Assembly: GCA_963930775.1 (NCBI GenBank)
Contig: OZ005691.1
Location: 3,720,001 to 3,784,000, forward strand
DNA length: 64,000 bases
Direction: 5' to 3'
Origin: Cliona cf. orientalis
Taxonomy: Eukaryota; Porifera; Demospongiae; Clionaida; Clionaidae
Under the pieces are notes generated by a model that was not told the origin of the DNA, searched no databases, and worked only from the letters and a program-made list of their open reading frames with translations. A program made the position numbers and the translations under genes. Shown here piece by piece: positions 1 through 64,000 of this stretch; positions within the stretch are counted from its first letter, which is position 1, and the number at the start of each line of letters is the position of its first letter.

Positions 1-2100
1 CTGTTGTATGTTTATCCAACCAAAATAGCTGGTTTGGTGAAAACTCGTCTCCCTCTCCCTGATCTAAAGCGCAGATCCAAAATCCATCTCCGATGGTAGC
101 AGGATGAGGCTCTCCAGCTCCACAAGGACAGAGAAAGGCAAAAGATGGTGTCGAGTTCGTGTAGCCTAAGGCAACGTTAGCCTTCCGCAGTCCAGCAGTG
201 ATAGCACGTTTGATTGTCGGGCAGACCTTGCATGCAGCTTGCTTTGAAACTTTCACGTGTACCTCAAACTGAAGCAAGGTGTCGATGAGTGTCACAGTGC
301 AAGGTACTTTGACCCCACGAATGGTGAACTGGACGCAGTTGCGGTGGAGGCAAGTGGGAGTGGCTGATCCAGCTGATGGCATCTTCAATTCCCATGGTCC
401 CGGGAAGTGGTTCTCTGGTGAAGTCAAGAAACAGAGAAGAGCACAGAAGATGCCACGACGTGGAGGGCCATCAGTGAAGTGGAGGACAAGTGGTGTGAGA
501 TGGTAGTCATGTGACAGGCGATACTTTGACACATCGTCACGGCCAAGCATTCGAAGAAGGCATGGAACGAAAAATTTTCCTTCAGGATAGTTGGCAAAAA
601 TGAAGAGATTTCGGCAGAAAACTAACAGGTGTTTTGGCATAAAGAGGCGAGGCACATAGTGCTTATCGAAATCCTTTTGAGATAGAAAGTCGACAGTGAC
701 GAGAGCATGACTGAAGAACTCTTTCCATGCCTTACCTCCAGCAGTGCGCTTTCTCAAATCGTGATGGACTTTTACAAGCTCAGAGACTTTGTCCAACAGC
801 ACCTGTGGGTTGGTGAAGACAAGGTCTGGAAGAATATCGGGATAATAGAGGATCAACGACAACTCATCGAGGTACATTAGAGCGGCTTCTAGGGTGCCGT
901 CATCAAAGTGAAGCCTGCGAGCAACTTCAAGGCATTCATTCTTGTGGAGAAGTCCACGCTGAAGAACGTGAGTGATTTCATCCAGCACAATCTCTAGAGC
1001 CATCCATGGAAGAGGAATTCGCCTTGGTTTTGATCTACGCACTCTGTTCCGTACCACTTGTGCCATATCCTCTTCTTCTTGGCCAGGGCACCTTGCATTT
1101 ATGGGGAAGAGTATATCCTCAGTATCTACCTGGTAGTAGACGATTTCATCTTTGAAGGCCGGTAGAAGCATTTCTCGCAGCTTCTGGTTTTTCGCTTCCC
1201 TGGATTCCTTGCACTTTCCCTCCTCGTCTTTATGGGTGCCAACGACCACAATCTGTGGAGCATCATCACCTTTATCTTTGCTGGAGCGATGAGAGTGGAG
1301 TGATCGAAGGCCTTGCTGGAGGAGCTGCTCAGTGGTCAGGTCAGATTCATAAGGAGTGCCCAAGGATTTCCCATTCTCGTAGTATTCGATCATTGGACGG
1401 CTAGAAAGCTCTTCCGATAGTTTGATGACGAACACGATCATAGACATCCTTTTCAAGAAGATGGGTAGGATCTCATGAAATTGAGGCTGCCCCCCACAAT
1501 CAGTGATGAGGACCTCACGTAGGAAGGAGATTGGGTCTTCTGACTCGGAGCACTTATCAATCAGCTCAAACATCTTGTCAAGGACCTCCTGGATCACTTT
1601 GATCACTTTGGGATCGACAGAAGCAGTGGATGGTTGTGCTGCAATACTTGAGCGATCAGCACGCTGCTCACTGACTTGGACTGCAGACTGCTCGGCACCT
1701 GGGCTTCGTGGACTTTGTACTTGTTCTCCACCACTCTCCTCCTGTTTGCTACCTTCCTCACTGGGTGGATCTAGAGCTGGAGTTGCTGCTCCCTGTTTCA
1801 ACACCTCGATCAGTTCCGGTCCGAGTCCCAATTTCGACAGCCATGCACAGATCTTCAATCGTTGTTCCGACGTATACTTGAGCCATATCTCCTTTGACAA
1901 CAGCATTTGAAAGATGGTTACGGGGCGGGTGGCTATGGGGGTGCTGTGTCGAGCTTCGGGTATTTTTTCTCCTGCGACAATACTCATAGTGCAGGTTTTG
2001 CCGACACCTGCACTTCCGTGGAACAACATTTTATCCACGGAAGCATCTACGAAGCCAAACTTCATTGAGACCTCAAAAAGACGCCGTGATTCACTGGTAC
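1..2100 (-). CDS. ROC-COR GTPase-like gene, copy 1 (partial exon, open at left edge)
   Basis: One long minus-strand exon, homologous over its whole length to the exon at 12800-14932. The 5' border is a CTTTAG acceptor at 2106-2101; an internal ATG lies at 2065-2063. Right after it comes a P-loop (GSAGVGKT in copy 2), followed by the ROC G3 motif DCGGQ and G4-like THKD, then a COR-like region. Against copy 2, the distance between matched points differs by 18 nt, explained by three in-frame indels (6, 15 and 3 nt). The frame is therefore preserved, and it stays open to base 1. ROC-COR proteins are Ras-like GTPases with a dimerising COR domain; a death domain, present 3' of copy 2, would lie outside the window here. 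Upstream exons were not found. It is either a working paralog or a recent duplicate; expression is unknown. Confidence 0.75.
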
Positions 2101-2249
2101 CTAAAGATATACCATTATAACATTAAAATTTTTTCACTTAACTATTGATATTGTTGCTATCACCATCTAGAGCTCTCTAGAGCATAAAACCCTTGTGCGC
2201 CGCATATGGCATTATACAGCTGCACAAGCAGGCAACGACAGCACAGTGT

Positions 2250-3187
2250 TTAAGGTACCATTAAATTGCGTGGGCGTGAGGTGGGGATATGACACCTAAA
2301 CCACATCAAAGTCATTAGGGAGGTGCATGTTGTGTAACCACGCCCTTTTAATTGCACAGGTCTCAGGGGTGTGGCTGCTAGAGCCGGAAGTGTTCATTTA
2401 ATATCCTCCATGGACCGGAAGCCGAGCCGGAAGGGAGGGGCCAGGCCACGCCCAAAACAGCCCCACCCTGTTCCCCGAGGACCACCATTCTCAATCAAGT
2501 GCCTACTAACCACCGGATGTCCACCGGAAGCCCACAATCAATCCCAATTAAAACACAGCTTCCTCAAGGCCAAAACACACACAAACACTGGGAGGCCGTT
2601 CTGCCACACCGCCCACGCAAGAGCTCACCTCATTTCCTGTGTGGGCGGAGTAACAACACGTCATCGCAACCACATCCGCTTCCAACCATCGTCAGCTTCC
2701 GTCCAGCCGTAGAGGCCCCTCGATCGCACCGCCGTACAGAGCCTCATTAACTGACATGGCCTCACCTTTGACCTCCTGCCACGCCCCCAAAGCCTCCTGG
2801 CCGGGTTCAAAGGTCACCACCGCATCCGGGACACGCCCACCTATCGCCGCGGCCAAGTCCCAGGCCCCGATATCCAAGCGCTGGCCTGTGAAGCCACGCC
2901 CAATCGGAAGCAATGAAACCTGCATTAACGCACACGCACACACTCCACACAGTGCCAGGAACACGCCCACATGCTTAATTAGGCCTAATTAGGCTTTTTT
3001 TTTTTTTTTTTTAGTCGTTGCGGTTAATAGTTAAGAAAGAATGCTTTGATGTGGGCAATTACCGGTCTTTTCTTCCGGGGCCACTTCCGGTTGCTAATAT
3101 GGCCTCTTCGGCCACGCCCCTTCACGATTCGCTAATTGAATTAGCCATTCCTGACGCTCACGCCCACGCAATTAAATGATACCTTAA
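2250..3187. mobile_element. MITE-like element with TTAA borders, about 0.94 kb
   Basis: Inverted ends: TTAAGGTACC at 2250 reads into an ATTGCGTGGGCGTGAG block. The right end carries the reverse complement (CTCACGCCCACGCAAT, about 3157-3172) and closes with TACCTTAA at 3180-3187. TTAA borders are typical of piggyBac-type insertions, but no transposase is present. The interior is GC-rich and contains a 92-codon minus-strand reading frame (2692-2970) with a hydrophobic start. I do not call that a gene because the frame seems to result from base composition. Confidence 0.6.
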
Positions 3188-3538
3188 GGCGTGAACGTTT
3201 ATCTCATTAAAAGGTGTGAATCGCACTATATCACACGTATGCATACGCCCACTGGTGGTCAAAAATACACTATGGGTATGGGGGAAAATGCTCTAAAACA
3301 CTTATAAAATAGCAAGGACTCTTGCCATTCATCTATCGCCACAATTATGGATACTTTAGTGGCCGATCTTACTGCACTCAGGCTCTAGGGTGCTGCTCGA
3401 TTTTTATCGTGTCGTAGCAACTGAAAATATTTCTATTCCCATATACGACTAATACATTTGAGGCAGCAGCAAAGGTGCGAGTCGCGCCTGGTCACACCTC
3501 CTGGTGGTCATCTAATCGGCTAAACGTTCACGCCTTAA
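3184..3538. mobile_element. MITE with perfect 18-bp inverted ends and TTAA borders
   Basis: TTAAGGCGTGAACGTTTA at 3184-3201 is repeated as its exact reverse complement at 3521-3538. The 355-bp element has no coding capacity. Its left TTAA is also the right TTAA of the 2250-3187 element, so the two sit back to back on one target tetranucleotide. Confidence 0.75.
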
Positions 3539-3559
3539 GTCGTCTATATACGCCACAGG

Positions 3560-3635
3560 CTAGGGAGTGTCTGCCACAATTTTAGCCCCACCCCTCTTAT
3601 AGAAGAGGTGGGGCTTGTTTCCTAATTGGAGTTCA
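3560..3635. repeat. Hairpin repeat, copy 1
   Basis: The block GCTAGGGAGTGTCTGCC followed by a stem-loop (GCCCCACCCCTCTT / AAGAGGTGGGGC) recurs in the same orientation at about 27455-27530. The two copies lie upstream of two different genes, the syntaxin pseudogene here and the death-domain gene there. It may be a tiny transposable element or a shared promoter-type element. Confidence 0.5.
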
Positions 3636-5050
3636 CCTACAAATATCTCGAGCTCTGCACATTGTCTGCAGCAGGCAGTTGACGAGCATTATCTCTCGCT
3701 AGGAGTGATCAAAAACTGCTGTTTGTGAATCGTACCGATAGAACGAGATATGGAAGTTCTGCTGACGTGTCAGTATCAGAGGAGGAAGCAGCCAACACTG
3801 TGGGGACTGACAACCATCCACAGCGCTAGCAGCGGCGGTACTCTTGCGGTAGCTGAGAAACAGAGCAAAGTAACTCTAAAGAGAGAAATCACTGCCTTCT
3901 CTGGAGTGTTTGTGGTCATCAATCAGTTCATAGGCTCAGATATCTTCATCAACCAGTCTGGTATCTTGCGTAATTCTGTAGCAATGTACTGTAATTGTTA
4001 CATGTACATGTAAATAGTTTACTCACAAATATATACTTTCACGACACACACACACACACGCTGGTTCGGACACGATAGCGCTGGTTCCAACTCAAGGTGC
4101 TGTGGATGATGACCCAGTGCACAGCGCCTACACCATAGCTCCAGAATGGTGAGCAAACTTTATGTTACATAGCACGTACATACATATGTATGTACAGGTA
4201 CACGTTCAATTTCAGTGAACAATTAAAACCGCTCAGGATTTATTTTAGGAGGGGAATTGATTTGCCCTCCCTTAGAATGTGGCTTTTCCTATACACGTGT
4301 ATGTGGTTGCCCCCTTTGGATTTGTATTTGCCCCCTATTAAAAATTTGCTGCTATGAGTTTACCCCCGCTTGACCAAAATCCTGAAATAAACTGTACATG
4401 TCATTTACATATTAATTATCATGAATTAATACAAACAGGTGTAGGACACATTTGCTGGATGAGATTCAATACGAGGTGACCACCATCAGGAGAAGAAGTG
4501 AGTGTAGTGATATGTTCACATGTATGCATGCATGTAACTGGATGTCCTTGATTAAAGAAGGTATCCTCATTTCATTGGGATTTTGAACACTTTTCCATAA
4601 AATTAATATTGCTGGGACCTTGCATGGTATGGTAATATACCATTATTAAGGGAGATATTTCCACTATGGGAGTGTCCCTATAGAGGGGTTCCACTGTATA
4701 GAGTAGTGACATTGAGTAGATGTGTACCACTGCCTGTACTATGCAGTGCAAGAGCTGAGTCAGCTTTAGGACAAACACGCCACTCGTCCCGATGTCTTTG
4801 ATGACGTGGAGGAAGAACATGAGATAGAGACTCTCACTCAGGAAATCACACAGGTAGACATCTTCTGCTCACTGACTAATACTCTGGCTATAATATCTTA
4901 GCCCAGCTAGCAAACCACATCCACTTGTATAGCTGTCCACCCCCGCCCCTCCTCCCACCCCTCTCAGAAAAACACCCCAATAATATTATACTAAATTCTT
5001 GAGTGCATTTCTTGGTGTCAATGTACATAATACAACACCTATACAAATAT

Positions 5051-5238
5051 AATAAGGGGTTAATTGGGACAATTAACGCTGGTTAATGGGTCAGGTCTAG
5101 CGCATGCGCGGGAGTCATCGAGCACATGGTGCAACGCCAGCAATTGTGAACGAAAGTAGTGATAGCACGGCTCAGTTCAGACCGAAAAAGAAGTGGTAAA
5201 AGCAGCAGTTGGCGTCGGGAGAATTGTGGGAAAATCGA
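5051..5238 (+). repeat. Ngaro split direct repeat A1
   Basis: 188 bp beginning AATAAGGGGTTAATTGGGAC; the same sequence recurs at 9918-10105. It forms the 5' end of the element. Confidence 0.88.
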
Positions 5239-5277
5239 AGTTTGACACGCGTCGGACTAGTAGAAGTTTAGAAAGTC

Positions 5278-6632
5278 ATGGAAGCAACGGGGAGCCGAGA
5301 TTCCGGTTCGATACGGCTGGAGGATTTACAGTCCACCGTGGACACACTCGTGGCCAACGCCTTAAAGGCTCAGCAGGCTCGAAAGGAGCCAGCAGGTATG
5401 TAGTAAGTCGATAATAATTAAGCGATTAATTCTCTCCCAGGTGACTTGTCATCTTGGGATGACGAGGTGCTCAGGTACCTCACGTAATTACTGCTAGCCA
5501 GAATAATTGCCCGTGGAAGTTATGGGGTTGGTATACATTCCTGTAGGTATCGGTTTAATGCCACCACCGTCAGCCCTCGTTGGCCTACCGATTAGTCGTG
5601 GCGGCGGTATAACACGTCTATCGGGATCGGGAGCAGCAGTGAACGGCAACCGCGTGGATCCCACCGGGGAACCAAACGGTCCCACCGGGGACACAAGCAA
5701 TCCCACCGGGGATACGACCGCGCCCAACGGGGCGAATAACGGCCCCACCCACTCATCGGGGGCAACACCGGGCCCGTCGGGGCTAACGTCGTCGGGGTCC
5801 ACTGCGTCAGTGCTGACAAACTTGCTACCGGCGTCCACTGCGAAGGGGGGTATGGTAGGCGAAGGAGTTTACGTTGGGGACGGCCGGCCGCCAATCGCAC
5901 CGAAACTGGCACAGAGGATTCGGCGGTGGGAATTTGTCGATATGGGAGAACTACTGCCGGAGTTTTCACAACGTGACGACGAGGCGGCGATGAAACGGCC
6001 ATGGACAACAAAAAAAACCGCGTCAGGTAACTGATATTTTTTCGTGGATGCAATGCTTCACAACATATGTGAGCGTCTTGGGACCAGCGTACCCTGAAGC
6101 AATCCCAGAGCTCATGGCCTACGCCGCAACCATTGTCCGAGTGAGCCAGGATTTTTCGGGGCTGGCTTGGCAACGCTACGATGCTGGATTCCGCCGGCAG
6201 GCTGCTCTTACAGGTAATAGGCAGTGGTCCCGTATTAATGCCACCCTGTACACGATGTGTTTCACCGGGAAGGCCCTCGCCATCACCAGATGCGAACTGT
6301 GCTTTGCCTCGACACACACAACTGCGGAGTGTGGACTTCAAGGGGATACGGACCCAGAGTTACCGACACGCATAAAAGCAATCGAGTCTGCAGTCCTGGC
6401 CCTGACCGCTAGCCAGGGTAAAAGTGGGGGACCAGTGCGAGGATCAGGGGAACCATGTCGCCTCTGGAACAACAATAAATGCGCCTTTCCGCGCTGCAAG
6501 CACGAGCATGTGTGTAGCAAATGCCGGGGAAACCATCAAGCCATAGTCTGCCCAAATAATTACCGCTTCCAGGGGCAACAGAACTTCCAAGGAGCTAGGT
6601 ACCCCACCACACAGCGGGGCAACCCCTACTGA
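5278..6632 (+). pseudogene. Ngaro gag-like gene, frame broken
   Basis: Three coding pieces can be seen. An ATG at 5278 opens a short exon that ends at a GTATGT donor near 5395. A Gly/Pro/Thr-rich region with repeated PTG units (about 5507-6034) runs to a stop. In another frame, 6036-6632 begins VTDIFSWMQCF, the conserved gag core, and ends with a Cys/His cluster (CRLWNNNKC, CKHEHVCSKC, HQAIVC) resembling a nucleic-acid-binding zinc knuckle. The last two pieces are joined across a run of eight A at about 6008-6015, so a single-base slip there accounts for the frame change. It could be a decay mutation or a programmed slip; I favour decay. Gag packages the RNA template. Confidence 0.65.
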
Positions 6633-6871
6633 ATTGAGACTGGCTGCATACATCATAGTCATTATGTATGATGTACAGGACATTGCATAGAAGATTTTGA
6701 ATGATCATAATTACATGTGTATTAATTGAGGGGTTGGTGCATGACATGTGGGGTATGGTTAGTAGGGTAAGGGAGTAAAGTTGATCGGTAATACGGATCA
6801 AATAAACGGGGTATAACGGTATTACTTATGTATCCAGGGGTTGGTATTCACAAACGAAAATCTGGTTTGCA

Positions 6872-8623
6872 GGCTCGTATGCATACACGGAAGATCTCCA
6901 ACGAATTGATGCGTGCCGTCCGGAGATTCCAATAAGATTACCACAAGCACTGAATGGCGTAGCAACACCACTGGATTGGCAGGAGTGGGAGTCAGCGTTG
7001 GCTCACCACCCAGACCGAAGATTTAAGGAGTATATCGTAGATGGAATTCGCCGTGGTTTTAGAGTAGGTTTTAACTATGCAGCAGCATCGTGCCATGCCT
7101 CCGGACAAAATCTACCGTCGGTCAGAGAGCAACCACAAGTGGTGAGGGACTACCTGGCCCAAGAGTGCGCTCTAGGAAGGATCTTAGGACCCTTAGACCC
7201 TAAATTGTACCCCCAAGTGCACACGAGTCGGTTCGGGATTATTCCTAAGAGTACCCCTGGCAAGTGGCGGCTCATAGTGGATTTGTCGTCGCCCCGGGGG
7301 AAGAGCGTCAACGACGGAATAGCGGAAGAGGTATGCTCGCTGTCATATGTTGGAATTGACGAGGCCACAAGTGGTATTCTAACATACGGGAGGGGTGCAC
7401 TGCTGGCGAAAGTAGATATCCAGAGTGCGTATCGAAACATACCGATCCATCCTGAAGATAGACATCTGTTGGGCATGCTATGGGATGGGGCCCTTTACAT
7501 CGATACGGCATTACCATTTGGGTTACGGTCAGCGCCCAAGATATTTACGGCTATCGCGGATGCAGCGGAGTGGATTGCACGGCAGCAGGGCATACAGTTC
7601 GTTATTCATTACTTGGACGATTATTTGATCATTGGGGCACCCGATTGCGACGAGTGCCAAAAGGCGTTAACATCCCTTCTGGAGGTTTTCCAACGCCTCG
7701 GCCTGCCAGTAGCAGAAGAAAAACTAGAGGGACCATGTACATGCTTGAAATTTTTAGGTTTTGAATTAGATTCAAAGAAGATGGATGTCCGTTTACCACA
7801 TTGCAAGTTACAGGAGCTAAAAATCTTGCTCAGGCAGTGGCAGGGAAAGAAGTCGTCAACGAAAAAGGAATTGGAATCTCTGGTGGGAAAATTAGCATTC
7901 GCTAGCAGAGTAGTAAAACCAGGTAAAACATTTCTCAGACGGATGTTTGAGCTCCTCTCCGGAATTAGGCAGCCTCACCATCACGTTCGTTTAAATGGAC
8001 AATTTAGGTCGGATTTGCAATGGTGGGTGACATTTCTTAGTGCCTGGAATGGAGTTTCCATTCTAGAGCAGCACGGGTGCCAGAGATCATCGATTCACTT
8101 CGCAACTGATGCATCTGGGTGCTTTGGATGTGGAGCAGTATGGGGGGAGGTGTGGTTTCAATTGCAGTGGCCACAGTCGTATGAAACCCACGAGTTGAAA
8201 CTGAAACAAGAGAGTATCACATTCAAAGAAATAGTGCCCATAGTCATAGCATGCGCAGTGTGGGGGCCAGCATGGGCAACTAAGTCAGTAACCGTACATT
8301 GTGACAATGAGGGCGCGGTGGCCGTACTGAATTCGGGGTACTCCCGGATCCCCCCAATCATGCACATGCTTAGGTGCTTATTTTTTATTCGAGCATATTA
8401 TCAGATTACGCTCCGGGCAGTACACGTACCAGGGAGAGAAAACGATCTAGCGGATGCTATCTCTCGTAACAATCTTTCCGTACTTTTCTCACAGGTCCCT
8501 CAAGCAATCAACGGAACAATGATAGTGCCGCCGATGCTACTATCGGTGGTACTAGAGCATCAACCGGACTGGACATCAGTGGACTGGTGCCAACTGTTCA
8601 GGAACTGTTTGTTGCTGGCTTAG
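6872..8623 (+). CDS. Ngaro pol: reverse transcriptase and RNase H
   Basis: The reading frame is open from at least 6872, just after an acceptor-like TTTGCAG, to the stop at 8623. The N-terminal part (LDWQEWESAL, HPDRRFKEYI) is typical of DIRS-order pol. The polymerase shows KWRLIVDLSSP, FGLRSAPKIF and the catalytic YLDDY box. RNase H follows with ATDAS, FKEIVP, CDNEGAVAVLNS and ENDLADAISR, which together supply the acidic active-site residues. The frame overlaps the start of the recombinase gene by 37 nt in a different frame. No stop or frameshift was seen, so this domain pair looks intact. The true start is uncertain because of a likely spliced leader from gag. Confidence 0.85.
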   Translation, partial: GSYAYTEDLQRIDACRPEIPIRLPQALNGVATPLDWQEWESALAHHPDRRFKEYIVDGIRRGFRVGFNYAAASCHASGQNLPSVREQPQVVRDYLAQECALGRILGPLDPKLYPQVHTSRFGIIPKSTPGKWRLIVDLSSPRGKSVNDGIAEEVCSLSYVGIDEATSGILTYGRGALLAKVDIQSAYRNIPIHPEDRHLLGMLWDGALYIDTALPFGLRSAPKIFTAIADAAEWIARQQGIQFVIHYLDDYLIIGAPDCDECQKALTSLLEVFQRLGLPVAEEKLEGPCTCLKFLGFELDSKKMDVRLPHCKLQELKILLRQWQGKKSSTKKELESLVGKLAFASRVVKPGKTFLRRMFELLSGIRQPHHHVRLNGQFRSDLQWWVTFLSAWNGVSILEQHGCQRSSIHFATDASGCFGCGAVWGEVWFQLQWPQSYETHELKLKQESITFKEIVPIVIACAVWGPAWATKSVTVHCDNEGAVAVLNSGYSRIPPIMHMLRCLFFIRAYYQITLRAVHVPGRENDLADAISRNNLSVLFSQVPQAINGTMIVPPMLLSVVLEHQPDWTSVDWCQLFRNCLLLA

Positions 8624-9549
8624 CAACTTCCACGCAACGGGTATACCGGTCAGGCAGCTCGAGGTATCAAAAATTTTGTTATCAGCATGATCTGCAGCCC
8701 TACCCAGTCACAGAATCGGTTCTTGCATTGTTTACAGCGTCGCTCTTCCGTCAGGGGCTAACGGCAGGCACAATTAAAACCTACTTATCGTCAGTGAGAT
8801 ACACACAGATATCACTGGGTTTGGGGGACCCCCATGCTAAAGCCATGCCACAGCTTGAGTATGTTGTTAAGGGGCTGAAGCGAAAGACGGCTGGCCAGAC
8901 CGCTCGGACTCGACTTCCGATCACAGTACAGATCCTTCGCGACTTGAAGGCAGTATGGCATGTGGCACCAGATCAGTTCAATGCTTCTATGCTTTGGGCT
9001 GCGTCCTGCATGTGTTTTTTCGGATTTCTGCGTACCGGGGAAATCGTGGTTCCGTCCGATACGGAGTACGACAAGAATGTCCACCTTTCGGTGGAGGACG
9101 TACTTGTAGATAACGTGATGTCCCCTAATTGGCTGGAGATTTGAATCAAGGCCTCAAAGACAGATCCCTTTCGCAAGGGCGTCTCAGTATACATCGGGAC
9201 ATCAGGGAATAATATTTGCCCAGTTGCAGCCATTTTGGACTATAGAGTTAGGCGTGGCCCCTGCTCCGGGCCATTTTTCCGATTTTCAGACGGGAGGCTC
9301 CTGACAAGAGCACGGTTTGTGACTCAGTTGAAGGAGGCTCTGACAACAATGGGGGTGGACGAGCGAAATTACTCAGGTCACAGCTTTAGAATCGGTGCGG
9401 CCACGACCGCGGCAGCATGTGGCATCCAAGATTCCCTGATAAAGACACTCGGCCGTTGGGAGAGTGCGGCGTATACGTTGTATATCCAGACCCCACGAGA
9501 AACACTATGCAAGGTATCGCAAACATTGACGACACAAGTACCCGATTGA
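8587..9549 (+). pseudogene. Ngaro tyrosine recombinase with one premature stop
   Basis: The SAM-like N-terminal half (STQRVYRSG, TIKTYLSSVRY) is followed by catalytic motifs. These are Arg in FLRTGEIVVP, Lys in IKASKTDPFRKG, HxxR in SGHSFRIGAATT, Trp in LGRWES and the nucleophile Tyr in AYTLYIQTP. The frame is continuous apart from a TGA at 9142-9144, between LEI and IKASKTD. The stop separates the Arg box from the remaining catalytic residues, so the enzyme would be inactive unless read through. A single C-to-T change of a CGA codon would explain it. In these elements the recombinase integrates a circular cDNA. Confidence 0.82.
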
Positions 9550-9696
9550 CTCAAGCACATGTATATGATATCTAACATAAGATCAATTGCAAGTAATTTT
9601 CTGAGTGTTTATTCATATTGATATGGCATCAGAATGGGGTCGGTAACTTTTGGTGTTGGGTGAGGGGTGACCATGCACCATGCAGGTCAACCCTCT

Positions 9697-9918
9697 GGGC
9701 CCAGTCGGGGTGCTCCTCCCCCAACTGTCTCACCCAAAACCAAGTCCGGGATTGAGCTGGGTGAAGGCAATATACGCGCAGAAGACGGGGCGGGGCTGAC
9801 GTAAGCAAAATGCAGGCGCGGGGCCCCGACACCAAGGGCATCTCTTTAGCGTAAGTACTGGGCGAATTTTGTTGAGATAGGTATTGCAAGCACGAGAACG
9901 TTCGGTGAGACCAATTAA
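9697..9918 (+). repeat. Ngaro split direct repeat B1
   Basis: 222 bp beginning GGGCCCAGTCGGGGTGCTCC and ending GAGACCAATTAA; repeated at 10191-10412. It lies between the recombinase gene and A2. Confidence 0.88.
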
Positions 9919-10105
9919 ATAAGGGGTTAATTGGGACAATTAACGCTGGTTAATGGGTCAGGTCTAGCGCATGCGCGGGAGTCATCGAGCACATGGTGCA
10001 ACGCCAGCAATTGTGAACGAAAGTAGTGATAGCACGGCTCAGTTCAGACCGAAAAAGAAGTGGTAAAAGCAGCAGTTGGCGTCGGGAGAATTGTGGGAAA
10101 ATCGA
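9918..10105 (+). repeat. Ngaro split direct repeat A2
   Basis: Second copy of the 188-bp A repeat, directly after B1. About 85 bp of unique sequence separate it from B2. Confidence 0.88.
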
Positions 10106-10190
10106 CCCATCCCAGTTCCCACCCTCTGTTCATGACAAGGTAGGTAACATTTCTCTCCAGTAAGGGTACTCTTACTGTGACAAGTGGTTG

Positions 10191-10412
10191 GGGCCCAGTC
10201 GGGGTGCTCCTCCCCCAACTGTCTCACCCAAAACCAAGTCCGGGATTGAGCTGGGTGAAGGCAATATACGCGCAGAAGACGGGGCGGGGCTGACGTAAGC
10301 AAAATGCAGGCGCGGGGCCCCGACACCAAGGGCATCTCTTTAGCGTAAGTACTGGGCGAATTTTGTTGAGATAGGTATTGCAAGCACGAGAACGTTCGGT
10401 GAGACCAATTAA
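10191..10412 (+). repeat. Ngaro split direct repeat B2
   Basis: Second copy of the 222-bp B repeat; forms the 3' end of the element. Confidence 0.88.
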
Positions 10413-11559
10413 CATGACATTGTATGTATGCATGCATACCATGTGGGCCAAAATGTTTATGTGCCCATGGGCATTTAACTGGGACACTATGGTACTTATA
10501 ATGTGAATACAGATGTATACAAGAGCAAAGAGAGGTCTATAAGCTGTCGACATAAAAAGCAAAGATGCTTCAGACCAAGAGAGGAAAGTGGCCAAGAACG
10601 TCACCACATCGCTGGCCATCTCTGTACAAGATCTCTCAGTCAACTTCAGAAAGTCTCAATCATCTTAATTACCTCAAGAGTGAGTTTTACCACCCCATCT
10701 CAACTACACAATGCATGTACACGTATGTAGTTACATAGTCCACCCCCCTCTCTCTGTCTATCTCTCTCATTTCTCCACTCTCACCATTTTCCACTTCCTG
10801 TATACATAGCATTGAGGATGTACACTTGCATGTATGAAATTGTGTACATAATAATAATAATAATTATACATGTATTATACAGTATACAGTAATATCTTCA
10901 TGTACATGTATAATATAGCATGTAGCAACTTTTCTTCTACAATTATACTTCTGCTGTTGTGTATAGGGATGAAGCACAGGGAGGAGCGTGTGGTTGGTGG
11001 CGAGGTGAAACCCATAGCATCAGTGTTTGGAGAGGAAGAGGAGGAAGATCCACAGGTCCTCTACGACAAGGTCAGTTCATGACCCATTCTCTACACCCCC
11101 TATTACATAATTATTATTGCCTTTAATGACAGGGGTTCACCCGGCAACAAATGTCGATGGTGGAGAATAGTGTAGGCATGATAGAGAGAAAAGGGGATAA
11201 CAGCTATTGTCCAGTCCATCTCAGAGATCAATGAATTGTATCGAGACCTAGCAACAATGCTCGTCAATCAGGTACGATAACTATTGTGTTTGTTAGAGTA
11301 TACCCTGGCATGGACAATACTTAAATAATTATTGTGCTACATACTCAATGCTATAATAGGGTACGATACTGGATCGCATTGACTATACAACATTGAGCAG
11401 ACAGCCCATAAGGTCTCCAAGGGAGTAGAGAAACTGGAGAAAGCAGAGAAACACCAAAAGAGGTCCATCAAACTGATCGTCATTCTAGTGCTGGTTGTTC
11501 TCATTGCCCTGGCTATAATCGCACTCGTCATTTACCAAGTAGTCAAGCATACAATTTAG

Positions 11560-12330
11560 TTATAATAACTGGTATAGTATTATCAAGTCCAACTTGCTTG
11601 CCTTTCTTTTCTCAGTCATGTCTGGTGCATGTCTTTCTTTTTGATGATTAATTTATTGTTGTATTGTGAATTATAGTGTCAGAAATTTAATTACCGTGTG
11701 CAGTGTTCTCCCCAAGTGGGGTTGTGACTTGGGAGGAGCCTCCACGATCCTCTGAAATTTGCTGTCTTTTATTCCTATAACTAGCATAAGATTGCAGACT
11801 CGCCAGCCAGGATTCTATTAGTTCTTCACAACTCCTCCCTTTAGCGATACATTTCCCTATAATTTATAGCTGGTGTGCATTCAATAGCTATATAGCCTAC
11901 TTACTAGTTACTAGTGTTACATTCCTGAAGTATGACAGCATACATACATACAATGTCATGACATTGTATTAATTTTAATTATATTATACATGCACACACA
12001 TACATACATGTATGTAGTTAAGCGCAATTGAAATATTATGTGGATAATTAATTCTTAATTGCTCTGCTTACGTTCCACTCAAATTAGATTAATTAATTAA
12101 GTTTGTATCGCTGATGTGTCTTGTGTATACAGGGAAAATATTGAATAATAACAATATTATAATATATTATCATGGCGCTAGCAGAGTAAAAACATCCTAT
12201 TAGAATCGAACCCCACCACCACACATAATACACCAGAGTTTAATTAAATTTTCACTTTAACACAGGAAGAAAATCAGGAATAAACTCAATAGGATTAAAA
12301 TTTACTAGCAAAAATAAAATAATATGACAA
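11560..12330. other. AT-rich intergenic stretch
   Basis: Between the 3' end of the syntaxin pseudogene and the 3' end of the second ROC-COR gene. It contains short palindromic ACATGT/TGTATG microrepeats; I see no gene or element ends. Confidence 0.5.
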
Positions 12331-14932
12331 CTAACAGTTAGGTGTAAGAGTGTCGAGAATTTTGCTTGCGAGTTCTCCCATTTCAATGTCATTGAGTACC
12401 CCCACCAATGTAAGCCAGGATGTAGGCTTCCTTCCTTTGCCGTCTAGCCACTCTTGAAAAATCTGGCAGTTGATTTTCTCTGCATTCTTATCGAGTTCTC
12501 TCTCCAGTGATCTGATATATCCAAAGCTTTCGCGAAGAAGCTGTGCTCCAAGATTGTGGTACTTCATTCCCACCTCCCGAGGTATGTTGATGTGACTGTC
12601 ACCAGCACGAAAGAGAAGCAGCTCAGCCATCGTTGGAGATGAACCTATATGTACATACAAACGAAAGTGTAAATACAGATTTCTGATTTAAGATGGGGTA
12701 GGAGCGAACTTAATGACTTAGGGCTTAGGATAACCACCACAAACGGTAATTAAGGCAAGTATTAAACTGGCTACTTAAGAAGTTAGTTAAAAGTAATACC
12801 TGAATTTTCCTCTAAAGTAATGTCTCCATCTAACCATAGCTGCTGATTTGGTGAAAATTCACCCCCCTCTCCCTGATCGGAAGTGCAGATCCAAAATCCA
12901 TCTCCGATGGTAGCAGGATGAGGCTCTCCAGCTCCACAAGGACAGAGAAAGGCAAAAGATGGCATCGAATTCGTGTAGCCTAAGGCAACGTTAGCCTTCT
13001 GCAGCCCAGCAGTGATAGCACGTTTGATTGTCGGGCAGACCTTGCATGCAGCTTGCTTTGAAACTTTCATGTGTACCTCAAACTGAAGCAAGGTGTCGAT
13101 GAGTGTCACAGTGCAAGGTACTTTGACCCCAGGAATGGTGAACTGGACACAGTTGCGGTGGAGGCAAGTGGGAGTGACTGATCCAGCTGACGGCATCTTT
13201 AACTTCCACGGTCCTGGGAAGTGGTTCTCTGGTGAAGTCAAGAAACAGAGAAGAGCACAGAAGATGCCACGACATGGAGGGCCATCAGTGAAGTGGAGGA
13301 CAAGTGGTGTGAGATGGTAGTCATGTGACAGGCGATACTTTGACACATCATCACGGCCAAGCATTCGAAGAAGGCAAGGGACGAAGAATTTCCCTTCAGA
13401 ATAATTGGCGAAAATGAAGAGCTTTCGACAGAAAACCAGCACATTTTCAGGCATGAAGAGGCCAGGCACATAGTGCTTATCAAAATCCTTTTGGGAAAGA
13501 AATTCGATGGTGATGAGAGCATGATTGAAAAATTCTTGCCATGCCTTATCTCCACAGCGTTTCATCGAATCATGATGGACTTTCACAAGCTCAGAGACTT
13601 TGTCCAACAGCACCTGTGGGTTGGTGAAGACAAGGTCTGGAAGAATATCGGGATAGTAGAGGATCAGAGACAGCTCATCGAGGTACATTAGAGCTGCTTC
13701 TAGGGTGCTCTCATCAAAGTGAAGCCTGCGAGCAACTTCAAGGCATTCATTCTTGTGGAGTAGTCCACGTTGAAGAACGTGAGTGATTTCATCCAGCATA
13801 ATCTCTAGAGCCATCCATGGAAGAGGAATTCGCCTTGGTTTTGATCTGCGCACTCTGTTCCGAACTACTTGTGCCATATCCTTTTCTTCTTGACCAGGGC
13901 ACCTTGCATTCATAGGGAAGAGGATGTCATTTGTGGCAGCCTGGTAGTAGACAATCTCGTCTTTGAAGGCGGGTAGAAGCATTTTTCGCAGCTTCTGATT
14001 TTTTGCTTCCCTGGATTCCTTGCACTTTCCCTCCTCATCTTTATGAGTGCCAATGACCACAATCTGTGGAGCATCATCACCTTTATCGATATCTTTACTG
14101 GAGCGATGAGAGTGGAGTGATCGAAGGCCTTGCTGGAGGAGCTGCTCAGTGGTCAGTTTGGATTCATAAGGAGTACCCAAGGATTTCCCATTCTCGTAGT
14201 ATTCGATCATTGGACGGCTAGAAAGCTCTTCCGATAGCTTGATGACGAATACAATCATAGACATCCTTTTTAAGAAGATGGGTAAGATCTCGTGAAATTG
14301 AGGCTGCCCTCCACAATCAGTGATGAGGACCTTACGCAGGAAGGAGATTGGGTCTTCCAACTCGGAGCACTTATCAATCAGCTCAAACATCTTGTCAAGG
14401 ACCTCCTGGATCACTTGGATAACTTTGGGATCGACAGAAGCAGTAGATGGTTGTGCTACAATACTTGAGCGATCAGCATGTTGGTCACTGACTTTGACTG
14501 CAGACTGCTCTGGTTGAAGAGCTGTGGCACCTGGGCTTCGTGGACTTCGTACTTGTTCTCTGCCACTCTCCTCCTGGTTGCTACCTTCCTCACTGGTTGG
14601 ATCTAGGGCTGGAGTTGCTGCTCCCTGTTTCAACACCTCGATCAGTTCCGGTCCAAGTCCCAATTTTGACAGCCATGCACAGATCTTCAATCTTTGTTCC
14701 GATGTGTACTTGAGCCATTTCTCCATTGACAACAGGATTTGAAAGATGGTTACGGGGCGGGTGGCTATGGGGGTACTGTGTCGAGCTTCGGGTGTTTTTT
14801 CTCCTGCGACAATGTTCATTGTGCAGGTTTTACCAACACCTGCACTTCCGTGGAATAACATTTTATCCACAGAAGCATCTACGAAGCCAAACTTCATTGA
14901 GACCTCAAAAAGACGCCGTGATTCACTGGTAC
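12331..14932 (-). CDS. ROC-COR-death domain protein, copy 2 (3' exons)
   Basis: Two exons join cleanly in phase: 14932-12800 (acceptor CTTTATAG, donor CAG|GTATTAC) and 12644-12331 (acceptor ATATAG), ending in TAG. Numbered from the ATG at 14897, the first exon has the P-loop GSAGVGKT at residues 17-24, DCGGQ at 194-198 and GTHKD at 283-287, then a COR-like segment to about 690. The insert between G1 and G3 is unusually long, about 170 residues, Ser/Gln/Glu-rich, and looks disordered. The second exon has helices of a death domain (VGMKYHNLGAQLL, WLDGKGRKPTSWLTLVGVL). This is the DAPK1-like ROC-COR-death order, and a role in apoptotic or innate-immune signalling is inference. 5' exons upstream of 14932 were not found; repeats begin at about 15057. 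Confidence 0.82.
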
Positions 14933-15056
14933 CTATAAAGATGTGCCATCAACATAGTTTTCTTAAAAAAATGACCATTTATGCTCAAGCTTTTAATATT
15001 TAGTGGCAAATCTTCAATATTCAAGCTGCATTCTGGTGTTGTCGATACACTACTAA

Positions 15057-16390
15057 TAATACAAGTATGTTTAATGTGGCTAGCATGCATGATCATCTAT
15101 TAACAGTACATGCTGACAAAACATAGAGACATAGTTCATGTACAAACAGTATCCTAACCATTAGTACCGTGCGCATGCGCAGATTGAAGCGGTTACAGAG
15201 GCCTGTAACGAGTTAACTGGTCCCCCTACACAAGTGGTCCCCCACTTGTGTCATCATAAATGGTCCCCCCGGACATCCTGTGTGCGCCATAAATGGTCCC
15301 CCGCTGCAGTAAGTGGTCCCCCATATCTATGGGGTGCTGTTTGTCTCAAAACTATTTACACATTAATGTTTAGCAAAGGAGTCGACATTTAGCCTTCCCG
15401 TGAAATATGAAGATACGATAGAATGCAAGGGGTAAAGCAATCCGTTTGTCTGTCGTCTGTTGTCTTGTCATCGTCAGCAAGAAGACCCGAGAAAACCGCC
15501 AGATCTAGGCATCAGAGCAACTCCTAAGCACAATGAATTCGTTGAAAAACTTGCTATAATATTGTTATGCTTTGAATAGGCCCACGAGTGTCGTAAACAC
15601 CGCATTTTATTGGCCACGCCTATCAATTGCACCCTGATTATATAGGTAAAGATCGTCAACAGCGCAAGCCACACTGCTGCAGCAGGACGCAGCACACAAG
15701 TATTTGCTCAATAGAATTCTAGTGCATTATTATGAATGACACTGACATCGACACTTATCATTTGAAGTGTTGCGCAGCTAGTTCCACTGCTAAATGTGGG
15801 GGGACCACTTATGTTTGAGGGGGACCACTTACCATGACACAAGTTGTCCTAGGGGGACAACTTGTGGCAACACAACTAGTCCTGGGGGACTACTTATGGC
15901 AACATGTGTGGTCCGGGGGGACCACCTGTAGGGGGGACCATTAGTTGCATGACAGGCCACACTCTTCATAGCTAGCAACTGCTCTGGCTCCAACCAAGTA
16001 TGCAATGGTGATGTTCTCACTCTACTTGAACGTTGCTACCGGACTACTGACAGGTATGACAAAGAACAGACCTCGCCTCTCGCTTCGCTCGAGGCTTGGT
16101 GGCTAGTGCCAGCTCCTGCTTAGTGGGCCTCTTGAAATGCATGGTGCTTTCGCGCCGATCGTTCGACAATGCGTCTCTATGGCCTGAGGCATTAAGGCCA
16201 CTCTTCTTTGTGCACACGGCCCTACAGTTCTGACCAATCCTGAGCCTTGTAGTGCGGACTTCTCTCCGCCCGCGCCATGCGTTCATAGCAACCAGGTGCG
16301 TCCAAGACGCGTATCCATGCCCTCATGTAATGACACGGACTATATAAGAAAAATAATCGTCTGAAAAATATTTTTCATTGTATATAGTAT
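15057..16390. repeat. Dispersed repeat R1, copy A (interrupted)
   Basis: Starts near ACAAGTATGTTTAATG and ends near TGAAAAATATTTTTCATTG. Copies B and C lie at 17308-17755 and 17756-18412. Shared blocks include CCGTGCGCATGCGCAGAT, GCCTCTCGCTTCGCTCGAGG and GTTCTGACCAATCCTGAGCC. Copy A is split by the fold-back element 15204-15954. No coding capacity. Confidence 0.7.
15204..15954. mobile_element. Fold-back element of the GGTCCCCC family, 751 bp
   Basis: Ends TGTAACGAG...TGACA, with several GGTCCCCC units at the left and GGGGGACC units in inverse orientation at the right. It is flanked by GGCC on both sides (15200-15203, 15955-15958). Copy C of the host repeat has an uninterrupted GAAGAGGCCACACC at the same place, so the 4-bp duplication is supported by an empty site. 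Relatives: 53895-54143 and a partial end at 32962-33003. The interior (about 15340-15400) contains a block also found in the outer KDZ arms. Confidence 0.8.
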
Positions 16391-16459
16391 AATTATGTAT
16401 GAGAATCATTATACTATTTTGTATAGCTCGGTAAAGTGAGAATCACATAATTTCCATAA

Positions 16460-17164
16460 TACCGTATTATTTGAAAAGGAGCCACACCCCAATTAGTAGC
16501 CGCACATGGAGCTCTGCAAAAGAAATAGTAGTTACCCTCGAATAGTAGCCGTATGTATGTGCGAACAAAATTAAGTGGGCGTGGCCACAATCACAAGCCA
16601 CAAACAATCATTAGTTCGAGTGAAAAACATGGCAGAAAACGTCCTTGGCTTGGTTCTGCTGCTTATTTATTGATCATCTATCTCGAACATTCGAAAATCA
16701 GTCCAGAAAATCAAAACTACTGTGTCGATGTCACCAAGAGGTATTACTCCAAAAGCCGCCCTTGAATAAGAGCCGCCCTCGATTAGTATAGCCGCACTCC
16801 AGCGAGGCTGAAATTAATACAGAGTTTCATCCAGAAAAAATGTTTGGGGAAGAAGTGGGTGTGGCACTTTCATGCACCGTGACCCCTATAGGATGTCACT
16901 GAGGTATTGCATAGTTTTATCTAGTGCTCTTAAATAATTAAGTCATGAAGTAGGGGACTACACTGCAACGCAAAAATAACATACATGCTCCCCTTCCCCC
17001 ACCACCTCTCTCTCTCCTTTCCCTCTTTCTCTCTTTCTTTTTTTTTGGGGGGGGGGGGGGGGGGGGGTGGTGGGGGGTGTTTTGAGGGGGAAGCTCCCCC
17101 CCCCCCCCCCACTGGATGAAACCCTATAATAGTAGCCAAGGGTAGTATTCAAATAAATACGGTA
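16460..17164. mobile_element. MITE with TACCGTATT ends
   Basis: TACCGTATTATTTGAA at the left matches the inverse TTCAAATAAATACGGTA at the right, and the ends begin with TA. Subterminal AGTAGCCG and AGAGCCGCC repeats follow. A T run followed by a long G run lies at 17039-17067; reading frames across it are artefacts. Non-coding. Confidence 0.65.
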
Positions 17165-17307
17165 TTTGCAGTGTTGAAATGTTGAACGATGGCTGAAATA
17201 TACGATAAATATCTTATTGCCATAATTGTAACAACAGCACGTGGTAATAAACTCATGATATTTCCTGGTATCGTTGTCCTACTATGGCAATAAGTATATT
17301 ATATATA

Positions 17308-17755
17308 TATGTACAAGTATATTTGATGTCACAATCATGGGATGCCAGTTAGTATAGCACGCATGCGCAGATGAAGACCACACCCCTCACTGCGGGCCAA
17401 GTGTAGCTGATCAAATTCACCGTGTAATGGCGACATTCTCACTCCGCTCGAACGTCGAATCTACCACCAGACCATGACAAAGAGCAGACATCGCCTCTCG
17501 CTTCACTCGAGGCTCGGTAGCCTGCTGAACAGGCCTGTTGAAATGCGCGGCGCTTGCGCCACTCGCTCGAGCTCGAGAATGCATCTCTATGGCCCCTAGA
17601 CCCTGGCAACCTCGTTTGTGCACATGGCACGACAATTCTGACCAATCGTGAGTCTTCTGAACTTGTAGGAGAGCGCATCTTTTATGCCCTCCAGGTTAGG
17701 ATACGGACTATATAAGAAAATTGTCGCTCTGAAAAATATTTTTCGTTGTATATAC
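17308..17755. repeat. Dispersed repeat R1, copy B
   Basis: The same family as 15057-16390, diverged and slightly shorter. It abuts copy C head to tail, sharing the GTATATACAAG junction near 17755. Confidence 0.65.
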
Positions 17756-18412
17756 AAGCTATGTTTAATGTCACAATTATGGGATAATGTGGCTAGCATG
17801 CATGATCATGTATTTAATAACAGTACATGCTCACAAATAGCCCATTAGTACCGTGCACATGCGCAGATGGAGGCGGTTGAAGAGGCCACACCCCTCCAAC
17901 TAAGTGTGCAATGGCGACGTTCTCGCTCTGCTCTAACGTTGTTACTGGACTACTGACAGGTATAACAAAGAACAGACCTTGCCTCTCGCTTCGCTCGAGG
18001 CTCTGTGGCTAGTGCCAGCGCCTGCTCAGCAAGCTGGCCTCTCGAAACGCACGGCGCTTCGCGCCGATCGTTCGATCGACAAAATGCGTCTCTAGCTGTA
18101 GCTATGGCCCGAGGCATTAAGGCCACTCTTCTTTGTGCACACGGCCCTACAGTTCTGACCAATCCTGAGCCTTGTAGTGCTATGGGATGGGGGTGGGGTT
18201 TGGGTTTGGGGTTGTGGATAGGGGTTTGGGGACGTCCTAGGACTGTCGTTGGTAATCCTATAGATAACCCTCTGTAGTGCAGACTTTCTCTCCGCCCGCG
18301 CCGTGCGTTCATAGCAACCGGGCGCTTCCAAGACGCGTATCCATGCCCTCATGTAATGACACGGACTATATAAGAAAATTGTCGCTCTGAAAAATATTTT
18401 TCGTGGTATATA
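17756..18412. repeat. Dispersed repeat R1, copy C
   Basis: The best preserved copy. It carries the empty site (GAAGAGGCCACACC, about 17880) of the fold-back element that splits copy A, and itself contains a 92-bp insertion at 18181-18272. Confidence 0.7.
18181..18272. mobile_element. 92-bp insertion with 8-bp target duplication
   Basis: Flanked by TGTAGTGC at 18173-18180 and 18273-18280. Copy A of R1 lacks the insert and has a single TTGTAGTGCGG. The interior is G-rich with GGGTTTGGG units reminiscent of telomere repeats. The 8-bp duplication fits hAT-type transposition; ends are not clearly inverted. Confidence 0.6.
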
Positions 18413-18414
18413 TA

Positions 18415-19038
18415 TACCGTATCCTCCCGAAAATAAGCCCCCCCCTTTTTCAGCAGTAGACATGACCTAGACTGGGGAGGGGGCTTATTTTCGAATATGC
18501 ACTTTCCCTCGAATATAAGGCCCCCCCTTGGCCCCCATTTGCTGTCGCCGTGTGGATCGAAGGACGACACCATCGTTGGTCATGTATATGTACCGCGGGG
18601 AATATCCAGAGTTTGCTGGGTTTTTTCTGCAAAAGAGTGGCAGCGAGATGACCTATCAAGTAGACGGCAATAGACGACGATCGGCGGTGGGGAAAGGACT
18701 TGTTGTTCTGTGTGTGTACATCTTCAGAGGAAAGCAAAAGCATCTTGACTGGCTCATAAGTGTCTTCGCCAAGCTAGAAGTGCCATCATAACAGAATGAC
18801 TTCAATACAGGCTTTACTAAAAGCCACCACCATACAAAGATTCCTCTTTGTACTCGTAGTCAATTGAAGGGCGGGGTTACGTACGTACGTACGCGCTCGT
18901 GCACGCGTGTACGTGTGCAGTCTACTTGGTGGGAGGGGGGCTTATAATCGAGGCAAACATACCTGTGCAAGATCTTGAGGGTCAAAGAGGGGAGGGGGCT
19001 TATTATCGAAGGGGGCTTATTTTCGGGAGGATACGGTA
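18415..19038. mobile_element. MITE with CCGTATCCTCCCGAAAATAAG ends (TA target)
   Basis: TACCGTATCCTCCCGAAAAT at the left and its reverse complement at the right enclose 624 bp bordered by TA, as expected for a Tc1/mariner or pogo derivative. A partial relative starts near 19118. An 87-codon frame inside (18528-18791) has no recognisable domain and I do not call it a gene. Confidence 0.75.
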
Positions 19039-19202
19039 ATGATAATCACAGCTACAGGGGCAATGAAGGACTTCATATCTAAGACAGCATCATAGTATAC
19101 TACTTCAGTGTATCATATTATCCTCCCAAATATAAGCCCTGTCTTTCAGCAGTACGTATGGGAGGCGCCCCGAATATCCATAGAGAGGACGCCAAAGTTA
19201 TG

Positions 19203-20510
19203 TACCGTAGAATCCCGCGATTACGCCCCCTGCATATTTAGCTCAAGTTCCTGCATAGGTAGTGTTGGAGTTAGGTGCAGTATTGGAGGGGAGTCTAGAT
19301 TCAATGGAACGTGGAACAGTGGAATATAACAGTGGAACGGTGGAATGGAATAGTGGAATGGTGGAACGGTGGAATACTGGAATGGTGGAACGAGCGATTA
19401 ACTACCCTGTACCGTTTTTTGGGTCAATTGGGCATGCGCACTAGCAATTTATGTTGAAAAACATGGGATGGCCTTGATACCAGGCTACCTGTTACTGGAG
19501 ATTATTGACATTTCAACAAGTTGAAAGACTATTTTAGAGCTGTGTGAAAAGGAGCCCATGTATGTGTTGTTGTGATACCTATAGCTCTCTGACTGACAAA
19601 TTATTCTCAGTGGAGTAACCCCTGGCACACCTAGCCTGTGATAGCTAGCTACTGAAGCATTGATTGGCTTGTCAGCCATCGCTGGACCCTGGCTGAAGGA
19701 GGAAGGAAGAGGACCACATTCAGGGAGATTGAAGCATGCAATACAGAGGAGACTATTATTAACGAACTATGCACACCCATACACATCATAATGATCACTC
19801 ATGGTACCGTCATACACTCACATAAATTATTAGGACTAATACTTAATGTATTATATCAAATACAATACATAAGTGGTACTATATACTTTATGAATAGTTG
19901 ATTGATTGACTAGGGCATCCAGCAGAGTGTCATGGCACAGGTGACATGACAACAGATTGTTACCTGGGGAGCTAGTATTCTGATAGCTTATGTATTTAAT
20001 AAATGTAACAGCTAGGCCAGGGATGTAGCATTCGAGGCCAAAATAATATTATGGCATGATGATGGCAATAGGCTGAGCAACAAATTAAAATAGGCACCAT
20101 AGCTACCATAGTACGGCAGATATTCTGTCTCTGCTGGAAGTAGCAGTAGATCTAGACTATCAGCATGTGCTCTGTGGCTTTTGCCTCTCTGCCTTTCTCC
20201 GAGTCTACATCCCTGACCTATTCTTCTTTCTGACTCTGCTCAAGCTGAGCTGCATAATATAGTGCACACGCACAAAATTAATAAGTTGGTGTGGTATAGG
20301 GTCGTTAGTCATAGTTGCCCGTTCCACTATTCCACCGTTCCACCATTCCACTGTTCCATTCCACCGTTCCACGTTCCATTGAATCTAGACTCTATGGTCT
20401 GTAATGGTCGTCATATGGAAATGTTAGGATCCCGCGTATAGGCCCCTGCTTTTGCCCAATGCTAGCATGCACAAAGGGGGGGGGGGGTATAATCGCGGGA
20501 TTCTACGGTA
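19203..20510. mobile_element. MITE with TACCGTAGAATCCCGCGATT ends, interrupted
   Basis: Left end TACCGTAGAATCCCGCGATT; right end is the reverse complement at 20491-20510. Another full copy lies at 23348-23761 and a decayed one near 25440-25790. Here the element is enlarged by a nested fold-back element at 19291-20392. Confidence 0.75.
19291..20392. mobile_element. Fold-back element with GGAAC/GTTCC repeat arms, nested
   Basis: GAGTCTAGATTCAATGGAAC at 19291 is mirrored by GTTCCATTGAATCTAGACTC ending at 20392. The arms consist of short degenerate repeats (GTGGAACGGTGGAAT at the left, GTTCCACCATTCCAC at the right). It is inserted inside the 19203-20510 MITE. Non-coding. Confidence 0.72.
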
Positions 20511-22817
20511 CATGTAGGCGGTGCCATAGCGCTAATATACTGGTGCGATTTTGTGTCTATAGTGTATAACGTGAAAAGCACCTCTGTTGCCCAATAGGTG
20601 TAGCAGATGGTTCGGTAGGTTAGGTGCTCGCCAGACCAATATTTTAAGCTATCACAATACATAATACTGTCATAGGTTTGAATAAATCGGAATCTCATAA
20701 GCATGCTAGAGACAAGTTACAGTCAATACTGTGATTATTATGCACTCTGTAACAATTTACTTTTTTGCTGTTATTAGGTAATCATGAGGTAATCTATGAG
20801 GTAATTATGAGAAAATTCAGGGCCTCGATGGAGCCCTTCTGGGACTTGAAATTCAGTGAAATATGTAGAGTATCTTGTGCGTGTATCCAGCGAATACCTT
20901 ACAAGCAGCGTGTTGCCTTCTCTGACGAGCAGCGACGGCCAAACTTCACGCGTTCTCTAGGCTGACGTAATCCCGTGGATATATATAGATAGCCCTGCGC
21001 TATATATAGCACGCACCATGAGCAGCGTGCTGCCGGACCAATCTAGCTGTACTGCGCTGTTGAGTTCAAAAATTTTCACTATCGAGGTCCAGAGATACTC
21101 TCAGATTCCCGATGATCCGAGGCCAGTCTGCGACTGCATGAGGCACCGGCATCGTACTGTACAGCGAAGTGAACCCACTATATTGACGACCTTTCCCACA
21201 TACACCATTTCAACTATGCAGCTACTGAGTGCAGAGGACAAAATAAGGTTTCAAAAGGAGTGGCTATGATGGCCAACCCATTCCCAAGTTGGTCGGTCAT
21301 TTGCTCCATTTGCTAGGACATGCCACTGAGTCCAGATTCCTTGCTATCTCTAGTCTCTGCTTAAGGCTTGTACAACTGGGAGTACAAGTGCTAGGGGGCT
21401 GTACTAGGAAGCCACAAACAAGGTCAATTACTTTAACCACAGGTACACATGCACATCTTGCACAACAACTGCACTTTGACTTATCGTGTTTGGCTACTGA
21501 GAAATAGAATAAACAGCAAAAACGACTGCAAAGAAGCTTGTTTGCTCATTTTTTGATATAAAAAGTAAGATAAAATTCTAGTAGACAGTATAAGTGAGAC
21601 ATTGATAGTAGATATTTCTATCCAAACCATACTGGTAGTTTTATAGCTTTGGAAACTTGCCTGGACACTATGACCGACCAAGAAGTAGCTTGAGCGGCTA
21701 TCTGGTTGAAATGCACAGAAAATGGCCGATGGCCAGCTGTTATTTTGTGCTCTGTGAGTGCATGGTCAAGTTTTCATTGAAGAGCATATCCCATGCACTT
21801 ACATGTACACTGTACATGTAGTGTACCAATGGTATAAAAGGGGAGGGTGTATATGAGCCATACTCCCTCCTCTAAGCAATTTGTACAGAAAATATTAGCC
21901 ACAAGTCCTTAATGTTTCAACAAGTCAGTATTTTAATATTAAATTTTCAGTACATCACTGTATGAGCACTCACTACTTTGCACACATAGTAGTTCATGGT
22001 ATTGAACATTGTTTATATTATTATTATTGGAAACGTAGATGCACTAATCATTTTAACGCTAATTAGTAGCTGTTTATAACCACTTGGGACTTCAGACATG
22101 ACAATACATATACAATCATGTTGCCAGGTGTATTTACATGTACTACTGTCCTCAATCGAATCAAGGATTTACTGAGCAACGTAAGCCCTTAATAATATTA
22201 TTCTATTATAATGCAAGAATGAACTAGGATTCTTCACAGTGCAAGTGTAACAACTGACAATCTTCATCAGAAAATTGCATGAAAGTTAAAATCATATTAT
22301 TTTTTGGTTAGCCTGCGCTGGCATTAACCTACTCATAGACACAGTGTAGCTGGTGAGTAACAGAGGTTCATCGATCTTACTTGTTATGCATAAAAAAAAA
22401 TACTGCTATTCAAGTCATAGAAGCCCAGCAGCTGAAACACGGGTTCGGAGATGGTCAATTCTAGCAATGAGAAAAGAACAGCAAGATACTTTTGACGTCC
22501 TTTCGATTTACTTACTGATTTGTACTGCAGAAGTGACTACGGATAGCATTATACTCGCTGCACTATGGAACCATTAGGTGGGATATACTGTACTTATCTA
22601 ATGGAATACATGATCCAATTCAAAGTAGCATTTTACAAATAATTTTCATAATGTGTATACATTGTACATGATGTGATTGATGACCTTTACCAGAAAGTGC
22701 GGGTTTTAATATCCTCAGAATCAGTCAATTAATCTGAGGCAACAGGATTATACCGTTACATACATGTACTCAGTTGCCCAGGAGACTGTGGTAAGCTCCT
22801 ATAGACTCACCTTTGAG
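20511..22817. other. Intergenic region, one weak reading frame
   Basis: No convincing gene. A TATATATA box at about 20980 and GCTATATATAGC at about 20997 precede an ATG at 21018 with 83 codons (to 21269) and no recognised domain. It could be a small exon but there is no supporting evidence. The rest is AT-rich with ACATGTACATGT palindromes. Confidence 0.35.
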
Positions 22818-25800
22818 GTAATTCATCTGCAGCACCTCCAATGCTCCATGTTCTTGCCACTCATAAAGTACACCAGCCAATATCCTCCAGGAGGGGGCTG
22901 GGTGGTGATGGAGCCAATAGTCCCAGCAGGCTAGTTTGGCTAGGTCAGTGGTAGGGCTCTGACTCATGAGCTCATCATATTTGCCAAGAGGACTACCAAT
23001 TGAATCAGCCACACTCTCCCACTGCTGGACATCTTTCATTACAGCAGTGACATTGTTGAGGGTTAGTGTTGGGTTTGTAAAGAATGAAGAGTATCCTGGA
23101 GGAAACAGGCATGATGACCATACTTCTCATGCATTCATAGGTACATGTAGGTAGAACATTAAATTTACATATACTTGTATATACATACATGTACACCAAT
23201 ACAACAGGAGGTTGTGAAGTAAACATGTATTATTATGATACATGTACATGTAGCACTGGGACCCGGGCTCAACTCAAAATAAAATTAATGTAGATATTAT
23301 GGACGATTATACCTTTAGCCAAGAGCAAAACATTGTACATGTACATGTACCGTAGAATCCCGCGATTACACCCCCCCCCCCCCCTTGTGCATAAGCCCAC
23401 CTGCAATTTTAGCTCAAGTTTGTGCACAGGTATTTTTATCTCGCGTATAAGCCCCCCTCCCCCCCCCCCCCCCCCCCCGACTGTAAAATGTTGACACTAC
23501 AGACCATGAGTCTAATAAAAACAGTAGCCACAACAAAAAAATAGCTATTTATGTCATACTTTATCAAGCTTTGCCCACCAAACAGCCAGAGAAAGTGCAG
23601 AGATCGCGTGCCCATATATGGCATTCAACAGTTGGTAATGGTTATCACAGAGAAATGTTAGGATCCCGCATATAAGCCTCCTCACCGCTTTTGCCCAATC
23701 CTAGCATGCACAAAGGGGGGGGGGGGGGGGGAGGGGGGCGTAATCTCGGGATTTTATGGTACATGCCTGCACTGTTCTCGGGCTAGGTTTGTGATGACCC
23801 TTTACCATAATCACACAACACTGACATTGTGTATGTGTGGTATGCCGATAATTAACCACACTCATACCAGGTGTTTGATGGATGTATCTCTTTGCAGCAA
23901 CCAAAGCACTCTCCTCCCCCAACCAGAGAAGTTTACCAGAGAGCCACTTCCAAGAATCAAGAGCATAGGGAGAATACTGCAGCCACCAGCTAATCAGTTC
24001 ATTCCTACGCTCCTTATCAACATCACACTGCTGCCGTAGCTTCCCCCGCACACTTACTGGTACACTGAGACAGACCTCTAGCACCCCCACTACCACTGTC
24101 TCCAGCACTGCTGCTAGATTGCTGTGAGTGAGGCTGGAGTCTGAGAGGGGAAGGAATGGATATACATTGTACCAAGAGCTTTGGGGTCTATAAGCCCTTG
24201 ATTGTACATGTGTGCCATTGAAATAGCCACTCTCACAATATTGCTACAAACTTAATCATGTGTGTGTGTGTGTGTGTCTAAATACATGTAATTTTCACTT
24301 CGGCACGAATCATTCTGTAAATTTGGATATTTTCATTGTCAAAGTATTTGCATAATAAAAACTTATGCACAATATTAATGCTACTTAAGGTTACGGGATA
24401 GCATTCGACATGCAATTTATAAATGATTGCGTACGGACACAATTCAAGTATATTTTAATGCGGTTTATTCAGAAACGCAAACGAACGTCGACCATTTGCA
24501 GATGTAAACAAAGTCCAAGTTCCTGTGTCAACTTCTGAAGACCAGAGACTTGAACGAACTGACTTCGCTATCGTTCACGATAGTCCATCGATCGGAGCAG
24601 GGCCAAGTATAGCGCTTTTTCAAAAACTCTAAGATGGTGAGTTGTCAGACAAGGTTTTATACTGGAGGGCCGCCATTAAGTGAGTCACATGGCAGCTGAG
24701 CAGTAAGTTTTTATGTTTGCTTTCTGTTCGTATAACTCGACAGAGTTCAAACGCTATACCTGGCCCTGTAGAGACTCGTAAGCTATCGTTTCATTTGTAT
24801 GTCATTACATAGAAGCTGTTTACCTTGGCAAAAACTGATGCAGAAAATTGCAAAACTTACCTGCGCTTGCAGACAGACATTGGCAGGCTCTCATAATGAC
24901 TAGCTACTTTTTATTAAAGATTACATAGAAGACATGGCAACCTCCACTGCATAGGTAAAACTTTATTCTATTGAATATTTCCATAAAGTATATGGAGCTG
25001 GACTTGGCAAAAATTTATCCAGAAAAAAAATTTCCCATATATACAATTACATGGCATTGGCACATGTACATGTACAAGAAACAGTAATTGGGGTGCATAC
25101 ATGAGGTGTGTCGTTAGTGCTCCCAACATACCAGTCAGCTCCTCACTGTAGTGATAGAGTGCAATAGTATGATCATGTTTATCCAAGTCTTCAAGTTGGT
25201 TTATAAGTCTTCTCCATGATGCGAATGGATCTCTGAGGATCCAGTATCTGATCACTGCTACTTCACATTCCTCATCACTGCGATACTCTCCCTCAATTTC
25301 AATGAGCTTGGAGTCTGGAATGAACAGCATCATACCAACCTCACGCCAGTGTATTCCATGTAGTGCCTTTCTGACATTATCAATAATCAGACCTGCAACG
25401 TGCAACAAGGGGACATCACATGCATGACATTATACATGTACTGTTAAATCCCATAATACCACCCCCCCCCCTCCCCCACGCCTGCACTTTTAGCTCAAGT
25501 TCCTACATAGGTACATGTAGTTGGCCTTGCGTATAACCCCCGCTCAGATAATAAATTAGAGTCCAAAAGCTAATAAAAACAGTAGCACACTAATCATTAA
25601 TTTGTGCCTTTAATACTTTATCGTTTATTTTTTTGCTCAAATAATAGCAAGAGAAAGTGCAGATCAGAGATCACATGCATGCGTGGTATTCGTTGGTCGG
25701 TAATGGTCGTCAAGTAGAAATGTCATGATCCCGGAAATGAACCCCCACCCAGTTTAACGCTGGATGTAGAAACGGGAGAGGGTGGCCTGAAATACATGTA

Positions 25801-27370
25801 TTCGCAGATGCTGGCATACAATATTTAATGTCTAGGTATGGCAATCGGAGGGAGGATCTGGCCACTATCTACTCAAAAAAGATGCTGGCCACACGTAAAG
25901 ATTGAAGTAAACACTATGAAATGTGAGATTGATAGCCACATGTATGTACAATAATAGCTATCTTCACCAGAGGGGTCCGCAATGACCTAATTTTATGTAC
26001 GAGATTTCGAAATCACCTGATTTCAGGAATGGATTTCCAGATTTCTGGTATGACTTCCTATATTTTCTGATTTCCAATTGATTTCTACATAATTTCTTTC
26101 TGAGAGCTGATTTCTAAGGTGATTTCTTGATTTCTATTGTGATTTCTTGATTTCAAATTGATTTCTCTCTGATTTCATGCATTTCCTTCAGATTTCTGTT
26201 TGATTTCTACATTGTTCACTAGTATCATGTAATAGTGATGATCATGTTTATCACCATAGCATTTTAAAATCATTACTACAAATACCTATACTATACAGCA
26301 TTAAAAGTCAATGCTATTTCGAAATTCAGTTTGAACAGCTAGAGCGAGAGCTCGAGCATGGCAGCATAGACCACACCCCTTAAAGTGAGGGGGAGTGGCA
26401 AAATCAATTAAAAGTGGGTGGACCAAGGGGCGTGTCTACATTATACGTCGGATTTCTGGTCGACTTCTAGTGATTTCTTGATTGATTTCATGTGATTTCT
26501 ATTGATTTCTCTGTTGATTTCCAGTGATTTCACTGATTTCTGGGGAAGGTGTACGAGATTTCTTTCGTTGCGGACCCCTCGTCTTCACCACTGACAACTC
26601 AACGAGAGATTTGGCAACTTTCTGTTGACGACGTTACAACCGATTGCTTCACCCCTTGTTCACGCATGTGGGAGGCACATCATGCAGCTCAGGGCATTAA
26701 TTGAGCTGCCATAATTCATAATGGGCTCTTCCATTTAATAGGCACACACCCCCCATTGAGGAGTGATAATTACATCCTGAGGGGCCTTTTTTTGCGAGTT
26801 TCTTGAGGGTCCTTTTGGCAATTTAATTAGTTCTTATGGGCCTCTTTTGGCGATTTTAATTAATCTTGTGGAGTATTTTCTACCAAAAAGCAGATTCTGG
26901 AGGGGTCAAGCTACCACTTATTAATTTCCAGAGGGTATTTCAGATAAATTCAATTGATCCTAGGGGGCTAAACTGTCCAAATTAATTATTCTTGAGGGGC
27001 AAAACAAGTTAACTAGTTCCTGAGGGGTCATTTCACAATTTGCTCCTCAATAGGGGGTATTTGCTTATTAAATGGAAAAGCCCAATTTCCAAGTCTCACC
27101 TGGTTTGAATCTTTTCTTGATTTCTTGTTCTATTCTTCGTCTCTGTTGTCTGGACAGCTCCATGAGGTATCCATTCTCACTATAGTAGCCGGCGCCGGGG
27201 ACAGGGGCAGCAGTGGCAGCGAGGCTCAGGCTAGTCGCCCCCCTGGAGCTGCCAAAGGAGGCGACGACTCGAGCGCCATTTGGACTTGGCGGCTGTTCTC
27301 GTTGAAGCAATAAGTCCTGCTCTGTGTCCATACTCCCTCCACGTTGATCACCAGCTGGTCCCTCTGCCAT
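22818..27370 (-). CDS. Multi-death-domain protein gene
   Basis: Four exons with good splice borders. 27370-27100 starts at ATG and is Ser/Pro-rich, ending in a basic helix (SRQQRRRIEQEIKKRFK). 25392-25132 encodes a death fold (LHGIHWREVGMML, DPFASWRRLINQLE). 24140-23868 encodes a more divergent one (WLQYSPYALDSWKWLSGKLL). 23095-22818 encodes another (WESVADSIG, HHPAPSWRILAGVLYEW). The repeated pattern of a helix, then Trp-x-x-Leu, marks death-superfamily modules that form signalling oligomers. A strong donor (AAAG|GTGAGT) at 22817 means the gene continues; I could not place the next exon. Introns contain MITEs at 23348-23761, 25440-25790, 25969-26581 and 26723-27083. Full architecture and function are unknown. 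Confidence 0.68.
23348..23761. mobile_element. MITE with TACCGTAGAATCCCGCGATT ends, intact copy
   Basis: Same family as 19203-20510. The poly-C and poly-G tracts near both ends are part of the family (GATTACGCCCCC type). It lies in an intron of the death-domain gene. Confidence 0.7.
24256..24278. repeat. (TG)n microsatellite
   Basis: About ten TG units in an intron of the death-domain gene. Confidence 0.8.
25440..25790. mobile_element. Decayed copy of the TACCGTAGAATCCCGCG MITE
   Basis: Starts TACTGTTAAATCCCATAAT, then the C-run, CTTTTAGCTCAAGTTCCT and GGTAATGGTCGTCA blocks found in the better copies. The right end is lost. Confidence 0.5.
25969..26581. mobile_element. hAT-type MITE with internal GATTTC repeats
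   Basis: Ends AGAGGGGTCCGCAA / TTGCGGACCCCTCG, flanked by TCTTCACC on both sides (25961-25968 and 26582-26589). An 8-bp duplication with such GGGGTCCGCAA ends fits hAT. Both arms are filled with irregular GATTTCT units (more than 25), likely transposase-binding or slippage-derived. Intronic. Confidence 0.78.
26723..27083. mobile_element. MITE with GGGCTCTTCCATTTAATA ends
   Basis: The left end is mirrored by TATTAAATGGAAAAGCCC-type sequence at the right, with CCCCCCATTGAGG / CCTCAATAGGGGG further in. The centre has spaced CTTGAGGGG-like units. It lies in the first intron of the death-domain gene, 17 bp from the donor of exon 1. Confidence 0.65.
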
Positions 27371-27454
27371 ATCACCAATTGACGCCGTCAGCTAGCTCTG
27401 AACTACCGCTTGACTGCTTCGTTCCTCCGCCTTGTTCAGGGTGCACACAAAATT

Positions 27455-27530
27455 ACAGGGGCTAGGGCGTGTCTGCCCTATTTTAGCAGCCCACCCCTTT
27501 TAGAAGAGGCGGGGCTTGTTTCCTGATGCA
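27455..27530. repeat. Hairpin repeat, copy 2
   Basis: GGCTAGGGCGTGTCTGCC and the stem around CCACCCCTTTTAGAAGAGG, homologous to 3560-3635. It lies about 90 bp upstream of the death-domain gene ATG. Confidence 0.5.
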
Positions 27531-27567
27531 AGCATTGCACTGAGCAGCGTCGGTTACATCATCACAA

Positions 27568-27640
27568 TAATTGGGGCGAGCCGAAGCGAGCCCCACACAG
27601 GTGATACCAATCGAGATTTTCCGTTTATATGTATGTGTAT
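27568..27640. repeat. Left end of a GGGGCGAGCC element, disrupted by the P-like transposon
   Basis: ATTGGGGCGAGCCGAAGCGA followed by CACACAGGTGATACCAATCG matches the left end at 33698. Its continuation (TATCTGCTGTACG...) appears only after the P-like element, at 32597-32690, so the transposon landed inside this repeat. Confidence 0.65.
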
Positions 27641-27889
27641 GCATAGATAATATAGACTACGTAACCGGGATTGGAAACGCGAATTAACGCGCATCGGATG
27701 TGTGTTATTCAGGAAGTAAACCCGGAAGTTAGTTGTAAGAGACATGATCTAGCCGCTTACCGCAGCTGCACGATAATGAATACGGTTATGGCAGCCTCCT
27801 CTACTACAGCCAAGCGAAGGTAAGCGCGATACATTAGCTAATGTCATTAACTACACTAATTATTAATCTATACTATATAAAATGATGAT

Positions 27890-28867
27890 TCAGATCCCTT
27901 CACACTCATAATCAAAAATGCCCTACAAGATGTTGTTGATGATCCTGGCTTTCAATTGCCATCACCATCTGCCATTGAAGCCCATAATGATGCTGTCAAA
28001 TTACAACGGTGGAGTCTAGAATCAACTTCACGGCCAATCAACTACCGAATCCTCACCACTTTTCTAAGAGGACTACTCGATTCTTTCAGCAGTTGTTTGG
28101 TTCAAAAAAGTACAGTACCGAGAATAAACCGTGAAAGGATATGGGAAGCATTCCACCAGTTGAGAACACATTCAGACTTTGTGAAAAGATGGCAGCAGTT
28201 TCTCACCGCGAGCATTGGCAGCAAATCAACCCCTATCCTGTATCAAAACATTAGTGATAGACTCTTTAGGATTTTACTGAAGCAAAAGCTATGTGTAACC
28301 ACCAAACCAGATGATACAACCTATACCCCAACCCTAACTTACGAAGAACAAAACGCACTTAGGTACGCTGCTGGGTATATCCCTAGAGCCCTAAGAAAGA
28401 AACTGGATCGGTCTGGCCACGAGCACAAAGTCGAATTAATTTTGTGCTTAACCGAGCTTACAGAAGATGAAGAAGAAAGTCCACACGAATCAAAAGAATG
28501 GGAGAAGGTGATTGACAGAGGAGGTTTGATTCATGTTAACCACAACGTCTTCATGCTAATTACGTCCATGGAACTTCAGCTTCTCAAACAATTTCGTAGG
28601 ATAGAGTGTGGAGAGAATGTTAATCTAAGACAAAGTACCATTCCATTGATCTTAGTCAACAACGATGTACAATTTTACTGGTCAATCATTTCTGCAAGCT
28701 GGGAACAAGAAGTACAGAAGGCTCTTTTATCAATGATAGCAGATTTATGGATCACGATCCGTGGTTTCGCCTATGCTAATGGATGGGTCGAAAGGCACAA
28801 AAGGGAGACAAAAACCTGTGTCCAGAAAACTAAAGGTGTCAGAAAGCACCCCCAAATAGCTAAATAA
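27890..28867 (+). CDS. Second gene of the P-like transposon, function unknown
   Basis: An open frame from an acceptor at about 27889 to TAA at 28867 (about 325 codons); the displayed start at 27956 would be a TTG. A small 5' exon with ATG at 27789 (MAASSTTAKR, donor AAG|GTAAGC) may precede it, although the phase does not join simply. The protein is mixed alpha/beta with the block ALRYAAGYIPRALRKKL and a basic C-terminus (WVERHKRETKTCVQKTKG). I recognise no characterised domain; similar cargo genes of unknown function occur in other invertebrate genomes as far as I recall. Its position inside the terminal repeats makes it an accessory factor or captured gene. No stop or frameshift is visible. 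Confidence 0.62.
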   Translation, partial: SDPFTLIIKNALQDVVDDPGFQLPSPSAIEAHNDAVKLQRWSLESTSRPINYRILTTFLRGLLDSFSSCLVQKSTVPRINRERIWEAFHQLRTHSDFVKRWQQFLTASIGSKSTPILYQNISDRLFRILLKQKLCVTTKPDDTTYTPTLTYEEQNALRYAAGYIPRALRKKLDRSGHEHKVELILCLTELTEDEEESPHESKEWEKVIDRGGLIHVNHNVFMLITSMELQLLKQFRRIECGENVNLRQSTIPLILVNNDVQFYWSIISASWEQEVQKALLSMIADLWITIRGFAYANGWVERHKRETKTCVQKTKGVRKHPQIAK

Positions 28868-28888
28868 TTGTTGTACGGCAGTTTATGG

Positions 28889-31800
28889 TTAATGATTGTT
28901 AATAATTTTTCTTCTCTTTGGGAGAGGCACATTTTCTTTGTCGTTGATGTCTATTGATTCATCCATTTTATTTCTGCGACAGTTTCCTTTCTTCACATTT
29001 CCGCAAAGGTTGTTGATAACTCACAAAGCCTGGGTATTTCGGCAAAAGTCAAGAACACTAGGATTGTCATGTGCACCACCCCTCTGTCGCTGGCAACCGA
29101 AAAATTTTTCCAAGGGGTCTTGACATAGCCTTTGACTTAAGAATACCTTAACGCCAGGGAGAGTAAAGAGGTACTCAACCAGTTCAATGAACGAATGAGC
29201 TGCAAAAAATAAAATTAATGTCAATAATAGTTACATTAAATTTATTACAAGTTCATTTACCAGTCATTCTTAGGCCAAGAAGAGTTTCTCGACTTAATAT
29301 CATTCATTTCTGCTCACAGGGTTTGAAACCTTCCCTCTTGCTTACACTCTCTTCCCATTTGTCGAGGTAAGGAAGAAATTCCCTTTCTAACCACTGATGA
29401 AATAAATTTAATAATTATTGTACCACATGTACTAAGTTTTATAATTAGCTACCTTCAATCGAAAATCTTCACTTGACCTGAACGGAGACTGAAATGGCTT
29501 CCTGTTTACCTTTCCATTTGTGAAGTTTGACACATTCAGAGTGTCAAAGTACTTGTCGAACATTTCGGCAAATTTTGCACTGCCCTCACAAGCTGTGCCT
29601 CCGAGTAGATACAGTGCCTTGGAGACTGATTCACTTAGTACCTATACAACAAGGACAGGCATGCAGTGGAGTGGTATCAGACAGACAGACAGACTACCGT
29701 ACCCTAGCTGGTGCATGCATGTGCACATGCAGAACGTTATCTACAAATAAAAATTTTATACCTGTGTTGCAAGGTCCACTCTCATCTTCGAGAATGAACT
29801 CAAGTACATGTGCTCATACTTGAGCTTTGGAAGGATGCTTAATCCAGCCTGACCTCTGGTCTGTTCGTACAGGGTCACCAAATGCTGCCAGAGTATCTCC
29901 TTTCCATCATTCTGTGCATGGATATATTATACAGGTAGAGTATACACCTATTATTTTGTCATGAATATCGACTTGCTTACCCACGAAGTTCTACACTTAA
30001 GCTTTGATGCCCAACAATTTCTTGTTGTCTTCATGAGATGAGGTGGGTCAGAAAAGAAGAAAAAACTTCGATCATCTGTAGCATATGGATTTTTCACCTT
30101 ATACACCAGGCTTGCATTTGTGTCATGAAGCTTGATAAGTCGGCGGTTTGTAGAAGCACCATCACAAGTTACTCCCAGCACTTAGAACAAAATTAATGTT
30201 GATAGAAAATTTAACTAGTTATGCATGATTGTAGGATTTAATCCACATCTTTCAAGTCTGTAAACTGCCTCCCAGAAGGGATCAAATAAGAGATCCGCTG
30301 TCACATTCTTACAGGGAAATTGGGCATATGCAAATCGAAGGCTGGTGAAGAGCCCTCTAACCATGAAGACCATCATGGTTTTGGCCAACTCTGGACGTCT
30401 GGGAGTGGAAAATTGCTGAAGTGAGCGTTCATACTCAAGAAGATGAGAATTGGTGTCTCCGATGTTCACGAGGCCAACAAGTGCACCTGTAGTCTTATCA
30501 AAAACCAGATTCTCCCTGATGTGCATTTCATCCAGGAGCAAGATGACACATTTCTCATAGTCCTCACAGGTAAGGATTTTACCTGCATCCATGAGTTGCT
30601 CGTCAACATCAATACTGAAGCCTGTTGTAGCTGGAATGTAGTGAGTGTAGTCGCGCAGTGTACGTTGCGATGGGAGAGAAATGCATCCAGTTGATCTTAA
30701 TGTCTCATATGCTGATTGCGACTGGTGTCTGAGATAAAGACACCAACGAATCATTAGTGGGTGCCATCTCATAGAGTTAGCATTACGTTGCCGTGCAGCA
30801 TTAAGCTGTTGTTCCCAAAATAGTCTCTGAAATGAGTTTTGGTGGCAGGCAGGCTTCTTCTCTTCTTCTTCCATTATCTTCTCTAAGTCCTGGTGCATGT
30901 CACTATCAACTGTAACTCCAATACTTTCTGATTCTTCAGCTACTTTTGCTTTCAGTCGCATATTTTGCTTCCTGATTCTGCTGAGCTCTTGTTGAAGGTT
31001 TGCCATTCGTTTCTTCATTTCTTCTTGAGAAAGACTACTGTAAGGGGCACGACTTGAGACGGACACTCTGATCTCACTGGATCTAGACATCAAACGTTTT
31101 TGACGGATTCTCAGATTGGATCGAAACGACGAGCAAGCTGTACAGCGTTTACTTTTGCTGCCTGATGGCAGAATGAATTCACAGGAACTCGATCTGATTA
31201 TTGGCTGTTGCAATGACAATGAATCTTGGTAAGCAACTTGCTCTCCTGTAATAAAATAACAACAATTGACGTGGTGGTAGCTAAAGCATGCATGTGGGTA
31301 GTGGGCCTTAATTATAACAATGTTAGTACCTGCTCGATCCTTGAAAGCTCTTCCATTATTCATGTCAACAACCGCTTGGAATTCCGTTGCAGCATTACCT
31401 GCACATAATTGCCCAGTCGAGACAATATGCAGGGCCCTACTCACATCTTGCAAGCATGTGAGCGTATCAGGAAGGGAATCAAGTGCTCTACATTCTAGCT
31501 ACCTTGTTAACTAGAACACCGTAGCATGCCAACGTCCAGGTAAAATTGTCATCAATTGTGATGACGCAGGCTGGAGCACCAAGAATGGAATGTAGATTAA
31601 ACTTGGCAAGCATGATCTTTTCTGGGGAGGGGTGAGACTGTGTTAAATTAATCCAGTCATCAGGTAGACTACCCGTCTCTCTTGTCAGTCTAGACTGAAG
31701 ATGCGACAGATTGCGTACTGGGCATTCTCGGTACGATGAGGCAATGGGTAGAGAGACCACAAGCTCAGGAGGTGTAATCAGGCACAAAGGAACCGACACT

Positions 31801-31934
31801 CGATAAGCCATTACATGCTTGCTAAGAGATATCAAAATGGGTAGAGAACGAACAGCATACTTCTTTCTCTCATAATTCTTGGGATACCAAAATCTCAATT
31901 TGCTTACTCCCATATCTGCAATATCATTGTGCAT
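28889..31934 (-). CDS. P-element / THAP9-type transposase
   Basis: Exons traced: 31934-~31495; ~31453-31329 (donor CGAGCAG|GTACTAAC); ~31245-30215 (coiled coil RMANLQQELSRIRKQNMRL, then RWHPLMIRWCLYLRHQS, LPSQRTLRDYTHYIP, LLLDEMHIRENLVFD); 30181-29990 (VTCDGASTNRRLIKLH, FFSDPPHLMKTTRNC); and smaller exons to the C-terminal QDPLEKFFGCQRQRGGAHDN. The stop is at 28891-28889. The Asp of LDEM, the Asp of TCDGAS and the Glu of DPLE correspond to the acidic triad of the RNase H fold of P transposases, which is interrupted by a GTP-binding insertion. I could not find an N-terminal THAP zinc finger, so the first exon may be missing or upstream (a short ATG exon at about 32308 is possible). Otherwise it looks readable. 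Confidence 0.8.
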
Positions 31935-32596
31935 AGTATACTAGCATTAAGGAAATGAAGGGTGAATGCCCACTTTTGAACTAGATATTCTGTAATAAAT
32001 ATTTAATACCAAACCAAATATCCTAGTTAACCTCATATAAGGGACGTAAAAGTGACTGAAAATCCAATAATTTTACTTCTGACATCAGTATATGGAACTC
32101 CACAGTCCTACAAAGTCTGCCTAGCTATATCCACTACTGAGTCCTTTTTCACCCCCATGGCAAGTATTTTCCACAGCCACCACAGCCAACCACCATCTAA
32201 CCTCATATTAACACTCTTACACTTCATTTTTAACTCATGAATGGGCATTGTAGAGTACTTAGTTTTAAGCTACAGTCCGAAAAGAAGAGTCTATACCTTT
32301 GCTGCATAACAGACTGCCCCAAATATGCTGTGTAAATAGGTACGTTGCTTCTTTATTTGCTTTATCTACTCAGCGTGCATCAGCGCTGTAAGTTGGCATG
32401 CTTAGAAGCTACCTGAAACGCCCACACTCGTTAAGTCCTGATCACTTCCTTCTTCTCGGATACCGCGAATATTTGCTCCAGACAACCTTATCAGGAACAA
32501 TCATCGGCCGCACTCGGTTGCCTAGAACACTATGGGGCGGCGCGCGCGTTTCCAATCCCGGTCACGTAGTCTATAATATCTATGGTGTATGTGTAT

Positions 32597-32690
32597 ATCT
32601 GCTGTACGCCCTTCCGTACCGTATATAGCTATATATCTTCTATTTGAACGATGTACATTCAATATTAATTTTTAATTAATGCGCATGCGT
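32597..32690. repeat. Right fragment of the GGGGCGAGCC element split by the P-like transposon
   Basis: TATCTGCTGTACG, TTCTATTTGAACGAT and GCGCATGCG match, in order and orientation, the interior of the related element at 33770-33860. The far end is truncated. Confidence 0.55.
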
Positions 32691-32797
32691 AATGACACAA
32701 CTTACACATATACAAGGAACTACTCAAGTATGGAGCGCCATAGTGGACAAAATTCATGTTTGTACAATCGCATCGATGTTTCCATACATCTCGATCA

Positions 32798-32961
32798 CTG
32801 ATGTTCATGTATCGATCATCGATGTCGATGTTTCGATCAGTGTATCGATCATCGATATCGATGTTTTGATCCCTGATGTTCATGTATCGATCATCGATGT
32901 CGATGTTTCGATCAGTGTATCGATCATCGATATCGATGTTTCGATCACTGATGTTCATGTC
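32798..32961. repeat. 75-bp tandem repeat rich in ATCGAT
   Basis: CTGATGTTCATGTATCGATC starts at 32798 and 32873 (period 75), with a third start at 32948 cut off after 13 bp. The units are full of ATCGATCATCGAT palindromes. A repetitive minus-strand frame (NIDIDDRYTDR-like) is a by-product of the period being a multiple of three. Confidence 0.8.
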
Positions 32962-33003
32962 CTGGGGGACCACTTGTGTAGGGGGACCAGTTAACTCGTT
33001 ACA
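32962..33003. mobile_element. Partial end of a GGTCCCCC fold-back element
   Basis: GGGGGACCACTTGTGTAGGG to CTCGTTACA is the inverse of the left end at 15204. The opposite end was not found. Confidence 0.6.
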
Positions 33004-33007
33004 GCCT

Positions 33008-33265
33008 ACACCATACCTGCCAACCTATCAAAACCTGAAAGTGGGACAAAATCTTTGAAAAAGTGGGATTTTTGGCCTGAAAGTGGGACATTACTAAGAA
33101 CTTTGGCAAAGATAGCCAAAATTACCAAGTTTGTTAGGAAAAAAGCGCACAAAAAAATCACAAAAAATAGGGACAAAGCTTTAATATTTTAAGCAAAGAA
33201 AAAGCGGGACAGTGCACCAAAAATAGGGACTGTCCCTCCAAAATAGGGACGGTTGGTAAGTACCA
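33008..33265. mobile_element. Probable MITE with TACCTGCCAACC / GGTTGGTAAGTA ends
   Basis: Imperfect inverted ends enclose A-rich sequence with repeated AAAGTGGGACA and AATAGGGAC units. No coding capacity. The target duplication is unclear. Confidence 0.5.
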
Positions 33266-33499
33266 GAGGGTAAGTACATGTATGCTACACGTGCTACACT
33301 CGAGTTGTCTCCCAGATCGATGGTGCAGTGCGGGCGCGGGCGCATGCGCATGACGACCATTACCTTACACGTTCATACAATCAAATTGAATCCCGTTATG
33401 TACCGAGAAACCCGCGCGTCAAGATGACGTTCTATTGATCACGTGTGGCGCGCGCCTCCCTCACTTAGAAAATTTCCAGAGTATAAGGGAAAAAAAAAA

Positions 33500-33590
33500 G
33501 AAATTGAATGAATAGAGCGAGGATCGAACTGGGGTGCATGAATCCGTACACCAGAACCCTAACCACTGCACCACCGTGAACGCCGCTGCC
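33500..33590 (-). ncRNA. tRNA-like sequence or tRNA-derived SINE fragment
   Basis: On the minus strand, GGTGGTGCAGTGGTTAGG resembles an RNA polymerase III A box, and AGTTCGATCC about 35 nt further on resembles a B box. Acceptor-stem pairing is poor and there is no CCA or clear anticodon stem. I favour a SINE head or degenerate tRNA over a working tRNA gene. Confidence 0.4.
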
Positions 33591-33697
33591 AGGTAGCTAC
33601 TCTCTTGTCACGACTTTAAAGACAATAGTAGTACTAACCCTTATGTGTCAAACCCTACCCTAAACCAAAACCCTACCTACCCTTAGCCGTTCATATA

Positions 33698-34409
33698 ATT
33701 GGGGCGAGCCGAAGCGAGCCCCACACAGGTGATGTCAATCGAGATTTTCCGTTTGTATATATATATCTGCCGTACGTACGTACGTCCGTCATTCCGTATA
33801 TACCTGTCTTCTATTTCAACGATATACAATATTTCTTCCGTTACGCACATGCGCATATAACGTAGGAGCGAACACTTCGATGTGGAGAAAGAGGGCAAGC
33901 TCTGTGACATCGAGGGAGTAAAAAGGAGGAAAGACTAAGAAAACGCAGAAACAGATATCAGTTTCAAAAGCTTAAGGAGAGCTGCAGAGACTCAGACTGA
34001 GAGGGGCAAGGCTACAGAGAAAAATTGTCGTTCTACTAGGCAGACAGGATCAAGTGGCAAGAACGGCACCGCGAAAATTTTTAACCATAGAAGATACCCG
34101 GACCAAAAACCCTGTCACAATAGCACGCGAAAATTTGGGTGCCGTTTATGCCACTTGACCCGAAACATTTTGAGTGCAGAGGGTCCATGTGAGACTCCAA
34201 ATTCAAGGCCCTAAAAACAAGTGACTGTTGCTAGCAAAATGATCATGCATCTGTATGAGGCTATGCTGAACTATGAGGCCACTAGCCAAGTTGCTAGAGA
34301 CAAGTTCTAACCATAGTTTCCACTCCCTCGAGTCAATCATAAATTCCGATCTGTATACCAAATCATTTGTACGCTACTTGTGTGGGGTTCGCGGAGGCTC
34401 GCCCCATTG
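33698..34409. mobile_element. GGGGCGAGCC-ended element
   Basis: Left ATTGGGGCGAGCCGAAGCGA then CCCCACACAGG; right TGTGTGGGGTTCGCGGAGGC then TCGCCCCATTG. The interior contains the GATCAAGTGGCA fold-back at about 34042-34163. Relatives: 27568, 54254-54616, 56519 and 59478-59577. Confidence 0.62.
34042..34163. mobile_element. GATCAAGTGGCA fold-back element, copy 1
   Basis: AGGATCAAGTGGCAAGAACG at the left, CGTTTATGCCACTTGACC at the right, with CGCGAAAATTT near both. A second copy lies at 55104-55221 in inverse orientation. About 120 bp, non-coding. Confidence 0.6.
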
Positions 34410-35384
34410 ATGTTAAAACATCTTCTCTAGTACTATGCAATTTAGCCCAGCCCCCTAAGGGGGCTGGGCCGTGCGCCTATGGCGCGCGGGTTTCTCGGTA
34501 CATAACGGAATTCAATCAAATTATAGTTGTCCGTCCGTCCGTCCGTAACGGAGGGTCAGCGGAAGTGAATTGACCCCGCGACATAAGATGCTATATCTCT
34601 AGCCTTCGAGCACTACACGCTACAAGAAGACGATCTCTGCGAGTGCCAGCCTTGGCACTAGCTACAGGCACAAACACTAGCTTCTCAGACGGATTGTACA
34701 AAACCAAGCAACAAATGGAGACTTACATTCAGTGGCTTGCAGTTAGGTAAGCAGCTCAATTCGTGAGAAGACATTGTCCGAGTGGTCATCACGGAGGCAG
34801 TAGATCCTGACTTTGACTTCTCGCGTTCTCAAGTCATGCGAGGGGAGCTATGAGCAAGCTAACGACTTTTTTGGACAGTTGACTCCGGATGATTGATTTA
34901 GCCATGTGCTCAAACAGGATGCCATGAATACGCATGCTCAATAGAATGTTCCAGAACATAGGTAAAGGGTGGCTTCAGCCACTTTGGTAATCTGCAGTTG
35001 CAATTACACTAGCACTCTGGCCTGTGGCCGTGCACCCTATACCTAATAGTGGCACAGTATGTGTGCATGCGCATGCTCGATATAATGTTCTAGAACCAAG
35101 GGGTGGTCACCGTAATGTGCCCTGTACTTCCATCTGCGACGGCGATCAAAGCGAAATCAAAGGATCAAGAACGCTGGCAAGCGTCAATCAAAGGATCAAG
35201 ATAGAATTTAGGCCAAAAATACGATCAAAGTCGGAAATTTCATATCGCCTTGTATAGAATGGTACCACATCGAATTATAGCATAATATGTCAACTGTACT
35301 TTGTATATGGTCTCGAGATCTTGAACCCAGCCCCTTTCATGCACGCTCGAGAATATGGGGTGCCGTTTGTCTCAAAACTATTTA

Positions 35385-35595
35385 GATATCGATGTTTAGC
35401 ACAGGGATCGATGTTTATCAAAGGAATCGATGTTTAGGGTCCCTGTCGACATTCTATAGGAGGATACAGCATTCGGAATCGATGTTTAGACGATAGCTTG
35501 AGATCGATATTTAGCAAGCGATCGATGTTTAGCGAAGGGATCGATGTTTAGTCAAGCGATCGATGTTTAGTCAAGCGATCGATGTTTAGCGGGGT
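35385..35595. repeat. ATCGATGTTTAGC array, left arm
   Basis: At least seven spaced, non-identical units of (G)ATCGATGTTTAGC with short spacers such as GAAGG or AAGC. The mirror array TAAACATCGAT occupies about 55665-55860 in the right arm. Likely transposase-binding sites; that role is inference. Confidence 0.75.
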
Positions 35596-36601
35596 CGACA
35601 GCCACACCCACTAAGTACGTAGATGCGTGACCAAAGCCAGCTTGACCTTTGACCTGTTTGTTCGCAACTCCGATTCAGCGCTCATCAATGGGTCCTAGAA
35701 ACAGTGGGTATTTCATAGATAATTTCTGACTCTAACAGGTCATGGGCACATTTTTGTGCTGATCAAATCTAATTTGAGGTACATGTATACGCCTCAGAAC
35801 TAACTCTAAAAAGGTCACGGTGTGGGAGGCAGTTTCCAGTCATCTGGTAGCTGCGTTGGGCGGACGAAGCTAGCAATCTGGGTGCCAGCTCCTTCACTGG
35901 AGTAACTCTAATAGTCAAGTGGTGCTACTGTAAATAACGTGGGGACCATAGTTCTAGTCTCGTGCCCAGCCTTTTAACGAGACTACCTAGTCTCACGCGG
36001 AGGGGCTGGCGCGCGAGACTAGAGACTACCATAGTAATCATGAAGCAACTTGCATGTACCCCGGTAGGTAAAATTACTGAAATGCGCCCATCAAATAGAG
36101 TCAGATATTATCCAACATTTCACCCGCTTCACATAAAAATTTCAAGATGTATACTGATAAAAGGAAGACCGTATGACAAGGTGTATGCTGAGCTGAAGTC
36201 ATCATATAGGAGACAAGGAAAGGGGTCGTCACACTCCGGGAGCGGGTACATGGGTATATAGCCGGCCGTAGCCTGTGAGCGTCTACCGGCAGTGCATCCG
36301 AGTCTATGCTCTCTGCACCTAGTGAAACACACTGGTAAGTTACCTACTAAGCATGAACAAGGGGTAATATATTATATTAAAGCCCTTGGCACGAGATCTA
36401 GTAACATATACCACATAATTCTGTACGCACACCATACTGATGTGCATGTGCTGCTGAAGGGACCCAAAAAGGGATATTAATTAATTCTATGATGGTATTA
36501 TTCTGCTGGGCCAGCCTATTTACACACATAATATAGCCAATGGTCTGTACCATGGCAGACGTTGAAGGAATCTTGCTCATTTTTTTTCAAGTTATTGCTA
36601 G

Positions 36602-39600
36602 ATGATGGCTAGCCGTCGGAAGAGAAATATCATTCCTCTCAATATTGTCCAAAAACGAGGACGGAAACACCACATATCTAAAGAATTTATGAATATCACT
36701 GTACATTCAGCAGTAACAGCTCCACAGTCGCCTCACATCTCGGGGTCTGGATCGGTAAATCACGGTGACGGTTGTATTCAAGATCCTATGCCAGAATACT
36801 TGGCTGATCAATTGGAAGACCAAACGAGAATGTTGGATTCATCTCAAAGTCAACATACCAAACGCCAAGTTAAGCAGAGCGAAAAGTGGAGAGAGAGTAT
36901 CCATTCAGCTTTGAAAGCCGTAATTGAAGGAGAAAGTATGCAGAGTGACGAAACATGTAGTAACTGTGGTGCCCCAGCAAATGTGCGTTGTCGTCAGTGT
37001 GGGCCATATGCATTTTTTTGCTCTGATTGTGGTGTAAGTTTTCATTCGAGATGGAATTATCATCATTATCCTGAGCTATGGAAGGTATGAAATTGGATCA
37101 AATCTGTTACAGACACACTAATACTGGTAAATTATACATTTTATTCGCTTTCATGTAGGATGGCTGCCAGTTTGTACCATTGATTCTGCCAATACCAAGT
37201 ATCGTAACGCATAAATGTGACAGTCAAGCACATAGGAAGGTTACATGTTTCCACATTGAAGGTACGTTCACTTGTATACTGAGAATTTTAGTACTGCTAC
37301 TGTTTAATAGGGATTCCAAGGAATCTAAGTGTTGCATTTTGTCACTGTGAATCTGATATGGTGACACTCATACGACTTAATTATTGGCCTGCCACACCCT
37401 CTCGTCCAAGCATTGCATTCTCATTTTCTCTACTTGACTGGCTGCAAGCTCTACTATTGGAGTGTCAAGTGCCTGTTCAAGATTTTTCAAATGCTCTTGA
37501 GTTTATTATTGCTACCAAGTATGACAAGGTACTTCTCACATTATTATGATTTCTTTAGTTTATAACACTGGATATGTGTAGATGCCGTGCAACATCTACC
37601 CTGTTCTTATTGAAGCTTTTGAGGAATACAGGTACATGTAAATGCTTGACTTTACACTGTCGACAGACTTGAACCCTGGTTCATTGTTTTAGATCACTGA
37701 AGGGCTCTATTGATCAGCTACAAGACATTTGTGATCTTCGTAAATTTGCTGTGTGCCCTGCATGCCCAAAGGTATGGGTGTGCAATCAGTAACAATACAG
37801 TATTCTTATGTTGTATGCTTGTATGGTATAGGATGATGATACACTACTTACTCTCTCAATTGATGCCAATTTTGGGCTTTGCCGAAAGCGATCAGCCGGA
37901 AAGAGTGTTGGTGGTCCAAAGACAAAGAACAAGATATTTATTGATCAGACAGAGGTTGACAATTATATGCAGAGTTATTCTTCCCATTCTAAAACTGGTG
38001 ATGTGGACAAAGTAAGCTGTACAATATGTTTTTGGCAATACAAATAACTAACTGATAACAATGCAGGCTTGTACCAACTTTTTAGCTGGCCATATGCTTC
38101 GCTCTAAGTCACGCTATTCAGCCTTGGATGAAACAGCAGTCATGGGAGCTGCCTGTAGACATGAGTGTCCTATACCTTGCTTCTTCAGCCTCAAGCATGG
38201 AGAAAGGTCAGTATTTTGTTATATGTATGTGATTAATGTGTTTATGTGAGGCGTATACGTACATGTATGTGTGTCAGATGGGATTAATTGGGGTTAAGAT
38301 AAACCCTAATATAATTGTAGGGAAGAAGGGTATGATGAAATCCCTCCTTCCCCCCAATTTTATGCTGTTAACACAACAGATTCTATAAATAAATGCACCA
38401 TACTATGTAGGATTGCTTACTCTGTGTACTTATGTGAGCAATTGCAACGGCTATTCCCGAAGCAGAAAGTGCAGCTAATGTATGATATTGCATGCAACCT
38501 TGAAAAGCACCTGAAGGTAATGACCATCTTAATGGTGTCTAATAGCTATTATTGTTTGAGTTTTTGTGTATTATATAGACAAATGGTCGACTGGATATAC
38601 TAGAAAACTTTGAGTTTGCAGTTCCTGTTTTTCATGCATATGGACATGAGTCTGCTTGCCAGGTATGGTAGCTTAATAAGGATACCAGGAGATATGTCAT
38701 GACATCAAGCACATTGTAAATTTGCAGGTTAAGTACAACCCTCGAAATATTCTTGGATTTGGTTTGAGTGATGGTGAGGTTGTCGAGCGTGTATGGTCAT
38801 ACTTACGGCGATTTGCAGCAATGACTAAAGAAATGCATCCGTCCCATCGCATTGACGTCCTAAGTGATGCACTATCATACTACCGTCTGAAATCTGCACG
38901 TAATCTTTGTAAGTTTCATATCTATAGTTCATGATCACGTAATGTTATTCTGAGTTTCAAAAGGTAAACTGTTGCCAAAACGATTGATAAATTCTAGAAA
39001 AGTAGGCCAAGAATCCACTCACCAGCTTCAGGAACTCATGGATAACTCTCCTGGTACAGCACTGAAATTCAACCTGCATGCACATGCATAGGATTATTCT
39101 TGAACGTACATGTAGAGTCTATATGTGGACAAGATGTTGCTCAATGGGCTGAAGAGGAGAAAACAGAGTTAGGACATTCCCAAAGATCAGAACCAGGTTA
39201 AGCTAGCTAACGATATTATGGTATTGATGTTGATTTTATTATCTATGTGAACACAGAGGAAGAGAGAATACGAAGTTTGGCAAGGGAGCGATGGTTTCTT
39301 CTCAGGCTCAAAAGCAAGTATGCTGGTATGTTAAATATTGGCATGTTGCATGTGCATTCACTTTATTGTAACTATTTTGTAGCTGGCCAATCAATAGCCA
39401 TCAGGCTCTCCAGAAGAATTAACGTGGTGACCAAACAGTTGAAATCAAAACTTGAAATGTTTAACTCAAAACATCCACCTGCTGAAAGGATGACATGGGA
39501 GGGTGTTACACGACTTGATGCTGATCAGCCACATACTATTCCACGCTGCTCAAAATATCAGGCAGTACGACTATTTTATAAGGCAGCTCGAGCTAACGAA

Positions 39601-40615
39601 GAAGAATTCAGGATTATTTCAGAGATGCGAAACACTATTAAGCATTACTTGTGTAAGCTTGAAGTGATATCTGCTGCAATACATGATATTGAACAAAATG
39701 GTGTTGCAACTACTTATCAAAAGGGAGCGCGGTCCCTACTTTTCACACGAAAAAGACAGTGTGAGCTTGATCTAACAAGGCTTAACTCATTCATTAGTCA
39801 TGGCGATTTTCCTGAATTAAGTCACTACCTTACAGAAGACGCTGACTGTGAAGAGCCTGAATTAGTACCTGAAGAAATTGATGAAGATCCCATATTCAGT
39901 TTCGACAGTAGTGGGCTGGAAAGCAGTAACTGTTGCCAAGATTGTCCTGAGATACACAATCTAGACTCAGATGAGCTTGGCGCAATGTCCACGAGTTCAG
40001 AATTTGCTGATGATGAGGATTTTTTGGACTGTTCTGATCAGGAATGGGAAGATTTACCAGCACAGACAGCTCAAGGGCCATCAAACCCACCACTCTTGTG
40101 CCAGTCTTCTGTTAAATCGAAGACCCCTACGCTATCGTTAAATTCAAGGCAATCGTTGAGGTGTGTTAACAACCGAGAACCACTGTTAGTGCCAACGGAT
40201 ACAGATACAAAGGTGCTAAGTGACTGTCCTTCGTCAAGTAGTGATGAGGAAGAGTTAGAAGTTCAACATTGGAGAAAGGAGAAATTTCTTCGTGAGGAAT
40301 ACATTCGCTCTACCATGGTGAGATACCACTATAATACTATTATTATTATTATTATACACTCACCATCAATACTCATGCAGAAACCAATTGAATTAGATGA
40401 TGAACAACGGCAGATGTTGAGCAAGATAAAGGAGGGTACAGGTATGTGGACATGCAGTTCATAAATACAATGTCATGTATGACATAATATTATTTGAACT
40501 ACTGTATATAGGACATGTATCAAAGCCATCGAGCTTTCTCAGAAAGATACCAGGAGAGAATTGTAGGAGTGCAGCAAAATTATTAGCTAAAGGCATGAGA
40601 AGACATAAATCATAG
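36602..40615 (+). CDS. KDZ transposase, outer element
   Basis: Sixteen exons traced with GT/AG borders: 36602-37084, 37159-37261, 37311-37528, 37582-37631, 37693-37770, 37831-38010, 38068-38206, 38411-38516, 38579-38662, 38728-38909, 38963-39052, 39116-39196, 39256-39325, 39383-40317, 40381-40441 and 40512-40615. The N-terminus is basic, followed by a Cys cluster (CSNCGAPANVRCRQCG, FFCSDCG), the CxC zinc-binding module of KDZ proteins. Core motifs are LSIDANFGLCRKRSAGK, ALDETAVMGAACRHE, LMYDIACNLEKHL and the hallmark LSDGEVVERVWSYLRRF followed by TKEMHPSHRIDVLSDAL. The Asp/Glu residues in these are the expected RNase H-fold catalytic set. The C-terminal exon 39383-40317 is helical, then acidic and disordered. 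No stop or frameshift was found. The promoter presumably lies in the left arm. Confidence 0.85.
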
Positions 40616-40781
40616 TGACTGTTGTAATGTGACAATCCATTATACAACAATAATAATGATATTATAATAATCAGACAGTGTACTATTTATCATAATAATT
40701 ATCATGAAAGCTATTCAATACATGTTTTTCTTGATCGTTATTGATCCATCACTTGTGTAGCTATGCATGCAGCTGCACTGC

Positions 40782-43607
40782 TTAGCACGACTGCATCTTA
40801 TTTAAGTTATTTGCTGGCCATGCTGTGAATTGTCCAGCCATGAGCGTTTCTTCGTCATCAAATGAGCTGACAAACACAGGAGAAGTGTTGGGTTGAATGT
40901 ATTCAATTATGACTTTAACATAGCCTTGGGGTATAGTATGTCCATGAAGATTAGATCCTTCAGTCACAGTACCCGTTCCAACAGACTTTCCCTTCTGCAT
41001 GAGCATCACCTTGTCTCCACACATAAACTGTACTGCCGGCTCAATTGCTTGCCTTGGCTGTTTGTATTTCTTCGTTTTGAAGTATGTGTGATCATGCTCT
41101 AAAGGAGCTGCAGAAGAGGGTTTGCTAACTTTGGCATGGCTCGACTCCACTATACATGCAGGTGGAGATGCTGAGGAGGCACAGTGGGAAAATTCTGGCA
41201 TAAGAAGAACGTTACAACTTTGGTATGACACTTTTTGAAGAAATGATGACGGTAGTGCTACTCTTCCATCACGTACATGGCTAGTAAACAAAAAAAGATT
41301 TCATGGTTCATGTACAATGTACACATAATATCTAGTGACTGTGTGTACATCGGTACAAGTAGTTACCTTTGTGCGGCAGTCTTTACCACAGATGATGGTA
41401 ACTTGCTTGCTGTATAGAGAAAATTGTCTTGACAATCATAATTATGGATCACCCATGCAAGATCGAGGGCCATGCAGGTACATGTACAATGTACATGTGT
41501 GTAGTCACGTGCAATGAGAGCAATGGTGGTTATAGAATGAGCCCACCTGAGATTTATGATTGCTACAATATTATATACATGAGGTGCATAGTTGGGCTGC
41601 TATCATATACCTATAGCTACGTGCAGCTACATGTACAGTACGTGGAACCCCTCTATAGAGGCCACATTTCTATGGGAATGAAATCTTCGGCATTATAGTG
41701 GGACTCCTTATCTCAGGGGTTGTTTCCTATTTCAGTAATGTAGTCGCTCAATCAATAAGTGTATAATACATGGTACATGTACATAATAATTATATGTGCC
41801 ATGTGTACAATTTTCCAATTAAAGCACACACTGTTATATATCACTGTACATGTGACGTCAAGTGTACGTGTATAACAATTACAAAGTGCTTGTACATACA
41901 CAATCGTCATGTATATACATGCACATACATTGTACATGCATGTACACATACATTACATGTGCAAGTACATATATTATTATCTCTCTTTCTCACCATAGAG
42001 TAAGTTTCAAATTCTCTCTATTCTCAAGAATACTTTTGAGAGTTGACTTTCCATATGATGATGGATGTTTAAGTGTACAGCTAGTAGGCAATCCATTAAT
42101 CTTCAGGCCATACTCCTCTGTTTTTGAGTATGGTAGCCTAGCCTTGTCATCGTGGATGTACTGACCTGATAGAACGTGGCAGCAAATAATATGGAGTTGA
42201 CTGTACAGTATAGTTTGTACATACAGTACTTCATGTGCTTACCATACAGCTTGTTGAACAATGACTCAATGGCCTTGCGTAAAGAATCTTTGTTATCCAG
42301 CTCAACACCACCTTCAGTTGGTGATTGTGTCTTCAAGAAACCTGTATAATGTTGACAAGAGTTATGTAAGGGTTTGTTATTAGTATAACATAATGTAAAT
42401 ATACATGAAAATTCAGTAGGTTTATCTTCTACTACCAATCCAAACCTAAGGGGAAAACCATCTCACTGCCTGCTCAGGCAAACCTAATTTAAGCAAAAGG
42501 CAGAGCCACATAGGTGCCTAGCCTTGAGAACTAGGGGTGGCAGGTTGAAAAGCTCTTTTGTTCCATGGAAACTCTCCCTACCCACCTAAGTGGCTCATGG
42601 ACATGGGCAGCATGCATATATGACCATAATTACACATTCAGGGAAATTAACAGAATCTCCAGTCAGTATTGTTACTAGCTACTACATAATTTTGTAGGGG
42701 TTAACTCACGAATCCCGGGTGTTCATGCAGGAGCTGGAGTAGTCTACTTCTTAAGGCTCTGGAACTTTTTGTATTAGTTGTTGTAACCAATGGCCCTAGT
42801 TATATACGTTTCCATGACATTGTACATGTACATACCTGACTCTTTTGCCGATAAGTATCCCAAAAAGGAATACGGTACATATGTTCCACAATCTTTCAAA
42901 AATTGAACCCCTGCCTCTGTTCCCACCAACGTAGTGCTCACCCTCATGCACTACTACATACATCAAATGACAATCTTTGAGGACTTCGGCATGTTCACTC
43001 TACAGATGTATAATATACACATTATCATAATGTATATGGCTGCAGAATCAGTGAGCAAATCCAGAGATTATAAATGTACTACATGTAGTACCATTTCTTG
43101 CAGATGACTGACAATCTTTTTGCATTCCTTCTTCACATTTACTTCTTTGAGATTTCCACTCTTCTTTTTAGCATCTTCATTGTACTTTTGTCTTTCTTCC
43201 TCAGATAAAGATTTCCATAAGATACTAGATTCTTTATTTGATGAGGCCAAACTTTGACTTGTGGACCCTGAATAAAATGATTGTTGGTCTCTATAATACA
43301 TGTAATGCATAAATATACATGTATGTAATGTTATGTCATGTTTTATGATACTAAATTGCTGGCAGCGAACCATATCTGCTTAACATTATGACTGTATCCT
43401 TTCCCACTCCATTCCCATACCAAACAAAAAATCGTAAATTGCAGTAAGATATTATTATTATACTATGCCTAGCATAATTTTCGAATTGTGGGTAATACCT
43501 TGTGATCGTAAATATTCTCCATGCCATAAGTTGTATCCAGAAAGGGCTCTCATCTTTCGGAGAGGCTTTTTCACATCACACGATGTAGATGTCTTCCTCT
43601 TGCTCAT
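40782..43607 (-). CDS. HMG box + GTF2I-like repeat accessory gene, outer element
   Basis: Exons on the minus strand: 43607-43499 (ATG; LSGYNLWHGEYLRSQ), 43267-43092 (WKSLSEEERQKYNEDAKKK), 42999-42836, 42343-42247 (DSLRKAIESLFNKLYG), 42167-~42003 (KARLPYSK, HPSSYGKSTLKSIL), ~41404-41370 and ~41280-40782 (GTGTVTEGSNLHGHTIP, final AGQFTAWP). The first two form an HMG box split by an intron. The two middle exons form one TFII-I-type repeat: LR-x(2)-ESLFNKLYG, then VPY/LPY, then PSSY and the IL helix. The C-terminal domain is shared with the inner-element gene but unassigned. One extra base near 42918-42926 shifts the frame in exon 3. It converges with the transposase gene (167 bp between stops). 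A DNA-binding partner or regulator of transposition is inference. Confidence 0.72.
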
Positions 43608-43690
43608 TTCTACACAGACAATGAATAGATCACGCATCTTCTATCACAATCACTGTAAAGTTAGTACATGCATGTGTATGTACTGTATAT

Positions 43691-43763
43691 AATAGTTATC
43701 TGACAGTAAATTGGGGTGCATGAGATGCATGGTCGAATGCACCCAAATTACTATCAGATAACT
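43691..43763. repeat. Short hairpin, possibly a minimal MITE
   Basis: AGTTATCTGACAGTAAATTG with GGGTGCAT is mirrored by ATGCACCC and AAATTACTATCAGATAACT. About 73 bp, immediately upstream of the accessory gene's first exon. Confidence 0.6.
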
Positions 43764-44764
43764 ATTTTGTTGGTAGTTGACCTCTGTTCACCATTGGTCT
43801 ACTTTATGATGACCCAACCCCTTCCCATAGCTGGCAAATTGCCTATAAACACTTTGGTTGCTAGGCAACTACCAACAAGTACACGTACAAGTACGAAGCA
43901 AGAAATGACATGTACACCAGGTGTAAAATTAATACGGACTAGACTACAACAATGAACTCCAGTAATAAAATACATGGATGTGTATCTACAAGTCTTTTAA
44001 AGTCTGTTACCACCACTCACTAGCTTAACCACAATCCCACTAATGTGCTGTCCATGCAGATTACTCATAATCTTAATTAGCATTTACTATCAATCAAATT
44101 GCAAAGTGAACTGCTACATGTGTTGCAGGCACAAACATTGTGGCTCTCCTACTTATTACTCATTACACAGAACATCAAACTGTACACAATATTTATTTCA
44201 AGTTGTCTCAAGGGAAGATGAGGTGACTACAAATGATACATACATGTAGGTACTAGCGCACAAATTAAATAGAGTATATCAAGAACTCTCTTAATAGTGA
44301 CAGTGACACTAAGGGCCAGCTCCCTGCCCTGAGTTGTCTTAACCGTGGCAAGGCCATATTATTATCATGGTTTCAACCCCCCTCCCTGTTATGTTTAGAA
44401 TGTGCAAGCCATTGACACAAGTGCAACGCATACATCAAAATTGCCCATACATTTTGGGCAATGCATCAACTTACTGGCACACACCGAGGCATTACGCTCA
44501 CTCACGTCATAGTCTGAACTTGCAAGTCACCAGACTATTCTAATGTGATCAGCACTGGCAGGCTAGCCCCCTTACACATGAGGAAGTATCATGTCCATAC
44601 AGAGCTTGGCATGTATGATTATGTGACAATAAATTATCGTTGCTACATAATAAACCACACACAACATGAAGAGTTAGCTCCTGATTGATCAGCGCACATG
44701 CATAAGTAGCCTCATACCCAGGTCCTTTGATGGAAAATGGGTCTGGTACCTATTGTACACACAT

Positions 44765-44944
44765 GCGCCAACTACCCGAAGAAAATCTAGGGTGCCACAA
44801 AAGACTGTATGTTAGCTGCTTCACCCTCCTCCCATGGCCTAGGGTACGAGGATACACCGACATCGCTTCATACTCTAGGTGCGAGAGAAGGGCAAAATAG
44901 CATAGTCGTTGCGGCACCCCAGATTTTCTTGGGGTAGTTGGCGC
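44765..44944. mobile_element. MITE with GCGCCAACTACCC ends
   Basis: GCGCCAACTACCCGAAGAAA at the left is mirrored by TTTTCTTGGGGTAGTTGGCGC-type sequence at the right, each followed by TCTAGGGTGCC or its inverse. 180 bp, near the inner border of the outer element's right arm. Confidence 0.7.
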
Positions 44945-45447
44945 AGGGTATCATCGGAAAATGCAACAACCCAGCAGCACTGAAACACCGTCTACAACCA
45001 CACCACCCCTTGTGTCCCGCAAATAGGCTGGCCCAGCAGAATAATACCATCATAGAATTAATATCCCTTTTTGGATCCCTTCAGTAGCACATGCACATCA
45101 GTATGGTGTGTGTACAGGATTTTCCTCTCCTCAGTGAATAATTATGTGGTACGTTATCTCGTGCCAAGGGTTTTTTAATATATTACCCCTTGTTCATGCT
45201 TAGTAGGTAACTTACCAGTGTGTTTCACTAGGTGCAGAGATCATAGACTATGCACTGCCGGTGGACGCTCACAGGCTACGGCTGGGCTATATACATATAT
45301 ATACCCATCATGGTACCCGCTCCCGGAGTGTGACGACCCCTTTCCTTGTCTCCTATATGATGACTTCAGCTCAGCATACACCTTGTCATACGGTCTTCCT
45401 TTTATCAGTATACATCTTGAAATTTTTATGTGAAGCGGGTGAACATT

Positions 45448-45540
45448 CACCCGGTTCTCGCGAATTTTTCCGGGTAACTACCTATTAGTTGTTACCGTTA
45501 TCGCGAGGTAATGCCCGTGTCACATGTGAACATATTACCG
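45448..45540 (+). repeat. Inner KDZ element, left terminal inverted repeat
   Basis: Pairs with 55490-55582. Preceded by the target duplication GAACATT. Confidence 0.88.
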
Positions 45541-45665
45541 TAAATATCCAATAAAGAGAATTTATAGAAATATTGTCGCTTACGTTATCAGTCAGCGTGC
45601 GTACGTACGTAGTCCAGATCCACCTAGCTGTGGTGTGTGGTTCCAGCCATCAGCTGATTGCGAGA

Positions 45666-48600
45666 ATGAATCGCTTACGAAGGAAGCGTAAGCCAGACTC
45701 AGTGAGGCTAAACCTAGTGACTTCCCGCACACGTCGTGGACAAGGCAAAATCAATATCTCTCGTGTATCTGTTCCACTAATATTACCTGAATCATCCCAA
45801 GGTGGTCCGAACCCTAATAGTACCACCGGACATCGTGGGGCTGGAGAATTGGATTTGCACCTCAGTGACCTACCTGATGAAATGGATTTAAGTTGTTTGC
45901 ATAATGAACAGGGCACGTTAACCACAGCACAGTACAGCAAAAAGAGAACCCATGAGGACCGAGAAGAAAAAGCTGCAGAATCATGGGCTAGATTACGAAG
46001 GGGATTACTCGCATCATTGATTGAATCATGCTGTCATCCATCAGAAGTACCATGCTGTATGTGCTCTGCAGAATCATCACAAGTGTATTGCCAAGATTGT
46101 GGTGGATACATGTGTATTCAATGTGCACAGAAGTTACACACTCATATCAACATCTTCCATGCGCCTGTTATGTGGGATCCCATGGTAAATGCTCTTCAAT
46201 GCATTATTGTATCAAACTTAAACTTAACTTGTAGGGGGAAGTTTACATTTCATACCCCTTGCCAGTGAGTACACTTTCAATGAAAGAACACCAGTGTACT
46301 ACTTCGTACTTTCGGGACATAATATGCATTGGTGGATTAGGTAAAGAGTGAACATAATACGATTAAATTTTTATGCTACGATAACTATTTTACATGTAGG
46401 CACACAACGTCGAGTCCAGTTTCAGTTTTGTGGCTGCTTCAGTGAAGCTGAAATTTTAATTAAACTGGGCTACTTTGCTGCTACACCTCAGCGTCCACAA
46501 CTTGCCTTTCAGTTTCAGCTTCTAGACCTCTTGGAAGCATTGCTTTTAGAGTGTCAGGTATCAGTTAAGGACTTCACTGCTGCTCTGGATTATATATCCA
46601 GGTGTCCCCTTCAGGTGACCTAAAAAAGAAAAATTAAGCTCACATTAATATATACATCTATTAATATTATAGATAAATGAAAAGAAAGATGTGAAGTTTT
46701 ACAAAGTCATGCTTAACTGCTTTGAGGAGTATAGGTTGTTGTCGCTGTACATTGCCCTCTCTATTCCATATTGTGTGTGTATAGATATTTGAAGAATGAG
46801 CTCCGACATATGCGTGTTGTGTGTCCTGAGCATACTGATGGCACCGAGTGTCCAGCGTGTCCCAAGGTATGAGTTTTGTTTCATCCTGTGTTCGCTTGCA
46901 GTACATTGTATGTTGAGTACCTGTAGCATTATTTTATTCTTTATGTATAGAGTGAAGGCACGCTTGTTTTGGCTATTGACGGTCACTTTGGTCTATGCCG
47001 GAAAAAAAGTGCCGGAAAGAGTGTAAGACCACCACTTCATGTTGGTGTATACTTTGAACCTCAAGAGAATATTGATGAATTTGTGAGTACCTACACCGTG
47101 GGAAAGGCAACAGCAGTAAAAGTACTTCCACTATGCAATATGCATAAGATTGTACAACTGTACATGACCTTTCTTTCATGCAGGAGTGCAATGAACTTCT
47201 TGCAGGTAATCTGCTAAGATCAAAGACACGATATAAAGCCTTAGATGAGACAGGTGTCATTGGACTCGTGTGTCGTCACGAGTTTCCGTATCGATTATAT
47301 AATCTCCATCATGGTGAACGGTTAGTGTATATTATACATGTACGTGTTTATATAGCTATCTATGACTGGTTCTATAATATTATTATAGGATCTCTTATAT
47401 TGTTTATGCTCTGGAGATGATCAAGGAGCGATCAAACCAACTCTCTCAAGTGCTACTACTGTATGATGTAGCCTGCCTTCTCAAACGTCATTTACAGGTG
47501 TTCACACATACATGTAACTATTATTACATGCATTCTAGACACCTTGATCATAATTATGTAGGGAAAAGGAAAGACCGACCTTCTTAATTTTTTTAGGCTG
47601 GCAGTTCCCGTATTTCATGTATATGGGCACAAAGTGGATTGTCAGGTATTCCACTGATACTGCAGTATAGATGCATACTCTTGTTACAAAGGATAAATTT
47701 TGTAACTTGGACATACAATGTCATGTAGCCACGTTGATAATGTAATTGTAGATGTTGATGAGTCCACGCAACAAAGATGGATTCGCTTTGTCAGACGGAG
47801 AGACATGTGAGAGGCTGTGGTCATTCATGAGAAGGTTTTCTCGTATGACCAAAGAAATGCGACCTTCTCATCGAATTGATATACTCACAGATGCCCTACT
47901 TCACTTTGCCAGGCTCACTGTCGTTAGCCTAAGTAAGGAAGGATTAGTGGTACATCTTATGAAAGTCCACGGGGTTTCTGGCTAATGATAGTGAGTGACC
48001 CCCCTCCTTTAACTGCTTCTAGGTTGCTATATTTACTGGATTTGCATGGGTGTACACTGGTGTTTAGTGATTTCTGGTGTACATGTTGTACATGTAATTG
48101 CATACCACATGTAATAATGTGTACATGTAGGGACTTTGCTTCCTAAACGATTGACAAAAGCTGAAAAAATTGCTGAAGATTCTCAAAGAAAGCTCTCTGA
48201 ACTCTTCACTAACTCCCCAGGTCAGAAGTTGTTACCACAGTTGCATGTACATTGTTTATTGGTGCTACATTATTAAACACTGCACATACTACTGATAATT
48301 ATTATTAATGCAGTGGACTTTGGAGAAAAGGAAATCTTAGATTGGCTCGACAGTGAACAAAAAGCACATCATACCAGAGGTTCAACCCTTTTGTGTGTGA
48401 TGACTACACTAGTCTAGTAACAGTTACTACATACTTATAATTAGATTCTGATCAAAGGACAAAAGTTTTTGAAAAGCTAGGAGTTGCAGCCCGAGAACGG
48501 TGGTTTATGCTGATACTGAAAGCCAAGTTTGCAGGTTTTTATACTACATTAATTTTGTGTGTGCATATTCATCGTGATAACAATAATATTCATAGAGGGA

Positions 48601-50717
48601 CATAGCATGGCTTCTCGTCTTTCACGCACAATTACAACTGAATCCAAAAGGATGAAATCTCTTCTCCTTGAGTACAACAGTATTGTCCCTGTAGAGGATC
48701 AGCTTTCATGGGAAGATGTAACAGATTTGTCCTCATCAATCTGGCTTGCTCCTCAGCAGGAAGATGACCTACCCGTTCCTAGGTCAGTACGGCTTGCAGC
48801 TATTGATGCTCTGATGAAGAAGAAACGAGCAATTGAGGAACAAGATTTGTTGAAAGTGGAGATGGAAAATGTCGTACGCTTTCACCTTCAGCAACATGCT
48901 TTGCTAGGTAGCACTATTTCCCTCCTCCAGTCTGTACCATCATTGTTCAACCGGGGGGCTGTGTGTCTTCTCAAGATAAAGCAGCACCAATACAAAACGA
49001 TGATAAAGGGTTACATTCAGTCATTTCCAAGGTCACTAAATATCCCAGAAATCCCTTTTTGTACAGAGGATTGTACAACAGATGTTTCCAGCTCATTACC
49101 GTCCACTCAATCCAACATCATCGAATCATCTGACGATGAGGAAGATGGAGACTCGCCTTGCTTGAACCACACGAATGATCTTGATAGTTCTAGTGATGAC
49201 AGTAAGTCCAATCATGTACCGTATTCTTCTTATGTACGCATGTGATGTATGTGTATTTGTTGGCCATCGCCTAGCAACCAAAGCTTTTTTTACCAGACAG
49301 GTGTAGGTCACCATGCTTCTCATGTAATAAGGGTCACATACAACTATTACATGTGTGTATGTGACATGTATTAATTTGTGTGTGTACATGTATGTCTGTG
49401 TGTGTTGGTGTACATAATAATATTATTATAATTGTGTATGTGTATGTAAAATCATTATGTATGTATGTATATGTGTGCGTGCACACGTATTTGTATGCTG
49501 TATACTCTACACAAATGATTAGCACCGTAGATGTGTAGCACATGTAATGCTTTTGAAAACCATGCAGGTCAGTTTGACAATGAGCCGTATCCTAATTTGC
49601 TGCCAGTCACTCAGTTAAATGTACCATTGGTTCAAGATGAAGTACTAAATGGCTCAGAGAAAGACATAGGAACTATTAAGCAAGGTATGTGTTCATGTAC
49701 TTGCATGCACAATGTGGACAGGAAAAGCTACACTACAAAGACTCATGTGACTGCTGTATGGCTCATTCATGGTGTGCTTGAGCAAGCATTTAGGGATAGT
49801 ATAGATTTGATATTGACTATTATTATAACGTGTTGTTATTGTGTTTTAGGACTCAAGACAGTCACTTTACTTCCTGAATCACACACTTCTAAGTCTGCTC
49901 ATCTATCCTGCTCTAATGGTACTAGTGGTATAGAGAGATCACAGCCCAAATCACCCACAGCTCATTTCCCCGGCTCTAATGGTGCTAGTGCTACACTTAC
50001 ATGTCACTATAATGAGAGGTCACTATTACCTGAACAAGGTAAACTGCCAGTGTATAATAATAATATTATTATGATTATGCAGATGTGTATCTGCTGATCT
50101 CCGTACATTAATAATATGCTTTGTCTGCCTGTAAGCAGAATCATGTACCACTACACACGCACAGTGACTACAACCACAGTTTCCAGCATCCCTTCTCCAT
50201 CCCAATCAGATAGTGACAGTGGCAGTGATAGTGACGAATTTAAGCAAGCTCGTGATCGAATCAGATATGTGAAGGAGAAATTGGAGAGAGAAGAATTCCT
50301 ACAGGTAGGTCCTATAAACAATCATTCATAAGTATTGATTACTTATTGTTTTGTATGTATAGGGCATCAGAATGAAGGAACTCGAAGATATTGCTGCAGA
50401 GGAAAGAAAGGCTACAGCTCATGTGATAATTGAGGGAACATCTCGAGATCAAGTGATGCCTGTGTCTATAGCTGGTAAGTCATAATAATAGCTGTAACAA
50501 TGCAGCATAATAATAATAATAAATCCATGATCACACAGCCCATGGCCAAGCCAAGCGGAGTGGAGTTTATTTGCCACCCAAACGGACCATGTATCTGCAT
50601 CGTAGTAAGGAAGACCGAGAAAGAATAGTTAGACTGTCTAGAGAGAACATACAGCGTGAGAAAGTGGCTGAACGTTTAGCAAAGGGACCATACTTTAAGA
50701 AAAGTTGTAGCCAATGA
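45666..50717 (+). CDS. KDZ transposase, inner element
   Basis: Nineteen exons traced from the ATG at 45666 to TGA at 50717: 45666-46184, 46235-46340, 46399-46612, 46672-46733, 46785-46866, 46951-47082, 47183-47321, 47389-47498, 47562-47645, 47751-47931, 48131-48221, 48314-48379, 48444-48534, 48596-49200, 49568-49684, 49849-50038, 50140-50304, 50363-50473 and 50539-50717. The Cys cluster is CCMCSAESSQVYCQDCG; core motifs are LAIDGHFGLCRKKSAGK, ALDETGVIGLVCRHEFP, LLYDVACLLKRHLQ, LSDGETCERLWSFMRRF and TKEMRPSHRIDILTDAL. Exon order matches the outer transposase, and the two proteins are clearly related but well diverged, so these are distinct lineages and not a recent duplication. I saw no stop or frameshift. 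Predicted role: excision and integration of the element. Confidence 0.85.
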
Positions 50718-50799
50718 TGTGTGTTGTAATTATTATTATTCTGAAAAGGATTGACATCATTATATACAATATTATTATATTATTAATTTCAATACATCC

Positions 50800-53026
50800 T
50801 AATTAAGTGAGTCCACTTTCCAGGCGGTCATAAGTCCACTCATTAAGTAATCATCGTCGTCATCAAAGGGCCCTTTGAACTGAAGTGGAATTTCAAGTGT
50901 TTCATCACACATCTCCTTGATCGAGAGTTTCACATATCCATTCGGTATTTGTTCCATGTAGTTGTGTGCCTTCCATTACAGAAGCCTTGGCTACTGGCTT
51001 TCCTTCGTGGACAACAGTAACGATCGACCCTATACTTGGTTTCTTAAAGTTTGGCTTCTTAATCTTATTCAAGGAAGACTTTGGCAAAACTACAGGCGCT
51101 GAGTGGAGAAGTGAGTCATAGACATCCTTGATGTCTCCAGCAGCAGATAGCATTGTATTTGTGTACACAGCTTTCGGTCTTGGAGGGACTTTTATAGGTT
51201 CATTTAGAGGTTTTGAGTACGAGTGTTCAATCAAATGTGCTGGCAAGATTGCTGCACCTATATAAAGCACACCATGAGTGGTGAATAATATTATGATGAC
51301 TAGTGTCAGAAAGGCAATTTGCATACCAGTAAATGCTATGTCTTCTGCAGCATCCACAATGCGTCTTAGGTTTTCAGCACTAAAAGATGATGGTGGACAA
51401 AACTTAAGACCCTTTGGAAAACCCTTAACACACGAAGGTGAAATAGCAGAGTAAGGAACTCTTGCTTTTGGCTTGCCAACTGCTGCAGCTGTACCATAAC
51501 GTGCATAATAATGATAATAATGTATGGGGAGAAGTGCAAACATGAACCACTCACCATACTTCAAATTTAGTATACTTTGAACTGCTTTTCGTAGATTTTC
51601 CCATTCCACTCGACCTCTTCCACTACTTGCAGCTATGGCCGTCCTTTCTATAGTTTGTGCATGTATATTATGTGTAACCACCAATTGAGTCTTATGAAGG
51701 GTATATAGAAAGGTATTTGCATCAGAGTTTGCTATGCAGATACATCATGATAGTACAAACATGTGAACTAAGACATACCAGCATTCACAGATAGGAGAAA
51801 CTCTTCAGGTACACGGGGATGCTGAACAAAGTACTTCCTTCCCAGGTCGGTACCGCCACAATAGTTGTTTTGTCCATGACACACAACATACATCACCTGA
51901 ATCTGACACTGCTCAGCCCAGCAAGCCTACACATTACAATGACAACAATGACAATGTTATGCATTTCATAATATTACAGTGGAACCCCTCTGCAAGAACG
52001 ATTGAGTGCATGAACAATGAGGATACTATACTTATACATGTACATATATTATATGCACATGTACAACATATCACATAATATTATATTATACATACACAAA
52101 CATTTCTTAATCAAAACACTTCAAGACTATAGATGGTGTAGTATCAGGCATACACAGCTACATGTAAATGTATATTCTACATATACGTAGCCTGAAAAGA
52201 AGTTGCATATTACATTGTATATATGTTAAAGTGAAATATACATGTATACTACCCCTGTGTGGGTAAAAAAATTGAAGGACAAAGGACAAACAAGAAGGTG
52301 GCACAAGAGAGTAGGTACATGTATGAAGTTACATGTATGTACATACATTAGATTCCAAATTTCGAATTATCCAGGAAGCTTCCTTCCAAGACTTCTCTGG
52401 TTGACTCCTAATACCATTGGTGCCCTCTTTAGCACGTTCATAATAAGGCTCCTTTTCCTCTTCAGACATTTGGCGCCATCTTTCACCAACAATTTTATTC
52501 CTCTCTGAATGGGACTGAATCGATCTTCCCTCTATCAGAAAAAAAAAATACAGTAAGCCAAATATCTTGAGCATAAAAAACCTGCAGCCAAACAATGATT
52601 ATGTACGATGTCATAATAATTCTAATAATACATGTACATTACGCAGTACAGGTGTGGTATATATACAGTGGAACCCCTCTATAGTGGCCAACATTAGGAA
52701 ATGAAGTTCTGGCCATTATTTAAAGGGGTGGCCTATCTCAGGGATTTTCCTGTTATTATGACGAACGTGAGTGGCTGCCATAGATGGGATGGGCGCTCAT
52801 CAGGGGTGGCCATTAAACTATACTTGTTATCAACTATACAGTGTAGCAAATACACAGAAGTGCATGCATAAACATACCCTTTGATTGATAATATTCACCA
52901 GTGAAGATGTTGTAAGCATTAGGCTTTGTAACTTTTCGTGGGGGTTTGATATTCTCCTTTCCTTCACTGTCTGAAAGGAATCTTTTCTTGCCACTACTCC
53001 GCTTGTTGCCAATCCAGTTCTGTAGT
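50800..53026 (-). CDS. HMG box + GTF2I-like repeat accessory gene, inner element
   Basis: Exons: ~53026-52879 (KPPRKVTKPNAYNIFTGEYY), ~52531-52350 (SERNKIVGERWRQMSEEEK), 51931-51780, ~51696-51554 (ENLRKAVQSILNLKY), ~51488-51327 (KARVPYSAISP, VKGFPKGLKFCPPSSFSAEN, LRRIVDAAEDIAFT) and ~51258-50800. The HMG box is split at the same place as in the outer gene. The GTF2I-type repeat is stronger here, with V-x-G-F/M-P-x-G, F-x(2)-PS and the RRI-x-D-x-AE-x-I-x-F helix in order. The C-terminal domain (SIVTVVHEGKPVAKASV, then EGTQLHG) is followed by IPNGYVKL in a shifted frame; the break lies near 50949-50951, so the last ~50 residues need another frame. A 5' exon upstream of 53026 is likely. It converges with the transposase gene (83 bp between stops). 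Confidence 0.74.
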
Positions 53027-53503
53027 TACATACATGTACACATGACGTGTATAAGTATTATTATAATAATATAAGATAGTACAAAGATAGCAGTAACATG
53101 TTGCATTACAGGTGAGGTAAGTAGACATGCACACGCATGTATACGATGATACATAATTAGTGTTAGCTAAAAAATAAATACTTTCTTGCATGCAATTAAT
53201 AACTCTATTGAAAATCCAAGGCCTAATCCGATTGCTATACACCTACATATACATACATGTACACAAAACACCGGGCACACTGTACATGCATTATGCCGTA
53301 ATGTACGTTTGTACATGATACCACTGTACATGTACTTCCTGGTCTCAGCAGTTTGAAGAGGGGGCAGGGAGATCCCCTCAGCCCTATGTAGAAAAAGCCC
53401 GAGTACAAAGCGGAGGGTGGACACCCTGGGTATTCTCATCAACGGCCCAATTTCCCTGCTCCGTGTATGTACTAACATGAGGCACAGGCCAAAGTCTGAA
53501 TTA

Positions 53504-53566
53504 TATAATAATAATTGTTATTATACTCCTCATTGGCGCCCCCCCCCCCCCCCCCCCCCACAATAA
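53504..53566. repeat. Low-complexity tract with C run
   Basis: ATAATAATTGTTATTATAC followed by a C run of about 22 at 53538-53559. Confidence 0.7.
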
Positions 53567-53894
53567 TATCATACTTAGTCTTGTAACCAGGCCCAATCTC
53601 AGCTTGCATGCTGTTAGCATAAGCTAACAAAATAAAAAAAAAAACAACCTGCGGCAATCACCCGTGCCACCTCACTTGCTGAGTTTGCCCCCACCACCCC
53701 GGTACACTAGAAAGGCTATTTTGCACTAATCCTTGAAGGAACGCAACCTACTAAACATTCATACACACCAAGGAGTGTTAGCCAGGAAATCTTTTAGTTA
53801 GAGACCGAGCCCAACATCTCTATGCATTTAGCTCTCTAGAGCACGCACCCGTGCGCCTCTCTGCTGGGTTTGTTACATGTACGCATACATGTAC

Positions 53895-54143
53895 TGTCAC
53901 GCTGTCAACGGTCCCCCCAAATTTGTGGTCCCCCCGGACTGTCCACTGCGCTGTATTCGGTCCCCCCCAGGACAAATCCTGGCGACTAACACTGCCATAC
54001 AAACCCTTGAGACTAACCCTGATAACCATTTATACCTGAAACCCAGCCCCTAATCCCTCTCGTAATTGGCAGGGGGACTATGCATAGTCGCTATGGACAG
54101 TCCAGGGGGACCGCTTTCAGGGGGGACCACTTATAGTATGACA
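53895..54143. mobile_element. Fold-back element of the GGTCCCCC family, 249 bp
   Basis: TGTCACGCTG...GTATGACA with GGTCCCCCC units inverted at the two ends, flanked by GTAC on both sides (53891-53894 and 54144-54147). Same family and 4-bp palindromic target size as 15204-15954. Confidence 0.78.
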
Positions 54144-54253
54144 GTACACCTATTTGCCACAATACCACTTGTATACGTAGTTCAACTTTCATTCTACTCA
54201 ACTTTCATTCTACTCAGATACTAATAGTATACTAGGGAAATGCACAGCATTGT

Positions 54254-54616
54254 GGGGCGAGCCTGAGCGACAGTGATCATGCACAGTGATTTATGTTGTG
54301 CCATGCCCTTGAACTACAAACTATAGGCTGCATGATGCACGCTCGTAGACTGGCCTCTTTCTCTTCGGTCCACTCTGTGGCTAGTAAATTCTGTCTCTTA
54401 CAGCTTTTGAGCTAAGGCTCCGATATGCTTTGTTCAGCGTTCATAGCGCGAGCGATCAGATGCAGAGCCTGAATGTAAATTTGCAAGTCGTTGAATTAGA
54501 GCAGCATATATACGGAATGATGGACGTTGGGCGGGGCGTAACTAAGGACCGACGTACCATATATCTCAGTCGCGCAGTGCATTACCGTTTATGTGGGGCT
54601 CGCTCAGGCTCACCCC
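54254..54616. mobile_element. GGGGCGAGCC-ended element, inside the inner KDZ element
   Basis: GGGGCGAGCCTGAGCGA at the left, TCGCTCAGGCTCACCCC at the right (one mismatch). No coding domain recognised inside. Confidence 0.62.
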
Positions 54617-55103
54617 AATTAAAATTTATTAACAGTCATTGAAATGCTATATAGCAGTCTACCTACCCTTTGCTTAAGACCCTTTCATAATGAAGCCAGT
54701 TGAGCGTACATTGTTTTATCTTAAACTGAAAGTCGAAAAGAAAGTGGCAATGCCAGTTCACAAAGCGACGAAAACCTTTGGGTGTAAGCACAAATTTATT
54801 ATTGTGATTTGTTGACGACAGATGCAAGAACACAACGCAGAGGAACGCAAGGATAGGGTCCACAAGTGTCAACACAAGGTGATACAACGCAACACATTAT
54901 TTAGCGACATAATATTATGAATCGGCCTTAAGGATACAACTGCTAGCTAAGTATGGGTAGACTACCTAGCGCTATTATTACCTCACCACCACCAAAATTT
55001 CAATTATTTCAATATAGTGGGTCCTTCGATTCTCCCACCCAGCGGCCTACATGTAATTAACACACCGGCATCAACTACAGCCTTCACTCCAGCATCTCTT
55101 TTA

Positions 55104-55221
55104 GGATCAAGTGGCATAAATGGCACCCAAATTTTTTGCGTGCTGTTGTGACAGGGTTTCAGGTCACCGGTATCTTCTATGGCTGAAAATTTTCGCGGTG
55201 CCGTTCTTGCCACTTGATCAG
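55104..55221. mobile_element. GATCAAGTGGCA fold-back element, copy 2
   Basis: Inverse copy of 34042-34163: AGGATCAAGTGGCATAAATG at the left, CGTTCTTGCCACTTGATC at the right. It interrupts the sequence downstream of the homeodomain-like exon. Confidence 0.6.
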
Positions 55222-55262
55222 CTTGAGTTCAATACATACATCCTCTTGTATGGCCCCACCGT

Positions 55263-55414
55263 ACCTTGATCACTGAAACGTCGAGCTGTAGCTCCTCTGC
55301 AAGTGCGCCAATAGCTGCGGAGTTGGCTGCACCAGTTGATACCAAACCATCAGAATATGCAGCTTCCAATGAAGCCCTCTGCTCGGGAGTGAACACTGTC
55401 TTCTTACTGCTCAT
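55263..55414 (-). CDS. Homeodomain-like first exon near the right end of the inner KDZ element
   Basis: An ATG at 55414 opens 51 codons ending at a donor (ATCAAG|GTACGG). The peptide contains FTPEQRASLEAAY, then IGALAEELQLDVSVIKVR, which follows helices 1-2 and the start of helix 3 of a homeodomain (Phe, Leu and the VIKVR run in register). The next exon, which should carry WFxNRR, was not found; the fold-back at 55104-55221 lies just downstream. It starts 76 bp inside the right terminal repeat, so it could be a third cargo gene or a relic. The homeodomain assignment is moderate because only two thirds are visible. Confidence 0.45.
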
Positions 55415-55489
55415 AGCGCTAGCGCGAGTGGCGTCGTCCGATCAGATCCTGCACTGATTCAAAATTTCACCATCGATATATTAGATATT

Positions 55490-55582
55490 CGGTATTATGT
55501 TCACATGTGACACGGGCATTACCTCGCGATAACGGTAACAACTAATAGGTAGTTACCCGGAAAATTTTGCGAGAACCGGGTG
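55490..55582 (-). repeat. Inner KDZ element, right terminal inverted repeat
   Basis: Pairs with 45448-45540; followed by the target duplication GAACATT (55583-55589). Confidence 0.88.
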
Positions 55583-55589
55583 GAACATT

Positions 55590-56366
55590 TTGCGCTCCTT
55601 GGAGAGATAGGTCAAAGGTCACTTGGTCACGCTTCTACGTAGCTTTGTGGGTGTGGCCCTCAACACCGCTAAACATCGATCGCTTTACTAAACATCGATC
55701 CCTTCGCTAAACATCGGTCTCGAGCGATCTTATTTGTCGTCTAAACATCGATTTCGAATGCTGTATCCTCCTATAGGATATCGACAGGGACCCTAAACAT
55801 CGACTCCTTTGCTAAACATCGATTCCTTTGCTAAACATCGATCCCTTTGCTAAACATCGACGTCTAGGTAGTTTTGAGACAAACGGCACCCCATACGAGA
55901 AGGGGGCTGAGCACTTTACACAGCGTACAATGTCACGTGTATGTCTTGGCAATCACAACAAGAGGTTCACAATAGCATGCAATAGCTCTACTAAATGTTT
56001 CAAATGTCACGTTCATGATACTTGAAAGAAAGGATTAGCTACTAACTCTGAATTCAGATCCATATACAAGCTCTTCATCGCTACTGTTCTTTACTCGAGC
56101 TATAATATATATAGTACGTACGCGTGCGCGTATTAGTAGGCGTGGTTTACAGGCTTCTATAGTGTGGCTGCACATGCGATGCTGGGCGTAACCAATGGGT
56201 GTGGTCACTTGCTCGATCAATGATCAAGCGTAAAAGTTTGGTCGATCAAGAGATCAAGGGATGCTTCAAAGCAGGATCAAGCGATCAAGAGCAAATTTTG
56301 GCGATCAAAAATTTTGATCACCGTCGCAGATGGAAGTACAGGGTACATAGCGGTGACTACCCCTTG
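55590..56366. repeat. Outer KDZ element, distal part of right arm
   Basis: Reverse complement of 35097-~35670: CTACGTAG and GTGGGTGTGGC, the TAAACATCGAT array (55665-55860), GAGACAAACGGCACCCC and the GATCAAG-rich tract (56210-56330) follow in the mirrored order. Confidence 0.75.
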
Positions 56367-56518
56367 AGAACTGTACAGGCAAAGGACGATGTCAGCCGCT
56401 TGCTTAATTAAACCAGTAGTGGCCGGCCATGCCTTCGTAAGAGTAAGAGTACATACACGTCCGCTACTTCGTGGATTCCTATTAAACTAATGCCAAAAGA
56501 CAACAATCATGTGCAGCA

Positions 56519-56822
56519 GGGGGCGAGCGAAGCGAGCCCCCCTGCTTGTAATCATTATACTAAGATTGTGCGTGCGCGGTACGAGCGGGAGGTGACCGGA
56601 AGCGATTCGACCCGAGCTAAAAAGATTTCTTTCTCGGCGTCACTGGACTTGGGGCGATACAACAGACAGCCCACTGACACGGCTGGCTATGGCCCCAGCA
56701 GCCACTAACGTGAGCTGCTTCAAAAAAAAAAACGGCAGGGCAGAATTAGACTGAACTGTACACTTACATATGGCGGCCTGGAGAATGCGAAAGGGTGACA
56801 TTCTGGAGTCGATGTTGCCCAT
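56519..56822. repeat. GCGAGCGAAGCGAGC palindrome and GC-rich tract
   Basis: GGGGGCGAGCGAAGCGAGCC is another member of the palindromic-end family, but no partner end was found close by. Reading frames in this tract have no recognised domain. Confidence 0.45.
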
Positions 56823-56907
56823 AGGTGCTTTTCAGAGGGAGGCGATTCTATTCTAAGCGCCTTCTCTTGGGACCTCTTGCGAGCGAAGCTGCAAGATAAG
56901 TCTTTAG

Positions 56908-58306
56908 CACGGGTGTTTCAGCGCAATACGCATGCGGCGCGGCAACTTAGTCGCCCACGCATAATTTTTTCCTACACCTAGCAACGAGGGATGCACTTTC
57001 CTAGCAACCACTCTATGCACTTTGCACTGGTATGCTGTGAATATCGTTAAAAACACGTGGCTATCCACAGCATAGCAAGATGGAGCAACTCAAGCTGGCT
57101 TTAGTGGTCCAAGGTTGACTCTTCTACGACATTCCTACATCGAGTTATGGCTCCGCGCGCACACTAATCTTTTTGTGATGGGTCTCTTTGACAGCCTATG
57201 TTGGCTCTTGTGAAGTTTTCCTGCCAAGGTGAGTTTTTGAGTAGCCTTGTGCTATGACTGAAGGTACCTGTAAGCCATAGTATGAGTTGTTACTTATTTT
57301 TTTAGTTGGTGTTTTACGCGATGGAAAATTATTGAAATTTTCAAGCTCTGACTATGGTTCCTGGCCGTTTGTGAGAATGGTAAGCCCAGAATGAACGTAG
57401 TTTTGTTGTGAAGGGGCAGTTAGTTGATAAAACAGCCTCAGGTAACATTCAAAAGCTGTGTATTTCAGTTCTTGGGAGGATATTGTGGGGGTTAGTACAC
57501 TCCATATGTTCGTATAGGCCTATTAAGTCAATATATACAGTGAACATGCAAGGGTACATCTCTCATGTCCTATCTACTCTCTCTCTCTATCCCCCCTATC
57601 CTTCACTCCCTCTCTTTCTCTATCTTTTCACCTTCTGCCTTTGCCTCTTACTCTCTCATGCCATGTACAATAAGCATTTTGTGTACAATATATTACAACA
57701 TTGCATATTTCAGTACTATCATACATTTACACACACTTAGCAGGACTATTAGGCCTGGCTAGGCAAGACTTCATTCCACAACACCTTTACTGAGTCTCAG
57801 GGAACTCCACTGGTGTCTCATGATGCTGCTGGATCTGTAGATTAGCTTGTTTCAGTGTATTTATTAGCAATTATTCGTAAATTTTTGGACCTTGATATCC
57901 ATGTGTAAAAAAAATAGTAACAGGTGACTCATGGTATGTCTGGATTTGTTAGGCCTTCAGCTATCTGCTAGAAGTGGAGCAGAAGCCAGGAAAACTTCAG
58001 GAGATGCACTATAGGCTGTCAAACATGACCATTGTAAAAATCTTGTTCAGGGTGGCAACCGTTGTACCTATGCGCACAACAGTATAAAGCGTTCTATATT
58101 TGCGCACTGGGTCTTGGGTGAATCAGGAGACTTAGTTTGCTATTTTAAGACTGTTTTTATTGCCTTCTATGGCAAAAGGCTCTGGTGGTATATATAGCAA
58201 CCACTGAGGTCGCTAATGAGTTCGCGTTGCTATGCATGTAATTGAAATTTACAACCGTACCGTAAATTCTAATTAAAGACTAAGTGTCCGCGTTGAAACA
58301 CCCGTG
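56908..58306. mobile_element. Non-autonomous element with CACGGGTGTTTCA ends, 1.4 kb
   Basis: CACGGGTGTTTCAGCGC at 56908 is mirrored by GCGTTGAAACACCCGTG ending at 58306 (one mismatch). The interior has no transposase and only short, unconvincing frames. A clear target duplication was not seen. Confidence 0.62.
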
Positions 58307-59097
58307 TCGAGTGGTGTAATGGCTTATCCCACGAGTGGGCGTAGTATAACTGATTTGTACCACTGAAATGAGCTACTTTATGTCACACTGTAAACTTTTC
58401 CAGACAATTAAGAGAAGAGGTCACGCAAACCAGCTCTTGCTTGCTTATTTAACCCTACAAAAGCTCAGCAAGGGGCCAGGGTGATGCCAGTGCTTAGTAG
58501 TTGCGCCTAGTAGCTGTGTTCAGTTCTACCAGTCTCAGTGTATATCTGAAGATGACTCGCTATTTCTCTAGCTTATTATATGGTGACATGGAGCCAGCTG
58601 GTTTAAAATTGATGATGGCTGGTCATTCAAAACACTAGAGCCAAGTGTGCAGAAAGTTACTTTTGCTGATGCTATGGGCTCTTGATCTGCAGCTATGGCC
58701 CGGATCGCTAATTGGCTATCTACAGTAACTAGGGTCTTCTACAGATGGTCACACTAATCTTGAGGCCAACATGCAGGTTTGCAGACTAGCTGCATGGATA
58801 TCATAGCAAATTAGGCCCACATGGCAGGCCCCTCAGTCCCTACCATGCACACAGTGCCTGTGCTTATAGTCTGGTATATTAAAAACTGTCTTGGAGTCTG
58901 CTTATTCTGTGGATAGGTGGCTGTTTTGGAGCTTTCTCTGATCTTTCGACAATCCATGACACTAAAAAAATCAAGCCTACATGTATACTTGCTAATCTGT
59001 GGCTGTAATCATTACTACTTCAATGTAGCTACTGCTTAAAATTCAATTCTGTGAAACTAATCAGCAAACTATATAGCTATAGCTAAGGCTAAAAAAA
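58307..59097. other. Unannotated stretch
   Basis: No reading frame with a recognisable domain and no element ends seen. Confidence 0.4.
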
Positions 59098-59208
59098 CCA
59101 CAAAGAACGTGAGGTATAAGTTGTAGTTGCTAGGCAAAACCACCAAGAACGCACTGTATAAGTTGTAGTTGCTAAGCAAAACCACCAAGCATGCACTTTA
59201 TAAGTAGG
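59098..59208 (+). repeat. 42-bp tandem repeat, about 2.6 units
   Basis: CCACAAAGAACG / CCACCAAGAACG / CCACCAAGCATG start at 59098, 59140 and 59182. Each is followed by GTATAAGTTGTAGTTGCTA or a variant. Confidence 0.8.
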
Positions 59209-59477
59209 GGTTAATTACTTATTCTCACCTGGTCCTAGAGCTACCCACAGCCTACCAGCACTATAAGCGATTTATTGCATTGGCGGTGCCTTTGATCTCT
59301 ATGGCTTCAGTGGTACAAATATATATATATATATAATTAAATTAGCTAGCTGATTGACGAAGTCACATGACTAGGCAGGATGTGCACGTGTGCTAGCTTG
59401 CTCTCTGCGCATGCGCATAACTATATAGATAAAGTTAAAGGTCGTCGACCACACGTGCAGAATAGCACAGATCTAGG

Positions 59478-59577
59478 AGTGAGCGAGCAAAGCGAGCTCA
59501 CTCCTTGTATTATAATATACATATAAAACCGCTTCCTGTCTCTCGTGTATTCGGGGCTCGCTCAGGCTCGCCCCGAA
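59478..59577. repeat. Short element bounded by GCGAGC palindromes
   Basis: GGAGTGAGCGAGCAAAGCGA at the left end, GGGGCTCGCTCAGGCTCGCC at the right, about 100 bp apart. Same end family as 27568 and 33698. Confidence 0.5.
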
Positions 59578-59603
59578 TTATGCCTGAACAAATATCACAT
59601 AGG

Positions 59604-62212
<2,609 letters not shown>

Positions 62213-62245
62213 ACATTACACGAGTCGTGCTGCATTTGTTTGCAG

Positions 62246-64000
62246 GATGCTGAGCCACTGACGCTAATAACCAGAGTGCAAACTGTTGATCCGGATTTCC
62301 AGCTCAATGGAATTGTGGTCTAGCTATACATTAATTTTGAAAACTTGATACTAACCAAGGGACCATTTCAAATCGACCGTGAGAGTGGTGAGATTCAGGT
62401 CTGCTCTGGAATGGAGGGAAGACTGGATCAAGAAACAATCCCATCTAATTATGTAGGCATTAAAATGAAGGCATACTTGTGTATTATTATTAATCTGGCT
62501 CGAGGGATTGCAATGGTTTTGCATGCATAAAAGCTAAACCTTCTAACTTTTGTGTATGCAGCTGACAGTGGTTGCTAATGACCAGAGAGGTTTTGGGCCA
62601 CAAGTGAGATCCACAGTCGGCAGCTTCAGGATCAACCTCCTGGATGTCAACAATAACATCCCAACCTTTACTATGCCCGTGAGTTATTCTTGGAATGTTA
62701 AGATACATGGTAACATTATAGATAGGCTCTTCATCTTTTCGCGTACAGTGTACATACATACATTATTTGCCACGCGAAAAGGAGAGAGAAGAGCCTGGAA
62801 AGGCTAATAGGAAAAAAAACGCACTTGTGTACTTGCTGTTATGTAGCTGAAACTTGATTATCATAGTTGTACGAGTTCACTCTGAGAGAGGACTAGCTAT
62901 ACTATAGAGAAGATCCAGGAGCAATGGAGTCACCTCGACCAGTGTTTGGCCAGGTCGAGGGTACCGATAGGGATATAGACTCCAATACAATCCTCTACTA
63001 TCATGCTCTTGGTGATGGTAAGTCAAACTGAATTACTAAGTTCATAATGCAATAAAAATTTTAATTAATGTATCTGAAAATCAATACAGGTAGCACAAGT
63101 GTTGGTAATTCAAACATCACCGACATGTGACAACCAGTTCTGTGTTAATCTTGTGACGGGAGATCTCATACTCATTGGTTCACTGGTAAGAAGGAAAGGC
63201 CATCATGGTATTACTTGTTTTATGTGATTGTTGATTGGATCAACAGGATCGTGAGACTCAGACATCCTACATTTTCAACCTTGCAGTTAGCAACAATCGA
63301 ATCTTGGAATTCAATGTAGGTTATTAGCTAGTTTGTCTGTTTTTAATGACTTTCTTCTTTTTTTCTTGCCCCTCTTACTCTTCAATAGGACACTACCGGA
63401 GCTCCAGAAGGTAGCTACTAGCTATAATTTTACTAGACTGTAGCTATGTAGAGGTATACTGTCATTGTTGCCGCTAACTTTTAATGCAGGTGCTAGCACA
63501 GGTTCAGTAGCAGTTACTGTGACAGATTACAACGATGAAACTCCGGAGTTCATTCCTTCCACCCTCTCTGCATCTGTTGCTGAGGAGGCACCATTTGGTA
63601 CCACTATCACTACTCTCAGGGTATATAAGAAGTGCATGATTGTGCTGTATACAATGGAATTGCACTGTTCCTGGCCTGATACTAAGAGTTAGTTATAGCC
63701 ATATTATTAATATTATAGCTACAAATGCTTACCTGATGAAAGGTGAATTAGTTACAGGGTATACCTAGAACTCCATAGGAAACTAATGTTGACATACATG
63801 TGCTAATCTTGCAGGCTACAGATGCTGATATTGGCAATAATAGCGTTGTCTATTTCCGTATACTATCCAATAATGTACCATACGTTGTGGATCGTGACTC
63901 TGGTGTTGTGACAACGGCTGGAGTGTTCACTGGTCTGAGCGGTACAATACACAACGTAGAAGTGGAAGCATTTGATAACTTTGGAATCCCTCCCACCAAC
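62246..64000 (+). CDS. Cadherin-repeat protein gene, partial
   Basis: Nine exons: 62246-~62316 (TVDPDFQLNG), 62360-62452 (GPFQIDRESGEIQVCSG), 62562-62678 (LTVVANDQRG, ending in LLDVNNNIPTF), ~62909-63017 (VFGQVEGTDRDIDSN), 63094-63185, 63247-63315 (DRETQTSYIFNLAV), 63389-63410 (a 22-bp microexon), 63490-63620 (VTVTDYNDETPEF) and 63815-64000 (ATDADIGNNSVVYF, VDRDSGVVTT). DxNDNxP-like, DRE/DRD and TDxD motifs are the calcium-binding signatures of extracellular cadherin repeats; at least two to three repeats are visible. No signal peptide or first exon is present: an acceptor (TTTGCAG) starts at 62245, 34 bp from the divergent PLP-enzyme gene. The phase into the fourth exon is not settled. The gene continues past the right edge. 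Cell adhesion at the surface is the family role. Confidence 0.82.

Follow-up and report, generated by a model that had tools for sequence, protein, structure and literature searches.

The TFII-I family is linked to Williams-Beuren syndrome. In passages of PMC3493543, the I-repeats are called unique to the GTF2I, GTF2IRD1 and GTF2IRD2 proteins, and there, as well as in parts of PMC8155576, the region before the first repeat is described as a 'leucine zipper'. According to sections of PMC10641963, the host gene GTF2IRD2 has a hAT transposase fused at its 3' side, and many annotated relatives are misnamed hATs. For the Kyakuja/Dileera/Zisupton (KDZ) transposons, excerpts from PMC12730594 describe CA...TG termini and 7-bp duplications in fungal Kyakuja, two fungal Kyakuja families without TIRs, an 8-bp target duplication in Zisupton proper, and a TET/JBP dioxygenase gene as the cargo of fungal KDZ elements. 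The terms GTF2I, HMG, homeobox and TFII-I do not occur in the Pristionchus Zisupton paper (PMC9297572), and among the literature matches listed (titles and abstract openings, with few subscription journals) neither KDZ elements nor sponge genes were described as having a GTF2I repeat. In the present study, we analyzed two neighboring KDZ elements of a sponge together with their relatives in the same genome, and we give a probability of about 0.78 to the reading that their cargo is the second gene of a sponge KDZ transposon group, with a core, made of a domain termed X and a GTF2I repeat, as in TFII-I.

The window is the whole stretch of 64,000 nucleotides analyzed (C3:3720001-3784000, in a genome of 216.8 Mb in 149 contigs). 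KDZ element A lies at 36121..45441 and has TIRs at about 36121-36521 and 45021-45441 (arms of 401 and 421 bp, 87% identity), and the KDZ transposase domain PF18758 was matched in it at 38695..38877 on the plus strand (ORF match, E=2.3e-14). KDZ element B lies at 45448..55582, with TIRs at 45448-45553 and 55479-55582 (about 105 bp, 94%); its transposase has a CxC1/CxC2 cysteine cluster at 46345..46623 on the plus strand (CxC1 E=3.1e-15, CxC2 1.3e-11) and a PF18758 match at C3:3767758 (37.7 bits, cut-off 26.6). The terminal bases of the elements are 5'-CACCC...GGGTG-3'. By their PF18758 and CxC cluster matches, both elements are judged to belong to the KDZ transposons. Flank comparison placed the 5' copy of the target duplication of element A, AACATTT, at 36114..36120; the 3' copy is interrupted by the insertion of element B, and when element B is subtracted, AACATTT flanks element A on each side. 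Element B is bordered by the 7-bp duplication GAACATT (45441-45447 and 55583-55589), and because this duplication includes the last base of A, element B must have landed at the edge of element A. The sequence-only reading had called element A the outer one; the boundaries and duplications show instead that the two elements abut, with neither nested in the other.

Among ten two-ended copies of such elements, the 7-bp target duplication was exact in six (L010, L014, L016, L019, L020 and window B), the flanks of L009 and window A were identical at 6/7 positions and those of L021 at 5/7, and those of L012 were unrelated. The six exact 7-bp cases do not agree with the 8-bp target duplication of Zisupton proper. 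A binding-site-like repeat array was not seen in four subterminal stretches. That element B landed precisely on the 3' edge of its neighbor A (45441-45447) may reflect a preference for KDZ element ends. Other mobile sequences are present in the window: a reverse transcriptase ORF (PF00078, 4.4e-17) and, behind it, a frame whose N-terminal matches are weak and phage-integrase-like lie at 6806-9549 on the plus strand and look like a DIRS-type retroelement, and a TNP-like RNase H N-terminal domain at 30215-31498 on the minus strand (PF21787, 2.1e-12) points to a P-element/TNP-like DNA transposase. A 721-aa frame at 12783-14948 on the minus strand, with weak P-loop and Roc matches, is a candidate ROCO-like GTPase.

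The cargo is the second gene of its KDZ element and is oriented tail-to-tail with the first. In element A, the cargo gene (gene A, 43607-40782, minus strand) unites HMG-box exons and GTF2I exons in one gene. Exon 1 (43499..43607) holds the start and the first half of the HMG box, exon 2 (43092..43267) the second half, exon 3 (42836..42999) the TFII-I N-terminal-like X domain, exons 4 (42243..42341) and 5 (41994..42165) the first and second parts of the GTF2I repeat, exon 6 (41367..41409) a linker, and exon 7 (40782..41280) the C-terminal domain (LHG ... AWP). The motifs that the sequence-only reading had named were all found in these minus-strand exons; a homeodomain exon was not found in family A. 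Gene A was compared with six further copies (L009-L014, of which L013 is partial), and the L010 copy has all seven exons, GT-AG boundaries at 6/6 introns and an open frame of 418 aa with no indel. The GTF2I repeat claimed for this gene was confirmed, since spliced L010 matched PF02946 (GTF2I) at 47.8 bits (E=1.9e-12, cut-off 27); the direct Pfam match in the window (41999-42142, 35.3 bits) was the top of the 17 GTF2I matches in the genome, and in a PDB sequence search with cargo A the top ten matches were GTF2I chains (best 2d9b, 1.1e-6). The proposed split of the HMG box over two exons was borne out by exons 1 and 2, although the Pfam score of family A was under the cut-off (HMG_box_2, PF09011: 20.8 bits, E=6e-4, cut-off 22.4).

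The window copy of exon 3 contains a 1-nt insertion, found in none of the six other aligned copies, and its exon 5 contains, near the donor, a 4-nt insertion relative to L010, which was recognized by sequence comparison and appears as an exon-end gap in the indel alignment. Thus, the window copy of gene A is itself broken. As for indels among the seven A copies, L010 has none, L012 has an exon-end item only, which we read as alignment trimming, and the other five carry indels.

Cargo B, in element B, is a paralogue of cargo A (33% identical) with an extra homeodomain exon. Its exons, on the minus strand, encode the N-terminal part of the homeodomain (exon 1, 55265..55414), homeodomain helix 3 (NWIG) and the first HMG half (exon 2, 52878..53019), the second HMG half (exon 3, 52347..52531), the X domain (exon 4, 51779..51926), the first and second parts of the GTF2I repeat (exon 5, 51555..51647; exon 6, 51327..51488) and the C-terminal domain (exon 7, 50799..51257), in which the window copy has a 2-nt deletion; with the insertions in A, both window cargo copies are therefore frameshifted. 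Spliced cargo B matched GTF2I at 40.6 bits (E 3.3e-10 to 4e-10, cut-off 27) and HMG_box_2 at 39.0 bits (E 1.4e-9 to 1.6e-9, cut-off 22.4), and spliced L019 matched the homeodomain PF00046 at 27.2 bits (3.3e-6, cut-off 22.9). In a comparison of seven B copies that left the homeodomain exon aside, no indels were seen in L016 and L019; the damaged ones included L020 and L021 (6-nt deletion and stop), L022 (39-nt gap) and L023 (insertions and stop). Family D, with the domain order of B, occupies four places (L026-L029). It is absent from the six-frame GTF2I matches and was detected via the C-terminal domain; the gene spliced from L028 alone matched GTF2I at 32.9 bits (8.1e-8, cut-off 27), HMG_box_2 at 24.0 bits (6.5e-5, cut-off 22.4) and the homeodomain at 16.2 bits (0.009, under the PF00046 cut-off of 22.9). 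The profile check suggested in the sequence-only reading thus gave a significant GTF2I match for cargo A, together with HMG_box_2 scores above the cut-off in B and D and under it in A. Its wider proposal, that a GTF2I repeat fused to an HMG box is carried as cargo of a sponge-type KDZ transposon, is borne out by the exons, the Pfam matches and the element boundaries.

Family F is a single copy (L017), which has the homeodomain exon, ends after the GTF2I repeat and adjoins the strongest KDZ match in the genome, and family E (L018) is a decayed relative. The 17 GTF2I places in the genome comprise seven of A, seven of B, one E, one F and one host gene; thus, all but the last were assigned to KDZ cargo, 16 in total. 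PF18758 was not matched within 15 kb of E or of one truncated B copy (C7), and these two were placed in KDZ either by alignment with element B or by transposase-like frames recognized by eye. When KDZ loci were merged at 15 kb, 17 of 40 had cargo with a GTF2I or C-terminal-domain match (18 of 41 with the window elements split). At the 23 of 41 loci with no such match within 15 kb, either the cargo is dispensable for some KDZ elements of this genome or it was missed. In the protein collection searched, cargo relatives were few, two for A and four for the A/B/D profile. P0022, which is 49% identical to B, has the latter half of the repeat as well as the C-terminal domain; thus, the cargo exists outside the near-identical copies. 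The family B counterpart of the cargo A C-terminal domain was predicted to form a small beta barrel.

The host gene, H (L015 2127-5091, GTF2I match at C17:95218), has ten exons and encodes 454 aa in the order homeodomain-like, HMG-like, X and GTF2I, followed by a stop without the C-terminal domain, and no KDZ match was found within 15 kb of it. Its GTF2I match is significant (Pfam, 8.9e-9), and its HMG_box_2 match is below the cut-off (13.3 bits, 0.13). Pfam did not report a homeodomain in H. The corresponding part matched an engrailed construct (1.2e-5) and extradenticle (0.003) among PDB sequences, gave a confident three-helix model and also aligns to cargo B, and on this basis we call it homeodomain-like. 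A protein search with H found 17 relatives (E <= 1e-3, 34-68% identical), including those of Halichondria panicea (LOC135349615), Amphimedon queenslandica (LOC109581518), Dysidea avara and the glass sponge Oopsacas minuta (LOD99_8396); those labeled with an organism are sponges without exception, which points to a sponge as by far the most probable source of the DNA, and the relatives with the prefix Em are taken for Ephydatia muelleri. At E <= 0.01, the 13 aligned relatives matched GTF2I in 12 cases, HMG_box_2 in three, HMG_box in three and the homeodomain in none. By eye, no C-terminal domain was seen in the aligned host-type relatives, from demosponges to the glass sponge, and no HMG box in the Oopsacas relative. 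One relative, P0004, has 425 aa on a 1,417-base contig, and we infer that a gene with so many exons would fit such a contig only as spliced RNA. When a model of one host relative was searched with Foldseek, the matches were headed by ten GTF2I chains; the cargo model has pLDDT <50 in the GTF2I part.

Intron positions were compared on a common alignment of the host gene and cargos A, B and D. The introns at column 371 (phase 0) and column 513 (phase 1, within the GTF2I repeat) coincide in all four, and that at column 172 (phase 0, within the homeodomain) coincides in the host gene, B and D. Furthermore, the HMG introns (columns 250 vs 244) and the introns after X (columns 430 vs 427), all of phase 1, are equal in phase and at most six columns apart. 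The unshared introns are four further ones in the host gene and one or two in the cargo. From the shared columns and phases, the host gene and the cargo are homologous as intron-bearing genes, and since the host gene has this build and matching introns, the two share an ancestor. Thus, the idea that the fusion was a one-off join made within a transposon is contradicted by the build shared across a family of host and cargo genes, and because a sponge host gene has this build, the TFII-I-type family appears older than vertebrates.

The exon between the HMG and GTF2I exons, encoding X, had no Pfam match. The sequence-only reading had noted a conserved 'CHLMYVV' region here; the motif is present, but the reading missed that it belongs to the X exon, which matches the N-terminal region of TFII-I. 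It likewise overlooked the homeodomain exon (element B, families D and F and the host gene) and the host gene itself. For the comparisons, we used N-terminal sequences that we take to be those of vertebrate TFII-I and GTF2IRD1. In a search of 20,002 sequences with a profile of the A/B/D cargo X domains, the N-terminus of GTF2IRD1 ranked first (24.6 bits) and that of TFII-I second (19.1 bits), and the best of 20,000 shuffles reached 11.1 bits. The host-only X profile gave GTF2IRD1 5.9 bits and rank 6, with no separation of the vertebrate N-termini. In the reverse direction, a profile from the two vertebrate N-termini was searched in 4,782 frames (window and fetched loci). Ten X exons (four of family D and six of A) came first, followed by the host X exon, at E 0.037-0.33, with an unrelated frame next at 0.36; the ten are near-copies of two families and so are not ten independent matches. 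The broken window A exon, split between two frames, was at ranks 23 and 25, the six listed B X exons at 15 and 17-21, and F at 333. The TFII-I first repeat sequence used equals 2d9b in the PDB comparison. These profile results indicate that the order of N-region and then I-repeat is common to vertebrate TFII-I, the cargo and, less clearly when taken alone, the host gene. As judged from these comparisons, X and the GTF2I repeat together are the homologue of the N-terminal region and first I-repeat of vertebrate TFII-I/GTF2IRD1, and the cargo X domain matches the leucine-zipper region before R1 of TFII-I, as far as the N-terminal sequences used here represent it. Pfam found one GTF2I stretch in each of A, B, D, F and H, and this single repeat contradicts the TFII-I hallmark of several I-repeats per protein.

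As for the direction of transfer, all three trees are unrooted and had long branches flagged by the program, and uneven letter make-up was flagged in the full-length and X + repeat trees. In the full-length tree without vertebrates, H was apart from the four KDZ rows (78/89), A/B/D were together (100/99) and F was between. The X + repeat tree separated {A, B, D, TFII-I, GTF2IRD1} from {F, all H} (97/94), with H apart from F (85/73), and the repeat-only tree with PDB letters separated {A, B, D, vertebrate} from {H, F} (93/91), with A and B among the vertebrate repeats. The branches of the host gene were shorter than those of the cargo. With such unrooted trees, captures from hosts and domestications would both be compatible.

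One explanation, to which we give about even odds, is that an ancient animal TFII-I-type gene with introns was captured by KDZ elements at least twice, F deriving from a gene like the sponge H and A/B/D from a TFII-I-like gene, with the C-terminal domain added in the A/B/D line. The introns common to host and cargo are expected from such captures, host-type genes extend from demosponges to a glass sponge and the aligned ones lack the C-terminal domain by eye, and the F cargo likewise ends after the repeat and adjoins H in the trees. However, a single KDZ clade was not rejected (AU p 0.063 in the X + repeat tree and 0.237 in the repeat-only tree), and none of the 17 GTF2I matches of this genome was an A/B/D-type gene outside KDZ elements. 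The opposite possibility, which we regard as rather unlikely, is that the gene was born in KDZ elements, as their cargo, and underwent two or more domestications, an F-like cargo giving the sponge host gene and an A/B/D-like cargo vertebrate TFII-I. The unrooted splits in the X + repeat and repeat-only trees can be read in this way, as can the contrast between the GTF2IRD1 scores of the cargo and host X profiles; yet this history counts as many changes as two captures, and the splits and scores involve long branches, uneven letter make-up and N-terminal sequences that we take to be those of the vertebrate proteins. Moreover, since relatives of the host gene reach as far as glass sponges, a domestication would be very old. 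A doubtful extension is that the whole TFII-I family of vertebrates, with GTF2I, the Williams-Beuren gene, among its members, came from domesticated A/B/D-type KDZ cargo by loss of the homeodomain, HMG box and C-terminal domain and multiplication of the I-repeat, the sponge host gene being an F-type derivative. If this were true, a TIR-bounded accessory gene would be the ancestor of the vertebrate TFII-I family.

Second genes of two-gene DNA transposons, such as En/Spm TNPA and the Harbinger Myb-like gene, assist the transposases. The full cargo product is predicted to consist of a homeodomain, an HMG box, the X domain and a single GTF2I repeat, with a C-terminal domain, probably a small barrel, at the end. 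Because two or three modules of DNA-binding type have been retained in diverged KDZ families, they most simply serve the element. By analogy, the cargo protein may be a nuclear DNA-binding accessory factor for the movement, expression or targeting of the element, the most likely of the roles considered, though about as probable as not; the homeodomain, HMG box and I-repeat would make contact with chromatin or with the ends of the element, and the X domain would perhaps pair with itself or with the host factor. Several observations weigh against this reading: family A shows no homeodomain exon and has an HMG score under the cut-off, 23 of 41 KDZ loci have no cargo match, the B and F X exons rank low in the reverse search, the subterminal stretches show no repeat array, and pN/pS is high between some close copies.

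The main functional rival is mimicry of a host factor, in which the cargo, through the homeodomain, HMG and X domains it has in common with the host protein, would compete or pair with that protein, so that the element is targeted or its silencing relieved, and would not act in transposition itself. The architecture equal to that of the host gene and the low pN/pS between subgroups of A copies suit it; we consider it improbable, and the C-terminal domain, restricted to the cargo, is left unexplained by mimicry. In those comparisons, {L009, L010, L014, window} vs {L011, L012}, pN/pS was 0.20-0.32 in 8/8 A pairs, and the partial copy L013, outside these eight pairs, had ratios of 0.25-0.31 with members of the first group and of 0.58-0.67 with those of the second. 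The full set of 42 A and B pairs covered a range of 0.14-2.53, two pairs being without changes, and close copies, with few changes, reached 1.07 (A) and 2.53 (B). Although changes are few, this pattern fits purifying selection during the activity of the element and decay after insertion. These low subgroup values also speak against a third explanation, a functionless passenger picked up from the host, as do the domain order kept in the diverged A, B and D and the indel-free copies in A and B; the many broken copies, both window copies among them, would be expected of such a passenger, which we consider very unlikely.

Compared with the TFII-I family (GTF2I, GTF2IRD1 and GTF2IRD2), the cargo has the I-repeat, by the GTF2I profile, and a region before the first repeat that matches X, whereas it has one repeat, a homeodomain and an HMG box in front and a C-terminal domain. 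Host gene H resembles the cargo in domain order and in intron positions and phases, and differs in its shorter branches and in lacking both the C-terminal domain and a KDZ match within 15 kb. The occurrence of the N-region and repeat in several sponge lineages moves the family to early animals, and a TFII-I-type module as mobile KDZ cargo means that the family has passed between hosts and transposons. The likeness to GTF2IRD2-like hATs, in the part of PMC10641963 cited above, lies in the GTF2I name and a transposon only, whereas the KDZ elements of the sponge carry a true GTF2I repeat. With Kyakuja/Dileera/Zisupton, the elements share the PF18758 transposase and the CxC cluster, and with fungal Kyakuja, as described in excerpts of PMC12730594, CA...TG termini and 7-bp duplications. 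Unlike the TIR-less fungal Kyakuja of the same excerpts, elements A and B have TIRs of about 400-420 bp and 105 bp, respectively. The fungal KDZ cargo described there is a TET/JBP dioxygenase gene, whereas the sponge cargo is of TFII-I type; thus, beside that dioxygenase, KDZ elements gain a new class of accessory gene.
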